64,000 nt of DNA from Pochonia chlamydosporia 170 (lineage: Eukaryota; Ascomycota; Sordariomycetes; Hypocreales; Clavicipitaceae), in the NCBI RefSeq assembly GCF_001653235.2, contig NC_035791.1, forward strand, positions 5,766,001 to 5,830,000, read 5' to 3'. The translations under genes and the position numbers were made by a program. The notes beneath the pieces are model-generated. The model saw nothing but the letters and a program-made list of their open reading frames with translations, did no database searches and was not told where the DNA came from. The stretch's first letter is position 1; the number at the start of each line of letters is the position of its first letter. Below, one piece after another: positions 1 through 64,000 of this stretch.

Positions 1-542
1 AAGCACAACCATCTTGCTAGTTTCCCTATCGGTGCTTCAGTAGAGTCACGGGGCTGTTATAGCAACAATTGTTTCAAACTACTGCACCATAAGTTAGATG
101 TCGGACGTATATCTCGGGTTTGCCAGGCACATTGAGTATGGTACTCGGTCATGGGAGTAATATTACAAGCTAGCCGTTCAGGCTACGGAAGACCTGCCTG
201 CCATGTAAAATAGACCCCGGCCGACTACGGCATAGATTAAAAAAAGGGGCGTTCTAGCCTAGTCAAGTTGAGAATCGTACCGGACAAGAACGGTGTTTAA
301 CTCACATAAGATTCGTTCCCCCCCTCAAGTCCAGCAGAGTCGTATTTACGCCCCAAGAATACATCCGAGATACCAGTGTGTTGCAAGACGCCCAGCAACA
401 ACGGGGTTCTTAGCCCATCTCAACCGTGTGATCCCGTCCTCGACATCAATTGGCCTTCACCACCACGAAGTCGAACCGGGTCCCTCAAGGTCCAGACACT
501 TTTGACACCGAAGTCTCCCCTCAGCCCCTTGGATCTCCAATC
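1..542. other. Upstream intergenic region
   Basis: No gene is recognisable here. Short open frames at about 290-570 overlap one another and have no family resemblance. The last part must hold the promoter of the downstream oxidase gene; no confident TATA box was picked. Confidence 0.5.
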
Positions 543-2140
543 ATGCATCGGCTATCACAACATCTAAGCATAATTCTCTCGCTGATCACCATTCATTGCT
601 GTGTGGCAGCTCCCAGCAGAATATGTGCCGACATATCCTCACGGTTGCCTGGCAAGGTCACATATCCAGGAGATAAGGCTTACAACATTTCCGAGAAGTC
701 ATATGCATATGCCAACCAACAGACACAACAGCCGTCATGCATCGTTCAACCAACCACTACCGAGGATGTAGCCACTGCCGTCAAGTTACTAAAAAAAGCA
801 CCGCAGGTTTCTTTTGCTGTTCGCAGTGGGGGGCACGCGACGAATCGTGGCTTTTCGAATATTGACGGCGGCGTGACGTTGGACCTGACTGCTATTAATA
901 GTGTGAACATTCAAGCGGATGGTGTGACTGTTTCGGTTGGCACTGGTGCGTCTTGGGGAGATGTGTATCTCGTTTTGGATGCTGCCAAACGGTCGCTGAA
1001 CGGTGGTCGTGCATCTGGAGTTGGCGTTGGCGGCTTTCTAACGGGAGGTATGTGCTACCTTTTGACTCCAGTTATGATAAGTCAACATGGGCTGACAACT
1101 CTGTAACAGGCGGTATTGGGTTCTTTGCTCTTAAAAATGGGTTTGGCTGTGATGCCGTGACAAACGTGGAGATTGTGCTACCCAATGGTTCCATCATCAA
1201 CGCGAATGCCAAATCCCACCGTGATCTCTTTGTGGCCATAAAAGGCGGTGCGAATAACTTTGGCATTGTCACCCGCTGGGACATCAAGACCATTTCTAAG
1301 GGCAAGATCTGGGGAGGCGGTGTCATCTACCCCAATGCTACTGTTCCTGCTCAGCTGGATGCCTTTACAAAATGGAAGAACCCGGCCAATTTTGACTCTG
1401 CGTCCTCGGTGGAGCAGAGCTATGTCTATATTGGTTCTATGAAGCAATGGCTCGTTTCCAACAGCCTCATCTACACTGAGCCTGTAGCATATCCCAAAGA
1501 CTTAAAAGTGTTCACCGATATTCAGCCTCAGATCGCTAATACCCTGAGGTTCTCCAACGTCACTGACTTTGCGGATGAGATTCAGTCCCAGAGCACTCCT
1601 GATCAATAGTGAGTCTTGTTATACAGTTGCACGACGCACCATTTTTAACGTATTGCTAGTACAATATTTGCCACTACCACCGTCAAAATCTCACCCACAA
1701 TTCTCACAAAAGTTCACGCGTTATGGCAAGCGTCAGTTGCCCGGATGGCCGCCAACAACGCAACCATCACCTCTTCTCTGACACTGCAGTCTATTCCAGC
1801 ACCGCCTTCTGACCCTTCACGCGCCAACAGCTTGGGATTCAACCCTTCTTCAACCCCACAAAAGGACCTTGTACTTGTGCTCTGCTCAAGCTTCTGGGCA
1901 GACCCCGCGGTTGGAACACAGGTTAAGACGGCGGTCGCCGGATTCATCAATGATGCAGAGTATGCGGCTAGAAAAGAGGGTGTTTTGCAGAACTTCAAGT
2001 ATCCGAATTACGCGGCAGCCGACTTTCAGAATCCATTGAAGAGTAATGGCGTCAGAGATAGGTTGAGAGTAGTTGCGTTGAAGTATGATTGTACTGGGTT
2101 GTTCCGAAGGCAGGTTGTCGGAGGCTGGAAGCTGTATTAG
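543..2140 (+). CDS. Secreted FAD-linked oxidase (berberine-bridge-like)
   Basis: Three exons, 543-1047, 1110-1608 and 1660-2140, give 494 residues, the usual length for fungal PCMH-type FAD oxidases. Both introns are GT-AG (62 and 51 bases) and keep frame; the second has TTTTTAAC before its acceptor. The start at 543 opens a clear signal peptide (residues 1-23, hydrophobic core, ending VAA). The FAD domain follows, with RSGGHA holding the likely flavin-linked histidine H98, and the glycine stretch GVGVGG across the first junction. The second covalent cysteine of bicovalent BBE enzymes is absent, so attachment is probably through His alone. The C-terminal BBE-type segment has NYAAADFQNP. The family oxidises sugars, alcohols or pathway intermediates; the substrate is unknown. 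An in-frame ATG at 450 would bury the signal peptide and was not used. Confidence 0.88.
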
Positions 2141-2486
2141 TAGATTGATGTATTTTTAATGTTTATTTAGAGCTTGGCTTGCTCGTCTAGCCAAGTGGTG
2201 CACTATAGATGGTTAAAAACACGAGGAACTTTGACTATGGCAAATACTGACAGAGTGTGAGTGCGTAGGGCTAAAATTGATTGCTTGATCTGTATCGTCA
2301 ATCGCTTGTAGCTGTTATTTCAAGAGATACAGCTCGTAAGAGTCCTTTAAAAGGCGAATTAATGTCATAATATTAACCTGCGCGTCTTTATCACCTCCAC
2401 CTAATTCTCTTTTGTTTTCACAAATCTGGGTCGAGGGTAGGCAAGAACATCACGCCTGTTGACATGTGTATCCCCCACCCACTAGA
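2141..2486. other. Convergent intergenic region
   Basis: This lies between two genes that converge on it. No coding frame, repeat or RNA gene was seen; it should hold both 3' UTRs. Confidence 0.5.
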
Positions 2487-3193
2487 TCACTGTTCGGCAC
2501 CTCGAAGATAGGAAGCAGTTTCTGCACTAAAAATACCGTCTTTGACAAGTTGATCTGCCGATTCAATGATCCAAGTCTGGCAGTTTCGCTGCTTAACTGC
2601 TGTTCGTGAGGAAGGCTGGACATCCCGCGCGTTAGCTCTTGAGATCTACGTTGCCGTGCTTATCACATCGTGTCGTATTGATATCATGTACTTACAGCGG
2701 TATCGACTGAGTTGAGTGACTTCTCAGGGGCATTTACTTTGCTCACCGAGGACTCAAATATGCACACGGGGATGCTGTCTACAGTAGGCCCGTTGTTGAA
2801 CATTGCCTTCTCGTTGAAGAAGCGACCGTCAACCCACTGCAGGGGAATTCTTGAAGAGGGAAGGTCGTCGGTAGCCTTGAGGTCAGTGCTGCGTTTAAAC
2901 TCGAGTGAAAACCCGTTTATCACGTCCCCAGTCGCGTGCAGCACAACCCCGAGGTCCGGGTCGCCTTGAGACTGGACAAAGTATGCCCAGTGATCCTTGA
3001 AAGGATACCCGTTGTAGGTCAGCAACTCTACAAGAGTTGCGCCGGGAGGACCATGAGCGGGCACAGTTGGTGGCCGGACTGAAGGGATATTTGAAGACCT
3101 TAGGCCAGCAAACGAGCCAACAAATGGAGGGAGCGATGGTGCAGGAGGAGGTGCATCACCATCAACAGCAACTTTGGGATGACTGGAAGACAT
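2487..3193 (-). CDS. Uncharacterised 199-residue protein with HWAYF and NCQTW motifs
   Basis: Two exons on the minus strand, 3193-2696 and 2588-2487, are joined by a GTAAGT...CAG intron (2589-2695) in phase 0. The first 50 residues are proline- and serine-rich and probably disordered. Then come DHWAYFVQSQ, GVVLHATGD and a C-terminal exon opening RNCQTW and ending AETASYLRGAEQ. The order of an HWA-F strand, an LHA-G strand and a late NC..W resembles small fungal domains of unknown function with a papain-like or NlpC-like look (DUF6914-type). That is an inference from motif order only. No signal peptide or membrane segment. The acceptor is the least certain part; an alternative three bases upstream adds one residue. 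Confidence 0.66.
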
Positions 3194-3912
3194 GATAGAA
3201 TATACGGTAGTAATGGCGTTAGAGTATAGCCAATCTCTGAGAGGAATGGGTAATTCGTCACGCCTTAAAAGCCAGTTGGGGTTGCAGGGAGAGTGCGTGC
3301 TCGCGCGTCCAGCTTTGTTAGGTGAGGCAACTGGTTGCCTGTGTGACCAGGCATTCAGGCTCGACTAGAACGGCCGGGAAATGGCATCATAATGCTTCAA
3401 TGTTGTTGGAATTAGTGGCAAGATTAGAAAGACACTTCATATGAAGTAAGTGAAGTCTGTTCATCTGGGCAGTTATCTTTACAGGAAAGTCATGAGTCAA
3501 TTTTCGTATTAGGGTTAGGGTTAGGGTGAGGCTTGCTAGACACTGCCAACACTGAACATTTCAGTCCTGGCTGTTGGACCAGTAGAAAAAAAAAATGAGA
3601 CCACGACTTCACCTCGGCACCTGAGCCATCAGTTCAAGTTCAAGTGTAGATATAAGCGCTCGGTGTTGACTCTTACGCGTCCAGTCTATCTAGGGACGCG
3701 TTCAAGGGCATTTAGACTTGACCTTTACCAACTTGGTGGATGCAAGCGGGGTAGTATTGCTTTCAACAGTCACATCAGGCAAGCGTCTTGCTGATCTCGA
3801 ATCTTCAAAAGAGATTGTGATACGGCTCTATTGTTGAGTTAAAATAATTCAGTATTCTCACAAAGTCTGTGTAATCCTCCGCGCTTGACAGCGGGCGGTA
3901 AAGTAAAACACG
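3194..3912. other. Divergent intergenic region
   Basis: This separates the divergent genes at 3193 (minus) and 3913 (plus) and should hold both promoters. It contains a short telomere-type repeat, listed separately. No further gene was seen. Confidence 0.5.
3509..3526 (+). repeat. Interstitial telomere-type repeat, (TTAGGG)3
   Basis: Three exact tandem copies of TTAGGG lie at 3509-3526, followed by TGAG. TTAGGG is the telomere repeat of filamentous ascomycetes. Three copies inside a gene region may be a scar of break repair or chance. Confidence 0.8.
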
Positions 3913-4682
3913 ATGGGCTCCGTAGCCCAGATAATGTTCTACCCTCCCAAGTCAAACGCTGTTGACTCCTCCAAAGCCCTCGAAGGAGCAGCACAAGTGC
4001 TGTCACGCGTGCCGGGCGCCAAAGCCGCATACCATGGCGTGCTAGTTGAAGATGAAGAGATTCACTGTGTAGTCCTGGAATTCAAGGACAAAGCCTCTTT
4101 CGAAAACAGAACAAAGTTGAAGGCATGCAGAGCGCTGGCGCGGCATTTAAAGAAACTGTGAACATGGAGCACGGGGTAGAGCCATTCCTTGGTTCGTAAA
4201 TAAGCTGTATAGCCAGTGGGAGAAATAAGAACTGAATTTGATCAACAGGATTTGCAACGTTCAAGCACGATACAGCGGAGGCTTTGACGGCCAACGTGAC
4301 CGAGTTCAGATTCTACAGTCTGCCTGACAAGAATGCCACGGAAGAGGTTGTCATGCAGAAAATTATCGGAAATGCCAAGGTAGACGAGCAGCCTGCGGTG
4401 ACCGTAGGTAAAGCAAAAGGCGTCTCGATGGGATATATGTGGTGGCTGAAGCCTGATCTGGCTGATATGGGCAGCACAACATGCTTCAGTGGTATATTTG
4501 GCTACGACAGCGTGGAGGACTATTGGAGGTGGAAAGACATGCCGGAACATGTCGAGGCGATCAAAGGGACGAAGGGTTTCATGAACGAGCTGGGCATGAA
4601 GCCTGTGGACATGTTTGGGAAGCGCCGAGCCATGTTCGAAGGCAGCGGCATTATCCATGTCAAATTCAAGAAGACATTCTAA
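3913..4682 (+). pseudogene. Dimeric alpha/beta-barrel (ABM/EthD-like) protein, apparently frameshifted
   Basis: The first exon starts MGSVAQIMFYPPK and runs in one frame to about 4105. After that the protein-like reading continues in the next frame (QSAGAAFKETVNMEHGVEP), through a GTTCGT...ACAG intron (4192-4248), and then to 4682 (GFATFKHDTAE ... FEGSGIIHVKFKKTF). The two halves each look like a stress-response/ABM barrel repeat, typical of about 230-residue fungal tandem-barrel proteins. No intron of workable size can bridge the frames around 4105-4118, so a one-base deletion (or two-base gain) is the simplest reading: a recent pseudogene or a sequencing error. Without it the first frame stops at 4161. 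No signal peptide; function in the family is undefined. Confidence 0.6.
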
Positions 4683-5148
4683 ACATGGCATGCGGGACGA
4701 CGCCAGGATTGTAATCTTCAAGCTGTGCGAATATTATTGTTACCATAGGGCAAGTTCCAAGGACACGGCGGCGAGGACAACCACTTCTTCAAGAACTTAT
4801 AGTTGGATGCAGTTGCAACAGCATTACCATGGAGAAGTCTCAAGGGACATTGTGAAAGCTAGTTCTGTGGACGGCAAAAAAGAAAGAAAAAAGAGAAATA
4901 ATACTATGGAGAAAACCTGACAACGAAGGCTCATTTCAACTGCGAAGTGTAGGATTTTGCCTCTTTGTGACCAAGGGGAAACAGGAACCCCGTAGTTTGG
5001 TGTTCTTTCATATCTATTGACGTACTTGTAACTACGCAGTGGCAGACTGTGAGAGCCATATATAGCTCAATATAGAAGCAAACCCCCATAGAGGTATAAA
5101 TTCAGAGCCCAAAAAAAGTGGTAAGGTTCTTTTTAATATCTCACATGC
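4683..5148. other. Convergent intergenic region
   Basis: It holds 3' ends of neighbouring genes and A-rich tracts near 4877-4915. No gene or repeat family was recognised. Confidence 0.45.
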
Positions 5149-5832
5149 TCATATGGTATTGCATCGCGCCGTCAAGCCTCGACATAACCAAGGACCAATT
5201 CGCCGGCTTGTCGTCGACTTTCCATCACCTTCTGGCGCAACACTCTCTTCGTCCGAGCTCCATGCATCTTTAATCCATTCATGTTCTCGAATAGCTCTTT
5301 CGGCAATAGGAAACCCATCTGCCTCGCGGAGCCATTTGAACATAAGTCGCGTCATGGACTCTGAACAGTCTCTGGTGCGGTCAAGTTTGTCGTACTCCAC
5401 AATTACATCTTGCTTATCAACATCACTCGTGTTGTAGTGTAGAATAGTAGAGCTGTCAGTCGACTTTTGAACAGTATAAGTGTTATTTTTGCAGTTCCAA
5501 GTCAAACCTCCATATCGCAAGCCATGATGAGCGGAGCAAGCGGCATGTATCTGTACGTCCAGAATGCAGTCCGCAATCGAGATGGAGCCAAAGGGTGTAA
5601 ATGGGACAAGAGGTGGGCTGCCATGACGGTACGCCTGCGACAGATACATCAAACGAGCCTCGTCTGAACGGCTTAGGGTCGTTGGGTTGGGCGCAATGCA
5701 AGACACTGGTTTTTGGATAAAAGAAACATAGCTGTTTGTCTGGGCTGCCGAACTGAGATCAATTTGGAATGCAACAGGCGCGCCCATCTCATAAAATAAT
5801 GCTGAATGTCTAGAAGTACAGCTCCCAACCAT
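5149..5832 (-). CDS. Hypothetical protein, 227 residues or more
   Basis: An open minus-strand frame of 227 codons, longer than expected by chance here, but not recognised. It has several cysteines (MVGSC, PVSCIAP, IADCILD, HAACSAHH, TWNCKNN), a central YGGLTWNC stretch, and an acidic, charged C-terminal third (EYDKLDRTRDCSESM, EHEWIKDAWSS). No signal peptide or membrane helix is evident. A GTAACG...ACAG intron could join a short upstream exon starting MEPDLP near 5970, so the true start may lie upstream. It may be a fragment, since a broken gene begins on the other strand directly upstream. Treat as tentative. Confidence 0.4.
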   Translation of the reverse strand: MVGSCTSRHSALFYEMGAPVAFQIDLSSAAQTNSYVSFIQKPVSCIAPNPTTLSRSDEARLMYLSQAYRHGSPPLVPFTPFGSISIADCILDVQIHAACSAHHGLRYGGLTWNCKNNTYTVQKSTDSSTILHYNTSDVDKQDVIVEYDKLDRTRDCSESMTRLMFKWLREADGFPIAERAIREHEWIKDAWSSDEESVAPEGDGKSTTSRRIGPWLCRGLTARCNTI

Positions 5833-6016
5833 AGAAAGCCCAAGTGAGGTGACCGGCGCATGAGTACTTGCGTTAGAACCTGTGGTTCTTGAACCATTTG
5901 AGTATCAATAACTGCGAAGCTGCCTTGAATCCAAGCTCTGCAAACGTTACAAGGCAGGTCGGGTTCCATAAAACTACTAATCAGGAGCGAGATCCCTCCG
6001 GTAGTATTACAACTCA

Positions 6017-6590
6017 ATGTCAGTAGCCTGTCTAGCTGATGGATGTTCCCTCCCCAGGGAGGTTATATGGATTCCTGCAAGACGAGATCTGGATCCGAGG
6101 GACTACCACACGGACTCTCTGGCTCGGTTCGTCAAGCCAGGTGTGATAGTTTTGAGCAAGGCCAATGAGGTGAAACCAACAGAATGGACGGCCTTTCACG
6201 AGAAAACCTTGGAAACTTTGAGCTTTGCGACCGAATCAAAGGTTCGCCGGTTTGGGATCATCGAGATAGAGGAATCTGGCGAAGAATTCTTTGAGCTACC
6301 TCCCACGGTTATCGGTGGTTCGAAGGGTGTTGGTGACTATCGTGTAGTGCGAAACTATGTCAATTTTCTCCTGGTCAACTACGGCGTCATAATGCCTCAG
6401 TTTGGTGACCCGGATCGCGACTTTACGGCTATCCAATAAGTACAGAGCGCTGTTGGGAGTGAGAGGAGGATTTTCCCCGTCCTTCTTGGGCATTTATTCC
6501 TTTTTAGTGGCGGTGTTACTTAGCAACTTAGGAAATACCAGAGCTCCCGTGAACTTCCTGTGCTTTTCAGGCACGGCGGGTCGTAGATGA
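6017..6590 (+). pseudogene. Agmatine deiminase (PAD-type) relic, 3' half only
   Basis: From about 6045 the plus strand reads REVIWIPARRDLDPRDYHTDS then LARFVKPGVIVLSK and YVNFLLVNYGVIMPQFGDPD, matching the middle and C-terminal part of peptidylarginine/agmatine deiminases, which convert agmatine to N-carbamoylputrescine. The N-terminal half is absent. After a stop at 6437-6439 the family pattern goes on (SERRIFPVLLG) and, with a frame slip, as LAT-stop-EIPELP-stop near 6518-6556, where functional proteins have GGGIH...LATQEIPELPR. The TAG and TGA stand where CAA/CAG and CGA are expected, the C-to-T changes typical of RIP or decay. The catalytic GGG-H-C block is destroyed. It is therefore a dead gene fragment. 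Confidence 0.78.
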
Positions 6591-6684
6591 GATACCTCAT
6601 TAACGATGATGAAGATCCCCACAGAGTAGGAAAGCCTTAATAAGGTATTGAACTAAAGAGAGCTATAGGCCTAAATGTATGTGA

Positions 6685-7977
6685 CTATGATGGCTTGCCT
6701 ACAACATCCACGGAAACATTGTGCACAGTACACCCTGATGGAGGAGTTATGTGTGACTCGTTGAAGATACCATCCAGCCAAGTCATTGCCCTGGGCTTGC
6801 CATTCTCTATCTCCAAAACATGGCTGCCAACGGTATTTCTGTCATAACGGATATCAGCACCAGCTTCACAGAAGGTTTTCACTGTCGAATCCGTCTGCTC
6901 GACGGGACAGTATTCGTCTTTTATGGCCTTGTAAACAAAAATCGGCATCGATGGCACTCCCTTGTCGCTAAGCTTCGCCTGATCATCATACAACTTTTGC
7001 AGAATTGGTGCCTGTAAGTCCTCCGCACCGCCAATAAAGTAAGCGTAAATATCTTTGCCGGCAAATTTTGGTAATGCATCGCCGGCATTCATGTCTCTTA
7101 CCGATAAGAACTCAGTCTTGGTTTCCGGTACCAGACGACTTTCCAAGTAAGCTGTAGCTTCTGGATACTGTGCTGTTATCCCAAGCAACAAGGCTATCAA
7201 GGTACCAGCGATGGGGCTTTTGTTGATGTTGTCAAAGTCTGCGGAGATATCGTCAACAAGACCTCCAACAACTGTTCCCTCAATTTTGAGCTCTGGTGCG
7301 TATCGTGGTGCTAATTGGGCGGCAGCTAAGGTCGCAATACTGCCACCGCTATAACCCCAAATTGCCATATTTATTGGCATGTTACCAGTCATGTTGGCAA
7401 GGTTGTGAACGGCGCGGATAGAGTCAATAGTTGCCTGTCCAGCCTGTTTGCTGGCACCAAACGCCGCATCCGGTCCCATGTAGTCCGGTGTGTTGACAAT
7501 CCATCCACGAGTAAGCATCTCATTCACGAGAGAAGTACTTGACTTGAGACCAAGGTGGCGGTTTTCTTGAGCCAGTCTCCAATACAGTCCGATGGATGGA
7601 CTCGAATCAAGGTTGGCAGTATTGTAAGCAAATTGGTAAGATAACAATGCTGCCTTTCCAGATGGTGAGAAGTGGAACGATGGAGGTATGAACAAAGTTG
7701 TCACAGCCCAAGATGGCTTGCTTGTTGAATCAGTTGTTCGGTACAGAATGTGGTACGCCGCTGAAGGGTTGCCAACCACACTCGTCAGATTTCCAGGGGC
7801 AATCCGAATCTTGAGAATACCCCCCGGCTGCTTCCTGTCAAAGCCCGGCGGAGCTCTGTACCACGGGTCTTGACTAGGAGGAAGTGGTTGTCCTTCAGAT
7901 GATGCATCTTGGCCTGTCAAAACACCGACGGCCTGCGGGGTAACGCAGAGACCAAATAACCACCTCAACGGACGCAT
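6685..7977 (-). CDS. Secretory lipase (LIP family)
   Basis: Single exon, 430 residues when started at 7977, where the sequence opens with a signal peptide (MRPLRWLFGL...). The frame stays open to 8121, but that would add 48 residues in front of the signal. The mature part starts near DASSEGQPLPPSQDPWYRAPPGF. The alpha/beta-hydrolase nucleophile elbow is WGYSGGS (Ser210). A late DEYCPVEQ gives the acid residue and GSHVLE the histidine. This is the fungal LIP/secretory lipase family (PF03583 type), which releases fatty acids from triacylglycerols outside the cell. Length and motif order fit a complete enzyme. It stands alone beside the deiminase relic, with no sign of an operon-like partner. 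Confidence 0.88.
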   Translation of the reverse strand: MRPLRWLFGLCVTPQAVGVLTGQDASSEGQPLPPSQDPWYRAPPGFDRKQPGGILKIRIAPGNLTSVVGNPSAAYHILYRTTDSTSKPSWAVTTLFIPPSFHFSPSGKAALLSYQFAYNTANLDSSPSIGLYWRLAQENRHLGLKSSTSLVNEMLTRGWIVNTPDYMGPDAAFGASKQAGQATIDSIRAVHNLANMTGNMPINMAIWGYSGGSIATLAAAQLAPRYAPELKIEGTVVGGLVDDISADFDNINKSPIAGTLIALLLGITAQYPEATAYLESRLVPETKTEFLSVRDMNAGDALPKFAGKDIYAYFIGGAEDLQAPILQKLYDDQAKLSDKGVPSMPIFVYKAIKDEYCPVEQTDSTVKTFCEAGADIRYDRNTVGSHVLEIENGKPRAMTWLDGIFNESHITPPSGCTVHNVSVDVVGKPS

Positions 7978-9240
7978 GTTCGACTCGATTCTCTCTTTGT
8001 CGGTTTGTGTCTCGCTCTCTTTTCTATCGGAATAGCCTGATGTGATTGGATTGAGTGGCAATGTGGCGGCGAGGTCGTCATTTGGCATTACGGTTAGGCT
8101 CCTGTCGGAGAGACTGATCAACCCAATGATGGATTACTTCTCTACTAGTTCACTTGAACTGAAATAGTCTGGGCAAAGAGGTGTAATACGGAGTCTTTGG
8201 GTTGAGACAATATGCATAGCAGAGGCTGCGAACAGATCGCGTTGAGAACTGCTAACTTGTCGGAAGGGGCAGCTTTTATGGTTCTTAGTGTTTGAACGAA
8301 GTTCAGCTGATGTACCAAAAGGGCTCGATGCTGCGCTGGCGAAGTTCATTGTGTAAGGCGAGATCAGCATGTGCCGCGATTTTTTCAAGGTAAAATCGGT
8401 CAGCAATTACCGCAAATAGCTATAGATCGCCCGAACTGATCTGGGGCTAATCATCGGCATAACTCATGACGGACGGCTAAGTCAGGTCTTGTGTTGTTCG
8501 AACCGAAACCGCCCAGCTCATTTATCCTTCTGCGGCATCACATTCACAGCTTGCACCGTAGTTACCCATGCCATGCCATGGATTGGGTCTGAACAGGCGT
8601 TGAGCAAGGACCAACATCCCGCTGTGGTTTGCAACAGACAACCCTGTGCAACGCCCAATATGTTATTATTGGCAAACTTCCTTTTTAACGCCCCGACAAA
8701 GCAAGATGTGTCTACTGTGCTCGCAGATCCTCAGGGGGTGTTTCGACAGTTTTGTTTCGTGGTGTTCTTACCTCAATCATCGAGTTCAACCACAGTACAA
8801 GCTTTGCACAACATTACCAAACTTGGAAACCAAACTTGCTGCTGAGGTCGTGGTAGGAGTACAGATATCTAATGCTTCCTTCAGAGTGTGCTCATCGTCT
8901 CCCATGCCAAAAGGGAAACAGTGTAGAACCACACATTCCTTGGTGCCTCTTCGTCCGCGGACACGACTTTCCGGTCCGTAATTTTCGGTGATTTTGGTCA
9001 AATAAACGTGTTGGCCAATTTGCATTTCTCTCGTTTGTATGATGTCCTGCTAAAACCGGGACGGCGTGTAATTTGGGACAGTCTCAACCCAACTTAACGT
9101 GAATAATGGGTAGAACAGACCTACATTCTAGTCCCTATAATTGGCTCTATGTCTTTTCAGGCAGATTGGATCATTTTGACAAATTTACCTGCCGCGTAAG
9201 GCAATAGTGTTACAGATAAGTGGCAAAAGTGTGTGCCAGC
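7978..9240. other. Intergenic region with faint similarity to DNA upstream of cassette B
   Basis: No gene is called. The stretch at about 8740-8990 aligns by eye, weakly, with 19450-19690 upstream of cassette B: both have CATCGAGTTCAAC preceded by a similar TGGTGT(T/A)C(T/C)TACCT run. This suggests the duplicated unit once reached this far upstream. Frames at 8489-8845 and 8646-8981 look non-coding. Confidence 0.35.
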
Positions 9241-9242
9241 AA

Positions 9243-9635
9243 CGTTATATATCCATCCATCTCCCCGTTTCTTCAGCATCTACCTCCGGCAGGTTTTCTA
9301 CCACTACCAAATCCCAAATTCTTTCTAAAATCAACAACGCACAAAGGCTATACCAGATCGTTTAAGCATCGCGATCTCCAAGAAGTCGCCATTTCTCTCA
9401 TTCAAAGCAGCAGCATCACGCAGCTTTGCCAAGATTCCCATCGTTCGACGACAAGTTCATGCAAGAGTTTGAAACATAAGGCAGGGCACGATTGTAAGCT
9501 ACCATTATCCTTACAAAGATCTGTTTGTTTCCGATCAACCCTCGGCGTTGAAACTCTTCTTTGGAGCTTGACACCTCATACTGTTTCGCAGATTCCTTTC
9601 CACAACGCCAAGCCACCTTATTTCTTGCCATCACC
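9243..9635 (+). promoter_or_regulatory. Cassette E promoter and 5' leader
   Basis: TTATATAT at about 9246 is followed by a leader that shares blocks with the leaders of cassettes A-D. The clearest is TCTCATTCAAAGCAGCA at 9396-9412, about 225 bases before the ATG. It also carries CTTTGCCAAG, as in A. An open frame crossing this region (9220-9717) is on a different frame from the family protein and is not conserved. Confidence 0.55.
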
Positions 9636-9914
9636 ATGTCGGCACGTCACTGAGATTTCACTAAGGAAGACCTCGAGCAGCTGGCGGAGGAGATCAAATC
9701 AAGCATCACACTTCTAGCAAAAAGGTTCAGCTGCACAAATCAGCAAGACATCATCCCATATATCACCAAATGCTCAATCTGGGAGCAAGATATGAATGAT
9801 ATCATGTACCACAGCATCACAACCGGAACCCAACTATGGGTTTCACCCGCCGAGATGAAATTCATTGAGGAAGTCAGAAAAGAACTGAAGTCGGAAGAAT
9901 TTAGTGCTTGGTAA
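9636..9914 (+). pseudogene. Cassette E small protein, nonsense-mutated
   Basis: ATG in good context (ATCACCATG) opens MSARH, then a TGA as codon 6, then 86 sense codons: DFTKEDLEQLAEEIKS ... TGTQLWVSPAEMKFIEEVRKE ... FSAW. The layout matches the other four copies: an acidic first helix, a middle helix with a tryptophan, a short loop with aromatic-x-x-proline (LWVSP), then a charged last helix. Where A and C have W near this point, TGG to TGA would explain the stop. If translated at all, the protein would need stop readthrough or a later start. It is the most leftward copy and lies 5.8 kb from A because the MFS/regulator pair sits between them. Confidence 0.6.
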
Positions 9915-10535
9915 AGAAGAGGAAGGGCTCTACTGAAAGTGGAATGAGAAACAAAAAGAGACAGAGAACGCGAGACTAGAATATGCCTGTTATTCGCGGT
10001 CCCATCGTATGGAAACCTTTTTCTCTTGTCCTTTGTCGCTGTCACTATCAAACAAGCACATGACAATAGCGGTAGGAGTCTAGGTAGTCTCTGGTAGCTA
10101 TAATAGTACACAGCTATAAGCTCCTTGGCCACGGTTCAAATTTCTGTTTTGTCGGCTTAACGAATTTTACTAAATTCTCGGAATCGCCAGTTCAACAAGC
10201 TATCTTGTGTACCACGAGCTACCACAAGATACTTGTTGTAAGCTTACACGGAGACGCATGCGGCAAACCGAGGAACGAGACCCAAAGAGACGACTAAATC
10301 CGTTAAATATATGTCCTCTCAAATCAACGTTAGCTAGAAGATTGATTCGATCATTTGTACACCAAAACGACTGCATCCAAGGCTACATAAGCGACGGATT
10401 TATCTCCTCTGTTATTGTATTTCTTCTTTATTTCCTTTCCTCCTCTCATACTCTCAAGTCTGTTGGGTCTCCCAGTATCAACAAACTAACCGGGTCTCAC
10501 CGGATCACGGCAGTCGCGAAGGAACATTGAAAGCG
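9915..10535. other. Intergenic region downstream of cassette E
   Basis: No gene seen. It should hold the 3' end of copy E and the distal promoter of the MFS gene. The 3' module found after copies B-D was not recognised here. Confidence 0.4.
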
Positions 10536-10565
10536 AAACCCTGCGAGGTGCGAAACCCTCCGCGG
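10536..10565 (+). promoter_or_regulatory. Candidate regulator sites upstream of the MFS gene
   Basis: Two related elements sit side by side about 285-315 bases before the MFS start: AAACCCTGCGAGG at 10536-10548 and AAACCCTCCGCGG at 10553-10565. The second is identical over 13 bases to half of the palindrome before the regulator gene at 13313. CCG/CGG triplets are the usual contacts of Zn2Cys6 proteins, so binding by the neighbouring regulator is a reasonable inference. Confidence 0.5.
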
Positions 10566-10848
10566 TGTGTTCAATGTTCACTCCCAAGGGGAACGGAGCT
10601 ACCCATGATTCGTACCGACTTTCTCTCGGTCCTTTAAATATGTGCCTGCAGCTCCCTGACAAAATATCGTATCTGCGAAAGAATTCAAAGAAAAACTCCC
10701 GTCGACTCTCCGCAAGAAGAGAACCAAGGACAGCCTCATTCTGCTGCGATATTCCCATTTAGCTTTACAAACCACTACCTTTCCATCAGCCTAGAGTACT
10801 AGCGTCGCCAACTACTACATGTACTGTTGACCTTGTCGCGCACCGACA

Positions 10849-12667
10849 ATGGCACAACAAGATGCTGCAGCTTTGACCACGGAGAAGAGCCCAGCAACGT
10901 TTGAAAAAGGCCCGAGATTTTGGGCCATCATTGTTATGCTCTCTCTCATCAGCCTTCTGACGTCTACAGAAGCTACAATCACGTCAACGGTGATGCCATC
11001 ACTTGTTGCTGATCTGAATGGCGGCGGGAACTTCATCTGGATTTCAAACGCATACTTCTTGACCATGTAAGCCTCCCTGGCCACCCCCCATCCCCTGCGC
11101 CAAAACGAAGATACTAAACCTGCGTAGGACGTCCCTGATGCCCATGTATGGCCAGCTTGCAAACGTTTTTGGTCGCCGCTGGCCCCTGATCATAGCTGGG
11201 CTCATGTTTATGCTTGGAAGTGGTATTTGTGGCGCGTAAGTTGTACTTTTCGTCCCATGCGGCAGCGCAAACTATAGTATTTACTGAGTCCTGACGAAAT
11301 ACAGAGCCCAGAGCATGGTCACCATGATTGCCGGTCGAGCTATTCAGGGGATCGGAGCTGGAGGCATCGGCGTTCTCTGCGAGATCGTCATCTGCGACCT
11401 GGTGCCGCTCCGCGAGAGAGGAACCTACATGGGCGCCGTGTTCGGTATGGTGGGCATTGGAGCCGCTCTCGGTCCCTTTTTTGGAGGACTGCTGGTCAGC
11501 TACAGCACCTGGCGCTGGGCTTTCTTCATGAGTCTGCCCATTGGTGGTGTTGCCGTTGTGCTGCTGTTTCTCTTCTTGCGAGTCAAATACGACAAGTCTC
11601 AGACGTTGGCGACCAAGTTCTCGAGCCTCGACTGGATGGGGAACGCTCTCTTTATCAGCGGCACAGTCCCCGTTTTGATTTCGCTTGGCTGGGCAGGAGG
11701 ACAATACCCGTGGTCATCGTATCAGGTACTGGTGCCGTTGATGGTTGGCATCGCCACAATGGGAGCCTTCGTCGTGCTTGAAGGAAATGCACGTCTCACG
11801 CCCAATCCCATGATGCCGTTGTATCTCTTTGGAAATTGCATCACCTCCATTGTCTTTTTTCTCACCTTCCTCCACGGTATTGTCACCATGTGGGCACTAT
11901 ACTTTCTCCCAGTGTACTTCCAGGGCGTGCTGGCAAAGACTGCCTACCAGGCTGGTATCGATCTTCTCCCCACGATTCTCGCACTTCTTCCGGGCGCCAT
12001 CATCGGTGGGCTACTCCTCAGCAAGTTCGGCAAGTACAAGCCCATTCTTATTGTGTGCTTCGCATTAATCGTCCTCGGCTTCGGCGTCTTCACGCTTCTG
12101 GATGAGAAGTCCAGCACCGGCGCCTGGGTAGGCTTCCAGGTGCTCGAGTCTTTCGGCGCAGGGTTTGGCATGGGCGCGATGCTCCCAGCGCTGCTGGCCC
12201 CGTTGACGGACAGGGACACGGCGCTGGCAACGGCGACTTGGGGCTTCATGAGGAGTTTCGGCGTCATGTGGGGAGTCGCCATCGCCGGTACTATCTACAC
12301 CAGCCGGGCTTCGGAGCTTGCGGGTGACGGAGCAATTAGCAGCAATGCAGCGATAGCCGCCCAGTTTGAAGGCGGCGGCGCATACGGGGCGGCCGAGAAG
12401 CACTTTCTCGACTCTCTGTCGGCAGAGACGCGTGCTGAGGTTGTTCATGTGCAGAGTACGTCGCTCCAGAGATCATGGCAGGTTGCCATTGCCTTTGGGG
12501 CAGTGGGATTTCTCGCTGCTGCTATCATGAAGCAGATTCCGCTCAGGAGGGAGAACAACACTGATTTTGGCATGGAGAACAGGAAGAAGCACAACATTGA
12601 AGCCCTTCGAGGAGAGCCAAACAGCGAGAGTGAGACAAACCCAAAAGAGGAGTCAAAAAGTACTTGA
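10849..12667 (+). CDS. MFS efflux transporter, DHA2 (14-helix) type
   Basis: Exons 10849-11066, 11128-11235 and 11305-12667 give 562 residues; both introns (61 and 69 bases) are GT-AG. After a short polar N-terminus, the first helix begins FWAIIVMLSLISLL. Helix-2/3 loop motif A reads GQLANVFGRRWPL. Then GRAIQGIGAGG and LGPFFGGLL match motif C of drug:H+ antiporters. Repeated hydrophobic segments continue to about residue 530, and the tail is charged (RRENNTDFGMENRKKH). The family exports toxic compounds or the cell's own secondary metabolites across the plasma membrane. A Zn2Cys6 gene lies 645 bases downstream and shares a promoter motif, so local control is likely. No biosynthetic backbone gene is near. 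Confidence 0.9.
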
Positions 12668-13312
12668 CACAGGCGTAAGGGGTAGGATAGAGGACTTGAC
12701 AAGTTACAGGCATGAGATTGAGGTTACGAGCAGGCTGGAGAATAAGACAGCGCGAAAATGACATCAGCTGCTACTAGATTGCTGCCTTCATGCCTGCTTA
12801 AAAATGGCATCGTTGCCGGCGCTATGTATATGGTCGAATAGGCATCTAACTTAGAAGGTGAATGAGTAAACCTCCAAGGGAGCCAGCCTAGTATTGAAAT
12901 ACCTCATTTGCGGCTTCAATGTTTGAATGTGCCAATTATTTGCTAGACAGATGTTCCAAGGTTGCATTCAAGAGCATGAATCCCGCACACGACGTTTCGT
13001 TTTCTCGATTTCTTTTTCAATTCAAGGTTTCGCTCCGAATGCCATACTCGACTTACTAACTGTCTGGCCCACCTCACCACATCAGGCTTACATTCTTAAA
13101 CGTATCCAAAACCCTCCGCGGAGGGTTTCTGCTGTTGGCACATCTGGACCTTGTGGTGCCCACATACATTCATCCACCACAACCAACATTGTATTCCATC
13201 ACCATCCCACTTTATCTCATCTCGCGGGACCAAATCCGCAACAACTTTGTCGTAGTTGAGCCTCTTCGCCATCAGAATCATTTCTCCTGCCTCTAAGAGT
13301 ACAATACCAGCA
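12668..13312. other. Intergenic region before the regulator gene
   Basis: It holds the 3' UTR of the MFS gene and the promoter of the regulator at 13313, including the palindrome listed separately. A frame at 12927-13259 shows no family features. Confidence 0.5.
13109..13128. promoter_or_regulatory. Perfect 20-bp palindrome, candidate autoregulatory site
   Basis: The sequence AAACCCTCCG followed by its exact reverse complement CGGAGGGTTT forms a perfect palindrome centred on CCGCGG, 185 bases before the regulator ATG. Its left 13 bases recur upstream of the MFS gene. A dimeric Zn2Cys6 protein would fit such a site. Confidence 0.6.
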
Positions 13313-14638
13313 ATGCTCAAGCCGGCTGTTAGTCTCAGGCGCTCTGCTTGCGACCTGTGCAGAGCAAAGCGAACACGATGCCTTCGCGCCAACGACAGCA
13401 CGGCGCCATGTGCCCGTTGCAACCACCTTGGCGCACGATGTGTCACGGGTGCCCCAGGACTTCCTGGGAGGCCATCCAAGCAGCGTCCCAAGCCCGCCAA
13501 CAGGTCAGGCAGACAAACGTCTGGGAACACGGTGAAGGGCATCTCAGGGCCGGACATGGATCTTGCGGTTCCCAAGTCAACGTCGCCGAGAGAAGTTGAC
13601 ACGTTGGCTCATGAACAACATCCAGACTTCTGGTTACATGTACCACCTGGTGACGGCGGCAGCTCGACCTTCTTCAGCTCCATGTCCCCTTCAATCGACA
13701 TGGACCAAAGCCCGGCCCCGGGCGAAAAAATGCTCTCACTGGTGGACCAGCTCCATGGGCTTTTCGGCGGTGATGATGAACTTAACGCGATGCTTCATAT
13801 GGGCGGCGATGCCAATGCCAACATGGACATGATCGACATGAATATCGATCCACTGCTCAACCATAAAGAGGCTGTTCTGCCCCCGACTCCCACGATACAG
13901 TCAAGGTGCTTCAGCACGGCAGCTTCCCTTGTCGGCTTCCGGGATGAGATAGATGACCGCATTGCTACGATTGACGCTGATTATTCAGATCACAACAAAA
14001 TCCTGCAGCGCTGCAAAGACGAAAACGAAAGCGAAAACGCGGATCGAGATGTCGAGAATCCGGCTGCATTGCTCCTCACATGCACCAACAAGTTCATCCA
14101 AATCATCCAGAACCTCACACCGTCCGATGCGGCTCAGCTGCAGACACAGACAGAGGATGCGCTCACCACCGAGCTTGTGCTCCTGGCTCTGTCCGGTTAC
14201 CTTGCGTTGATGAGGCTCTTTGATTCTCTGTTCCACCGCATCTACAAATACCTTTGCGAGGTGCCGCGGGAGACGTACGAGTCTATCAAGGTCAAGGCGG
14301 TGCTCCGCATCGGCGGCTTCGCTTCGCTGCAGGATATGCCGCTGAAGACGTACGCCGTTGGAATCCTTGATGCCATCCAATGCCAGGTGAAAGTCCTAGA
14401 GCGCTGCATGGGGATTCCCGCAGAATACTGCCTCTCCGGTGACGCGGCTGCTTCATCTACCGGGACCGGGACCGGCCCACGGATACTCTGCCGGCCAGAC
14501 CAGATACGGCTGTTCTGGACGGTTGTGGCCCAGGAGGATGTCAAGTCGCGGAGGGGTACCAAGTCGTATGTAGAGTCGATAAGAGCCAGTATCAAGGAAT
14601 CAATGGCTTTTCTCGACGACCATGGGCGGAGCAGTTAG
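13313..14638 (+). CDS. Zn2Cys6 transcription factor, aflR-like
   Basis: Single exon, 441 residues from the ATG at 13313 (the frame is open from 13256, adding 19 residues). The DNA-binding cluster is at residues 13-39 with spacing C-x2-C-x6-C-x9-C-x2-C-x6-C (SACDLCRAKRTRC then APCARCNHLGARC). It is followed by the basic, proline-rich linker GLPGRPSKQRPKP usual for AflR-type regulators. The middle is acidic and methionine-rich (residues about 120-190). The C-terminal part has helical stretches (LVLLALSGYLALMRLFDSLF, then AVGILDAIQCQVKVLER) like the AflR regulatory domain. This group controls secondary-metabolite or transport genes. The adjacent efflux pump and the shared CCGCGG motif point to the pump as a target. 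Confidence 0.86.
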   Translation: MLKPAVSLRRSACDLCRAKRTRCLRANDSTAPCARCNHLGARCVTGAPGLPGRPSKQRPKPANRSGRQTSGNTVKGISGPDMDLAVPKSTSPREVDTLAHEQHPDFWLHVPPGDGGSSTFFSSMSPSIDMDQSPAPGEKMLSLVDQLHGLFGGDDELNAMLHMGGDANANMDMIDMNIDPLLNHKEAVLPPTPTIQSRCFSTAASLVGFRDEIDDRIATIDADYSDHNKILQRCKDENESENADRDVENPAALLLTCTNKFIQIIQNLTPSDAAQLQTQTEDALTTELVLLALSGYLALMRLFDSLFHRIYKYLCEVPRETYESIKVKAVLRIGGFASLQDMPLKTYAVGILDAIQCQVKVLERCMGIPAEYCLSGDAAASSTGTGTGPRILCRPDQIRLFWTVVAQEDVKSRRGTKSYVESIRASIKESMAFLDDHGRSS

Positions 14639-15230
14639 GTGAAAATTAATTATATACCGTCCATGGCCTCGTAACTCGCTTTATGATTTGGTATGCCTCC
14701 ACCTGTCCAACTTGTCTAGTCGTACGTGGGATACAGCTTTTGGGTTGAAACCCCCTTGCGCTGCAAAAGCCACATGCAATCAATCACAGATCCTCGATAA
14801 TATAAAGCCCACATCTGTAGGGGATGTGTTATTGGACAATTTTTGTCGTTTAGCATTTCCATGACAGGTGCCACAGACTTTTGGGCAGCAGATCAAACCG
14901 GAAACACGCTCTTACCCGAGCCGAGATTCACATTGCGTTTACTTTCAGTTCCATTTGCCTCCTTAAAATACCACAATACTTCATTTCGTGATTCTTTTCT
15001 AACCGGGCTGTTGCCAACTTCTATTCACTTTCACATGTATGAGTTCCTATTGAGGTCAGGACGGGGCGTTCGAACAGGGGCAGTGTTGAGATAAACTAGA
15101 CAAGAACAAGGGCCAGAATAGGCTTGAATCGCAACGACAACAATGAGCTTGTTCGGACAAGAAATACCTTGATCTATTGCTTAGTACAGTTTGTGTACAA
15201 TTTGGTAGCGGAAACCATGCTCACAGAACA
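14639..15230. other. Intergenic region before cassette A
   Basis: No gene seen. The distal promoter of cassette A lies at its right end. The GATAACTCGGCATGAACAAG-type block found before B, C and D is present only as a faint trace near 15090-15110. Confidence 0.4.
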
Positions 15231-15482
15231 TATATAAAGCTTCCCTACTTGCACGTCCCATCAACATCTACAACCCAAAACCTCCCACCGCAGCGAAATT
15301 TCAACCACTCGCGCAAACAAAATCACGCAGACCTGATTGGCGCCACTTTTTTACTGCCATCACTCCGAATCTTATCGTTCCTCTCATTCAAAGCAGCATC
15401 CCCTAGGTCTGCCAAGCTTCCACCTGAGACCTTTTACGGCTTCCTTTCTATTACGCCCAGAGCCCAACATCCTGCCATTACA
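15231..15482 (+). promoter_or_regulatory. Cassette A promoter and 5' leader
   Basis: TATATAAA at 15231-15238 is followed by the family leader. Blocks shared with other copies include CCACCGCAGC at 15287-15296, CAACCACTCGCG just after it, and TCTCATTCAAAGCAGCATCC at 15382-15401. The reading frame of the gene is open upstream to 15177, but the other copies are not open there, so this is taken as untranslated leader. Confidence 0.68.
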
Positions 15483-15791
15483 ATGGCCCCCAAAGCAGGA
15501 AAGCGCAACTGGACGGCTGGAGATATCGTGGATGTGTTGGCTGAGCTACGTGAGAAACGTGATCTCATGATGGAAAAATGTCCCTCACAGGCATGTCAAA
15601 TCGGGACGTGCGAGGACCTTATTAAGGCATTGAATGTTATTAACCCTAACTGGGATGAAAAAGACAAAAAAGGAAATTTGCTCTTGGAGCAGTCACAGAG
15701 CGATTTCTTACACATGGCTAAATATGGTATTAAGTCTTTTGAAAAGACGTTAAAAGAGGCGAAGAAAAAGAGCAAGAAATATGCTCTCTGA
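15483..15791 (+). CDS. Cassette A small charged helical protein (102 aa)
   Basis: ATG in context TACAATGGCC opens a 102-residue protein. It starts basic (MAPKAGKRNW), then an acidic/basic helix (DIVDVLAELREKRDLMMEK), a CPSQACQIGTC segment, a middle helix, the turn NPNWDEKDKKG, and a strongly basic last helix (KTLKEAKKKSKKYAL). No signal peptide, membrane helix or known domain was found. Relationship to B-E rests on the shared leader, equal length, the same start region and the same order of helices; pairwise protein identity is low. Lysine richness at the C-terminus could mean nuclear location or nucleic-acid contact, but nothing proves it. A transposon lies 125 bases after the stop. Confidence 0.68.
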   Translation: MAPKAGKRNWTAGDIVDVLAELREKRDLMMEKCPSQACQIGTCEDLIKALNVINPNWDEKDKKGNLLLEQSQSDFLHMAKYGIKSFEKTLKEAKKKSKKYAL

Positions 15792-15915
15792 CACGTTCAC
15801 AACCGCGTGGTACGAAAGCACCTCTACCCTTGCTTTTGTTCGGGAACCAGGAGTCATATTCGGATTGACGGCCAGACTATTCTAGTAGGAATAATAGATT
15901 GGATAGTCTAATATA

Positions 15916-18405
15916 ACGTGGGTGCATAGCGAGCCGGCTAGCATAGCGAGCCGGCCACCCTAACCTAGTTACATGCAAAGATTATATAAAACTACAACCA
16001 CAACATAGGAAATCAATTAATCTTTACTGCTATCCTCTTTATTTAATATTTCTATATTAATCTAATAAGTTTGCGCGTTATAACTAGACTTACTGCACAC
16101 ACTATATTGCTAACCCTTTATCTTATTCTAAGGCTTATAACCTCTAGTTTGGCAATCTTCTTATTTTACCTGCTCTTCTATATTATTCTAGTCTTAAAAT
16201 GCCTATCTCTTAGTAATAGTTATACTACTGCCTTAATATAAACGTGTTTTTTTAGCCCTATGCTGCTTGCTTAGTATTATATTTACCTCTTAAAGTTACT
16301 TAACTTTAGCCTTTAAGAGAGCTATCTTATATATAAGTCTATATATCCCCTTTATAAATTAATCTATAGCGGATAAAATTAATATTAGTAAGCTTTCCTA
16401 GTAGCAGCTTATTTACCTTTTAATATAATTAGTTTATAAAGCTGCCTTAGTTAGGTTATTTAGGGTCTTTAGAACCTATAGATTTAGTAGCTTAAGTGCA
16501 GCTTTAACTAGCAATAGAGTTTATAGCTTTACATCTAGCTATATTAATACACTTTACAGATTAAACAGAATAAGCCCTATACCTCTAAATGCTTCTTAGA
16601 TATTTTTTTCTATTATTATAGCTTTAAATGCAGCGTAAAACGCGGGTAGAAAGTCTAACTTTGTAATGTGTGTAATCTTTGCTCTTATTAACCCTTTAAT
16701 TTCTAGGCTATATGCCTTCTTTAGTAGCCTAAAATACCTAATATCTAATAGTTAGAGAATATTATGTGGGTGGAATTGCTCACACCTGGTGGCTTAACAA
16801 GGGATAGGAAAAAGGGACTTGGTGTTTTTATTTAATCTTGTAGCTACTGCACAGATAAAAGGGAGGTTCTGCCCCCTCTAGCTAGACTATACACAATTAA
16901 CAGACTTAACCGCGATTTTCTTAACTAGAGCTATTTACTTAATGTATTTAATGCTTATTTACTAAATCCCTTATTAACTAAGAGCGCCTTTCTTTGCCAT
17001 AGGTTACACCTTATAGAGGTATACTACCAAATAATATTGCTAAGGTCTTTTGGAAAGACTAAAGCAATTAAGGATTAAATACTATTTAATCCAAGCAAGC
17101 GGGAGACTTTTGACCACCCGGCCTGAAAGCGCCTTTCTTTGCTACGTGCTGCACCTTATAGAGGCACACCACCAAATAACATTAGGGAAGTCTTCTAGGA
17201 AGACTAAAGCAATTAAGGATTAAATACCATTTAATCTAGGCAATTAGAAGGATTCTAACTACTTAAACTAAAGGGAAGTAATAATCTAGACTAAATTGCT
17301 AATAAGTTGCGTGTAAGTGCGGTATTTTGCAGGGCGCTCTGAGCTCTTAGGTGTGTTTATTTTAGGCCAACAAAATATGTAATAAATAAGCTAGCATATA
17401 GAGCGTAATAATCTTATAGTTCTTACAGAATACCTTAAATTCTATTAAATGGTAGCTTTTATGCCTATCTATAATTAGAAGATAGTATGTACCTTAGGTT
17501 TGCGGTTTAGTATGCTTTTTAAAGTATTAAATCTATAGCCTTCTTATTTATAGTCTAGCTATTAGGAGTTATAGAGATAACCTAATCCTTTGGTAGGGTA
17601 CTATCTTTATACTAGTTTGTAAGGTGATACTGCCCTGTAATAATAATAAATAGTGGGATAGCCTAGCCGCAAGAATTAATAGACTAGATTACTAAAACCT
17701 ATTCTCTATTATCTAGCTAGGCTAAAGTTAGCTTGCTATATCTATCTAAGCTTGTAATAACTATAGTAGTTAAGATTATGCCTATTATAAAGCTAGCCTT
17801 ATTAAAGTTATAGAAATCCTTATTAAGAATGCTATATTTTATAACTATATTATATATAAGCTTAAACTAAGGCTTAATTATCTTTAGATCTTTATATAAG
17901 GCTCTCTAATAGTTATATCTATACGTAAAACGCATAGTAAGCTCTTAGTAGCGCTTAATAAAGTTTAAAGCCTATTATAGTCTAATAGAAGGCGCATTAT
18001 AATTAGTAAGCAGTTAATTTGCTATATCTTATACACTATAAAGCTAGAAAGGGAAAGATTAGGCATCTAGGTTAAGAATATATTAAATAATTATTAACTC
18101 CTCTAGATCTGTGAGTTTTTAAGAATTTAGCATTATATCACGTTATGTAGTAACTCTATTTAGGCGATCGCCAAGTAGGCTATAGCTAACCCTATAGGCT
18201 TTTGCAGTAGCTTAAATGCTTAATTCTAAATCTCTCTGTATAGCCTTAATAGCTAAGATTATTTGGCTCTCTTTATTTAAGAATTCTATAATTTTTGGTG
18301 GAGAAATCTAAAGTTAAAGGAGGATAGTTATATTTCTGTAGTGGGGTGGCCGGCTTGGTATGCTGGCCGGCTCGCTATGCTGGCCGGCTCGCTATGCACC
18401 CACGT
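15916..18405 (-). mobile_element. Pogo/Fot1-like DNA transposon, RIP-degenerate
   Basis: The 2,490-base element is bounded by inverted repeats of about 41 bases starting ACGTGGGTGCATAGCGAGCC at 15916 and ending with its complement at 18405, flanked on both sides by TA, the Tc1/mariner target duplication. Each end carries tandem GCATAGCGAGCCGGC subrepeats (two left, three right). Read on the minus strand from about 18300 down to 17340, the interior gives broken but recognisable pogo-family transposase: MRFTYRYNY-stop-RALYKDLKIIKP, FDEAGF-like text, TLPKD-stop-VISITPNS and LLIIDRHKSYHLIEF (the last holds a catalytic-type Asp). Stops are mostly TAG/TAA where CAG/CAA are expected, the RIP pattern. 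It cannot encode an active enzyme. Confidence 0.85.
16983..17243. repeat. Tandem pair of ~116-bp repeats inside the transposon
   Basis: Copies at about 16983-17098 and 17128-17243 share AGCGCCTTTCTTTGC, CACCTTATAGAGG and GACTAAAGCAATTAAGGATT, with a period of 145 bases. The left copy has TATACTACC where the right has CACACCACC, so it carries more C-to-T changes at CpA. The nearby text (from about 16765) is also less eroded than the transposase, hinting at a nested later insertion. Confidence 0.7.
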
Positions 18406-18407
18406 TA

Positions 18408-19792
18408 GTCATAATAACTCTTGATACTAATTTCTCGTAAGCTCCCACTCAATGTTTACATACTATTCGCCGTGATGCTTCACATAAATTGTATTACCCT
18501 ATTTGACATATAATGACTGCGTTGAATTAGCGAATGTAAGTACTTAATATCTGCCGCAATAGTTCTGTGAAACATCATCCTGAACCTACCCTTTTCCCAC
18601 AACAGAAAAGATCGACAGGGGGTACTAAATATTAAACTTGGAGAGGAGGATGACATTACTCAGTCTCCGAATCCACCTGATCGTCACCACGGAGGTTCAA
18701 TCTTCCACCATGGCCTTCCTAGGGGTAATAAGCCAGGTAGTTTCCATCCACACGCTCTCGGTACAAGAAGGCGAAGCGATAGGTGAGGTCACGAGCTGCA
18801 AAACTTCACCAGGGCAAAATACGATCATACAAAACCGGCAAAGTTGCAAATTACGCGCGAAATAGGAAATGGAACTCCAATTAAATAAACAGGCACTGCC
18901 ATACTATTACTCTCCTTGCGGTCTAGTGCTTCTGCGAATTTGTTGGTTGATGCGGGTTGAGATCATCAGTATTCCATAAGCTTGAAGTACAAAGATATAA
19001 GCTGTTTACAATGCGTTGGGTGAGCCTTCCGCTTTTATTCCAAAATGTGGCTTGTCTGATATCAATTCAGCATGTTCCACGATTTCAAGGCAACGTATGT
19101 CGGCAACTACCACACATAGCGGGCATCGTCAGAACTGATTTTGACCTGGTCAGCAGCAAGAGAGGCGATAAACAGTCAAGAAACTTATTATGCTGCATGA
19201 AATCAAACAAAGTGAAGAATGTGTACTGTGCTTTCATGCGGCATCCCCGTTGCACCTTGTACTTCATTAAATCGAGGCGCGGATCATACCTGAACAAGTC
19301 GTTGACCAGGGTGAACAACCACGCACGGCCCGCAATGGACACCACGTTCAAAGCTAAGTTTGTCCATGTTAATAGATGTATCTGCCAAACCCCAGCATCA
19401 TTATCTTGTTCAGCAACTCAGACAGGTATGCTTTATTCGCCGCCCCTCTGAACCTGTTTTGCCAGTCTTTCTGCATGGTGTACCTACCTTCATCGTCGAG
19501 TTCAACATCCCGCGAGCTGTGAAATACCGTCACAGCATTTTTATGACCAACAGGTTACTGAAGTCGGAGTACAAGTACGGAGGTCTGGTGCTGCTTTCGA
19601 TGTGTGTTCTTGCCCACCCCGACGAGGAGAGCCGTGCTAGACCTATCTATGCCCTGGAGCTCGATTTGTTCACATTGAGATCCCCGGTGCTCCATTCTTT
19701 GAATTGCTCTGATCGAGCTGTGGGTCAAGTTGTGTTTGCTCTCGCATGAAATTTGTTTCCGTTGACGCTAGGAAGGGGTGTAACGGTGTAAG
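18408..19792. other. Region between transposon and cassette B
   Basis: The first 150 bases seem to continue the 3' flank of cassette A after the transposon break. No confident gene follows. Frames at 18638-18865 and 18957-19451 are unsupported. The possible ORF at 19360-19749 is listed separately. Confidence 0.4.
19360..19749 (+). other. Possible ORF (129 codons) upstream of cassette B
   Basis: An open frame with fairly protein-like text (HGVPTFIVEFNIPRAVKYRH, LKSEYKYGGLVLLSMCVLAHPDEE). A weakly similar stretch at 8740-8990 translates with a matching start (VLFRGVLTSIIEFN) but hits a stop. It could be a decayed upstream gene of the ancestral duplicated unit. No domain recognised. Confidence 0.25.
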
Positions 19793-20364
19793 GATAACTC
19801 AGCCTGAACAAGCGACAAAACAGATGCAAATCGCGATAGATACAGTTTACTTTATGCTTATTCATACAAGTTTTGCTCTCTTAACACGCCGCTATGCGAC
19901 GTAGTGCAGCTTTTGTGTGAAACAATAGTATAGAGCAGTGCCAGCCACAAATATATAAATCTTCTCTATTTCCATGTCTAGTCGTATCAACAGTATCAAC
20001 AGTATCAACACTAACATCTTAACTCTTTCCACCGCAGCCAACTTTCAACAACCCGCGAGAAAAGAAGAGTGACACAGAAGCTAATCCACATCACTTATCT
20101 ACAACTGTCATCTCAGGCTCGGCATTTATCTCATCTAAAGCGGCATCCCCTGGCTATAGTTAACCTCTTGCGATTTTAACGCGGTGCATGCGAGAGTTTA
20201 AACCTAAAGGCAACAGAGAATCACAAGTAAGTATAACTTCTCTAGTCTCTGCTTTATCTTTATTAAGTCTTTAATATTAAAGCTGCCTTTCTAGGGCCCT
20301 ACTGCGAGATTTTGTACGCATTTTATTTAATTAACGCCACACTTTTTATTATCTTAACATCACA
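19793..20364 (+). promoter_or_regulatory. Cassette B promoter, leader and 5'-UTR intron
   Basis: A block GATAACTCAGCCTGAACAAG at 19793-19812 matches the same place before C and D. TATATAAA follows at 19952-19959, then the leader with CTATTTCCATGTC, CCACCGCAGCCAACTTTCAAC and TCTCATCTAAAGCGGCATCC (20129-20148). A GTAAGT...TTTCTAG segment at 20227-20294 looks like a 68-base intron in the leader; cassette D has one at the same place, and both are followed by GGGCCCTA. Confidence 0.7.
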
Positions 20365-20667
20365 ATGCCAGAAGCACCCCCTACTTATACGCGGAAGGAA
20401 CTTACGTTATTGCTGGCCGAGTTCGAAGCGATCGAACAAAAACTAGAAAACGACGCTCCTCATCAGAATGAAAAAATCAGGACAAAGCTTCAAAAAGACA
20501 CCTTACGCGCCAGAGACTGGGCGAAAAATGTTAGGGATGTAATTGATAAACATCAACACAACGCACAGGATACTTTGATAATGCCCCAAAAAGAAATGGA
20601 TGTCATAAGTTGGGCAAAGTACTATCGTGACCTTTTGAAAAGAGACTGGGGGCAGTTTTTGAATTAA
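20365..20667 (+). CDS. Cassette B small charged helical protein (100 aa)
   Basis: ATG in context ATCACAATG opens MPEAPPTYTRKELTLLLAEF. Three or four amphipathic, highly charged helices follow: residues 10-30, 38-65 (with RARDWAKNVRDVIDKH), and 77-98 (KEMDVISWAKYYRDLLKRDW). They are linked by a loop with TLIMP, which lines up with LWVSP in E, HLLP in C and MWTMI in D. It is the copy most like D: both start MPE, have (T/R)RxE early, and end with a D(V/A).xxAKxYRD motif. No signal peptide, membrane segment or known domain. Role unknown; soluble and intracellular by composition. The B and D leaders look more alike than their coding parts. Confidence 0.7.
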   Translation: MPEAPPTYTRKELTLLLAEFEAIEQKLENDAPHQNEKIRTKLQKDTLRARDWAKNVRDVIDKHQHNAQDTLIMPQKEMDVISWAKYYRDLLKRDWGQFLN

Positions 20668-21330
20668 GACTAGGAGGCAAAAGTGATTCTGTGATCGGCC
20701 ATAGATATCCAAATGCCCGCCGTACGAATCATTCTTTCATCTGTTCTCTTCTAGGGCAAGGCAGTCGCTGTACGGGTGGCGGGAAATTATCCTGGGAAGA
20801 TAATAGTTTAGGTAGCCTCATTCAGTCACAATATCATCAGCTACACGCTCCTCGATAGCATCTCAAGTTCCCACACAACCTTTAACGTACCTTATCTGTA
20901 ATACTTTGCGTATAGTAGCTTACCCTGTTATTAGGCAGTAATACTGCGTCTCAAACTAGCGATACGTGATTAATAGCTGCGGAAATGCCTGCTTGGAATG
21001 CAATTATTAGGCCACCGCTCTTGGTCCCGTGGTGCAATGGTACGGTACGACAATCAACTCGAACCACTCCTCGGTACACGTCGGGTAATACACTAGGCAG
21101 GTCGCAAAATTTCCAAGGGATAGGCATCTGTTTTAACAAGTTTCTGGGTCAACCTGGTTATCCTGGGATGTTCTCGGCTTTTCAGGGTCAACGAAAAGTT
21201 TGGTTCATGCGGTTTAACAACCCTAAAAAAACCTATTCTCGCTTTTCGCAATTTCCTAAGGCACATGGGTATCTTAGCATTCATTTCTTTGCTAGCGAAG
21301 TAAAATGTTGCGTAAAATGCCTAGCTATAT
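20668..21330 (+). repeat. Conserved 3' module of cassette B
   Basis: After the stop the DNA still resembles that after D: GGCCATAGATATCCAAATG (20696) against CGCCATGGATATTTAAACG, then ATCTCAAGTTCCCAC (20859) with ATACTTTGCGTA (20900), and later CGGTACACGTCGGGTAATAC with CAAAATTTCCAAG and GCATCTGTT (to about 21133). The duplicated unit thus covers at least 450 bases past the gene. No protein frame is conserved in it. Confidence 0.6.
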
Positions 21331-21565
21331 GATGTGGAAAGAGTTGTGATGTGAAACTACTAGTCCTTGTTGGCATTAAACAAACACCAAAAAGCTTGTA
21401 TCAAAAATATCAGGGACATCTATTAATTCTAGACATTCAGTCGATATGTATGCTCATTACCTAGAGGCTGTCGGGAGGCTTTATTCCTTACAAACATGGC
21501 AATATTACTACAAGGCTACATTACTGTAGAATACCCTCAACTGGCCTGCTTGGAACCCACCAAAA

Positions 21566-21625
21566 TTTCATCAACCAAGTACACTCATAATCTTCCCCAG
21601 TGCACCAAACAGCTGACGATTTGCT
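21566..21625 (-). pseudogene. Fragment of an amidase 3' end
   Basis: Read on the minus strand, this gives QLFGALGKIMSVLG-stop, against QLFGALREIISVLG-stop at the C-terminus of the intact amidase at 26728-28395. CAACCAAGTACACTCATAAT and CCAAACAGCTGA lie in the same order in both. Upstream of QLFG the similarity decays quickly, with a TGA in frame. The piece was probably carried along in a segmental duplication. Confidence 0.72.
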
Positions 21626-21756
21626 CACGTCGTGACTACTGGTACTTCGTTTCATGACTTGTGCTGAGCAAGTTCTGGGCCAATTTCTATTCACCCTCGC
21701 ATGAAATACATTCCCAATAGGGCTAGAACAAAGGTGTGTGATCTGGGAAGTGTTAA

Positions 21757-22271
21757 GACAACTCGGCATAAACAAGACGCAAATTAGATTCAAATCACAA
21801 TAAATCTAATTAACTTTGTGCTTGTTTACATAGACTTACCCTATTAATCTACTTATCTGTGGTTTAATGCGGGTTATGAGTGAATTAATATGAAGGTGAA
21901 GTGTCAGCTGCTAATATATAAAGCTTCTCTATTTCCACCTTTAATTTAACGCCCACATCTCAACTCTTCCCATCGCAGCAAACTCCCAACCACCCGCAAA
22001 AGCAACCCACCTTTAAACGCTGATCAGCATCGCTTACTTACAACTATCATCTCAAACTCGCCAATTATCTCATCCAAGGCAGCATCACCTGGGCTTGGCC
22101 AAGCTTTTGTAACTTTGATCAAGTGGAAGAGAGTTTGGATCAGAAATCAACGGTCTCTGGTTATATCCAATACGTTTACTATATTAAAACTATCACTTTG
22201 AAATTTTTATCTGAAGCTCTTGACGGCTGCCTTTTCCAAAAAAACCTACAATCTATCGTCTTATCATCGCA
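21757..22271 (+). promoter_or_regulatory. Cassette C promoter and 5' leader
   Basis: GACAACTCGGCATAAACAAG at 21757-21776, TATATAAA at 21915-21922, then CTTCTCTATTTCCACC, CATCGCAGCAAACTCCCAACC and TCTCATCCAAGGCAGCATC (22068-22086). Spacing from the B TATA box to the C TATA box is 1,963 bases, close to the unit length. The leader intron seen in B and D is not obvious here. Confidence 0.68.
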
Positions 22272-22565
22272 ATGGCCTCTGCAAACTACTGGGGGCCTGA
22301 CGAGATCAAGTGTCTGACCAAGGCTCTGAGAAACACCCTAACGCTTCTGGAGAAAGACTGCCCTGGAAGAGTATGGGATATTAGGGGATGCCAACGCCAT
22401 TTATTCAGCATTGAAGAAACGGCGTTTGAATATATACAGGACGAAAACGGAGGATGGCACTTACTCCCCGAACATGGTGACTTGTTAAATCAGGCTGATG
22501 CTGACCTTGCACGTTTTAGAGTGACCTTGGAGATGGAACAGAAAAAAAAAACGAGGGAACAGTAA
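22272..22565 (+). CDS. Cassette C small charged helical protein (97 aa)
   Basis: ATG in context TCGCAATGGCC opens MASANYWGPDEIKCLTKALR. It then has TLTLLEKDCPGRVWDIRGCQ, a middle helix (SIEETAFEYIQDENGG), the loop WHLLPEHG, and a last helix ending in a lysine run (MEQKKKTREQ). The DCP turn after the first helix matches KCP in A and DAP in B; the WHLLP loop matches the equivalent proline loop of the others. It has more tryptophan and cysteine than B and D. No targeting signal or domain recognised. Function unknown; family membership is well supported by the leader and 3' flank, less by the protein itself. Confidence 0.66.
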   Translation: MASANYWGPDEIKCLTKALRNTLTLLEKDCPGRVWDIRGCQRHLFSIEETAFEYIQDENGGWHLLPEHGDLLNQADADLARFRVTLEMEQKKKTREQ

Positions 22566-23121
22566 TTCCGTGATACGTCCTTAATATTGAAGAGCAACGC
22601 TTACTCTTTGCCGAGACGACGGGGAATGGGATGATGGGAGCCATGGTAGGATTGATGAGGAAGTTGATTTAGCGAAGGTGATAGCCTAGGTAGTCCTAGA
22701 TCGTTAAAATAGTATGGGATACAAGCCTCTTGATGATATCTCAAGTTCTCGCTCAAGTCTTGCATATCATAACCACCATGATGCCCTTACGCAGAGTGAC
22801 TACCCCAGTAATCGAATATTGTGGTGCTTCGAATGGCAACCCACAGTTGTTACAGGTGATACTCGGGATGAGACAATTTGTCAACGAGAGTAGGTTTAAT
22901 ATTGCTTGCTTTTTCCAACCTTCCTTACAAAGGACCTTTCTTTCTAACGGAAATATGGTTTAATATTTAATGCTTTTGTTAAACCTTTCTTCCTTTAGCT
23001 TTCCCTTCTAATATTAGAAAAATCCCTTAAATTAGTCTATAAAAGAAGGCTATTTTCCTCTTCTTTCTATTAGTTAGGCAGATAGTTAGTTAAGTAGTTT
23101 AATTTAATTAGTTATTTCCTT
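22566..23121. other. 3' flank of cassette C, then AT-rich DNA
   Basis: TTGATGATATCTCAAGTTC at 22730-22748 and GGTGCTTCGAATGGCAAC at 22824-22841 correspond to parts of the 3' modules of B and D. From about 22900 the sequence turns AT-rich. No gene. Confidence 0.5.
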
Positions 23122-23123
23122 TA

Positions 23124-23559
23124 ACGTGGGTGCATAGCGAGCCGGCCAGCATAGCGAGCCGCCCACTCGCACTTACACCTAAAAGGTCCTTTTTATATCC
23201 CTGTAAAAAACGCTAATTATACCTAATAATAGCTGCTTTCTTAATATAAGATATTTAACTACTAATTTAGCCTAATTATAGAATTTCTAGTGTCTAGGTT
23301 AACTAGTTCTTAAGATATTTAGAAAAAACCTAAAACTACAAAGTATAAATAAGAAATTTTAGACTTCTTAATAACTTGCTACCCTATATACTAGAAAATC
23401 TAGATTTAGGTTTATTTAGTAGTTAAATACCTTATATTAAATTTATAGCTATTTTTAGCTATAAATGCGATTTTTTGCAGGGATATCTAAAAGTGTATTT
23501 TGTATAGGAATTCTAAGTGGCCGGCTCGCTATGCTGGCCGGCTCGCTATGCACCCACGT
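23124..23559. mobile_element. Foldback MITE with pogo-element termini
   Basis: The 436-base element has the same ~43-base inverted ends as the 2.5-kb transposon (one visible mismatch between ends), flanked by TA. The inverted repetition does not stop at the ends. Inner blocks such as ATATCCCTG-AAAAAACGC and TATTTAACTACTAA recur as reverse complements, so the two arms of about 215 bases pair along nearly their whole length. No coding capacity. Its interior is not obviously derived from the large element, so it was probably mobilised in trans. Confidence 0.82.
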
Positions 23560-23601
23560 TAATCTCTTAATTCTATAGCTATTTCTTATAATAATTATAA
23601 G

Positions 23602-23802
23602 TGTTATGGTCTAGCCCGATTGGGCCAACGCGGGTGCTAGCCGCAGCCATCTGGGAGGAACGCTCCCAGTCCCCTTTGACCAGTAAGGCAAAAGGGTACG
23701 AATTGAACTAGTCCCTCGTGACTGTTCAATCTAGCACTATACAGGCTCTCCTGGTTGCGCGCACACTGAAGACTAGACTGGGCTTAAGCCCAGACCTTTA
23801 CA
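23602..23802 (+). mobile_element. Probable solo LTR
   Basis: A 201-base GC-richer block begins TGTTATGGTCTAGCCCGATT and ends TTTACA, the TG...CA form of an LTR, and is flanked by TAAG on both sides (ATAAG before it; ACATAAG at the right junction). It contains no ORF. No second LTR or polymerase gene was seen, so it reads as a solo LTR left by recombination, or as the 5' LTR of an element eroded beyond recognition on its right. Confidence 0.5.
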
Positions 23803-23806
23803 TAAG

Positions 23807-24676
23807 CCTAGTTTATAGCTAAATTCCACTATAAATTTAGAACTATTATAACTATCTTTAAAGTCTTCCTCTAAAGAAAGGCACCTATTTCTATTATAGA
23901 AAATATTATTCTTTCTATATTTAGAGTTACCCTTAAGAGACCAAATAACTAGAAGCCTTAGATTTAGAAAGTTAAAAAATTAGCTACTAACTAAGAAATT
24001 TAGAAATACCTTAACCTAAAGGTTTCTTTTAAATCTAACCTTATCTGCCTAAAGAAACCTAAAGTCTCTAATATCTAAGAATCTACTATAGAGCCTTCTA
24101 ATTTAACTATAGAGAAAACTTAGAACCTAAAGTATTAGTTTAAAAGATATTATAATTAAATAAGAATCTTTAAGAAAAGGTAAGTAGTAATATTAGATAT
24201 CTAAAGATATATCCTAAGAATTATAAGAGAATTCTAGGAAATTATAGCTTTTAAAACTAATATTCTAAAATAGCTAATTCTTTTATAATTCTATCTTTAG
24301 GTATCTTCTTAGGTTAGAAAAAGGGAAATCCTAACCTAATATTAGTTAATTCTAAGGTTTCCTAATTATACTAAAATAGAGACTTAGATTTTAAGCTAGT
24401 AAAAAGTTATTAAGAAAGCTTATTAAATTAGACTGCCTAATACCTAGGAAATTTGCCTAACTATAGATTCTCCAATAGTTATTACTCTAATTAGCTCTAC
24501 CTTTTAAAATACTAGAATAATAAAATCTAGTTAAAAAGTTAGAGCTAGAAATAGCTATATTAGCTATACTTAGCTTCTAAAAACCTACTTTAAATTAGGC
24601 TATATTTTTGCATTACATGGAAATTAAACTTAGAACCTTAAGAAATTACTATTAATAGTAACTGCCTATAAGTACA
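23807..24676. other. AT-rich, RIP-eroded block
   Basis: Dense in TA, TAG and TAA in every frame and poor in C and G. It lacks genes and probably represents a heavily mutated transposon, perhaps the body of the element whose LTR lies to its left. The family cannot be named. Confidence 0.55.
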
Positions 24677-24905
24677 AAAATACAAAAATACAATACAATG
24701 TATTTTGTATTTTTTTAAAAATCTATGTATTGTATTGTATTTTGTATTGTATTGTATTTTGTATTGTATTGTATTTTGTATTGTATTGTATTTTGTATTG
24801 TATTGTATTTTGTATTGTATTGTATTTTGTATTGTATTGTATTTTGTATTTCAATACAATACAATACAAATACAATACAAAAATACATTTTGTATTGTAT
24901 TTTTC
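24677..24905. repeat. 17-bp minisatellite with inverted arms
   Basis: Seven head-to-tail copies of GTATTGTATTGTATTTT fill 24727-24845. Short runs of the opposite strand (CAATACAATACAATACAAAT) follow at once, and AATACAAAAATACAATACAA precedes it, so the locus can fold into a long hairpin. Open frames through it are an effect of the repeat lacking stops. Confidence 0.85.
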
Positions 24906-24956
24906 GGCAATGCTCTGGTGGCCAGGACGGAAATGTGTTATCCAGAATAGTATTAG

Positions 24957-25508
24957 GATAACTCGGCATGAACAAGAGGCAAAATTGATATAATCGCAAC
25001 TAATACAATTAGTTTTATGACTATTTATATAAGTCTTACTCTCTTAACACGTTTTACCTGTGTTGCCTTGCTCTTTCTGTGTGAATTAATAGTAAAGAGT
25101 AGTGTTAGCCACGAGTATATAAACCTTCTCTATTTCCACGTCTCGTCATATTAACACCCACACCTTACCTTTTCTCAACCGCAGCCAACTTTCAACCGCT
25201 CGCGAAAACAAACGTCAGAAAAAAAGCGGATCTACATTAATTGTCTACAGCTATCATCTAAAGCTCGCTATTTGTCTCATCTAAAGCATTATCCCCTAGA
25301 CTTGGTTACCATTTTGCGACTCTGACGCAGCGCATGCGGGATTTTAAATCTAAAGGTAAAGAAGACCCCAGGTGAGTGTAACTTTGCTAGTCTCTAGTTT
25401 ATCTCTAATTAGTTATAAATACTAAAGCTACATTTTAGGGCCCTAACACGAGACTTTACACGGATTCCTGTCGATTAACGCCACACAATCTATTATCCTG
25501 CTATCACT
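24957..25508 (+). promoter_or_regulatory. Cassette D promoter, leader and 5'-UTR intron
   Basis: GATAACTCGGCATGAACAAG at 24957-24976, TATATAAA at 25116-25123, then CTTCTCTATTTCCACGTC, CAACCGCAGCCAACTTTCAAC and TCTCATCTAAAGCATTATCC (25275-25294). A GTGAGT...TTTTAG segment at 25372-25438 (67 bases) lies where B has its leader intron, and both are followed by GGGCCCTA and a CGCCACAC(A/T) block before the start. Confidence 0.7.
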
Positions 25509-25814
25509 ATGCCAGAATTACTGCCTCCCTTCAGACGAGAGGAAGCTCAGTTGCTGTTCACTCAGCATCAAGTTATCTCTGAAAAACTACGTCAGAAATT
25601 GCGTCAGAACAAAGGTATTAAATCCGTCGAGAAAAAACTCAAAGATGATATCTCTCGCGGCGTGGAGTATGGAGCAGGTTTTCTGGATGTATTGTATGTA
25701 CCTAGAAACGATACACGGCAAATGTGGACGATGATCTCGGACAAGAGATCTTTCATACGTGACGCTAAGAAATATAGAGACGATATGATAACAAAATGGA
25801 AGATTAAAATATAA
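25509..25814 (+). CDS. Cassette D small charged helical protein (101 aa)
   Basis: ATG in context ATCACTATG opens MPELLPPFRREEAQLLFTQH. Basic helices follow (SEKLRQKLRQNKGIKSVEKK), then a central segment GAGFLDVLYVP, a loop with MWTMI, and a C-terminal helix FIRDAKKYRDDMITKWKIKI that matches the WAKYYRDLLKRDW end of B. Strongly basic, no signal peptide, no membrane segment, no known domain. It is the closest relative of copy B in this array. The minisatellite ends about 50 bases before its upstream conserved block, so promoter activity could be affected by the repeat (inference). Confidence 0.7.
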   Translation: MPELLPPFRREEAQLLFTQHQVISEKLRQKLRQNKGIKSVEKKLKDDISRGVEYGAGFLDVLYVPRNDTRQMWTMISDKRSFIRDAKKYRDDMITKWKIKI

Positions 25815-26727
25815 GGGGGTAAAGGTGATTCCGTAATCCGCCATGGATATTTAAACGTTCGGGGTACGGAACTATTCCTACCCTTGTTTCGACGGATGTC
25901 TGTCGTTATAGGACTGACGGACAAAAACCGCGATAACTATACTGTGTCATGTAGTCCTATATATTTATAATATTATTAGCTACTAGTTTGTTGATAATAT
26001 CTCAAGTTCCCACTGCACCATAAACGCTCCTAAACTGTGATACTTTGCGTAGAGTTGATTTCCATGGCATTGGGTAGTGTTGCTGCTTCACACAGCAACT
26101 CATAACTACGGACATACTGGCTATGGATAGGGTTATTGATCTAACTTTGTTTAGTCTGGCGGTCGAATGGTAAGTTACACGGCAACAGATATCGAACTCA
26201 AGCCGCTCCGCCGTACACGACACGTCGCGTAGTAAGCTGACCAAGTCGACAAAATTCTAAGCGATACGTACCTGTTAGAAGACATTTTCGGCTTTGAAGT
26301 GTTTTGCACCAAATGTGTTTCTTATTATGCAAAGTTGAACAGCATTTTAATTCTCATATCATGATAACTCTACGGCGATACACGCGTCCCCATGGGCAGT
26401 GGTCAGGCCATGTGAGAATCATACGAAACATTACGTTGCCACCGAATTGAGCTGCTTTATAGCACATCATACATCTGTTGTGGACAGAATTATGCTAGAA
26501 ACGTAGGGTTATCTGGCATAAAGCTGATGCAGGGTTTGCATCAGGTGGTGGTGGGCGGTCATCCTGTTCGGGCTTTGCCGAATGATATATGCTTATTATT
26601 TGTAGTTTTTTTTTTCAGAAAATTTGCTTCTTTGCTTACAGAGTAGTATTTACTACGAGAATTCGCCAACCTAGATTGCCGCCCGCTGGTCCACTCGGGC
26701 TCCTCCAAGATTACGATGTTGAAATGA
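25815..26727. other. 3' module of cassette D and right edge of the array
   Basis: Matches to the B module are ATCTCAAGTTCCCAC (25995), ATACTTTGCGTAGAG (26040), CCGTACACGACACGTCGCG (26211) and ACAAAATTCTAAGCGATACG (26250). The similarity ends near 26290. The remaining DNA up to the amidase stop shows no gene. Confidence 0.5.
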
Positions 26728-28395
26728 TCAACCAAGTACACTGATAATCTCTCTTAGCGCTCCAAACAGCTGATTATCGTGGTATCGCCTCGCCACAATT
26801 TGCAAAGTAATCGGAGCTCCCTCAAAATCCCCTTGTCTCCACATCTTCCTCACATGCTCATCCTGCTCACTCAACGGGGCGCTCGAAGCGTCGTACTGCT
26901 CGACCCCCGTACCACCTGCCTTGATATGTGTAGGCACCACAACACCAGGATAGTCAACATAGTTCCAGAAGGCAGTATAATTCCAGTATAATGCCGTGTC
27001 GTGTTCACAGGCCGGTCCCACAAACACAGGACAGATCACGAAATCCACGTCTTGTGTCTCCCAATGTTCTGCGAATGCAGAGCGGAATTCGTCACGTGTG
27101 AGTCGTTGTTGGAGTACCCCAGCAGACGTCACATCCGGGCCTTCTGCATCTTTGATGATCCATTGGGTCAGGGGTAACATCGGCTCGCCTGTTGCGTCGA
27201 GGTGTGCTTTGACCAGTTTGCCGCCATCAGGCCAGTATGCCAGACGAATGTTCTTCATAGCCTGGCTAGCACCGTATGGCTCAAATCGTTTTACGGTGAA
27301 GACTTCTGAGCAGCCTAGCTTCTCAAATGCCCATTTCAAGGCTCTGGTAACTGGTGGTTGAGGTACGATAACTCCGTCGTTCATCATGAATCCTATCTTC
27401 AGTGGTTTTGTGGTTGCAGTGTTTAACCCAGACCAGGGAATTGGGATCAATCTCGTGTCTGTCAGGTACGGTCTTGACGCCAACACAGCTGACATGAAGA
27501 GGTCCATATCTCTCATCGAGGTGCACATTGGCCCCGTTGAGACCAATATATTCAATTCTGCTCCGAATCCACCCGCGATAAAGTCCTTCATCGGCAGCGT
27601 ATACGATGTCGGCTTGAAGCCATAAATTCCACAGAAACCAGCTGGACCTCGAATGCTTCCGCCAATATCGGTACCGACTCCCAAGACTGATCCCCGCATG
27701 GCAATGAGTGCTGCCTCGCCACCTGTTGAACCGCCAGCGGAGAGTCCGATGTTATGCGGGTTCAACACGCGGCCAAAGATGGAGGAATGGCTCTCCAGGT
27801 GCATAATTGCTTGAGGTTGGTTCGTCTTGCAGTAGAACACTGCTCCTGCAGCTCGCAAAATGGCCATCATTTGACAATCTCGAGCATCTTTGGTCCTCGT
27901 ATCAAGATATCCAACTCCGGACCAATGCCCAGCTAGCGGCATGTGCTCTTTAATGCTAATGGGAACTCCGTGAAGAGGACCGACCGTCTTGCCAGTGCGC
28001 TTGAAGTGATCATCCAGTTGCTGTGCAGCTTGCAAGGCCTCATCCATGAACCACTCTGTTAGGCATGATGTCACTTGGTGGGCGATGATGGCTCGCTTGG
28101 CAAATGCCTTGGTGACCTCGGTCGCAGTGAGCTTTCCAGAAGCGATGGCTTCAGCTAGACCAACAGCATCATAGTCTTCCGTAAGGGCGATTTCCTCTGG
28201 CGTTAGCAGACCGCACTCACGAGGAACGTTGGTGACATTCTTAGGTGGGTTGTTGATAAGCTGTGCTGGAAGTCGAAGATCTTGAGGGACTGCCTTTGCA
28301 AAGTCCGCGAGAATTGACTCTCTTGTCGCTTCAAATTCTGCCGGACCTTGTAATCTACCGGCTGGCTGAACTACTGGGAGCAGTTTGGTGGTCAT
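26728..28395 (-). CDS. Amidase-signature family amidohydrolase
   Basis: Single exon, 555 residues, a usual length for fungal acetamidase-like enzymes. The Ser-cisSer-Lys triad is readable: Lys149 in PISIKE, cis-Ser223 in GGSTGGEA and the nucleophile Ser247 in TDIGGSIRG, with the classic 24-residue gap between the serines. The start MTTKLLPVVQPAG fits fungal relatives; no signal peptide, so cytosolic. The family hydrolyses amides to acid and ammonia; the substrate is unknown. A divergent MFS gene starts 968 bases away and an isochorismatase-like hydrolase follows that, which suggests a small amide-uptake-and-use group. A piece of its 3' end is duplicated at 21566-21625. Confidence 0.92.
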   Translation of the reverse strand: MTTKLLPVVQPAGRLQGPAEFEATRESILADFAKAVPQDLRLPAQLINNPPKNVTNVPRECGLLTPEEIALTEDYDAVGLAEAIASGKLTATEVTKAFAKRAIIAHQVTSCLTEWFMDEALQAAQQLDDHFKRTGKTVGPLHGVPISIKEHMPLAGHWSGVGYLDTRTKDARDCQMMAILRAAGAVFYCKTNQPQAIMHLESHSSIFGRVLNPHNIGLSAGGSTGGEAALIAMRGSVLGVGTDIGGSIRGPAGFCGIYGFKPTSYTLPMKDFIAGGFGAELNILVSTGPMCTSMRDMDLFMSAVLASRPYLTDTRLIPIPWSGLNTATTKPLKIGFMMNDGVIVPQPPVTRALKWAFEKLGCSEVFTVKRFEPYGASQAMKNIRLAYWPDGGKLVKAHLDATGEPMLPLTQWIIKDAEGPDVTSAGVLQQRLTRDEFRSAFAEHWETQDVDFVICPVFVGPACEHDTALYWNYTAFWNYVDYPGVVVPTHIKAGGTGVEQYDASSAPLSEQDEHVRKMWRQGDFEGAPITLQIVARRYHDNQLFGALREIISVLG

Positions 28396-29363
28396 TCTGG
28401 GAGCTCAACACAATAATGGCTGTAGATAGCAAACAGGGGCGTCACGCTTTCGATGCCGCTGGCTCCTGCACAAGTGCTTTCGGACATAGCACTCCAATAC
28501 TTGACATTCCCGTACCTTATAAGCATTGGAGTCCGGGGAGCGTGAATGAGGAGGCGGGGCGGAGTTGCCACAGAGTTCCTGTCATGCGAAGTGCCAAGAT
28601 ATCGACTGATTGCCAACGCGGACCGAGAGGTGGCTGTTCAACTATCAATCAGTTAGCTTAACCGCGGTGATATGATACCTGAACATGGCTTGCTGGGTAG
28701 AGTTGGGTATCTCTCTACGACTAAGACAAGGTGTCGATACCTGAACGCGAGACTGTCTCAAGTAGATGCCGGGGACAACACCGGCGGCAACACAGCCGAG
28801 GCGGGGAATCCTTGTTATCAAGCTCTCTGTAACCGCGTCATCAACAACTCTTATTTGCTACCGAGGAGTGAGCAGCAATTGTTGCGGGGCCTCAAGGTGT
28901 TCGGCAAGTTTTAGGTCCAGCCACATTGTTGATGATTGGCGAGCTGTTGCAACCACATTGATAGCTCTTGGTTGACTCTGGTCCGTGTGTTGTAGATGAG
29001 CAGCTTGTTGCTCTCATTTGATTGCGCTCGTCATATCCCCATATCTTTATTACTCTGTCCGTTGGGTGTAGGAAAGCTGTTTGCTGTGCCCCCGGACGAA
29101 CGGAAAGAATACGTGCCGGAGTTGGGGATCATTTTGACTTCCTGTTCTGGACCCAAATTATCTGATTCGCCAAGATAACATCTTCAATATTCTTTCAGCC
29201 ACAGACTTGTCGCGTGTCACTGCCTTCTTGCCAGACACCGAGTATTATTTATTGTGGGCTCCTCTCAGACCCAACGCCCTTGAATTCATTTCCATCTACA
29301 AGACCTGTCTTACATCATTTGTATACACTTCACTCCAATCTATTGCTTAACAAAGACTCGAAA
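28396..29363. other. Divergent promoter region, amidase/MFS
   Basis: The region separates divergent starts at 28395 and 29364 and must carry both promoters. The MFS frame is open upstream to 29214 but without family-like text. No other gene recognised. Confidence 0.5.
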
Positions 29364-30965
29364 ATGGCAACAGCCGCCCTCCATCCGGAGGTCGTGCCAG
29401 GCACAGTTCACCTCGTTGATCTTCGTGATGCACCGGCCGGGGGAGCTGGAACAGTCGAGCTTGTTCCAAAGCCAAGCGACAATCCGGAAGACCCTCTCAA
29501 TTGGAGCCGAGCTCGCAAGTACAAGGCCGTGGCGATGGTGCTTGTCTACACGCTCGGTGTCGGTATTCCCACAACACTACAGTACTCTGTTCTGTCCGAT
29601 ATCACCGCAGATACAGGCATTTCCACCGCAGCGCTCGTTCAGGGAACTGGTGTGATGTTCCTATTCCTCGGATGGGGTTGTCTGTTAACACAACCCATTG
29701 CGATGACTTACGGTCGTCGTGGCATGTATCTGGCGTCTGTTCTGGCAACAGTTCCTCTGATGGTTTGGACCGCATACTCCCGATCCGCCGGAGAGTGGTA
29801 TGCACATCGCATTCTCCTCGGTCTATTTGCGTCGCCAATTGAAGCCCTACCCGAAGTCAGTATCCCTGACATCTTTTTCGCTCACGAGAGAGGGTCTTGG
29901 ATGAGCTTGTACGTCTTCACGTTATTCGGATCCAACTTCCTGGCCCCGATCTTAGCTGGCTTCTTTGCTGAGGCATATGGCTGGCGCTGGACAATGCACT
30001 TTGGCGCCATTATTGCCGCTGCAGCCTTTGTCATATTATTCTTTTTCATGGAGGAGACTATGTACTTCCGTCAAACGCTCGAAGGACTGGAGAACCTGGA
30101 TGACACAGAAAACAAAGCGACAGACAAAAATAATGGAGAGGAGACGGTTGTCTCGTCAACTAGCCAGACCTCTGAGAAGTATGACCATAAGAACTACGGA
30201 GAGAAACTCAAGCCGTTCACCAGGATGGAAGGACGCCCTCCTAAGAAGCAGATGTTCTTGTCCATGATTCTGCCTTTGTCTATCATTGTTCAGTTTCCCA
30301 ATATTGCCTGGGCCGGATTCATTTATGGCATTAACCTATCCTGGTACAACGTTCTGAACGCTACTACGAGCCCTATCCTTAGCACTTCGCCATACAACTG
30401 GTCCACGAGCGGAGTCGGCCTTATCTACATCGGACCCATCATAGGTGCAGCTTTCGGCAGTCTATGGTCTGGTGTGATCGCTGACCGCTTGACCTTGATG
30501 CTAGCTCGACGAAACAAAGGTGTACGTGAGCCGGAACAGAGACTCTGGCCTCTTGCACTATCTGCCGTCCTGTCTTGCGTTGGTCTTATTGTCTGGGGCG
30601 TTGGCGCTCAACATGATGTACACTGGGCTGGTTTAGCCATCGGACTAGGCATTCTGACGTTTAGTTGTGTCACTGGCGGTTCCATTGCCCTTTCATACAA
30701 TGTCGACTGCTTCAAGGACATTAGCGGCGAATCAACGACTGCTGTTATTATTATCCGCAATACTCTAGGATTTGCAATCTCCTACGGCATTACGCCTTGG
30801 TACACTAATATGGGTCTTCAAAACTGCTTTATTACGGCTGGATTCCTGTCTCTTGGATGCACTAGCTCCTTTTTGTTGATGATCTGGAAGGGGAAGTCTC
30901 TTCGTCGACATTCCGCTCAAAGATATTGGCAATATGCTGGAAAGACTTTCAACACTGTCGAATGA
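29364..30965 (+). CDS. MFS transporter, DHA1-like
   Basis: Single exon, 533 residues from the ATG at 29364, chosen because the N-terminus then carries the typical NPEDPLNWSRARKYKA just before helix 1. Twelve hydrophobic segments are split by a long charged loop (about residues 235-300, ENLDDTENKATDKNN). Motif A appears as TYGRRGMYLA. RIGLLFASPIEALPE-like text (HRILLGLFASPIEALPEVS) marks helices 4-5 of the fungal polyspecific group. The protein moves small organic solutes across the plasma membrane. Next to the amidase, import of an amide or amino compound is a fair guess but not shown. Confidence 0.9.
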   Translation: MATAALHPEVVPGTVHLVDLRDAPAGGAGTVELVPKPSDNPEDPLNWSRARKYKAVAMVLVYTLGVGIPTTLQYSVLSDITADTGISTAALVQGTGVMFLFLGWGCLLTQPIAMTYGRRGMYLASVLATVPLMVWTAYSRSAGEWYAHRILLGLFASPIEALPEVSIPDIFFAHERGSWMSLYVFTLFGSNFLAPILAGFFAEAYGWRWTMHFGAIIAAAAFVILFFFMEETMYFRQTLEGLENLDDTENKATDKNNGEETVVSSTSQTSEKYDHKNYGEKLKPFTRMEGRPPKKQMFLSMILPLSIIVQFPNIAWAGFIYGINLSWYNVLNATTSPILSTSPYNWSTSGVGLIYIGPIIGAAFGSLWSGVIADRLTLMLARRNKGVREPEQRLWPLALSAVLSCVGLIVWGVGAQHDVHWAGLAIGLGILTFSCVTGGSIALSYNVDCFKDISGESTTAVIIIRNTLGFAISYGITPWYTNMGLQNCFITAGFLSLGCTSSFLLMIWKGKSLRRHSAQRYWQYAGKTFNTVE

Positions 30966-31333
30966 GGCTGGACTGTTGTCAATGTTTTAGTTGTTTGTAA
31001 TGTGATAGGTTTAGCTGGGGATTGTTTGGGGCCTTTGTCAGGGAGTTTAGAGTAGTTCTGAATTGATTGCTACTATTTGCCGCCGAACTCTGTTTTAAGA
31101 TTCCAACTCATCTTTGTCTACTGTCGTTGAGCGAATCGTTCGGTTCCTATTTGTTGCCAATAACCTCGTACTGTTGTTCCATGCCAGGACATTTAATCAC
31201 CATGCGTTAGTTAGAACACAGAGCGCAAAAGCTTTGAACGAACAAACATCTGGGAACTGGGTTGACTTTCTTCACCTTGTTCCGACTAATCTCGTAATCG
31301 CTGTGGGTTTTTTCGCGTAGGTGAGTAGAACCA
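30966..31333. other. Convergent intergenic region
   Basis: 3' ends of the MFS gene and the isochorismatase-like gene meet here. Nothing else seen. Confidence 0.5.
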
Positions 31334-32095
31334 CTAAACGCATTCCATAATGCTCCGAACAACATGACCAGTCGTTTCAACCGTCGCAAACTCATGATTC
31401 AAACTCGCAAGATGAACCTCATGAACAGTAGTGGCATCAAATCCGCCTTTGGCCCACGCAGCCGTCGCATCACTCAACAACACAATCCTACCCTCATGCG
31501 GCGTGCAAAGAACATCATCTGCCAAAACCTTCAGATTCGCCGCCATTCTCACGGTTGTACTCACACACTCATCTGTGCTCAGCCCAAGAATAACCAATTG
31601 CTCCGTGTTAAAGGCTCTCAACCGGTCTTCCAGATTTGTCCCTATGAATGCCGAGTTGACACTCTTCAACAGAACAGGCTCGTTGGGAAGAGGAGCCGCC
31701 ACTTCCATTGGTGCGACACCAGCTACACCAGAGTCTGGGAATACATATGACGGGTGAAGTGGTGAAGTAAGCCGTGTAGAATGATTGTGAACATGAATGA
31801 TCAGAATTGGTGTCTCCGGTCGTTTTTGGTTATATGAGCGCGCAGCACTCAGCACGCTCTTGACATTTGACTCAAAGTCCGGTGAGCTCCTTTCGGGGCC
31901 CCAGTGTGTTGGATGCGTCAGGCCCTGCTGGATGTCGACTAGTAGAAGGGCTGTTCGGGTTGAATTTGGGGTTAGCATTTCCGCGGTGTGTAGTTTTTTG
32001 TTCTTTGTAACACCTGGTGGGTTGGAAGCATCCAAAGATGGCCGAAGTGGTTGGGGGTTGTGGGAAGGATTGCGGCTGAAGGGCGCCATTGTCAT
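31334..32095 (-). CDS. Isochorismatase-like cysteine hydrolase
   Basis: Single exon, 253 residues. The catalytic triad of the family is visible: Asp54 in LLLVDIQQG, Lys144 in LLKSVNSAF and Cys177 in LSTDECVSTT. A second in-frame ATG at 31978 would start directly before the core (MLTPNSTRTALLLVD) and may be the true start; the first 39 residues are proline/asparagine rich and not typical. Enzymes of this fold cleave vinyl-ether or amide bonds (isochorismate, nicotinamide, N-carbamoyl compounds, ureidoacrylate). With the amidase and MFS gene nearby, an amide or carbamoyl substrate is favoured. The DUF2264 gene ends only 118 bases upstream on the same strand. Confidence 0.88.
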   Translation of the reverse strand: MTMAPFSRNPSHNPQPLRPSLDASNPPGVTKNKKLHTAEMLTPNSTRTALLLVDIQQGLTHPTHWGPERSSPDFESNVKSVLSAARSYNQKRPETPILIIHVHNHSTRLTSPLHPSYVFPDSGVAGVAPMEVAAPLPNEPVLLKSVNSAFIGTNLEDRLRAFNTEQLVILGLSTDECVSTTVRMAANLKVLADDVLCTPHEGRIVLLSDATAAWAKGGFDATTVHEVHLASLNHEFATVETTGHVVRSIMECV

Positions 32096-32213
32096 TTGAA
32101 CTGAGATGCAACAACCGAATTTCTGTTAAAATACACAAAGAGTCTTTCATAAAAGAATATGGCAAATGATGAATAAGTTCAAAATCTATAGTCTAGTATG
32201 CCCTGATTCTATC

Positions 32214-34112
32214 TCAAACTTCCTTCCCTCGTGAGTAGTGCTTCACGATGTCTATGTCTCTGCCGCTTTCCTTGAACATCTGATCCAGCTCCTCCACGCT
32301 AGGAGCCGAGGGTGGTTTATCCCATAACGCTTTCATACCTTTCCCATCTGGGCCGGCGAGAACTGCACAGGCGAAGACACGGGGCTGACCTGGCTCGACT
32401 GTGCCTTCTAACTGTGGCACAAGTGTTCGCGGAAACATGACACTCGTGTTTCCATGAGGTTTGTTCACACGAGCTGTTCTCGAAGGACCTGGAGACAAGT
32501 CAATAATGCCGCTGAAGTCGCCGACCTTGCAGAGTGCCCAGGCTGAGCCTCCATCGGCATGTGTCTGATCGGAATTGAAGTCGACTTTTGGTGCAGCAAA
32601 ACCGCCTTCCATGGTCATCAACTTTTGCTCTGACTTGATCCGATGCACGCGAACATGCCACTCAGGATATGGAATCAGCCAGGTCTCAACAGTGACATTC
32701 GGCCAAGGCCGCCAAACAGTGTAGGTAACATTGCCAGTGATTCTAGCAGCATCACAACGCTCTCGAACACGGTAGTGAAGCCCGTCATCACTAAACGCAA
32801 TCATGCTGTCAAACACTCCAGAGGCAAAGCCGCGAGAATCGCTCTCCACAGAGAAGCCATAGCGAGTGGAGTAGGCAAACTTCTCATACTTCTCTGGAAC
32901 AAAGCGCATGACCTTGTTCGAATCGGGGCCAGCAGGAAACATGATAGTGTGTCCTGGCGCATGCGAGAAGACTAGGCCTGGAACGGGGAACGAAGCTACT
33001 GATTCACGTTTGGGCATTGGCAGTTCCTCAGCCGTCCAGAATGGATGGTCTGCAGGTAGGCTGAGGGGACTGAATGCCTTCATTGCCCAGTACGGTGATC
33101 CATGTGACAAGTAACGCTCCGTCATGAACATATTGGGATAGGCATAGCCCAGTGTCAGAATCCCATCGCGACGAGTTATCGGTTGGGATGCCCACCATCG
33201 CAAGTTGCGCAAGTACAAGCCCTTGATGACTCCCCATGGCAGGGCGTCGATGCCAGCAACGGCCAAGTATCCCCAATATGCAACAACGCACTGCCTGTAA
33301 GACGAGCTGCGACCATATGGAATGTTTGAACCCGTGTCTGCGAACCAATGCATGAATGCAGATGAAAAAGTTCGAGCGCGCTCCTTGAAACGCTCACTGC
33401 GAGCTTTATCCGATGGACGGTGGACGGCGTAGAACATGCCGTAGTAGTGCATTGCAAAGGGATTGTAATAGTCGATACGACGGGTATCATCTGGGTCTTC
33501 ACCATCGCGATACCATCCGTCAGACATGTATAAGCTTTCCATATCGTCTAGATAGGCGTCAGTTCCAGCGCTGTCAACTTGCACGCCGACGCTTTCGAGC
33601 GCGAGGTCCACGATGATGCGGAAGAACTTGTGGTTGTTTGACCCGTGCTTTCCATTTCGACTACCATGAAGCCAAGCGGTTACATTCTTCTTGGTTTTTT
33701 CTTCAAGAGGTTTCCAGTACTGCTGCGGCGCAACCAATATTCCGTAGGCGAGAGCTGCAGCTTCCACATGTCGCTGGTCCATAGACGGTACATCACCCCA
33801 ATACTCAGGGTGATTAGGGTCTGTCCCGTTCTTTAAACCGTCTCTGTACTTGTCCCAGTACTTGAAGTTACCGCCGCCAGCAGCAAGCGGTGCGATGCCA
33901 AAGAGTGGTCTGGCATAGCCCTCTAGGTCGCAGGCTGCGCGATCCCAATTCGAAGTTGAAGCATCAAGCTGGACACGGGCATTGCCTTCGGAGAATATTG
34001 GCAGCAGTGGTTCAACGAGATCAGTCACAGCTTTCGCGACATCATCTCTTGTTCGGAAGGGGTTGCCATGCAAGGGGTTGAACCTTGGGTCACCTTCAAT
34101 TTGGTCGGTCAT
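32214..34112 (-). CDS. DUF2264 family protein, putative (alpha/alpha)6 glycoside hydrolase
   Basis: Single exon, 632 residues, complete for the family. The N-terminal signature NWDRAACDLEGYARPLFG followed by GIAPLAAGGG is that of DUF2264 (PF10022). Later parts read LALESVGVQVD, YYNPFAMHYYGMFYA and GRSSSYRQC, as expected for the helical toroid, and the C-terminal third is beta-rich. From general knowledge the family is linked to glycan breakdown, and some members are placed among glycoside hydrolases (I believe GH154, beta-glucuronidase), which should be checked. No signal peptide, so it would act inside the cell. It is divergent from the sugar transporter at 34698, and co-regulation is plausible. 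Confidence 0.86.
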   Translation of the reverse strand: MTDQIEGDPRFNPLHGNPFRTRDDVAKAVTDLVEPLLPIFSEGNARVQLDASTSNWDRAACDLEGYARPLFGIAPLAAGGGNFKYWDKYRDGLKNGTDPNHPEYWGDVPSMDQRHVEAAALAYGILVAPQQYWKPLEEKTKKNVTAWLHGSRNGKHGSNNHKFFRIIVDLALESVGVQVDSAGTDAYLDDMESLYMSDGWYRDGEDPDDTRRIDYYNPFAMHYYGMFYAVHRPSDKARSERFKERARTFSSAFMHWFADTGSNIPYGRSSSYRQCVVAYWGYLAVAGIDALPWGVIKGLYLRNLRWWASQPITRRDGILTLGYAYPNMFMTERYLSHGSPYWAMKAFSPLSLPADHPFWTAEELPMPKRESVASFPVPGLVFSHAPGHTIMFPAGPDSNKVMRFVPEKYEKFAYSTRYGFSVESDSRGFASGVFDSMIAFSDDGLHYRVRERCDAARITGNVTYTVWRPWPNVTVETWLIPYPEWHVRVHRIKSEQKLMTMEGGFAAPKVDFNSDQTHADGGSAWALCKVGDFSGIIDLSPGPSRTARVNKPHGNTSVMFPRTLVPQLEGTVEPGQPRVFACAVLAGPDGKGMKALWDKPPSAPSVEELDQMFKESGRDIDIVKHYSRGKEV

Positions 34113-34697
34113 GTTGAGAGCAACAGGAATAAAATGGAACTTTCAGAAATAGTCTTAGCTCAATCAATTCAGGAATTGGCTCTGAAGACCGATATCGAGA
34201 ACATGGGTATGTGCAGAAATGACTGTATTTCACCATACCTGCGGCTTCATTACTCACCACCCAGAATGCAGGACGGACAGCAACCCCGAGATCATCACCT
34301 TCAAGAAACACTAGTCCAATGACTCCAATTCACTAGCTTCTACCCCAGATGGAGACGCAAGCCCGGAATACAACACCCCGCTGCCCATATTTCCGGTGGC
34401 GTTAGATTTGCGGAGAGCGATTCGTGGGGTTTTAGCCGCCGGATTCTCGGACGTGTATCGGGCACGTCGTCCGTCTGTTTCTGACTCGGCAGTCTGGTCA
34501 TTTGAGAGAATCTACAATCTTGGTTCGGTATGTATGCGGGAGCTTTAAGCTTGAACTCATGGAGAGCTCACCTCCAACTTGATTGGGGGGTGATTGGCAC
34601 GCTCAGTATACATATGCTCTGATATCCAGCCTTCAACATGTTCGGCTAGTCATTGCCAGTTTGTTTCATCTTTTCACAAGGTTCAGCCAAAGGAATC
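34113..34697. promoter_or_regulatory. Shared divergent promoter, DUF2264/sugar transporter
   Basis: This 585-base region lies between divergent starts. Its centre (34375-34480) is rich in CGG/CCG triplets, such as TTTCCGGTGGCG, TTTGCGGAG and AGCCGCCGGATTCTCGG, which are typical Zn2Cys6 contacts. Binding by either neighbouring regulator is inferred only. Confidence 0.4.
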
Positions 34698-36340
34698 ATG
34701 CTCTTCCAAAGACCAAAGATTGTCAAAGGGGACCAGCACGCGGGAGTAGACGGCATTGTCCTCAAAGATGTCTACAAGCGCGAGAAGTTCTGGTGGCATT
34801 ATCCCGGATTGCGCACCTTGAATCTCTTGCTTCTTGGCGCCATTTGTTGTGATATAACCAATGGATATGATGGCTCCATGTTGAACGGTCTTCAGATCCT
34901 TCCTCAATGGCAAGAGTACTTCCATCATCCAACATCTGCGACGCTTGGTCTCATCAGCAATGGCACTAGAATCGGGCAATGTGGTGCCATTTTTGTCATT
35001 GCTCCCATCATTCAGAAATTTGGACGACGATGGCCGATAGTGTTTGGCTCGGCGTTCATGCTTATCGGCATCGCGTTACAGACTGCTGCACAATCTCTTG
35101 CCATGTTTGTCGTGGGACGCGTCATTATCGGCTTCGGAAACAATATCCAGCAGGCTACCTCGCTCGTTCTCTTGGCTGAGATTGCTCACCCTTCGCAACG
35201 ACCAGCCGTAATGGGTATAATGAATACAACAGGTTCCGTTGGACAGATTCTCGCGGCTTGGGTATGATCTTTCTACATTACGCCTTATTTATGTGTCACT
35301 CAACTTACTGGCGATAGATCACATTCGGTACTGGGCTTCACCTTGCGTCTAGCTGGAGTTGGAGACTGCCCAGTCTCTTGCAGGCTGCATCGTCTATCTT
35401 CCAAATCACAATGGGATTTTTCATGCCCGAGTCCCCTCGTTGGCTGATCTTCAATAACCGCCGCGAGGAAGCCCGCGAGATTCTAGTCAAGTATCATGCG
35501 GAGGGCAACGAAAACGATGAGCTCCTCAAGCTGGAACTGGCTGAAATCGATCAAGCACTGGAATACGAGAAACTCCAACGCAGCAGCTCGTGGCTCGAAT
35601 GGATTCGAACTCCCGCCAATAGACACAGACTCTTTATCGTTCTTTCACTCGGTTTCATCATGCAGTGGTGCGGTAACGCCATCATCTCATACTATCTACA
35701 CCTTCTCCTCGACTCAATCGGCATCAAAGGCACCAAGACACAGCTGTACATCAACGGAGGTAACACCATCAGCGGATTCTGCTTCGGCATTCTTTGGTCT
35801 TTGGTTGGAGACCGTTTTGGTCGACGATTTATGTTCTTGACCGGTATGGCTGGCATGTTTTGCGCATTCTTGCTTCTCACGGTCTTCACGGGGGTGAACC
35901 AGACACACAACTTCTCCAACCCAAACCTTGCAAGCGCCACGGTGGCCATGGTGTTCATATTCTTTGCATTCTACAAAATGGCCGGTGTCACTCAGGAACC
36001 GTACTTTATGGAAATTGCACCCTACACGCTTCGAGCCAAGACCAGTGCTATCAAGCAGTTCGGCGATGCAGGATCCAATTTGTTCAGTGGCTTTGTCAAC
36101 CCGATTGGATTGGAGCATATCAAGTGGAAGTACTATATCGTGTGGTGTTGCGTACTTCTTACCAATTTTCTTACTATCTATTTGTTCTATCCTGAGACCA
36201 AGGGCCTGTCGCTTGAGGAGGTTACGCAGATGTTTGACGGGAATGAGATTCATGCCAAGGAGGATCCAGCGGAAGAGGAACAAAACAACTCGGGCAAGAC
36301 GCCAGCCGTGGAGTTTGTTGAGCATCCCTCTGGCCGCTAG
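34698..36340 (+). CDS. MFS sugar transporter (HXT/lactose-permease type)
   Basis: Exons 34698-35261 and 35318-36340 with a 56-base GTATGA...GATAG intron in phase 0 give 528 residues. The start at 34698 (MLFQRPKIVKGDQ) is preferred over 34653. Family marks are ITNGYDGSMLNGLQ in helix 1, KFGRRWPI in the helix 2-3 loop, PESPRWLIFNNR after helix 6, GDRFGRRFMFL in the second half and YPETKGLSLEEV at the end. Twelve hydrophobic segments fit. This branch takes up disaccharides, oligosaccharides or uronic sugars. Its setting among DUF2264, GH88 and GH130 genes suggests import of glycan breakdown products. Confidence 0.92.
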
Positions 36341-36572
36341 ATAGTATGGCCGTGATGTTTCACGAGTGTCAATGCTGTCAGCCGTAGGCGTACTAGCACA
36401 CCTCTGGTACAGAGACGCTGATTTCCGTTGGTTTAAATATTATGTTAGAAAACATGAATGCCTCATCTTCATCGATCGAGACTCCTTTCACAATGGTTGA
36501 AAATGTACTATTCTGGTTCATCAGCTCGCAATCATCCTCTTTTGCAGCATGTTGTATCCTACACATAATGTA

Positions 36573-38256
36573 TTAAATATCCCATTTGACAACCAGCGTC
36601 TTTAAACTCGGCAACGTTCCCATCTTCTCAAAAGTCCCGACTTCCAGCCTCGCTAGTCCATCCTCGACGAACTCTACCCCCGTCTCCATGACTCTATGGT
36701 ATCTACAGATGTAAAATTTCAACATGCAATTGCATTGACTTGGGTCAGCCAGCTCAACCGAGTCACAACCCTGTTCTTCCAACTGAATCTTAGCTTCTGC
36801 CATTGCCGCGAGCATTCCACTATCCATCATGCCGTCTCTGTGTCTCCAGCGTTTCAACAAAGACAAGGCTTTGCTTCTTATTTCATTCTCTCGACACGCA
36901 GAAGCGACCATGTAAAGCGTCCCAACAGGTGAAGGAGCAAAGGTAAACAGAGGATTTGAGTTTCCCTGCTTTTCACTCGCATCCGTCTCCAGCTCCATCA
37001 GTTGCTGGGCTATACTGACAATGCGATCGAAATTGGTGATGAACCTGTCCCAGCAAAGTTCATTTATGCCCCGATCAACCTGAAATATAGTCTGCAAGCT
37101 GATCAAACCCATTTGCAAGACAAGCAACGGCTTCAGTTTGTTCTTATCATCGCCAGCCAGCTGCCGTAGTTGTGCGAATTTGCTCTTCCATACAGACAAG
37201 TTATGCAGCCAAGTCTTCCGTGCGTTGCCGTAGGCGTGTATGTCGAAATTCATGCATTCATATCCCCACGCGCGTATTAATCTCACAGCGACTGACTGTA
37301 GTGCCTGGAGCTCATGGTACGCATCTGTCATGGACTCAAATGGCAATCTGGAGACGTTCTTTTTGATGCCCGTAAGTGCATCATCCATTGGTTCCTGGAC
37401 TCGGCATGCCCATGCGTACTGTATTTGTATTTGATCCAGCAGTGTAATTAGAGATGTGACGGATATAACGTTGTTGCGCAGAGTCGGCCTCCATTTCCTT
37501 GCTGCTTCACGAAACTTCCACTTTTTGAATAGTCGAAGGCCGTGAGCTGCAAAGAACTTTGCTTCATTAAAGTTTCCCCTGAGACTTGAGAATCCCAACA
37601 GAAGCACTGTGGCCATTAAAATGAGGGATTGGTCCTCGAAACTCGGGTCCGGTCTCTTGGTCGCTTGAGAAAGTTGACTGAGAGCTTTGTTATACTGTTT
37701 CAAAGCTAATTCATCGTATGTGCTGATGATATGCTCAGACTTTTCAACGTTCTGACCCGATAGTTTCCGTATTTGCATTGCTGCAATGGCTGTTGCGGAA
37801 TGCCAGATGGCGGGATGCATTTGACATGCTTGGAGCACATCCACGGACCAAAAGGTGCCTTCAAAGGTGCCAGCGACTTGGTGAGATGTTTGTGTGCGGA
37901 ATACATAGAACAAGCCCTTTTCCTGCATGGATGCTTCCGCATATAAAGGAGTCACGCCGCTCACTGGTTGATGACTGAGTGCTCCCAACCCCGTTGTTGA
38001 TGAAGTTTGGCCAAACCCATCACATCGTCGACCAGTGGAAATACACCGCCGACAAGATGGCCTGGCTTCGTCGCATTTGACGTGACGAGCCCTAACAATA
38101 GTCAGGATGAGTGAATCGAGCTTAGCAGATGCATGGAAGCACGTACCTGCATGTGATGCATCCTGTTCTTACTTTCGGCGCCCATTTTCGACGTCGCTGC
38201 GACCGAGATTCCCCTCTCTGCGCCGGCTGGGATAGATCATCAGATGTTTCAGCCAT
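36573..38256 (-). CDS. Zn2Cys6 transcription factor
   Basis: Two exons, 38256-38147 and 38091-36573, joined by a 55-base GTACGT...TTAG intron, give 542 residues. The intron splits the zinc cluster right after the second cysteine: exon 1 ends KVRTGCITCR and exon 2 continues ARHVKCDEARPSCRRC, with spacing C-x2-C-x6-C-x6-C-x2-C-x6-C. The rest is the helical fungal-specific domain (ALSQLSQATKRPDPSFEDQ, LLGFSSLRGNFNEAKFFAAH). Regulators with this KVRTGCITC start often control sugar or secondary-metabolism genes. It is convergent with the sugar transporter (232 bases between stops) and is a likely local regulator of the glycan group. Confidence 0.87.
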
Positions 38257-39823
38257 AACTTGTCTTTAATCCCTGCAAATGTTGGGAACCTATTTCATCG
38301 ATCTGCGGCATAAGGAAAACGATCTCGGCAATTCCTTTCAGAGCATTTTATGTGTAGAAAGCCAGCAACCTGTGGATCTTGTGAAGATGTGCCGTGTGAC
38401 TTTGGCTTCGGCGAGGCCCGTTTGGGCAAAGGTCGTATCCATCAGTTTCAGTGGAGATGGCGCTTATTTTTACAAGCTGACTTACGAATTATTAAAGGTA
38501 CTGGGGTTACCGTCTGCCTGAAGTTTAAAGGGCTCCCATAAAATGGCATGCTATGAAACCTTCATGTTGTTTTTCGTTCACACCCGTTTAGGCATATGCC
38601 GAAACTTAGCTCAACTTTATTTCCAGAAAACGCGCCATGCGATGATGAGTCGTCAGGTCTGGCGCTATTCACAAGCAAACTTGGAAGGGGCAGCTTAAGT
38701 ATTCACTAACGTGTCTCACCATATCCTGGCATATTTCAGGATGTGTGATACTTTTGTCAGCTCAAATACATTCAGCCTTCTGCTGTAGAAAGGGTAGCAC
38801 AGCCTCCGCGTAAATACGAACAAAAGTCCTACGAAGCGTCAAAAATTTCTTCCCAAAGACTGTGCGTTCCTGTCACACGTAATCCTGTTGACGGCACACG
38901 GCAGCGCCGACGCTAAATTGCCCCAAAGCGAAGTATTGACGATGAGTCCCATGCCCCAGTACCAGCATTTGATCGCATTATTGACAAATGAAATGGCTCT
39001 GGCGAGAGGATGGCATTGTAATTTACGGTTCTCTGACATATATTGACCTGGTATAGCCAAGACGTCAATCCTTCGTATCTATGAGTCCTCAAATAAATAA
39101 TTAAATTCTTCGCAAATTTACCGGAATGAAGCTACAATGATCAGCTATTGTAGTCAACATTCTCTTGGAACACACGTAGGCACACAAGACACCTGGATTC
39201 GTGGTTTAGCCGTACACAACATCCCGACGAAGAGTCTACTTGCAATTATTCCAATGGCCGTCACATATCGCGGCGAGGATGAAGCAAACTATGATTACCT
39301 AAACGTAGTATATGTGCTGCTCAGTTAATTGAAGGTGCTGCTAGCTGAATAGTAGCAGTACGTGCATTCAGCATTACCGTGCCCTGCGACCAACCGTGAA
39401 CTAAACCTGCAACAATCTCCAACACCCACAAGCCAATCGGCCTGTCCCCAGTGTCGCCCGCTCCAGCGAAGAAGTGGCTGGCAAAGCAATCGCGACTAAG
39501 AGACAGTGGTGTGGCTACGGGCATCGGGCCAAGAGTCGGACCAGCTCCGAGATTCCCGCCGGGGAAATCCACGGTCTTCATTCCTATGTTTCGGTGTTTG
39601 TATCTGCCGAGTTCAATATGATAGCTCTTTGGCACGGAAACTACGGTGCTATCCATCGCGTTTATCGCAACGTGACATTTACAGGGTAAGGCATGATACA
39701 CAATAGAAAGACAACAAGTCCAGCAGTGTATGTTTGTTACTCTTCCCAACTTCACGATATTCATCACACGTAGTCGTTTGTCGATTTTCGTCAACCAACG
39801 GGTATTAATCACTATAGTTCAAA
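38257..39823. other. Divergent intergenic region, regulator/GH88
   Basis: No gene was accepted in this 1.5 kb. Near the GH88 start there is an imperfect inverted repeat around GCCGG at 39551-39569 (GATTCCCGCC then GGGGAAATC), 255 bases before the ATG. It is a candidate Zn2Cys6 site. Frames at 39137-39328 and 39321-39812 lack family features. Confidence 0.4.
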
Positions 39824-41422
39824 ATGTCGTCCGCATCCAATTCTCCGCCTGAGCAGGAACAACATGTGTTGTCCAACCCGACCAGTCAAGATATTTCCGT
39901 GGTTGCCTCGTCCGCAACTTCAGTCGACGAATCGTGGTCAACTCAAGACAAGACCTCACTGCTAAAGCCCCGTCATCAAATTGCTGAACAGCTGTCCGGG
40001 CTGTTCTCTGAATCCGCGGCAGCAAAGATCCTGAAAGTCGCCATTGAACTCCTCGATCACGGGGTATGTCAACGAAATTGATCATCAATACTGCAGGAAA
40101 AGAAGTCATCCCTAACAGTCGTCTGTAGAAAGCACCCGCAGACTATCCAGAATGGACTCCAGAAGATGGAGATACTCCCGGTCGATACAACTGCCGCGAG
40201 GTTGTATTCTGGACGTGCGGATTCTTCCCAGGCAGTTTATACTGTTTACTTGAACGAAGCATGAAATTCCCCAAGTACTGTCACTCACCAGACGGCAACT
40301 ACAATGCCTTCCACGAGGATTTGCTTCGGCTGTGTCGCACTTCGGCTACTCCTTTGCACCAAATGGCTAACCGCACGAACACACATGATCTCGGATTCAT
40401 CACGCAGCCGGCACTGCGAAAGGACTGGGAGTTGACTGGAAATCGCGAAAGCTTAGCGTCGTTAATTAGAGCGGCAGATAATCTTGCATCCCGATATGAT
40501 GATAGAATGAAGGCTGTCCGAAGCTGGGACAAGTCGATCAGCAAGCGATACAACTACACTGACAAGAAGACAAACTTTTTGGTCATTGTGGACAGCATGT
40601 GCAGTGCGTAGCTTAGCTCCTCACTTCCCATCATTGGCTAACGTGCTATTAGACATTGACTTGTTATTCAACATTGGTCACCTTACTTCAAATCAGCGAT
40701 TGATCGATATCGCGATTGATCACGCCCACTTTGTTCGCAAGAATCTCATACGAGAGGACTCATCGACGTGGCACGTAGTCAATTTCGATCCGCGAAACGG
40801 CGAACTAAAGAGCAAGCACACTCATCAAGGGTATAGTGATGGGTCAACATGGTCGAGGTGAGCTGATGTTGCACTGCCTTCAAGCTGAAGACTAACCATA
40901 CGTGTCACTAGGGGCCAAGCGTGGACTATTCTAGGTTTCGCACAGACATATGTCTGGACAAAGAAACAAGAGTTCCTAGACACGGCAATCCGGTTGTCTG
41001 ATCATTTCTTGGGTCGCCTTCGATGCGCAAAACACGCACATCCTTTTGTGCCTCTGTGGGACTTTGATGCTCCTGTGTCTGCGACGCAGCCTCTGCGTGA
41101 TTCTTCTGCAGGGATGATCGCTGCAAACGGCCTGCTCCTCTTGCATCAAATCATTGGTAGTACTTCACCATATCTGGATGAGGCTTTGCGCATCGCAAGC
41201 GACACTATTGCTTTATGTCAAGCCAATGATCAGGCAAGGGTACTTATGGGCGACGATGGAAAGATTAAGACTGAGGGTGTGACGTTTGACTCTATCCTGA
41301 AGCATGCAACTGCCAATAACAACGAGTATGCTGTGATGAGATATTGCGACCATGGACTGGTGTATGCGGACTATTACTTTTTGGAGTTTGGGAACCAGCT
41401 GCTGAGAATGGGGATGGTGTGA
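39824..41422 (+). CDS. GH88 unsaturated glucuronyl hydrolase
   Basis: Four exons, 39824-40063, 40129-40603, 40653-40857 and 40912-41422, all GT-AG (introns 65, 49 and 54 bases), give 476 residues. The two aspartates used by the family are in THDLGF (Asp167) and LVIVDSMCN (Asp235), the second formed next to an exon join. GYSDGSTWSR plus GQAWTILGFA across the last junction is the GH88 signature. The enzyme hydrates the 4,5-double bond of the unsaturated uronic acid that polysaccharide lyases leave at oligosaccharide ends, releasing the sugar. There is no signal peptide, so it works on imported oligosaccharides. No lyase gene lies in this window. Confidence 0.93.
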
Positions 41423-42120
41423 GCGAGGTTGTGATTATGGGGAGAAATGTAGACAAGAACTAGATATTAGATACATGATTAGAGAACTCCATCTACAACA
41501 ACTAGTGCTGATGCTGTTGTGGCTGGCTAAAGTTGTCCAGTCAGCACTCACGCCCGCCTCAACAACTAACAACAGCCATTAACGTAGCTAGCAACTATAG
41601 TTCCAATCGTGTGAAACATCATCTGAATATTCTAGCTCACACTCTTCGTAAATCATAACTACATTTAACAGCAACTACGGCATAAAACTTGTGCCAACGT
41701 GGTCAAGAGCAACATGTAGGGTAGAGTCAACAGCCTCAGACCCCAAAACTGATGATCCTCCATCCGCTGTTGGTGGTGGATATTTTTCCGGCGCCAAACG
41801 TTTCCGCCTCTCAGGGAACTAGTTCCAACCGCAAAACCCTGGAGAAGTATCCGCCACTGAATATAGCGACCTATCAACGCAGTTTTGGCTGAACTAGCCT
41901 TCCCCAGAGTCCTTAACCGGCTTCAATAGTTGGAGTTGTGGAGTGTGGAGATTGTCGAGCGAGCTGTGAAGCGTGTTGCTGTCGACATCGGAGCTCATCC
42001 ATGTTCATGACGAATCTTTCCATCTTTCATTGCTGCTTTGGATTGCGATAACATTGATGTTGCTCGCTTGTCGAATCTTCAACGATATAGCTTCGCGTGA
42101 GGCTTGGCCCAACCACCGAA
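41423..42120. other. Intergenic region GH88/regulator
   Basis: 3' UTR of GH88 and promoter of the regulator at 42121. An in-frame ATG at 42097 could add eight residues to the regulator. Nothing else recognised. Confidence 0.45.
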
Positions 42121-44933
42121 ATGGGATCTCGCTCTGTGAACTCTGTTCCACGATCACACTCTCCTCAGAGCCCTCAAAATGATCAAGAGGAGATGCCGGC
42201 TTGTCAGTCGTGCCGTAAGCGGAAGTTGAAATGCAACAGAGAGATACCCAGCTGTTCACAATGCGCCAGGCTGTGTGAGTCTCCATTGAAGAGACCATTC
42301 TTTCGTCTTTTACTTTATTATTTCTAACTTTCGCCTTTGCCAGCTTGCGACTGCATTTACGCTGGAAGAAAGCAGAAGCCGGGATTGAGAAGCGGCGCAA
42401 TTGACGGGTTAAACAGGAGAATAGGTACAGCTCCCGTGCATGGCTTGTACAGCGAGCGGCGATATCTGTTATTGACTGTCTCGTAGAAACGCTAGAAAGA
42501 CTACTACTTGAGACTCAAAGTAAATCTGCGACTCAGGCTCCGATGCCGATGCCAAATACAAACGATGTGCAAGGTTGTCTATACCACGCAGCCATGTTGA
42601 TTGCGAACCAGATCAAGGACAGCGCTGGCAGTGGAAGCATGGGACATTCAGAAACTGTTCAAAATAATCTTCACTGTGGCAGATATCCTATTAGCAACGG
42701 CCATCAATACGGACAGCCACAGCTAGCCAACTCCCGGAAACGTAAGCATCAAGAAGACACCATGAGCACAATTCCGACCTGGGATCAATTGGATGATTGC
42801 GCATCCTTACTACCTACATACGGCGTACTGGAACATATAATCAACGCATATTTTTCGACCGTCCATCATTGGATGCCGTTCATTCACCAAAGGCGGTTTC
42901 GAGCGCGACTCCTAGAACCTGTTGAAGCGCAAAAAATGACAGTCTTGCTCCATGGCATGACCGTTGTCGCCTTCCGCCAAATTGATGCAACGGCTATTCC
43001 AATTGATGAAGTTGCTATTGAGGAGCAGATTCGTATTTCTAGGAATGTCGTCATGTTGAATGCCATGGACGGGCTGTCCATCGAAAACCTCCAGGCGTTA
43101 GCACTCGTTGCGTTTGACCGGGTAGGCTGCATCGGACTATAGTTTGAAATAAACCGCTAACAGTTGTAGATGGGCTCAGCAAACACCCCACGAGCATGGG
43201 CGATTGTCGGTTCACTCGTCAAAAGCGTGGAATACCTACAGCTAACGGTTGAGCCGGACGAGGTTTCTCGCCACTCCTTCATGCGCCCACTCGTGCTTTT
43301 ACCTCTGGCGCAAAGTCCTGGAGAAGAGGAAGAGCGACGACGAGTATTTTGGAACATATTCCTTCTTGACAGATTTCTTTCAGTTACGTCCGGATGGAAT
43401 CCTAGCATCACGGCACAAGACGCACATCGCAGGTTGCCTTCGAATGGGAAAACGTGGAATTCGAATGAGCGGGCCGCAACACCTTTCTTTGGTATCCTCG
43501 ATAGATCAACTTCCAAGATTGGAAACTTGATGCCGTATGTTGGTCCTCACGGAACCCCGAGCACCGAGTCCAATGTGCAGGGCTTGAGTCCCGGCGCTGT
43601 CAGAACAGATGAGGCAGCCAATCTTGGAGCATTAGCGTTTCGGATCGAAGCTACAGAGTCGTTGAGTCAGGTTCTATCGTGTTTCCTACTACAGGAGTTT
43701 AACTTTCGCGATCGAGACCAGGTCAGTAAATGGCTGGCTCGGTTCAAGGAATTGGACTTGCGCTTGGTTCAGTAAGTTGTCTCGTCATGATAGCAGCTTT
43801 GCAAGGACTAATATCTGTGAGTTGGAAACTGTTCTTCCCGAAGCGATGGAGCGACTCCAATGTTTCTAGTGATCACCCTTCCATCGAGATGGATCCAAAC
43901 CTCACGCTGGCGCATTTGACGCACAACACATCGATGATCTTATTGCATCAACACATCGCGTATCCGTCCCGCGATCTCACGAATCATGTCAAACTACCGA
44001 CCGCATGTAGTGCAGAAACATGTCAACTGGCAGCTGCGGAAATTGCTTCCATCATTGGCAAGTTCCTATCGCATATTAGTTATCTGGTGCCTGCACAGTT
44101 TGCATTCTGTGCATTTATCGCCGCCAGGATCATGCTAGGTAAGGCAAAAAGTTATCCTCACAGGGGTTACTGGCTGACGATCACAGTTCACTGGAGACTC
44201 TACGATACTCAACTGCGAAACGAGTTCTCTGCTCTCATATCGTACCTTCGCGACATGTCGCAGCGTTGGCAAGGCGCACACGTCACAGAGAGGAGGCGAC
44301 AAAACGTGCCGGATGAACTGGATATTGCAGCGAGATATGCCACAGAGCTAGAAGGACTTCACGAGAAGTGCCTCGCAGATCCTGGATTCTGCACACAGAT
44401 ACTGACACATCCCTTCACCACTGCCTGCAATGATGCGGACCCATTTGCCATTCGTCACCCAGATACTGGACTGTTTATCGGTAAGTAGCGGGACTTCTTT
44501 CCATTTTGCCATATACTACTCCTCTGCGAAATGTTGCCAGGGACTAGGCGACAACTGCTAATATTCACATCCAGGAAGAGCAATGGATAACCTTTCACCG
44601 TTTTCCAGCGACCAGCGCTCGCCTTCTGTCTCACTAAGACATGAAAGCAATGTTGCAAGTCGCCAGCAAAAGAGAATATCCGTCCGTGATGCTGACTACA
44701 CTGCAGCCACCATGGTTGCCCAACACCCCATGCCAGAACCAGTAGCAGGCAATGGCGACGTTGTGGATGAGATGGCCCTTGGTCTGGACACTGAAAGTTT
44801 GGGTGATGAGTTGGCAGCGGTGTCACACACTCTTCTGGACCAGCAGTTTGCAGACATGGACAGGGTGTTTACTTTGAGCGGCACAGACTTTACGTTTGGG
44901 ATTGGAAACTGGGACGCGGTGCCACTTAGTTGA
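42121..44933 (+). CDS. Zn2Cys6 transcription factor with fungal-specific domain
   Basis: Six exons (42121-42274, 42344-42424, 42487-43121, 43170-43771, 43822-44480, 44575-44933) give 829 residues with all junctions in frame. The zinc cluster at residues about 28-54 has spacing C-x2-C-x6-C-x6-C-x2-C-x6-C (PACQSCRKRKLKC, then PSCSQC), and intron 1 cuts it before the last cysteine. A coiled-coil-like TLERLLLETQ follows. The middle domain reads YFSTVHHWMPFIHQRRF, NTPRAWAIVGS and RRRVFWNIFLLDRFLS, the hallmark of the Fungal_trans domain. The tail is acidic with aromatic residues, an activation-type region. It lies next to GH88 in the same direction and is a good candidate for its activator. Confidence 0.9.
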
Positions 44934-45336
44934 GATTCAATTGGGATGTTCAATGCATCTGGGACTAAGCATCTAACTTCGACACGGATCTCGCATTGCT
45001 GGTACGGAAACCCTTTGACCATCAAGACCGGTCAAAAAGTGGCAGATATGCCTGTGGAAGACTCCCGGCAAGATCATTTCGTCTACATTTCCTGTTGAAA
45101 AGACAGATGCTACCACAAACCAACGTTGCACTTAGTCTCGTACTACCGTCTGCATGATTCTAATGCGACCGTAAATTAATAGCGAGGTTGCGATTCTCAC
45201 CGTTGATGCAGAGCAAAACAACGAAGTTTTGTCCATCGATACACGACGGCGCCTTGCTCACTTCCCTAGGTTCCTCTAGATTGGCAGTCCGTGGTGACCA
45301 ACAGCAGTTTATGTCCGAACGAATTGGTAATAGCCA
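44934..45336. other. Convergent intergenic region
   Basis: 3' ends of the regulator and the SDR gene. Nothing else seen. Confidence 0.5.
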
Positions 45337-46393
45337 TCATTCCTCGAAAGCACCCTGCAAGACCGTGCTATCTTTGGTAACCTTAGCCCAGAGCAAAGTC
45401 TGTTTCCAAAGTCGAGCTTGTTTTTCCTCATCCCGGCTATCCGGTGAACTCTCGTCATCCTGAAGCAGGGTAAAAAAGCCTCGCTTCCCAGCATACTCCG
45501 GGCTCAGAGTCAAATCCACGACATCCGCGCCGGCTGGTGCCGCTGTTCGCAGAGTCGGACCCATTATGAGTCTCAAAATGGGGAGTAATGGCCTGTACAC
45601 AAACGTCTGCATTTTGTGCAAGCTTGGCGGAGTGTTGGTGCGGAGAGCGCGTGAGTCGACCATGTTTCCGGGGTTCACAGCGATGGCAGTTACGTTCTTT
45701 AGGTTCGGGTCCTGTATTGATGAGTAACATGACAGTATCAATATGGAGTGTATCTCATTACTATACCTTCTCCAAATGCCGATTCAGCGCATAAATCCAA
45801 GTCGTGATGGCCAGCTTGGCCGTAGCATACCGCTGGTAGCCACGGCCCTGTTTGTCATCGTCCACAGCAGGATTGACCAGGTTTTCCAAGTCATCGATTG
45901 ATGGTGGGTATTTCTCCATGGCATTCTTCCCAGGCCAATGCGAGTCGCTAGAAATGAGCACGATGCGACCGCCACGGGCGTCAAAACTCTCCAGCAGCCT
46001 CAAGACCAGCGCTGCGTGGGAAATATGAGAAACTTGAATGGTCTTGTCGTATCCATCTTCGGTGAACTCAGGGTCTCCGATCAGATTCCAGTAGTAGGCG
46101 TTACAGACGATGGCGGCAAGGCGGGGATATTTACGGCTTTGTATTCCTGCGATGATGTTGTCGGCAAAGTCATGCACACCGGAGAGGCTAGCTAGGTCGA
46201 GGGCCAGGACCGATGCCTTGGAGTTTGGGTGCTTGGAGATGGTGTCGCGTAAAGTCTTTGTATTAATATCGTCGTCGGAGGCGTCTCTGACGGTGAATAT
46301 CACGGTATACTCGGGATATTTCTGGAGTAAATGATCGGCTGCCGGGATTCCCATGGAGCTGTTTCCGCCTGTGAAGATGATGAGGCCCGCCAT
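45337..46393 (-). CDS. Short-chain dehydrogenase/reductase
   Basis: Exons 46393-45767 and 45711-45337, with a 55-base GTATAG...ACAG intron, give 333 residues. Rossmann nucleotide binding is at the start (IIFTGGNSSMGI), with CNAYYW in the place of the NAG motif. Active-site serine is in IVLISSDSHW and the YxxxK pair in QRYATAKLA. The C-terminal part (AIAVNPGNMVDSRAL) is typical of the large retinol-dehydrogenase-like fungal SDRs. It oxidises or reduces an alcohol/ketone with NAD(P). Its substrate and any tie to the glycan genes on either side are unknown. Confidence 0.9.
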
Positions 46394-47051
46394 GGCTGGG
46401 GATTTCGACGACCCGATCAGTGCTGGAGGTATAATGTAGGAAGAGAGAGTTTTACAAGCGAGTGAGTGGCGTTACTGTAAGTGTAGTAAATGATTAATGC
46501 TGCGTAATTGAACTCTATGCGCGTACCTGTAAGATCCGTGGGGTTATACGATTCTTGGCCGATCTCACATCGATTGTGTGTTGAAGCTTCATTCCGAGAA
46601 CTATTGCCAGCCTCGACGTTCTGCAAATAGATAGAAACAGGCTGGACGTCCAGAATATGAGTAGATGCGGATACATGATCGGCATTGTCCAAGTATGGTA
46701 TTGTCCCAGACCGCCAAGAAAGAGACAACTGCCGTTGCGCAACACGGGTATAAGGCAAATGCCGGACTAGGCACTGGCATGCCATTAAGACATAGAGGCT
46801 CTACCATACACTCTGTGTGGAGTAAACTCCACCGAACGGAGACCATGAACAGACTTTAGAACTACGCAGCTCAAAGTCCAAGCCATCCAAGTGGTAAAGT
46901 TAGTCAAATTTGTGTGAGCTAGAGAGAAATCCCAATGCCGAATCCATTTAATCTTTGCACTGTGATAAGCCATGTATGTGCCTGTCTCGAAATATGACAA
47001 TGAGGACGAAGTCAAGACGCAGTGTCTCACAGAACCGCATTACTACCTGCA
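46394..47051. other. Intergenic region SDR/GH130
   Basis: Promoter of the SDR and 3' UTR of the GH130-like gene. Several overlapping frames exist but none with family features. Confidence 0.45.
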
Positions 47052-48134
47052 TCACGGTTGCACATCCGTCGTTGCAACTCCCAGATACTCGTCCCCTTGC
47101 CCAAAATACATAAACCACTTGCCGTGAAACTGTACCAAACCTTCACTAAATATCACGTTGTCCACCTGCCCATCAATTTCATGAACACTAGTTGGCTGGA
47201 GGAGAGGGACCTCCAATCGTGCAATAGGAGGACCGTTTGGCCGATTGACTGGATCCATCAACATCTCTCCCGTGCTGTATTGACCAAACTTGAATCCTCC
47301 TAGACCCGTGCCAACACCGTTATATATCTTCAACCACTTCCCATCCCTAGTCTTAATTGGCGGAGCAGCAGATTCCATCAACGACTGTTCCCATATGTTG
47401 AGCCTTTGAGCAAACGGCTCTGGGAACGGCTCATAGTTCCAATGAATGAGATCAGTTGAGTTTGCGGTATATAGATACGTATCGCCGAATTGCATATAAT
47501 ACGTGCCGTTAATGGGCTCATTAATAATGGCTCCCGACTTGCTCCATTGACGCCTTGCCACATACGTTGCCTGAGGATTACCAGCCATGTATACCACGTC
47601 CGTAATGTTTGGCAGAATAGGTCCATGTTTCGCCCAAGTCACCAAATCAGTCGACGTTGCGATGCAAAGTCTTGCTGTCTGCCCGTCATATCCAGTGTAC
47701 GTCATGTAGAATGTGCCATTCACACGAACGACCCGAGGATCCTCACAGCCACCCGGCTTCTCATACCACTCAGTCGGGGTCATGATTGGCTTATCGTGAC
47801 GCGTGAAATGGTAGCCGTCATCAGACCAGGCAAGTCCAATGACCGAGGTCTTGGATTTGTTCTGGGCACGGTACAGCAACCATACTTTGTCGTCGATTAC
47901 AATCGCGGAGGGATTGTACAGGTATGCGGACTCCCAGTTGTTGTCGGGGTTGGGGGACAGGATTGGATTGCCTTTGTATTCTTGAAAGCCGAGGAGGGGG
48001 AAGTATGGTGCTTTGTAGTTTTTGTCATTTTCAACCGACTTTTTGGTTATTTTCGGTACCTCTGAGGAGCTCGTGGCAGCACTGGCGACGCCTATGATGC
48101 ACAGGGAGGCTAGAATATGGCGAATAAGTCTCAT
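47052..48134 (-). CDS. Secreted GH130-like beta-mannoside hydrolase/phosphorylase
   Basis: Single exon, 360 residues when started at 48134, where a clean signal peptide begins (MRLIRHILASLCIIGVASA). The frame is open for 17 more codons upstream. The five-bladed propeller text of GH130 is visible: GNPILSPNPDNNWES near the start, VWLLYRAQNKS, LAWSDDGYHF, GGCEDPRVVRVNGTFYMTYT (the ED-R motif carries the catalytic acid) and a late FSEGLVQFHGKWFMYFG. The family acts on beta-1,2- or beta-1,4-linked mannosides by hydrolysis or phosphorolysis. Secretion favours hydrolysis. It would trim mannose from an external glycan before uptake by the nearby transporter (inference). Confidence 0.82.
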   Translation of the reverse strand: MRLIRHILASLCIIGVASAATSSSEVPKITKKSVENDKNYKAPYFPLLGFQEYKGNPILSPNPDNNWESAYLYNPSAIVIDDKVWLLYRAQNKSKTSVIGLAWSDDGYHFTRHDKPIMTPTEWYEKPGGCEDPRVVRVNGTFYMTYTGYDGQTARLCIATSTDLVTWAKHGPILPNITDVVYMAGNPQATYVARRQWSKSGAIINEPINGTYYMQFGDTYLYTANSTDLIHWNYEPFPEPFAQRLNIWEQSLMESAAPPIKTRDGKWLKIYNGVGTGLGGFKFGQYSTGEMLMDPVNRPNGPPIARLEVPLLQPTSVHEIDGQVDNVIFSEGLVQFHGKWFMYFGQGDEYLGVATTDVQP

Positions 48135-49219
48135 CGTTGGAGTATGTGATGGTGGTGAGCGTGATGTTGGCAGGCATGCCGTCAAACTGCTACTTTACCC
48201 AGATTTATCAAATTCTCAACTACAATAACCACGTCATTACCAGTACACTTCATGTCCTCATTTGCGCGCATGGAGAGATGGTTCGGGGTGAAGCAGCCCG
48301 ACCTCATTTCGGGGTTTCGGCGATTCATGATACATATGAGGTGAACTAGAATTGCTCCAACGGCGCTAGTTATAAGTCGGAGTAACCCCGCCCTGATGAT
48401 CAACAGGTCAAGCTGGGGATTTCTCCGTCTTCCAACGTGCTGACAGAATGAACTATGGCCAATTGGGGTTATATTCCAGGTGATCCAACGCCTCCCCCTC
48501 ATGTATCACGGGCAATTTGAACTCTTCGGATTCTGTCAATGAAATGTGTACGTTTGGTGTTATTAAATCGGATACAGAGTTGATGATGTGCAACCATTCC
48601 TGCAACATCTTGTGAAGAAAGGAAAATATATTACCCCGGCAGGTCTTACCTCAAAGCGGTGACCATGCAAGAGCGAACCGTTGTTCGTCACTCTCAGTCC
48701 TTCAGTCCTGCCTCAATCCTGTCAAGCAACGCCATGTTCCAGATACTCCATGACATAGCCCAATTCCTGGTCGAAAGGTGTCTTACCATGTCTTTGAGTA
48801 CAGCACCAATGTTCTTGTCATCTTTTTTGTACGAACCAGCAATACATCAATAGATATCAGACGTCGGCATAACACAGAATTTGATGAGATATTTGGGCCG
48901 CATTCACTCTCTCTCTTTGTATATTAGGTATACTGCACATCATCACCTTACTATCAAAGTGACTTGAGTGGTTTAATGTATCCAAACATATTGAGTGAAA
49001 TCGTGTTACACTTGAGCCACCTAAGGTTGCACCTCTTGTGACCTGTGCTGCCGCTTTCGCTGGCCACACCTCAAATAAACCTAGATCCCACTTAGAGGAT
49101 CAAGAGTTATATAGCTTAAGGAGAAATATGATTACGCTTGAATCTCTGCCTTCAACTTTAAGATAAGAGAATATTCTACCCCTACCCCAGGGCTTCTGAA
49201 AGATCTTCGAGTTTATTTG
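48135..49219. other. Divergent intergenic region
   Basis: Promoters for the GH130-like gene and the Ub-like gene. No gene recognised in between; frames at 48182-48502 and 48857-49069 look spurious. Confidence 0.4.
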
Positions 49220-49804
49220 ATGACGTTGCGAAAGATGGCGGACGATGAAATCCAGTTCTATTTTGTTTTTGAAAGTAGTATTCGCACCACATTTTTGTTT
49301 AATCTGAGTAGCATACTAACTATAGTTGTCAGATGCGAAGGAGGATCCCCCTTTCGAAACAAAAGAGGAAAAAGACATGACAGTCAAAGAATTTATGTCC
49401 TCGGTCAGGAACAAATACAGTGTTCCGGGCGTTTTGACCATGTACTATTTGGGGAAAAGCTCAATGACCAATACGCTGCGCTCGGCGATATTCTCTCCCC
49501 TAATGAGACCATATATATTCACACCGATCAGAATCGTTCTGTTGCCGGTGGTGGTGTTGCGAAAGGTGGTGAAGCGACTTCTCCCAATGGGATAGTCGCT
49601 ATTTCCAGGGGAGGTTACGCCGAAGGCGGCTCGATTAAAGGTAACTCTATACGTGGCGGAAGAAGTATTGGAGGTGATGGAGAAGGCGAGGAATCAAAGG
49701 GTAGAGGTGCCTTTGGTGGTAATGCCTTCACTAATGACCCGAAGAAGACAACTCAAGCTGGCCGAGGGACTGCGGGCGATGCACTGCTGCCCCGACAAGG
49801 TTAA
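49220..49804 (+). CDS. Ubiquitin-like plus glycine-rich protein with apparent frameshift
   Basis: ATG at 49220 (or 49235) begins MADDEIQFYFVFE, then an intron with TACTAAC. With the acceptor at 49332 the next exon reads AKEDPPFETKEEK, MTVKEFMSSVRNKYSVPG and TMYYLGK, which resembles a ubiquitin-type beta-grasp fold. At the run GGGGAAAAG (49451-49459) the matching continuation, KLNDQYAALGDILSPNETIYIHT, is one base out of frame. It then runs on into a glycine-rich tail with repeated GG spacing (GGGVAKGGEA, RGGYAEGGS, RGGRSIGGDG, FGGNAF) to the stop at 49804. Using the acceptor at 49325 instead gives one unbroken frame, but its first part loses the beta-grasp text. So either one A is missing (mutation or error) or the locus uses unusual decoding. 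Function unknown. Confidence 0.58.
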   Translation: MTLRKMADDEIQFYFVFESSIRTTFLFNLSSILTIVVRCEGGSPFRNKRGKRHDSQRIYVLGQEQIQCSGRFDHVLFGEKLNDQYAALGDILSPNETIYIHTDQNRSVAGGGVAKGGEATSPNGIVAISRGGYAEGGSIKGNSIRGGRSIGGDGEGEESKGRGAFGGNAFTNDPKKTTQAGRGTAGDALLPRQG

Positions 49805-50752
49805 CCGGCTAGTTGAGATGAGCTCTTAGTTTATATATTTTACCTGATATCGGCGAATACTAGCACTGTCGCAACGTTTCCGCCGTGGTATATGTGACTG
49901 AGACAACGTGATGGCTGAGCTCAAGCTCAACTCGCTCCTCTGCCTGGTCCGCCATCGATCGTACAAGCATTATGCCGACACATGGCTGCTGAGGAGTACA
50001 GGAAACATGGGACTACATTCACTCTACGCTTTTAAGTATCGCAACTACAATTAATTGCAGAGAAGGCCACTCAAAGGCTCTTCATCGTCCACCACTTTTG
50101 CACCCTCAGTGCCTCGTGTCAGCCTTTGCCCCATATCCCCAAGATTGCAAATCTGGCCGTAGTTCTTGCTCACTTCCATGTTCATATCACGTTCGAGTGA
50201 TTTAGTCACAGTTGTTCTTTGTTGTAACGACGTCTCAGTCCGCCCAACTCCATTTGCTGTATATTGGCCTGTGAATGGTACCCAGCAGGACAAAGTAGTC
50301 AATGTATGTACCCCAACGATACATATTAGTTTATTTTCATTGCAACTAATCTCGGTCCATGGCGCCAGCCACTTCAGAGCAATTCAAGCGCTGACTCTCA
50401 ACCGCACTTCTCACTTGAAGCAAGGTTCACAATTTGAGGCAAACTGAAAGTAAAAGACAAAAGAATGAATTAAGACTACTCTCAGGTCATAATAACCTAT
50501 GGCGTAGCTAAAGAATGTTAAAACACTTTGGGCCGAAACACATGCCCTCCGCTTCTATTTACGTCTAAACGTCTCAAAAAAACACCTTTTCATCCCATTG
50601 CCACGGGTGAAAAAACTCTCCATGTCGCGCAAGGTTCGTGCATCATATACCCAGCCATTTTGAACAGATTCAATCCCCAACCCTTCATCTCACTACTGGC
50701 AAAAGTAGTTGGGTTTAAGGCGTCGTAACAGATGAGGCCGTCAAGTGAGCAC
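49805..50752. other. Convergent intergenic region
   Basis: No gene recognised. It contains the 3' ends of both neighbours. Confidence 0.45.
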
Positions 50753-51309
50753 TTAGTATCGGCCACCCTTTCGGTTCTTGTACTTGGCGTCCCACTCGTG
50801 CTCCCAGCAGTTGTCCTTCTGGATCTTCTTGCCCTGTTTTATGTGTCAGTTTGTAGTTCTATGAGTGAAGACTGTGTGCTTACCTTCTTGCACTTTCGGT
50901 CGGGGCAGCAGTAGAGACCCTTGTAGTTGGGGTAGTTGGTGACCAAGAGGTCGAGGTCAATCTCGAGATCGACATCGAGGTCAACCTTGAGGACACCAGG
51001 GATGTTGATGTTGAGGCAGATGTCAGCATCGATGTCAAGGGCAACGAGATCCTTGTCAACGGGGATCCAGTTGTTGCAGAACTGCTTCTTGCCGTGGTGA
51101 CGACCATAGCCGTTGCGCTGGCGGTAGCGGTCAAGGTCGTGGCGGTTGCGGTGCTTGCCATGGCTGTTGTAGTTGTTCCAGTCGTGGTGGTCGTGGTCAT
51201 TGCCGCGATACTTGTCGCAGCTGTTGCGGTCACCGCGAGTCTCAATGTCGGTGGCAGGGGCGGCGATGGCGGCAGTGGCCATGGCAAGGGCAACGTTGGC
51301 GAACTTCAT
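50753..51309 (-). CDS. Small secreted cysteine-containing protein (168 aa)
   Basis: Exons 51309-50884 and 50833-50753, with a 50-base GTAAGC...ACAG intron, give 168 residues. A signal peptide (MKFANVALAMATAAIAAPA) is followed by a very polar stretch (residues 25-75) rich in His, Asp, Asn, Arg and Gly (NDHDHHDWNNYNSHGKHRNR). Then an alternating acidic/hydrophobic stretch follows (VDLDVDLEIDLDLLV), and a cysteine-rich end (LYCCPDRKC and DNCWEHEW). Seven cysteines are present after the signal (31, 78, 98, 134, 135, 140, 151). Not a hydrophobin. Codon use is strongly C/G-biased at third positions, suggesting high expression. It could bind metal or cell wall, or be an effector-like protein; no family was recognised. 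Confidence 0.8.
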
Positions 51310-54300
51310 TTTGAAGGAGGTTTTTGGGGATGAAAAGAGTGTGAGAGTTTGAGTGTTGAAAATGTGAGGTAAAGACCGTGGTAGTATTGAATACTGAGTT
51401 GTGTGATGAGGAGAGAAAGATGAGTTGAGGAGGGAGAGGAGCTTCTATTTGTACTTGGATCGTGAGCTGCTCGTCAACTTGACTCTCATGCTTTTTGGAG
51501 TCTTCGGCGTACTGCTTTGGTGATTGTCTTTGAGCTGATATTGTTCTGCAAGGGTTTTCCAAATTTCCCGTAGCCACCTCAACAATAGTTGTGATAATTT
51601 CGAGCCGACTGTCTAATCATCGTCAAGAAGTCAAGACAGGGCGTACAGCTAAGGCGCAATGCGGCGGCACCTTCGTCACATTCACATCAATATCATTGCT
51701 TCTTTGGGATGTGGCAGCTCAGCTTCAGCCTTGTGACTTTCCGGCGGCTATTACATTTTAGTCGGCACTTCCCGGACTTGACATGGGGTTGGTGATGGTC
51801 TGCTCTGCCGTCACCAGACTCACCGGGATGATTTCGCATCCATATGGTATATCGAGCCTGCAGAACACTCGTATTCCTTACATGTCTGTTTCTTGTCATA
51901 TTTCTATCCTGACAGACAAAATTCATTGCTTTCACTATACACAAGTTAGCATCACCAATCTGCTTTCTCTATGCCACCATTGTAGACCTCAGTGGCTTTA
52001 TGGTTAATATGCTTAAATCCGGCAATCATGCACACAAGTTGGTCATGTCTCACCCCGACTTTTTTCCCAATGGGCTAGAACGGCGCCAAAAGCAAAAGCT
52101 AGAAACTATTGCTCAATGTGGCTCAGGCACCGTGCATCCAAATGGCTTCACCTGCAACAAACACGAGGGCCTCTCGCCTCTAGGAATCAGCCCACGAAGC
52201 CACACAACAGGATCGTCGGCATCCGAACCCTACCCTACCTACCTGCAGTCAGCGTGGCCGAGCGCCTCCATCCTGTTCCAAAATTAGGTGGAGATTGCCC
52301 TGGAAATGCCATCACAGCCATTACAGCCATTTTGATCAATCCACATTTTGGGCGGCGCCTTACGCTCATATTACGACAGTGTATTGCTGAATCGGCTTGA
52401 CTGCGACGTTTGCGACTACCGTTTAGGCACGCGCTCCATTGTAGCTGGAGAAGAGGCTCCGGGAAGATGTGCTTCCAGAGTTATTTTTAAACAAGCGAAT
52501 GAGGCTTTTTGAATTACCACCCGCGCGAGAACTTGTTCTCCGGCAAAGTTGATGATTGTCGAGTGGCTTCAAATGTAGGCAACAAAGCCTCATTGACACT
52601 CTCCTGCATGACCCCTTAGGCGTAGAACCATTCTGCTTCATTCATCTACATTTCAGCTACGCAAGCCACAGAATACACACCGACTTTCTTCGTCGTTCCC
52701 CTTTTCTTGTGCATTTGTTTGTTGTGTCCACTCTCTTCTCGTCTCGTGAACAACCTAGGCAACAGTATCAGGTGGATTTTGTTAGGTGGGCGTTATTCAA
52801 TAGCTCATCAAACACGGGTGCAATGGCTGGAGTGGGAGTTTGTCATGTTGCGGAAGACTGCATCATAGACGTGACAAGCCAAGGAGTGCTGATGTTGTTT
52901 GCAATTAGTATCTATTAGCAAGTTCAAAGCACGGTCAGAGAGGATGTTGTCGCTTTTGCTCATGTTAAAGTAATTGGATGCTCAATAGTATAACCCCAAG
53001 AACATCAAGTACTTTTCTGAAGCTGAGGTTGTCAGCGTGAAGTTGTTGGACGTGCTTGTTCGTCGAAGTCTTCGTTTTGCCTGAATATCTAAACTGTATA
53101 ATGGCAGTTTTGGAATTTTCAAGGTAGTAATAATATTTGCTCATCAATACTCCACCCTAAACTATTGTTGTCGAAACTATTACGTATCAGTGTAGTCCGC
53201 TACCAAATGCATCGCTCTAATACTGGGAATATATGAATCTATTAGTGTATGGTGGTGCCGAACCACGCTTAGAAGCCATGGCCTGCGAGCTTGCAGTTAA
53301 TCGATGCTACCCTGCAGAATGTGCTCTTTTTTGTTGTTGCTCTGAAGACGGTCCCTGAGATGAGCCTTAATCAATAATACTTACAAGTAGTAAGTAACTT
53401 TTATCCTTCCTGAAACATACTGCTGTTTATGCCCTTTTGAGCTGAGGCGGGAGCAAGGAAGGCATGTAGTTAACCTGTGTTGGGGTTACATCGTCGGCAT
53501 GTCTCATGATCCGCTTTGTGTAACTCGATCACGGTATGACGTATCACCACATACACAAGGCAAGTTATAGACAGAGTATCTTGTTTTACAGCCTTTGCAC
53601 TGGATCATCATCATGAATATAATCCATTTTGATTAAATTTTATTTACACTAAGTGAAACTTCAATGGATGGTTAGAGCCAACGTGAAAATGGACGCCCTT
53701 CCCACCAGCGTCGTTGATTCCCCCATCGTCCACGATGCCATGTCTGTATTATTTATTGCGAGGCATTGCTGTTGGCACATCCATCAGAAGCATGTGCATG
53801 TCGCCTCCACCAGCATCGGCTTGTTCCAACCTCATCATCAACTCCCTCACTGCCTTTCCACTTTGACCACCCAGAGCGCGACCATACACCAATCCAGCAA
53901 ACAAGCGAAGCTGGCTGAGTAGTTGTATAGAAGTGTTCCACGGGATGTATTTTGTACACTGGAAGAACCTCACTGTTGACCATGTAGAAATGCAGGAGAA
54001 ATTGAAGAGGCAACAAAATGGTGATAATCTACCCAAAGCTTTCCTGGTAGGACAAGTAACATTGAACTTGGAGGATCATTACGACCCAAGAGCTGCAACA
54101 ATAGTCATACATGACGATATCTAACGGAAGTTGCGAAGCTGTTCTTCTTGGAAGGCGTCATCTTCCTCCTCTGCAACGTAAAGAAAGTGCAACTCAACAA
54201 CATCATCGACGTCGAGGTACCTACAGAAGGACTACTCTGACGAATTCCCCAGCCTGCCCTTGTTCTGCCTTACGCTGAACCTCTCTGCCCCTTTTATCCA

Positions 54301-54713
54301 GATTGATCAATTGATTCCCTCCAGCAGCCCACAGAGACGGTGGCTTGCATAAATATCGAATGGCTTGCTGAGTTGCTTTTTCCCAATACGGCCCGTGCGT
54401 ATGTCAACCCCTGATGCGAGTTGGCAAGGAAGTCTGCATTCAAAGGATCACTCGCGATTCGTTGTTCCTGCATAAAAGGCAATTGACACGTCAGTTTTGG
54501 CGTGTCGGCAATTCTGATGCCCGAACAATGATTCCCGATCGGGCACAATATTTACATTCAGACGCGACATTCAATCGCGTGGCAATCGCCGTGTTCATTT
54601 AGCCATCGATCGCCGAACCTCTATGGAGTAGATGAGACATACTGCTCTCCGAACTCATTGACAACCTTACTTTTTGTCTCACCTCCTTTTCCCCGAACCT
54701 GGTGTGTCTTGCA
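51310..54713. other. Long gene-poor region
   Basis: In 3.4 kb no gene could be supported. The part near 51310-51600 is the promoter of the secreted protein. Between about 53750 and 54240 both strands have protein-like scraps (minus: LFAGLVYGRALGGQSGKAVR and MHMLLMDVPT; plus: FVHWKNLTVDHVEMQEKLKR). They may be remains of a gene, but no family or exon structure was found. Confidence 0.35.
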
Positions 54714-55754
54714 TCACACATATCCCCGACGTTGCATTGACTTAACCGCGTCAACCACACTTTCTTCCAACGTCCTATACTCCAGCTCCAGCTCCTCTGT
54801 TGCCTCTGTATTGTCAAACTTGTAAACACCTCCCGATGGAAAACCACCAGCATCTCCATCACAAGGAGGCAACACGCCCAAGTACTCCGGAAGCCTTTTT
54901 CCAATGATCTCGCAGATCTCCTTATTTGTAAAATATCCCGCAGTGAGTAAGTACCTCTTATTCGCAGGCGCATCAAGTTGCAGCTCCATTGCTTTGACAT
55001 GCGCCAACGCCAGATCCCTCACGTCGATCCATAAATAAAACGAGACTCCTGTGTCTGGCATCTTGGACCTGCAAGAGCCATTGACGAAGCTGTATATACG
55101 CTGACTGGATGTATTCAGGGCATTGGCACTTTCCAATGGCTGAATGACTGAACCGAAGGCTAATGTTGGACAGATGGACACAAACGAGAAGGATGGTTTG
55201 TGTTTCGTCATGAAATCGACCGCAGCGCGCTCGGCAAAGAGCTTGCTGGCGCGATATCCGTTCAATGTGTTTTTAAAGGCATCTTCCTTGGTGAGTGGAT
55301 TCCAGTCAGAAGTGGTATATGTGTGCTCCGGGATAGTATTCGACTTGTAGCTGTCCAGGATGGCGGCGAATGACGAGGTAAATACAACTGTTTTGACCGA
55401 CGGCGCGTGAGCATGGATAGCCGCTAGGAGCGACTGAGTTCCAGTAACAGATGGGCCAAATAGCTCTTTGTCGATGTCTGTGATGGAATATTTGAAAGGC
55501 GATGCGACATGCAACACTGCGTCAAATGGTCTATTCGTCTTGAGGCAGTCATCAAAAGCCCCAGGCTTGGTAAAGTCAGGAATGACATGTGCCGTCAAAT
55601 TGCATACACTCTGACCGCTGTACCGCGCGAGAACTTGCTTAGCCCTGTCTTTACTGCGAACTGTAAATGTCACTGAATATTGTCTTTGGACCAGGATGTC
55701 GAGAATATGGCTGGCAATGAAGCCATTGCCGCCCGTTAGAAGAACATTAACCAT
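54714..55754 (-). CDS. NAD(P)-dependent epimerase/reductase (GRE2/DFR-like)
   Basis: Single exon, 346 residues, the usual length for fungal aldehyde/ketone reductases of the extended SDR group. The N-terminus has the TGGNGFIASHI nucleotide-binding loop, then DAVLHVASPF, VVFTSSFAAI with the catalytic serine area, and the YRASK tyrosine-lysine pair. The C-terminal end reads KFDNTEATEELELEYRTLEESVVD, matching the usual R.L..S..D close. Enzymes of this type reduce methylglyoxal, aromatic aldehydes or pathway ketones with NADPH. Cytosolic. No partner genes are close, so the substrate is open. Confidence 0.92.
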   Translation of the reverse strand: MVNVLLTGGNGFIASHILDILVQRQYSVTFTVRSKDRAKQVLARYSGQSVCNLTAHVIPDFTKPGAFDDCLKTNRPFDAVLHVASPFKYSITDIDKELFGPSVTGTQSLLAAIHAHAPSVKTVVFTSSFAAILDSYKSNTIPEHTYTTSDWNPLTKEDAFKNTLNGYRASKLFAERAAVDFMTKHKPSFSFVSICPTLAFGSVIQPLESANALNTSSQRIYSFVNGSCRSKMPDTGVSFYLWIDVRDLALAHVKAMELQLDAPANKRYLLTAGYFTNKEICEIIGKRLPEYLGVLPPCDGDAGGFPSGGVYKFDNTEATEELELEYRTLEESVVDAVKSMQRRGYV

Positions 55755-57252
55755 TGCAGTCTCAAGTTGGAGTTTGTCGCTTGGCTATTCAACACATGTT
55801 GGAATTTCTGGAACCAAGCCATTATTTATGCTTGCTTTGCTCCACGATAAGTCGAGTCATAACGGTCGAGCCATAACGCTGCTAGCCGCAATTCAAGCAA
55901 TCGTGAATCGGTAGCTGTATTTTAGGGCTGAACAAGCACAATTGCATTTCGTAATTCGTGTTGCTTTCGAAGTGGCCAACAGGATGGCCAAGTTGGACCC
56001 ATTCACTACCTCTTTGAGCCAGCATAACGGAAGGAATCAGCCCGGCAGCGTCCTCGGTCAGTGGACACAAACAAGCCATACGGAATGCCTTCAAGCTTAT
56101 TATTGAAAGACTTGTCACCTTCGTCCAGGGCCGAGACGCCACACACGCGTGCCTTTGGACGCGCCTCGTGCAACGTGTATTCCGAATCCACCGAGTCACC
56201 CTTCTCAGTGGTATCAGAGTTGTGAACAAGCTATACTGGTGATGCGTTCCAAGAGTGCGAAATATGATCCGGGTGAGACATTGCAGAGCCTGGGACAAGT
56301 AATATCCCGTTGCATCTTCCGCTGCTGCTTGTTTCGTAGACGACTGAACTCTGTCAACATGGCCTCGGAAGCCATCCGACTGACGGCTCTAGCCACATGT
56401 AACGAGGGAACAGTATTCCACTCGTCTGAAAATACCTTGATTCTACGTGATGTTCGAACTTGTGATGAAATAGAGAGTTCTCCCGCATGCGCAATAAATG
56501 ATAAGAGCTGGTAGGAGCGAATAATAGGTTGGGATTCCACCAAATTTCCACATGCCATTGCCGCGACTACAAGACCAATCTCACTATGTCGCGTACTATT
56601 TGGCGATTGGTAATGGTAATTTCTCCACTAGCTCAAGAATTTGCAAACTCGGGCTCCGTGAGCGTTTGTTTTGCTAGTCGCATAAATGGTCACTACATTG
56701 TGTTGCAGTCCGGATCAAGTTCTCATGGATCTTGCTCAAGCGGCTAGTCTAGTCGCCTGGCTACAAAACCTCCCGTACTAGGGAGATATATATTCCCGAG
56801 CGAGGTTACGAACACAGTGGCTGTACCGTAGCTCCCAGTAGCAAAATCTGTCACTAGCTCCTAAAATATTCAGGGATGATGGCTCTCACGCATGCACACC
56901 ATGTTGCATGTCGACGTCGTTCCGGCTTTTGCTTGCAGATCTCAAGCTCATTTGCAGTATGTCCCACTGCCTTGATTGTGGAGTATTGTTCTATTAGTCG
57001 GTTTTGATCCTTTTATGCAAGTCAAAGGATCGTAGTTCATTGATACTAGCCCGTAAATACATAATACCGACTGCCATTGGTGGTAGTTGGGACAGTTCTA
57101 CTAGCACCGTGGAAACGACAGTTTCCCAAATACCGTAGACTATAATGATACGAATTTTGCACCAAGAACGTTTACCAAATGCGTTTTATATCTGCCAAAA
57201 CCAGCTTGCTTCGCCAACCCACGCAGCATCTGGACAATAGCCACGTCAACTC
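55755..57252. other. Gene-poor region
   Basis: It holds the promoter of the reductase on the left and of the Zn2Cys6 gene on the right. Overlapping short frames at 55882-56558 have no family features. Confidence 0.4.
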
Positions 57253-57943
57253 ATGGATCGACCTTCGAAGATGATACAAAGGCTCTCGGGCCGGCAATCT
57301 GATAAAATTAGAGCTCCCATGAGCTGCAAGTCTTGTAGACAGAAGAAAGTAAGTTAGAAACGTACGGCTCAGTCCATTGTTGACATACATACTAACCCAG
57401 GTGAAGATAAAATGCACAAGAGCTCGGCCAACGTGTGATTCTTGTATCGTTCATCAATGCTCTTGCATCTATGGTTAGCGCATGAATTGCTGGCTTAGAG
57501 GCGTATTCAGCATTCACTAACACATTCACATAGATGCTGTGCCCAAGAAAAGAGGGCCAAAATCAGGCACAATAAAAGTACTGCTGAACCGCATTAAATG
57601 CCTAGAGTCAGAGCTGCACCGCTCGCAATCCAACGATACTTCAGTCGCCGCTAGAAGTGTTACCGACGGTTATAGCTACGTCAACGTATCTCCAGCATTT
57701 AGTGAAGCGACTCCATACACCGGGGAACGGGAGGCGTGGACTCGAACGGGAGCAGAGCATTCTGCTGTCTCCCTTGGCTGGAATGGCGTTTATTCATGTC
57801 AGCATACGGCTTACGACAACGTAAGAGAGATGGATTGGGGCACAACGAACGTCTGGGCGGGAAATCTTCTACTGGGCTCGCATTACACAAATTGTAAGGC
57901 TGATATGTCTTGGGTGTTTGGCTCCAAGGTTATGCCTTCATGA
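57253..57943 (+). CDS. Short Zn2Cys6 protein (190 aa)
   Basis: Exons 57253-57348, 57407-57473 and 57534-57943 give 190 residues. The zinc cluster is spread over all three: MSCKSCRQKK in exon 1, IKCTRARPTCDSC and HQCSCIY in exon 2, then VPKKRGPKSGTI in exon 3. The acceptor at 57406 is preferred to the one at 57400 because it restores the C-x2-C-x6-C spacing. A leucine-rich linker (LLNRIKCLESELH) could dimerise. The usual long regulatory domain is missing, so this is either a naturally short regulator or a truncated gene. It lies 0.4 kb before the GST-like gene in the same direction. Confidence 0.68.
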
Positions 57944-58309
57944 GGCGATTGGCGTCAAGTAAAGGCTAGAAACCCAGCTGAGTGACAATTTCCGGAATCA
58001 GTGATTGGCAGTAGGCTTTAGCATAATTTATCTTGGTCCAAGGCTCACTTTATGACAAGCGGGTTCTGCTTGTTGGTGGGCAAATCCTTGAAGCAATTCT
58101 CCCATAACCTACCACCTCGGATAATGTGACGCAAAAGATTTTCCGTGACGCTTGCTCCATCTCACTGTATACTTGAGTCGTATTCGGAGACTTCATTCTC
58201 ACTAAGCACCAGCAGGGGGTCGAGTCAGACTTTAGGCCGCCGCCAAATTCTGTATCTCTATATATACCGGTCCAGCTTGTCAATTCCATCTTAAAACCGA
58301 AATGCAAAA
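57944..58309. other. Intergenic region before GST-like gene
   Basis: A TATATATA run lies at about 58256-58265, 45-55 bases before the GST-like ATG, and may serve as TATA box. Nothing else seen. Confidence 0.45.
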
Positions 58310-59137
58310 ATGGAAGAAGTGACGCTTTACGACAATCCAAGCCGATTCGGCGCCGGAACCTGTTGGTCTCCCAATGTTTGGAAGAGTACGTTCATTTTGT
58401 CTCCTGGCTTCACCAAAGCCTGACAATGTTTCTAGCTCGACTCCTTCTCAACTTCAAGGGCATCAATTACAAAACGGAGTGGCTCCACGGTGCAGAAATT
58501 GAACCGACACTCTCATCCTTGTAAGTGATTCAAAATGCAGCTAATTTCTCCATGCTTACTTCTGAGTAGCGGCATCCCGCCTCATGAGCCAGGAACTCAA
58601 CTCGCCAATTACACTGTACCAGCCGTTCGGCTTCCCAATGGCACGTACATCATGGAATCCCTTCTCATTGCCCAAGCAATCGAAGCCATGTATCCAGAAC
58701 CCAAAGCGCATCTCGATGCGCCAATTTTGGCAGAGGTTATGGACACCTTACGGTGGACTCTCCGTCATTTAGTTCCTGTTCTGGTACCCAGGATGCCTCG
58801 GGAGTGTCTTTCCGGCCCATCTATAACGTATCACATTGAAGCGAGGAAAAAGACCTTTGGGATGACTTTGGAGGAACTCGAGGAGAAAATGGGCGGTGAG
58901 GCCGCCTGGAAAAGGGCGATGCCGGGTTTAGCAAAGCTCGCTGGGATACTAAACCTGTCAAGCCTGGGTCCGTTTTGCCTGGGTCAAACACCGTCGTATG
59001 CTGACTTTTTGATTGTTGGATTCTTAGAGTGGTGTAGATGCTTGGGTGGTGATATCTTTCCACGCTTGATTGGGCTTGAACCAGCGTTTCAAAATGTCTA
59101 TGATGCGTGTAAGCCGTGGTTGGAAAAGAACGACTGA
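58310..59137 (+). CDS. Glutathione S-transferase-like protein
   Basis: Exons 58310-58385, 58436-58520 and 58570-59137 (introns 50 and 49 bases) give 242 residues, typical for the family. The thioredoxin-like half begins EVTLYDNPSR and has SPNVWKTRLLLNFKGI (helix 1), then VPAVRLPNGTYIMESLLIAQ, where VPAV and ES make the glutathione-binding turn. The C-terminal helical half ends QTPSYADFLIVGFLEW, with the conserved aspartate of GST_C. The acceptor of intron 2 could also be three bases upstream. It would conjugate or isomerise small electrophiles, or act as ligand protein; fungal members of this type often serve detoxification or secondary metabolism. Confidence 0.86.
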
Positions 59138-59237
59138 GATGACTGCATTGAACTGCATCTTATACAGGATACGGAAGGAATTTAAGCGGAATTAGGAATT
59201 TCTAAAGGTTCTCTTTGTAATTCTATTGATATCCGCA

Positions 59238-61379
59238 CTATACCAGCCGCAAAACCTGCCCCTGCACACCAAGTTCACTCAATGAATCGATTCCAACACG
59301 CAGTTTTGGCTGCACCATTCTCGAATTCTGTGCCACTTTCAAAGATTCTCTGTACTCGTGTAGTTTGTCTTCCGAAAACACGGCCAAAATACGAGGGTCA
59401 GCTAGGTCCAGAAGTCCCGACTCGCTGTCTCTAAACTTTCTTTGGACGGTCCGCACTTCCGAAACAGTTTCAACACCCGGAGGCAGTGGTCCTAACAATG
59501 CTTCGCCGTCCATGAATCCATGGACATAACAAGGCCCTACTATTCGATATTGCGCAGTAGATGACCCCGATGTGGTCTGTATCCGTCGCAGAACGAAGGG
59601 AATTTCGCTACCAATGAGCACCGCAACCACGTCCCCTTGAGTTGTCCATGAGGGCACCATGGATAGATAACCCTTTTCAGTGCGACAAAGTCCATAGTTC
59701 ATTGCAGATGCGCTCCAGATCGAATCCCGGAGCTTATTGAACTCTCCATCGTCGATAGACCGAGCAGTTTCCTCGGCGTGTTTTGCGTGTGACACGAGGC
59801 ATCCGTACACCAACAACTCAATCATTTGTTTTGCCATCTCGCGCTTTGGATAGATGTCCGAGGGAGGGTGTTCCGTTTCGGAGACGTTTCTGAATGTCAA
59901 CAGGTCGAGTATAGCACTCAAGTATGTTCCGCCTCCCGAACATTCATCACGAAGATTCCCATTTCCCATAAATCCGGGTATTATAGTTTCCCAACATTCA
60001 GATGCCAGTCTTTTTTCGGTAGACTGAGGTACCTGTGAGAACGGCGGAAATGTCTTATCAACGGAGTCAATCACCACAGCTGGTACTTCAATAGCATCAT
60101 GTCCTACGGCTCCCACATCTGCATAAAAATGACTGCTGGCTAAGAATTGACGACCGTTATCATTGAAGCCCAAGTGCGGAGGGTCTTCATTCATCCAGTC
60201 TGGGATCCAAGACGGGTGCCCAGGGGTGCCCGTTCCAACACAATGTCGCAGAATGTCAAGGGACCTGGAATGCTTGATATGCGATAATACCACGTCCCGA
60301 TAGACGTCAACGGCTGGCTTTGTGTAGTCCGGTGTGATAACTAGTGGTGCATCCGGCGCGGCCATCATGCTGCAAACTGCATATATGCGATCTCGCGAGT
60401 CCGTACATTTCGTGTATCGCAAATCTCTAACCAAGCTAGCCCACGAGTAAACTCTTGTCTGGCAAAGGCTTTGGACGAGCGACAGACGAAATCTGGCTTT
60501 GTTCGAGATTGGTATTGTCCGTGGGCCAAGTTTTCCCACCATGAGCTTCATCTGAAAGCAAGTCATGGCATTGCGGAGATTCCACCATGACATGGTGTTA
60601 TTGCCACATATAAGTTGTGCCGCACCAGTGCTCCCAGGTGAGAGCCTTTTGAGAATGTCGGTGTCAGGTTGATGCATGTGGTCAGCTTGAGCATCAACTG
60701 GGTTTGCCAGCGTCACGTCGAAGAAGGCGACATTTGCAGGATTGATTTCCTGCCGAATCCACACTCTTTCAAACCATGGCCGAGTAAAAAATGAGTGCAA
60801 GCCTTGCCACAACCTCTCTGAAAGGTCAAGTTGTTGTGTGAAGCTTGCCAGCATCCGCGAATAGTCGTCTGTGTTTCGTGGTAACAACACCCATCGAACG
60901 TCTTTTGTCCATGCAGTCTGCACCGCTGATCCAATTCCATCGAGTTGTTTCATCGTGAACTCGCTATCGTCAGCCTCTAGTCCGAGCCAAATTTGAACAG
61001 TTGTCGCTTGCTGGTAGATGCGGTGCATATACGCTACTTGATGACCACGTTCGGCGAGGTCTTCCTGGTTTATACAAATTGCATCGACCCAAAGAACTCG
61101 TTCTTCGGCTGGATACCGCAGGTATCGGAGGGCCGACGACAGATTCGTTGTGATACGAAGCTCTTTGGCCCCGTTGACAGTGATTGTCTCTGGCTTGTCA
61201 ACGACCGAACCCCATACATAGGACAAGGCTTCATAGCTGCAAGATCCATCTAGTCTCTCCTGCCGAATGGTAATGGATATTTCATCCAACGGCGATCCTG
61301 GATGAAGAACCATCACCCGCATCCAAGGCTCGTCGCGGGGAAGCTCCGCATATTGGTACCGTGTTTTCCGTTGTGACAT
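59238..61379 (-). CDS. HET-domain protein
   Basis: Single exon, 713 residues. The HET domain (PF06985) is at residues about 45-210. It starts YEALSYVWGS, continues VLWVDAICINQED and AYMHRIYQQATTVQIWLG, and includes FFTRPWFERVWIRQE, all diagnostic. A long helical C-terminal region of the common fungal type follows, with RDLRYTKCTDSRDRIYAV and a beta-rich end (YRIVGPCYVHGFMDGE). HET proteins take part in vegetative incompatibility and allorecognition, where mismatch between strains triggers cell death of the fused cell. Most HET genes are of unknown specificity, and nothing here ties it to a known locus. It is convergent with the GST-like gene, about 100 bases apart. Confidence 0.95.
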   Translation of the reverse strand: MSQRKTRYQYAELPRDEPWMRVMVLHPGSPLDEISITIRQERLDGSCSYEALSYVWGSVVDKPETITVNGAKELRITTNLSSALRYLRYPAEERVLWVDAICINQEDLAERGHQVAYMHRIYQQATTVQIWLGLEADDSEFTMKQLDGIGSAVQTAWTKDVRWVLLPRNTDDYSRMLASFTQQLDLSERLWQGLHSFFTRPWFERVWIRQEINPANVAFFDVTLANPVDAQADHMHQPDTDILKRLSPGSTGAAQLICGNNTMSWWNLRNAMTCFQMKLMVGKLGPRTIPISNKARFRLSLVQSLCQTRVYSWASLVRDLRYTKCTDSRDRIYAVCSMMAAPDAPLVITPDYTKPAVDVYRDVVLSHIKHSRSLDILRHCVGTGTPGHPSWIPDWMNEDPPHLGFNDNGRQFLASSHFYADVGAVGHDAIEVPAVVIDSVDKTFPPFSQVPQSTEKRLASECWETIIPGFMGNGNLRDECSGGGTYLSAILDLLTFRNVSETEHPPSDIYPKREMAKQMIELLVYGCLVSHAKHAEETARSIDDGEFNKLRDSIWSASAMNYGLCRTEKGYLSMVPSWTTQGDVVAVLIGSEIPFVLRRIQTTSGSSTAQYRIVGPCYVHGFMDGEALLGPLPPGVETVSEVRTVQRKFRDSESGLLDLADPRILAVFSEDKLHEYRESLKVAQNSRMVQPKLRVGIDSLSELGVQGQVLRLV

Positions 61380-62587
61380 GAAAGTGATGATGTAAGAGGT
61401 TGAGGTGCACGGGATTGACTTTGGCGTAGGATCAAGCGGGAATTCAACTTGTTTTACTTCTGTAATTGAAACTCAGGTTGCCTCGTAAGTCGCTCGACAA
61501 TTGCCACATGCTAGTAGAAACTTGGTGTTCTGTCATCGATGTAAGCACCAGCGTCAGGAGGGCGGGGCGATGAGATGACACAGCCTCACCTGGTGTTTAA
61601 AACTAACTGAAATGGACAAACCCGCAACCTAGATAATATCGCAAAATGTATAAACATGTTTATGCTCTCCAACTCTCTCGATATGGGAACTCCAATTGGG
61701 CGATGTGTGAAATCCTCAACAAGCTTTGTCATGGCACCTTTGGCAACCAAGTTGACCGGTTGATGCAGGTATTATTGGAGGAGAAACCAAGAGAAAAAAG
61801 TGATTCATGAATTAGTTTGGGCTGATGCATGCGTCGCTGCAACCGGATGTGACTCAAACGCAGTGGTGCCAGTGTCGTATAGACAGTTGAAGCTCAACCA
61901 GTTGTCGAATTAATGCTGTTTGCATCGTGACTACCATTCATGGAACCACAAAGCTATTTGGTATACACACCGGTGTGTTATGGACTGATATCCTGTAACG
62001 CCAAACAGTGCGCTCATGGCGACGGGCTGCTGCGGTGGAAAAGCAACAAAACAAACCCTTCATCTTGCCAATGTTTAATTGATACGACCACCTGTTTCTC
62101 AATGGTTCTTCATAATGAAGCCTCCTGTTGCGTTTGGCCAAGTTGTGTCCATCTGCTTTCGTCTATTTTCGGATCCGAGTGTGCCGACACAATGGCGTCA
62201 CCTAACCGTCACAAAATCGACTATTCAAAGCCGCTGCAGGCGCTCTCACTGTTATCTACTCCGGAACATGCTTCGACCGAAACCTACTGCAAGTACGTAG
62301 ATAGGCTCAAACTTTTGACCTAGACTCAATGTATCGACCGCCCGTCAGCAAAGCTTCCCCGCACCTCCGAAGCCACAACGTTCAATATAAACGCTCGCCC
62401 AAGGCTAGAATAAATATTTCTTGATTCATAGCTGGCCATGTATCTAAATGGTTCTCACTAATTCTTCTCGATATTCATGTTAACTGTACTGCGGCAATTC
62501 CATCCCAAGACATTACCATTGTCAGCGCCATCACGGCCGATCGCCCACCATCAAAAGCACCACAACCACCTCTCAAGACATCTCATC
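61380..62587. other. Divergent intergenic region
   Basis: Promoters for the HET gene and the flavoprotein gene. Frames at 61938-62323 on both strands have no recognisable features. Confidence 0.45.
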
Positions 62588-64000
62588 ATGTCTACGCACT
62601 ATGATGCTGTTGTCATTGGCTCCGGCCAAGGCGGAACGCCTCTAAGCATGGCATTTGCCCAAGCTAAAAAGAAGACGGCGTTGATCGAGAGTACCCATCT
62701 CGGAGGATGCTGTGTAAATGAGGGTTGCACCCCGACCAAGACGATGATTGCGTCCGGCAGAGTAGCTTATTTGACCAGGCGCGGACCGGATTACGGAGTA
62801 CTGAACCCCAAGCCTGAAGATGTGCGTGTCAACATGGAGAAAGTGAGGCAGCGTAAGAGAGACATTGTCGATACTTTCCGCTCTGGCAGTGAACGCAGAG
62901 TGCGCGGTGCCGGTGTAGATGTCATCATGGGCTCAGCCAGTTTCGAATACAATGCCACCTTGAAAGTCAAGTGCAATGATGGCGCAGAGAAAACAATCAC
63001 CGCTGATCAGATCTTTATTTGTGCGGGAGAGCGTCCAGCGTCCCCCAGGATTGATGGTTTCAACGCTAAAAGTTTCCCTCCCGGGGTTGTTCTCGACTCG
63101 ACTTCTGTTCAGGAACTCGGTATTATTCCGTCTCATCTGATTGTCGTTGGTGGAGGTTATATTGGCCTTGAGTTTGGTCAGCTCTTCCGTCGACTCGGTG
63201 CCGAGGTGACCATCATTCAGCGCAATGGTCAGCTACTTCCACGAGAAGACGCTGAAGTGGCCGAAGCTATGCTCAAGATTCTTGAAGAGGATGGCATCAA
63301 GGTGTTGCTCAAAACATCTCCTTCTTCTGTCCTTTACACGGGTGACAAGGACCCTGGCAAAGCCGTCTCCGTCTCTACATCAGGACCAAGCGGAACATCG
63401 GAACTCAAAGGCTCGCACATTCTCTTTGCTGCTGGTCGTACCCCTAATACAGATACACTGAATCTAGAGGCAGCCGGTATAAAGACCACCAGTCGCGGCC
63501 ATATCGTAGTCGACCAGAAGCTGCAAAGCTCTAACCCTCGAGTATGGGCTCTTGGCGACATTAAAGGCCCTCCTGCATTCACCCACGTCTCATATGACGA
63601 CTTTCGCATCCTACGTGCGAATTTGCTCGAGAAGGACTCTCATCCTACGGCTCTCACAACTGTAGACCGCATCTTACCTTATGTCGTCTATACGGATCCG
63701 CAACTTGCTCACGTTGGACTACATGAACATGAGGCGAGGGCCAAGTTTCCCAATGCCGAGATACAAGTGGCAACCATGCCAATGACATACGTGGCGCGGG
63801 CTTTGGAAACAGACGAAACGCGTGGAATGATGAAAGCTGTTATAGATGCTGATACGCAGAAGATTCTTGGATTCACTTGTTTGGGCCTGGAGGGTGGCGA
63901 GATTATGAGTGTGGTGCAAATGGCTATGATTGCGGGAAGTAAGTGGACGGCATTGCGTGACGCCGTCTGGGCACACCCGTCACTTGCGGAGAGTTTGAAC
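62588..64000 (+). CDS. Mercuric-reductase-like pyridine nucleotide-disulfide oxidoreductase, 3' truncated by window
   Basis: An unbroken frame from ATG 62588 to the window end gives 471 residues without a stop. FAD binding is at VVIGSGQGG. The redox-active disulfide is Cys42-x4-Cys47 in GGCCVNEGCTPTK, with an extra Cys41. The NAD(P) loop is VVGGGYIGLEFGQ. The second FAD motif is WALGDIKG. The dimerisation domain begins YVVYTDPQLAHVG and the frame ends AHPSLAESLN, just before the usual final residues. There is no N-terminal heavy-metal domain and no C-terminal Cys pair visible, so mercury reduction is not implied. Fungal proteins of this group are mostly uncharacterised FAD oxidoreductases. 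No intron was seen. Confidence 0.9.
   Translation, partial: MSTHYDAVVIGSGQGGTPLSMAFAQAKKKTALIESTHLGGCCVNEGCTPTKTMIASGRVAYLTRRGPDYGVLNPKPEDVRVNMEKVRQRKRDIVDTFRSGSERRVRGAGVDVIMGSASFEYNATLKVKCNDGAEKTITADQIFICAGERPASPRIDGFNAKSFPPGVVLDSTSVQELGIIPSHLIVVGGGYIGLEFGQLFRRLGAEVTIIQRNGQLLPREDAEVAEAMLKILEEDGIKVLLKTSPSSVLYTGDKDPGKAVSVSTSGPSGTSELKGSHILFAAGRTPNTDTLNLEAAGIKTTSRGHIVVDQKLQSSNPRVWALGDIKGPPAFTHVSYDDFRILRANLLEKDSHPTALTTVDRILPYVVYTDPQLAHVGLHEHEARAKFPNAEIQVATMPMTYVARALETDETRGMMKAVIDADTQKILGFTCLGLEGGEIMSVVQMAMIAGSKWTALRDAVWAHPSLAESLN

Follow-up and report, generated by a model that had tools for sequence, protein, structure and literature searches.

Five small-protein cassettes with a common leader and strongly diverged reading frames at one locus of Pochonia chlamydosporia

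Two described gene families follow a logic similar to that of the locus reported here, but their defining features fail in it. The wtf family of Schizosaccharomyces (PMC5478261) evolves fast, has not been found outside the genus, includes some decayed copies and has transposons near it; its member wtf4, with proven drive, encodes proteins of 337-366 amino acids from six exons, with six predicted membrane segments. The HYP effectors of potato cyst nematodes (PMC11228951) carry a signal peptide and have coding flanks that are about 95% identical, and their variable part consists of rearranged motifs in single-gene loci with many alleles. The five cassettes described below, labelled E, A, B, C and D in the order of their positions, resemble wtf in their fast evolution, in having a probably decayed copy and in the transposons nearby, and differ from wtf4 in that their proteins are soluble, only about 100 amino acids long and not known to drive. 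With HYP they share conserved flanks around a variable core that lacks a Pfam domain; here, however, it is non-coding sequence that is conserved on either side, and the core differs from one tandem copy to the next, the closest pair, B and D, being 53% identical over the coding part rather than near-identical at its coding ends. A third likeness is to the orphan secreted effectors of fungi (PMC10462633, PMC7462860), which are also fast-evolving and without relatives, but the proteins studied here have no hydrophobic N-terminus. A literature search for similar systems returned no account of this family among the matches listed.

By hydropathy, A to D have neither a hydrophobic N-terminus, as expected of the signal peptide of HYP or of classical secreted effectors, nor a membrane segment of the kind found in wtf. 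By this measure, the highest mean over nine residues was 0.84-1.70 near the N-terminus and 0.84-1.71 anywhere in the five proteins, E being taken behind its stop. Small effector proteins commonly change fast, and the cassettes might on that ground encode effector-like proteins that reach nematode eggs or plant roots by non-classical release. The fungus does infect nematode eggs and females (PMC5773674), yet the want of an N-terminal hydrophobic stretch and of a known release route makes this explanation unlikely. Small spore-killer proteins occur in Neurospora. In favour of a toxin-antidote or meiotic-drive type of family, with distinct poison or antidote specificities behind one promoter type, the genes are small, tandem, fast-diverging and without recognised domain, with one broken copy and transposons near, broadly as described for wtf (PMC5478261). 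As the wtf4 proteins are larger, are encoded by six exons and have six membrane segments (PMC5478261), and membrane segments are absent here, we regard a drive family as very unlikely.

The window, by which we mean the whole stretch of 64,000 nucleotides that was analysed, runs from 5.77 to 5.83 Mb on a contig 6.60 Mb long of P. chlamydosporia 170, a soil fungus, and own-genome searches were made against 44,215,803 bases in 49 contigs. The neighbours that were tested are ordinary fungal genes (a secretory lipase, MFS transporters, an amidase, and isochorismatase-like, DUF2264, HET and GH130 genes), in addition to one with a Zn-cluster match that scores slightly below the Pfam cut-off. That Zn-cluster-like gene and an MFS transporter lie between E and A, and E, which an earlier note on this DNA had counted in a tandem family of five, is not part of the contiguous array. 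Six open reading frames in the spacers and upstream had no Pfam match over the cut-off, the best being a Ly-6-like match below it (E 0.063), and a tRNA search found none. The coordinates of all features are collected in Table 1.

Table 1. Features of the five cassettes and adjoining elements, in positions of the window. "Element" is the 17-base leader element.
Feature	Position	Strand	Basis or remark
E leader; TATA-like site 392 bases before ATG; element 9396-9412	9243..9635	+	alignment, element, shuffles
E frame; in-frame TGA at codon 6 (9651-9653)	9636..9914	+	open from 9654 to stop 9912-9914
A leader; TATA ~15231; element 15382-15398	15231..15482	+	alignment, element, shuffles
A gene, 102 aa; predicted three-helix bundle	15483..15791	+	intact ORF; pLDDT 80.5, pTM 0.68
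A 3' module, start	15792..15913	+	comparison with B, C, D
TIR transposon in A 3' module	15914..18407	.	49-base arms, 94% complementary; TA at both ends
A 3' module, remainder (approximate end)	18408..18620	+	comparison with B, C, D
B leader; element 20129-20145; intron-like GT-AG stretch 20227-20294	19952..20364	+	alignment, element
B gene, 100 aa; predicted three-helix bundle	20365..20667	+	intact ORF; pLDDT 88.7, pTM 0.79
B 3' module (approximate end)	20668..20960	+	inter-copy comparison
Amidase 3'-end fragment between B and C	21570..21616	.	85% over 47 bases, E 2.6e-9
C leader; element 22068-22084	21915..22271	+	alignment, element
C gene, 97 aa; A homologue	22272..22565	+	intact ORF; z 7.0
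C 3' module (approximate end)	22566..22860	+	inter-copy comparison
Short TIR element, MITE-like, between C and D	23121..23562	.	arms same as 15914-18407
D leader; element 25275-25291; intron-like GT-AG stretch 25372-25438	25116..25508	+	alignment, element
D gene, 101 aa; B homologue	25509..25814	+	intact ORF; z 9.4
D 3' module (approximate end)	25815..26107	+	inter-copy comparison
Amidase gene; 3' end adjoins D	26728..28395	-	copy of that 3' end between B and C

All five cassettes lie on the same strand and have in common a 5' leader and a TATA-like site, the latter 252-413 bases upstream of the ATG; the spacing of 1,963 bases previously given between the TATA-like sites of B and C was reproduced from the site offsets. 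The proposal that a related promoter and leader precede each copy is borne out, since all ten leader pairs score above every one of 300 dinucleotide shuffles (z from 6.6 for A-E to 85 for B-D) and, in agreement with this, the five leaders can be aligned for as much as about 400 bases, A having a gap of some 130 columns. A 17-base element of the leader, TCTCATYYAARGCRNYA, has exactly five exact matches in the 44.2 Mb genome, one per cassette leader, with none on the reverse strand and none for the control; it stands 101 bases upstream of the ATG in A, 204 in C, 234 in D, 236 in B and 240 in E. When one mismatch was allowed, the pattern had 41 matches, compared with 14 for the control, and 36 of the 41 lie outside the cassettes. 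At the 25 outside sites that were examined, leader similarity beyond the element and a few adjoining bases is short and at chance level, the best leader match reaching E 0.017 over 24 bases, and no protein match is better than E 0.12.

DNA searches of the genome returned members of the array only, yet they missed known members: a query with the A leader recovered no further cassette, one with the C leader recovered D alone, and one with the E region recovered itself alone. Their silence elsewhere is therefore weak evidence, and the family is confined to one locus at this limited sensitivity. The occurrence of the exact element at five cassettes only, on one strand and at one locus, is not that of a dispersed transposable element.

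The five start codons reported at 9636, 15483, 20365, 22272 and 25509 are all present. The accompanying description of genes of about 92-102 codons fits A, B, C and D, which are intact at 97-102 codons, but not E, which is interrupted by a TGA and has 86 open codons behind it; because that TGA sits at codon 6, E is probably a broken copy. From the local stop frequency, the chance of a single 97-codon open frame is about 0.005, and here there are four open frames of at least 97 codons, whose starts coincide when the leaders are aligned. The score for codon use was best, of six frames, in the proposed frame of all five copies including E, with small margins. In simulations, the number of runs out of 1000 in which a frame without selection acquired no stop along one branch was 150-172 at d 0.15, 41-51 at d 0.30 and 20-30 at d 0.45. 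The distribution of the element, the odds of the frames and their codon use together speak against chance frames inside a known repeat.

The same observations bear on whether the functional part might be the leader and 3' module, as a non-coding RNA or regulatory element, with the reading frames incidental. The leader is indeed better conserved than the frames. Nevertheless, four copies are open at the same place, codon use favours the expected frame throughout, the proteins of B and D, and of A and C, are homologous, and no Rfam family was found at gathering score (undescribed RNAs being beyond the reach of that search); we consider this explanation highly improbable.

Protein homology is clear within two pairs, B-D (z 9.4) and A-C (z 7.0), neither score being reached by any of 1000 shuffles, with identities of about 25-29%. 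Across the pairs, similarity is weak at most (B-C z -0.7, D-C -1.1, D-A -1.0, B-A 3.2), and kinship beyond the two pairs rests mainly on the leader. A tblastn search inside the window gave E 7e-7 for B-D, 0.006 from A to C and 0.11 from C to A. When A to D are searched in the complete genome with a limit of E 10, each finds itself and one further place, its partner, with E-values of 0.003-0.004 for B-D and of 0.4-0.7 for A-C, which are not significant alone; the E frame (9654-9911) finds only itself at the same limit.

AlphaFold predicted three-helix bundles with the same helix order for B and A (scores in Table 1), each with a predicted short beta element ahead of helix 3. The B model was built from an alignment of all five proteins and the A model from A and C only; the two alignments therefore have A and C in common, and a bundle of helices is easily predicted. 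Leaders, homology and models together uphold the view of one gene family of small, soluble, helical and strongly diverged proteins, for which structure prediction had been one of the proposed checks. Helical moments over the whole protein were reached by shuffles in 37 (D), 78 (B), 109 (E), 142 (C) and 209 (A) of 2000 cases, and inside the predicted helices of B and A they did not stand out from shuffles (411 and 486 of 2000). The predicted fold gives no function. Among solved three-helix bundles, the best Foldseek E was 0.44, which helical bundles of any kind may attain; Fap1-NRa (3rgu, 2kub) and SCIN (2qff, 4h6h) have such bundles, but are bacterial, with 9% identity for 3rgu. The best viral model, A0A516LC26, an unnamed protein, matched B with E 0.007, TM 0.73 and 9% identity, and was set aside because helical bundles match widely; NRC4 and PezA in the fold lists were rejected as unspecific. 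Searches of PDB sequences gave a best E of 0.94 for B alone, mitochondrial ribosomal protein S15 for the five-protein profile (E 0.021, 64 positions) and GCN4-tropomyosin for the profile of A and C (0.22), all taken as chance or coiled-coil likeness. That no domain could be recognised was confirmed for the five proteins, the best Pfam match having E 0.017 and 15.1 bits against a cut-off of 25, and NCBIfam giving no match up to E 0.1.

Behind the stop codons, a 3' module had been described as common to B, C and D. This is correct for those three, but the module is not limited to them, as A carries one that is interrupted by a TIR transposon. With the two sides joined, it matches B at z 20.5, C at 9.7 and D at 6.7, each reached by 0 of 300 shuffles. 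The corresponding module of E is weak, its scores being reached by 2 (B-E), 0 (C-E), 21 (D-E) and 36 (A-E) of 300 shuffles. The first 23 bases of the TIR arm have three genome matches per direction, which is consistent with three elements in the genome. In their leaders and 3' parts B and D are the closest pair, and the piece of amidase between B and C, which we take as a putative trace of duplication, would be expected if the B and D units duplicate one unit that carried neighbour sequence.

How far the proteins have changed can be measured best between B and D, where nucleotide similarity falls after the start codon and recovers directly behind the stop (306/409 identical in the leader, 53% in the frame, 182/284 behind the stop); the putative leader intron, at 51/67 identical, is no more diverged than the leader. 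Coding sequence is more diverged than the leader at nonsynonymous (p 9e-8) and at synonymous sites (p 4e-5), whereas the contrast with the 3' flank is weak (p 0.025 and 0.019). As synonymous sites also exceed the leader, constraint on the leader or its homogenisation may explain part of the contrast. Maximum-likelihood dN/dS was 1.06 for B-D (dS 0.84, dN 0.89) and 0.85 for A-C (dS 1.23, dN 1.04), and a value of 1 was not rejected for either; NG86 counting for B-D gave dS 0.90 and dN 0.71. Positive selection on the family is possible, and no sign of it was obtained from dN/dS in these two pairs, with values of about 1. The term 'rapidly diverging', which the earlier note had used, is thus apt insofar as coding sequence changes faster than the leader, but is qualified by dN/dS near 1. 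In fair summary, amino acids are replaced at about the rate of silent sites, and the leader changes more slowly than either; four frames are kept, as probably is the fold.

Hydrophobic class is conserved somewhat better than in neutral simulations without stops, of which 28 and 30 of 500 reached the B-D value and 51 and 37 of 500 the A-C value; at core hydrophobic positions B-D did no better than neutral (86 and 147 of 500), but A-C did (11 and 16 of 500). These results bear on the main rival explanation, a weakly constrained orphan family that is being lost, near-neutral, with frames open by chance or slight use and a leader that lags behind. Such a family would account for dN/dS near 1, for a B-D amino-acid pattern that barely beats stop-free neutral simulation, for the stop at codon 6 of E and for the insertion of transposons in the array. 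It sits less easily with four of five frames intact despite large divergence, which is unlikely without selection, with the better-than-neutral retention of core hydrophobic positions in A-C, and with the same helix order predicted for A and B, and we judge it doubtful, though to be taken seriously.

Small, soluble, unmatched proteins that are locally multiplied behind one kind of promoter and strongly diverged are usually read as a set that binds partners in a biological conflict. The explanation we prefer, which we hold to be about evenly poised, is an orphan family that was duplicated locally and encodes soluble binding proteins behind one promoter type, with a putative role in conflict. 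Repeated tandem duplication of a block of about 2 kb, comprising promoter, leader, an open reading frame of some 100 codons and a 3' module, beside the amidase gene, would have given rise to five paralogous units. Four of these encode intact soluble proteins, of which B and A are predicted three-helix bundles. Because the control region is kept, the copies are probably expressed together. Most probably, each protein would act as a small binding module, and the set would have been diversified so as to bind various or shifting partners in some biological conflict within or around the fungus, for which rival strains, mobile elements, viruses, prey and host are candidates. The more specific proposition of a fungal recognition locus of new design, in which a conserved promoter and leader would drive tandem intracellular three-helix-bundle proteins with diversifying surfaces and no known domain, as a self/non-self, anti-parasite or toxin-antidote repertoire, we think improbable.

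Orphan genes are common, and seldom come with an internal control. As the five copies described here share promoter and leader, one locus suffices to compare the change in the proteins with that in the flanks of the same genes, and one deletion could take out A to D. If the proteins are a recognition set, the locus would represent a new conflict system of fungi in a biocontrol fungus; if they are not, it would be a clean case of drift in small proteins with frame and promoter kept.

The leaders of the five small-gene cassettes (E, A, B, C and D), which run from a TATA-like site to the gene's ATG, carry an upstream ATG in B (20188), D (25334) and E (9459), lying 177, 175 and 177 bases ahead of the respective gene starts. 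The short upstream frames of these three are related and open with M-R/Q-E/D-F; the leaders of A and C have no ATG at the matching position. The B and D leaders each contain a stretch resembling a GT-AG intron, and the two stretches are identical at 51/67 positions. Ahead of E, 8739-8790 matches 19455-19506 in the A-B spacer over 52 bases (77%, E 4e-6), a match that is perhaps the leftover of another duplicated piece.

Features in and beyond the A-D array (window coordinates; C1 lies elsewhere in the genome)
Feature	Position	Remark
Intron-like stretch (GT-AG), B leader	20227-20294	
Intron-like stretch (GT-AG), D leader	25372-25438	
TIR element, larger	15914-18407	AT-rich
TIR element, smaller	23121-23562	MITE-like
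Third pair of the same TIR arms	C1:7350604-7351239	
HET-domain gene	59238-61379	Pfam PF06985, E 4.4e-34

The HET-domain gene lies in the same window, ~33 kb from the array. The two TIR elements share arms of 45-49 bases, within which GCATAGCGAGCCGGC is repeated. A long simple repeat of the ATTGTATTTTGT type is visible 5' of the D promoter (24680-24905). The C-D spacer also holds a strongly AT-rich stretch (23565-24660), and GC is 0.24 over the 1 kb from 24001 to 25000. This stretch is perhaps a decayed transposon, and would explain much of the extra C-D spacing.
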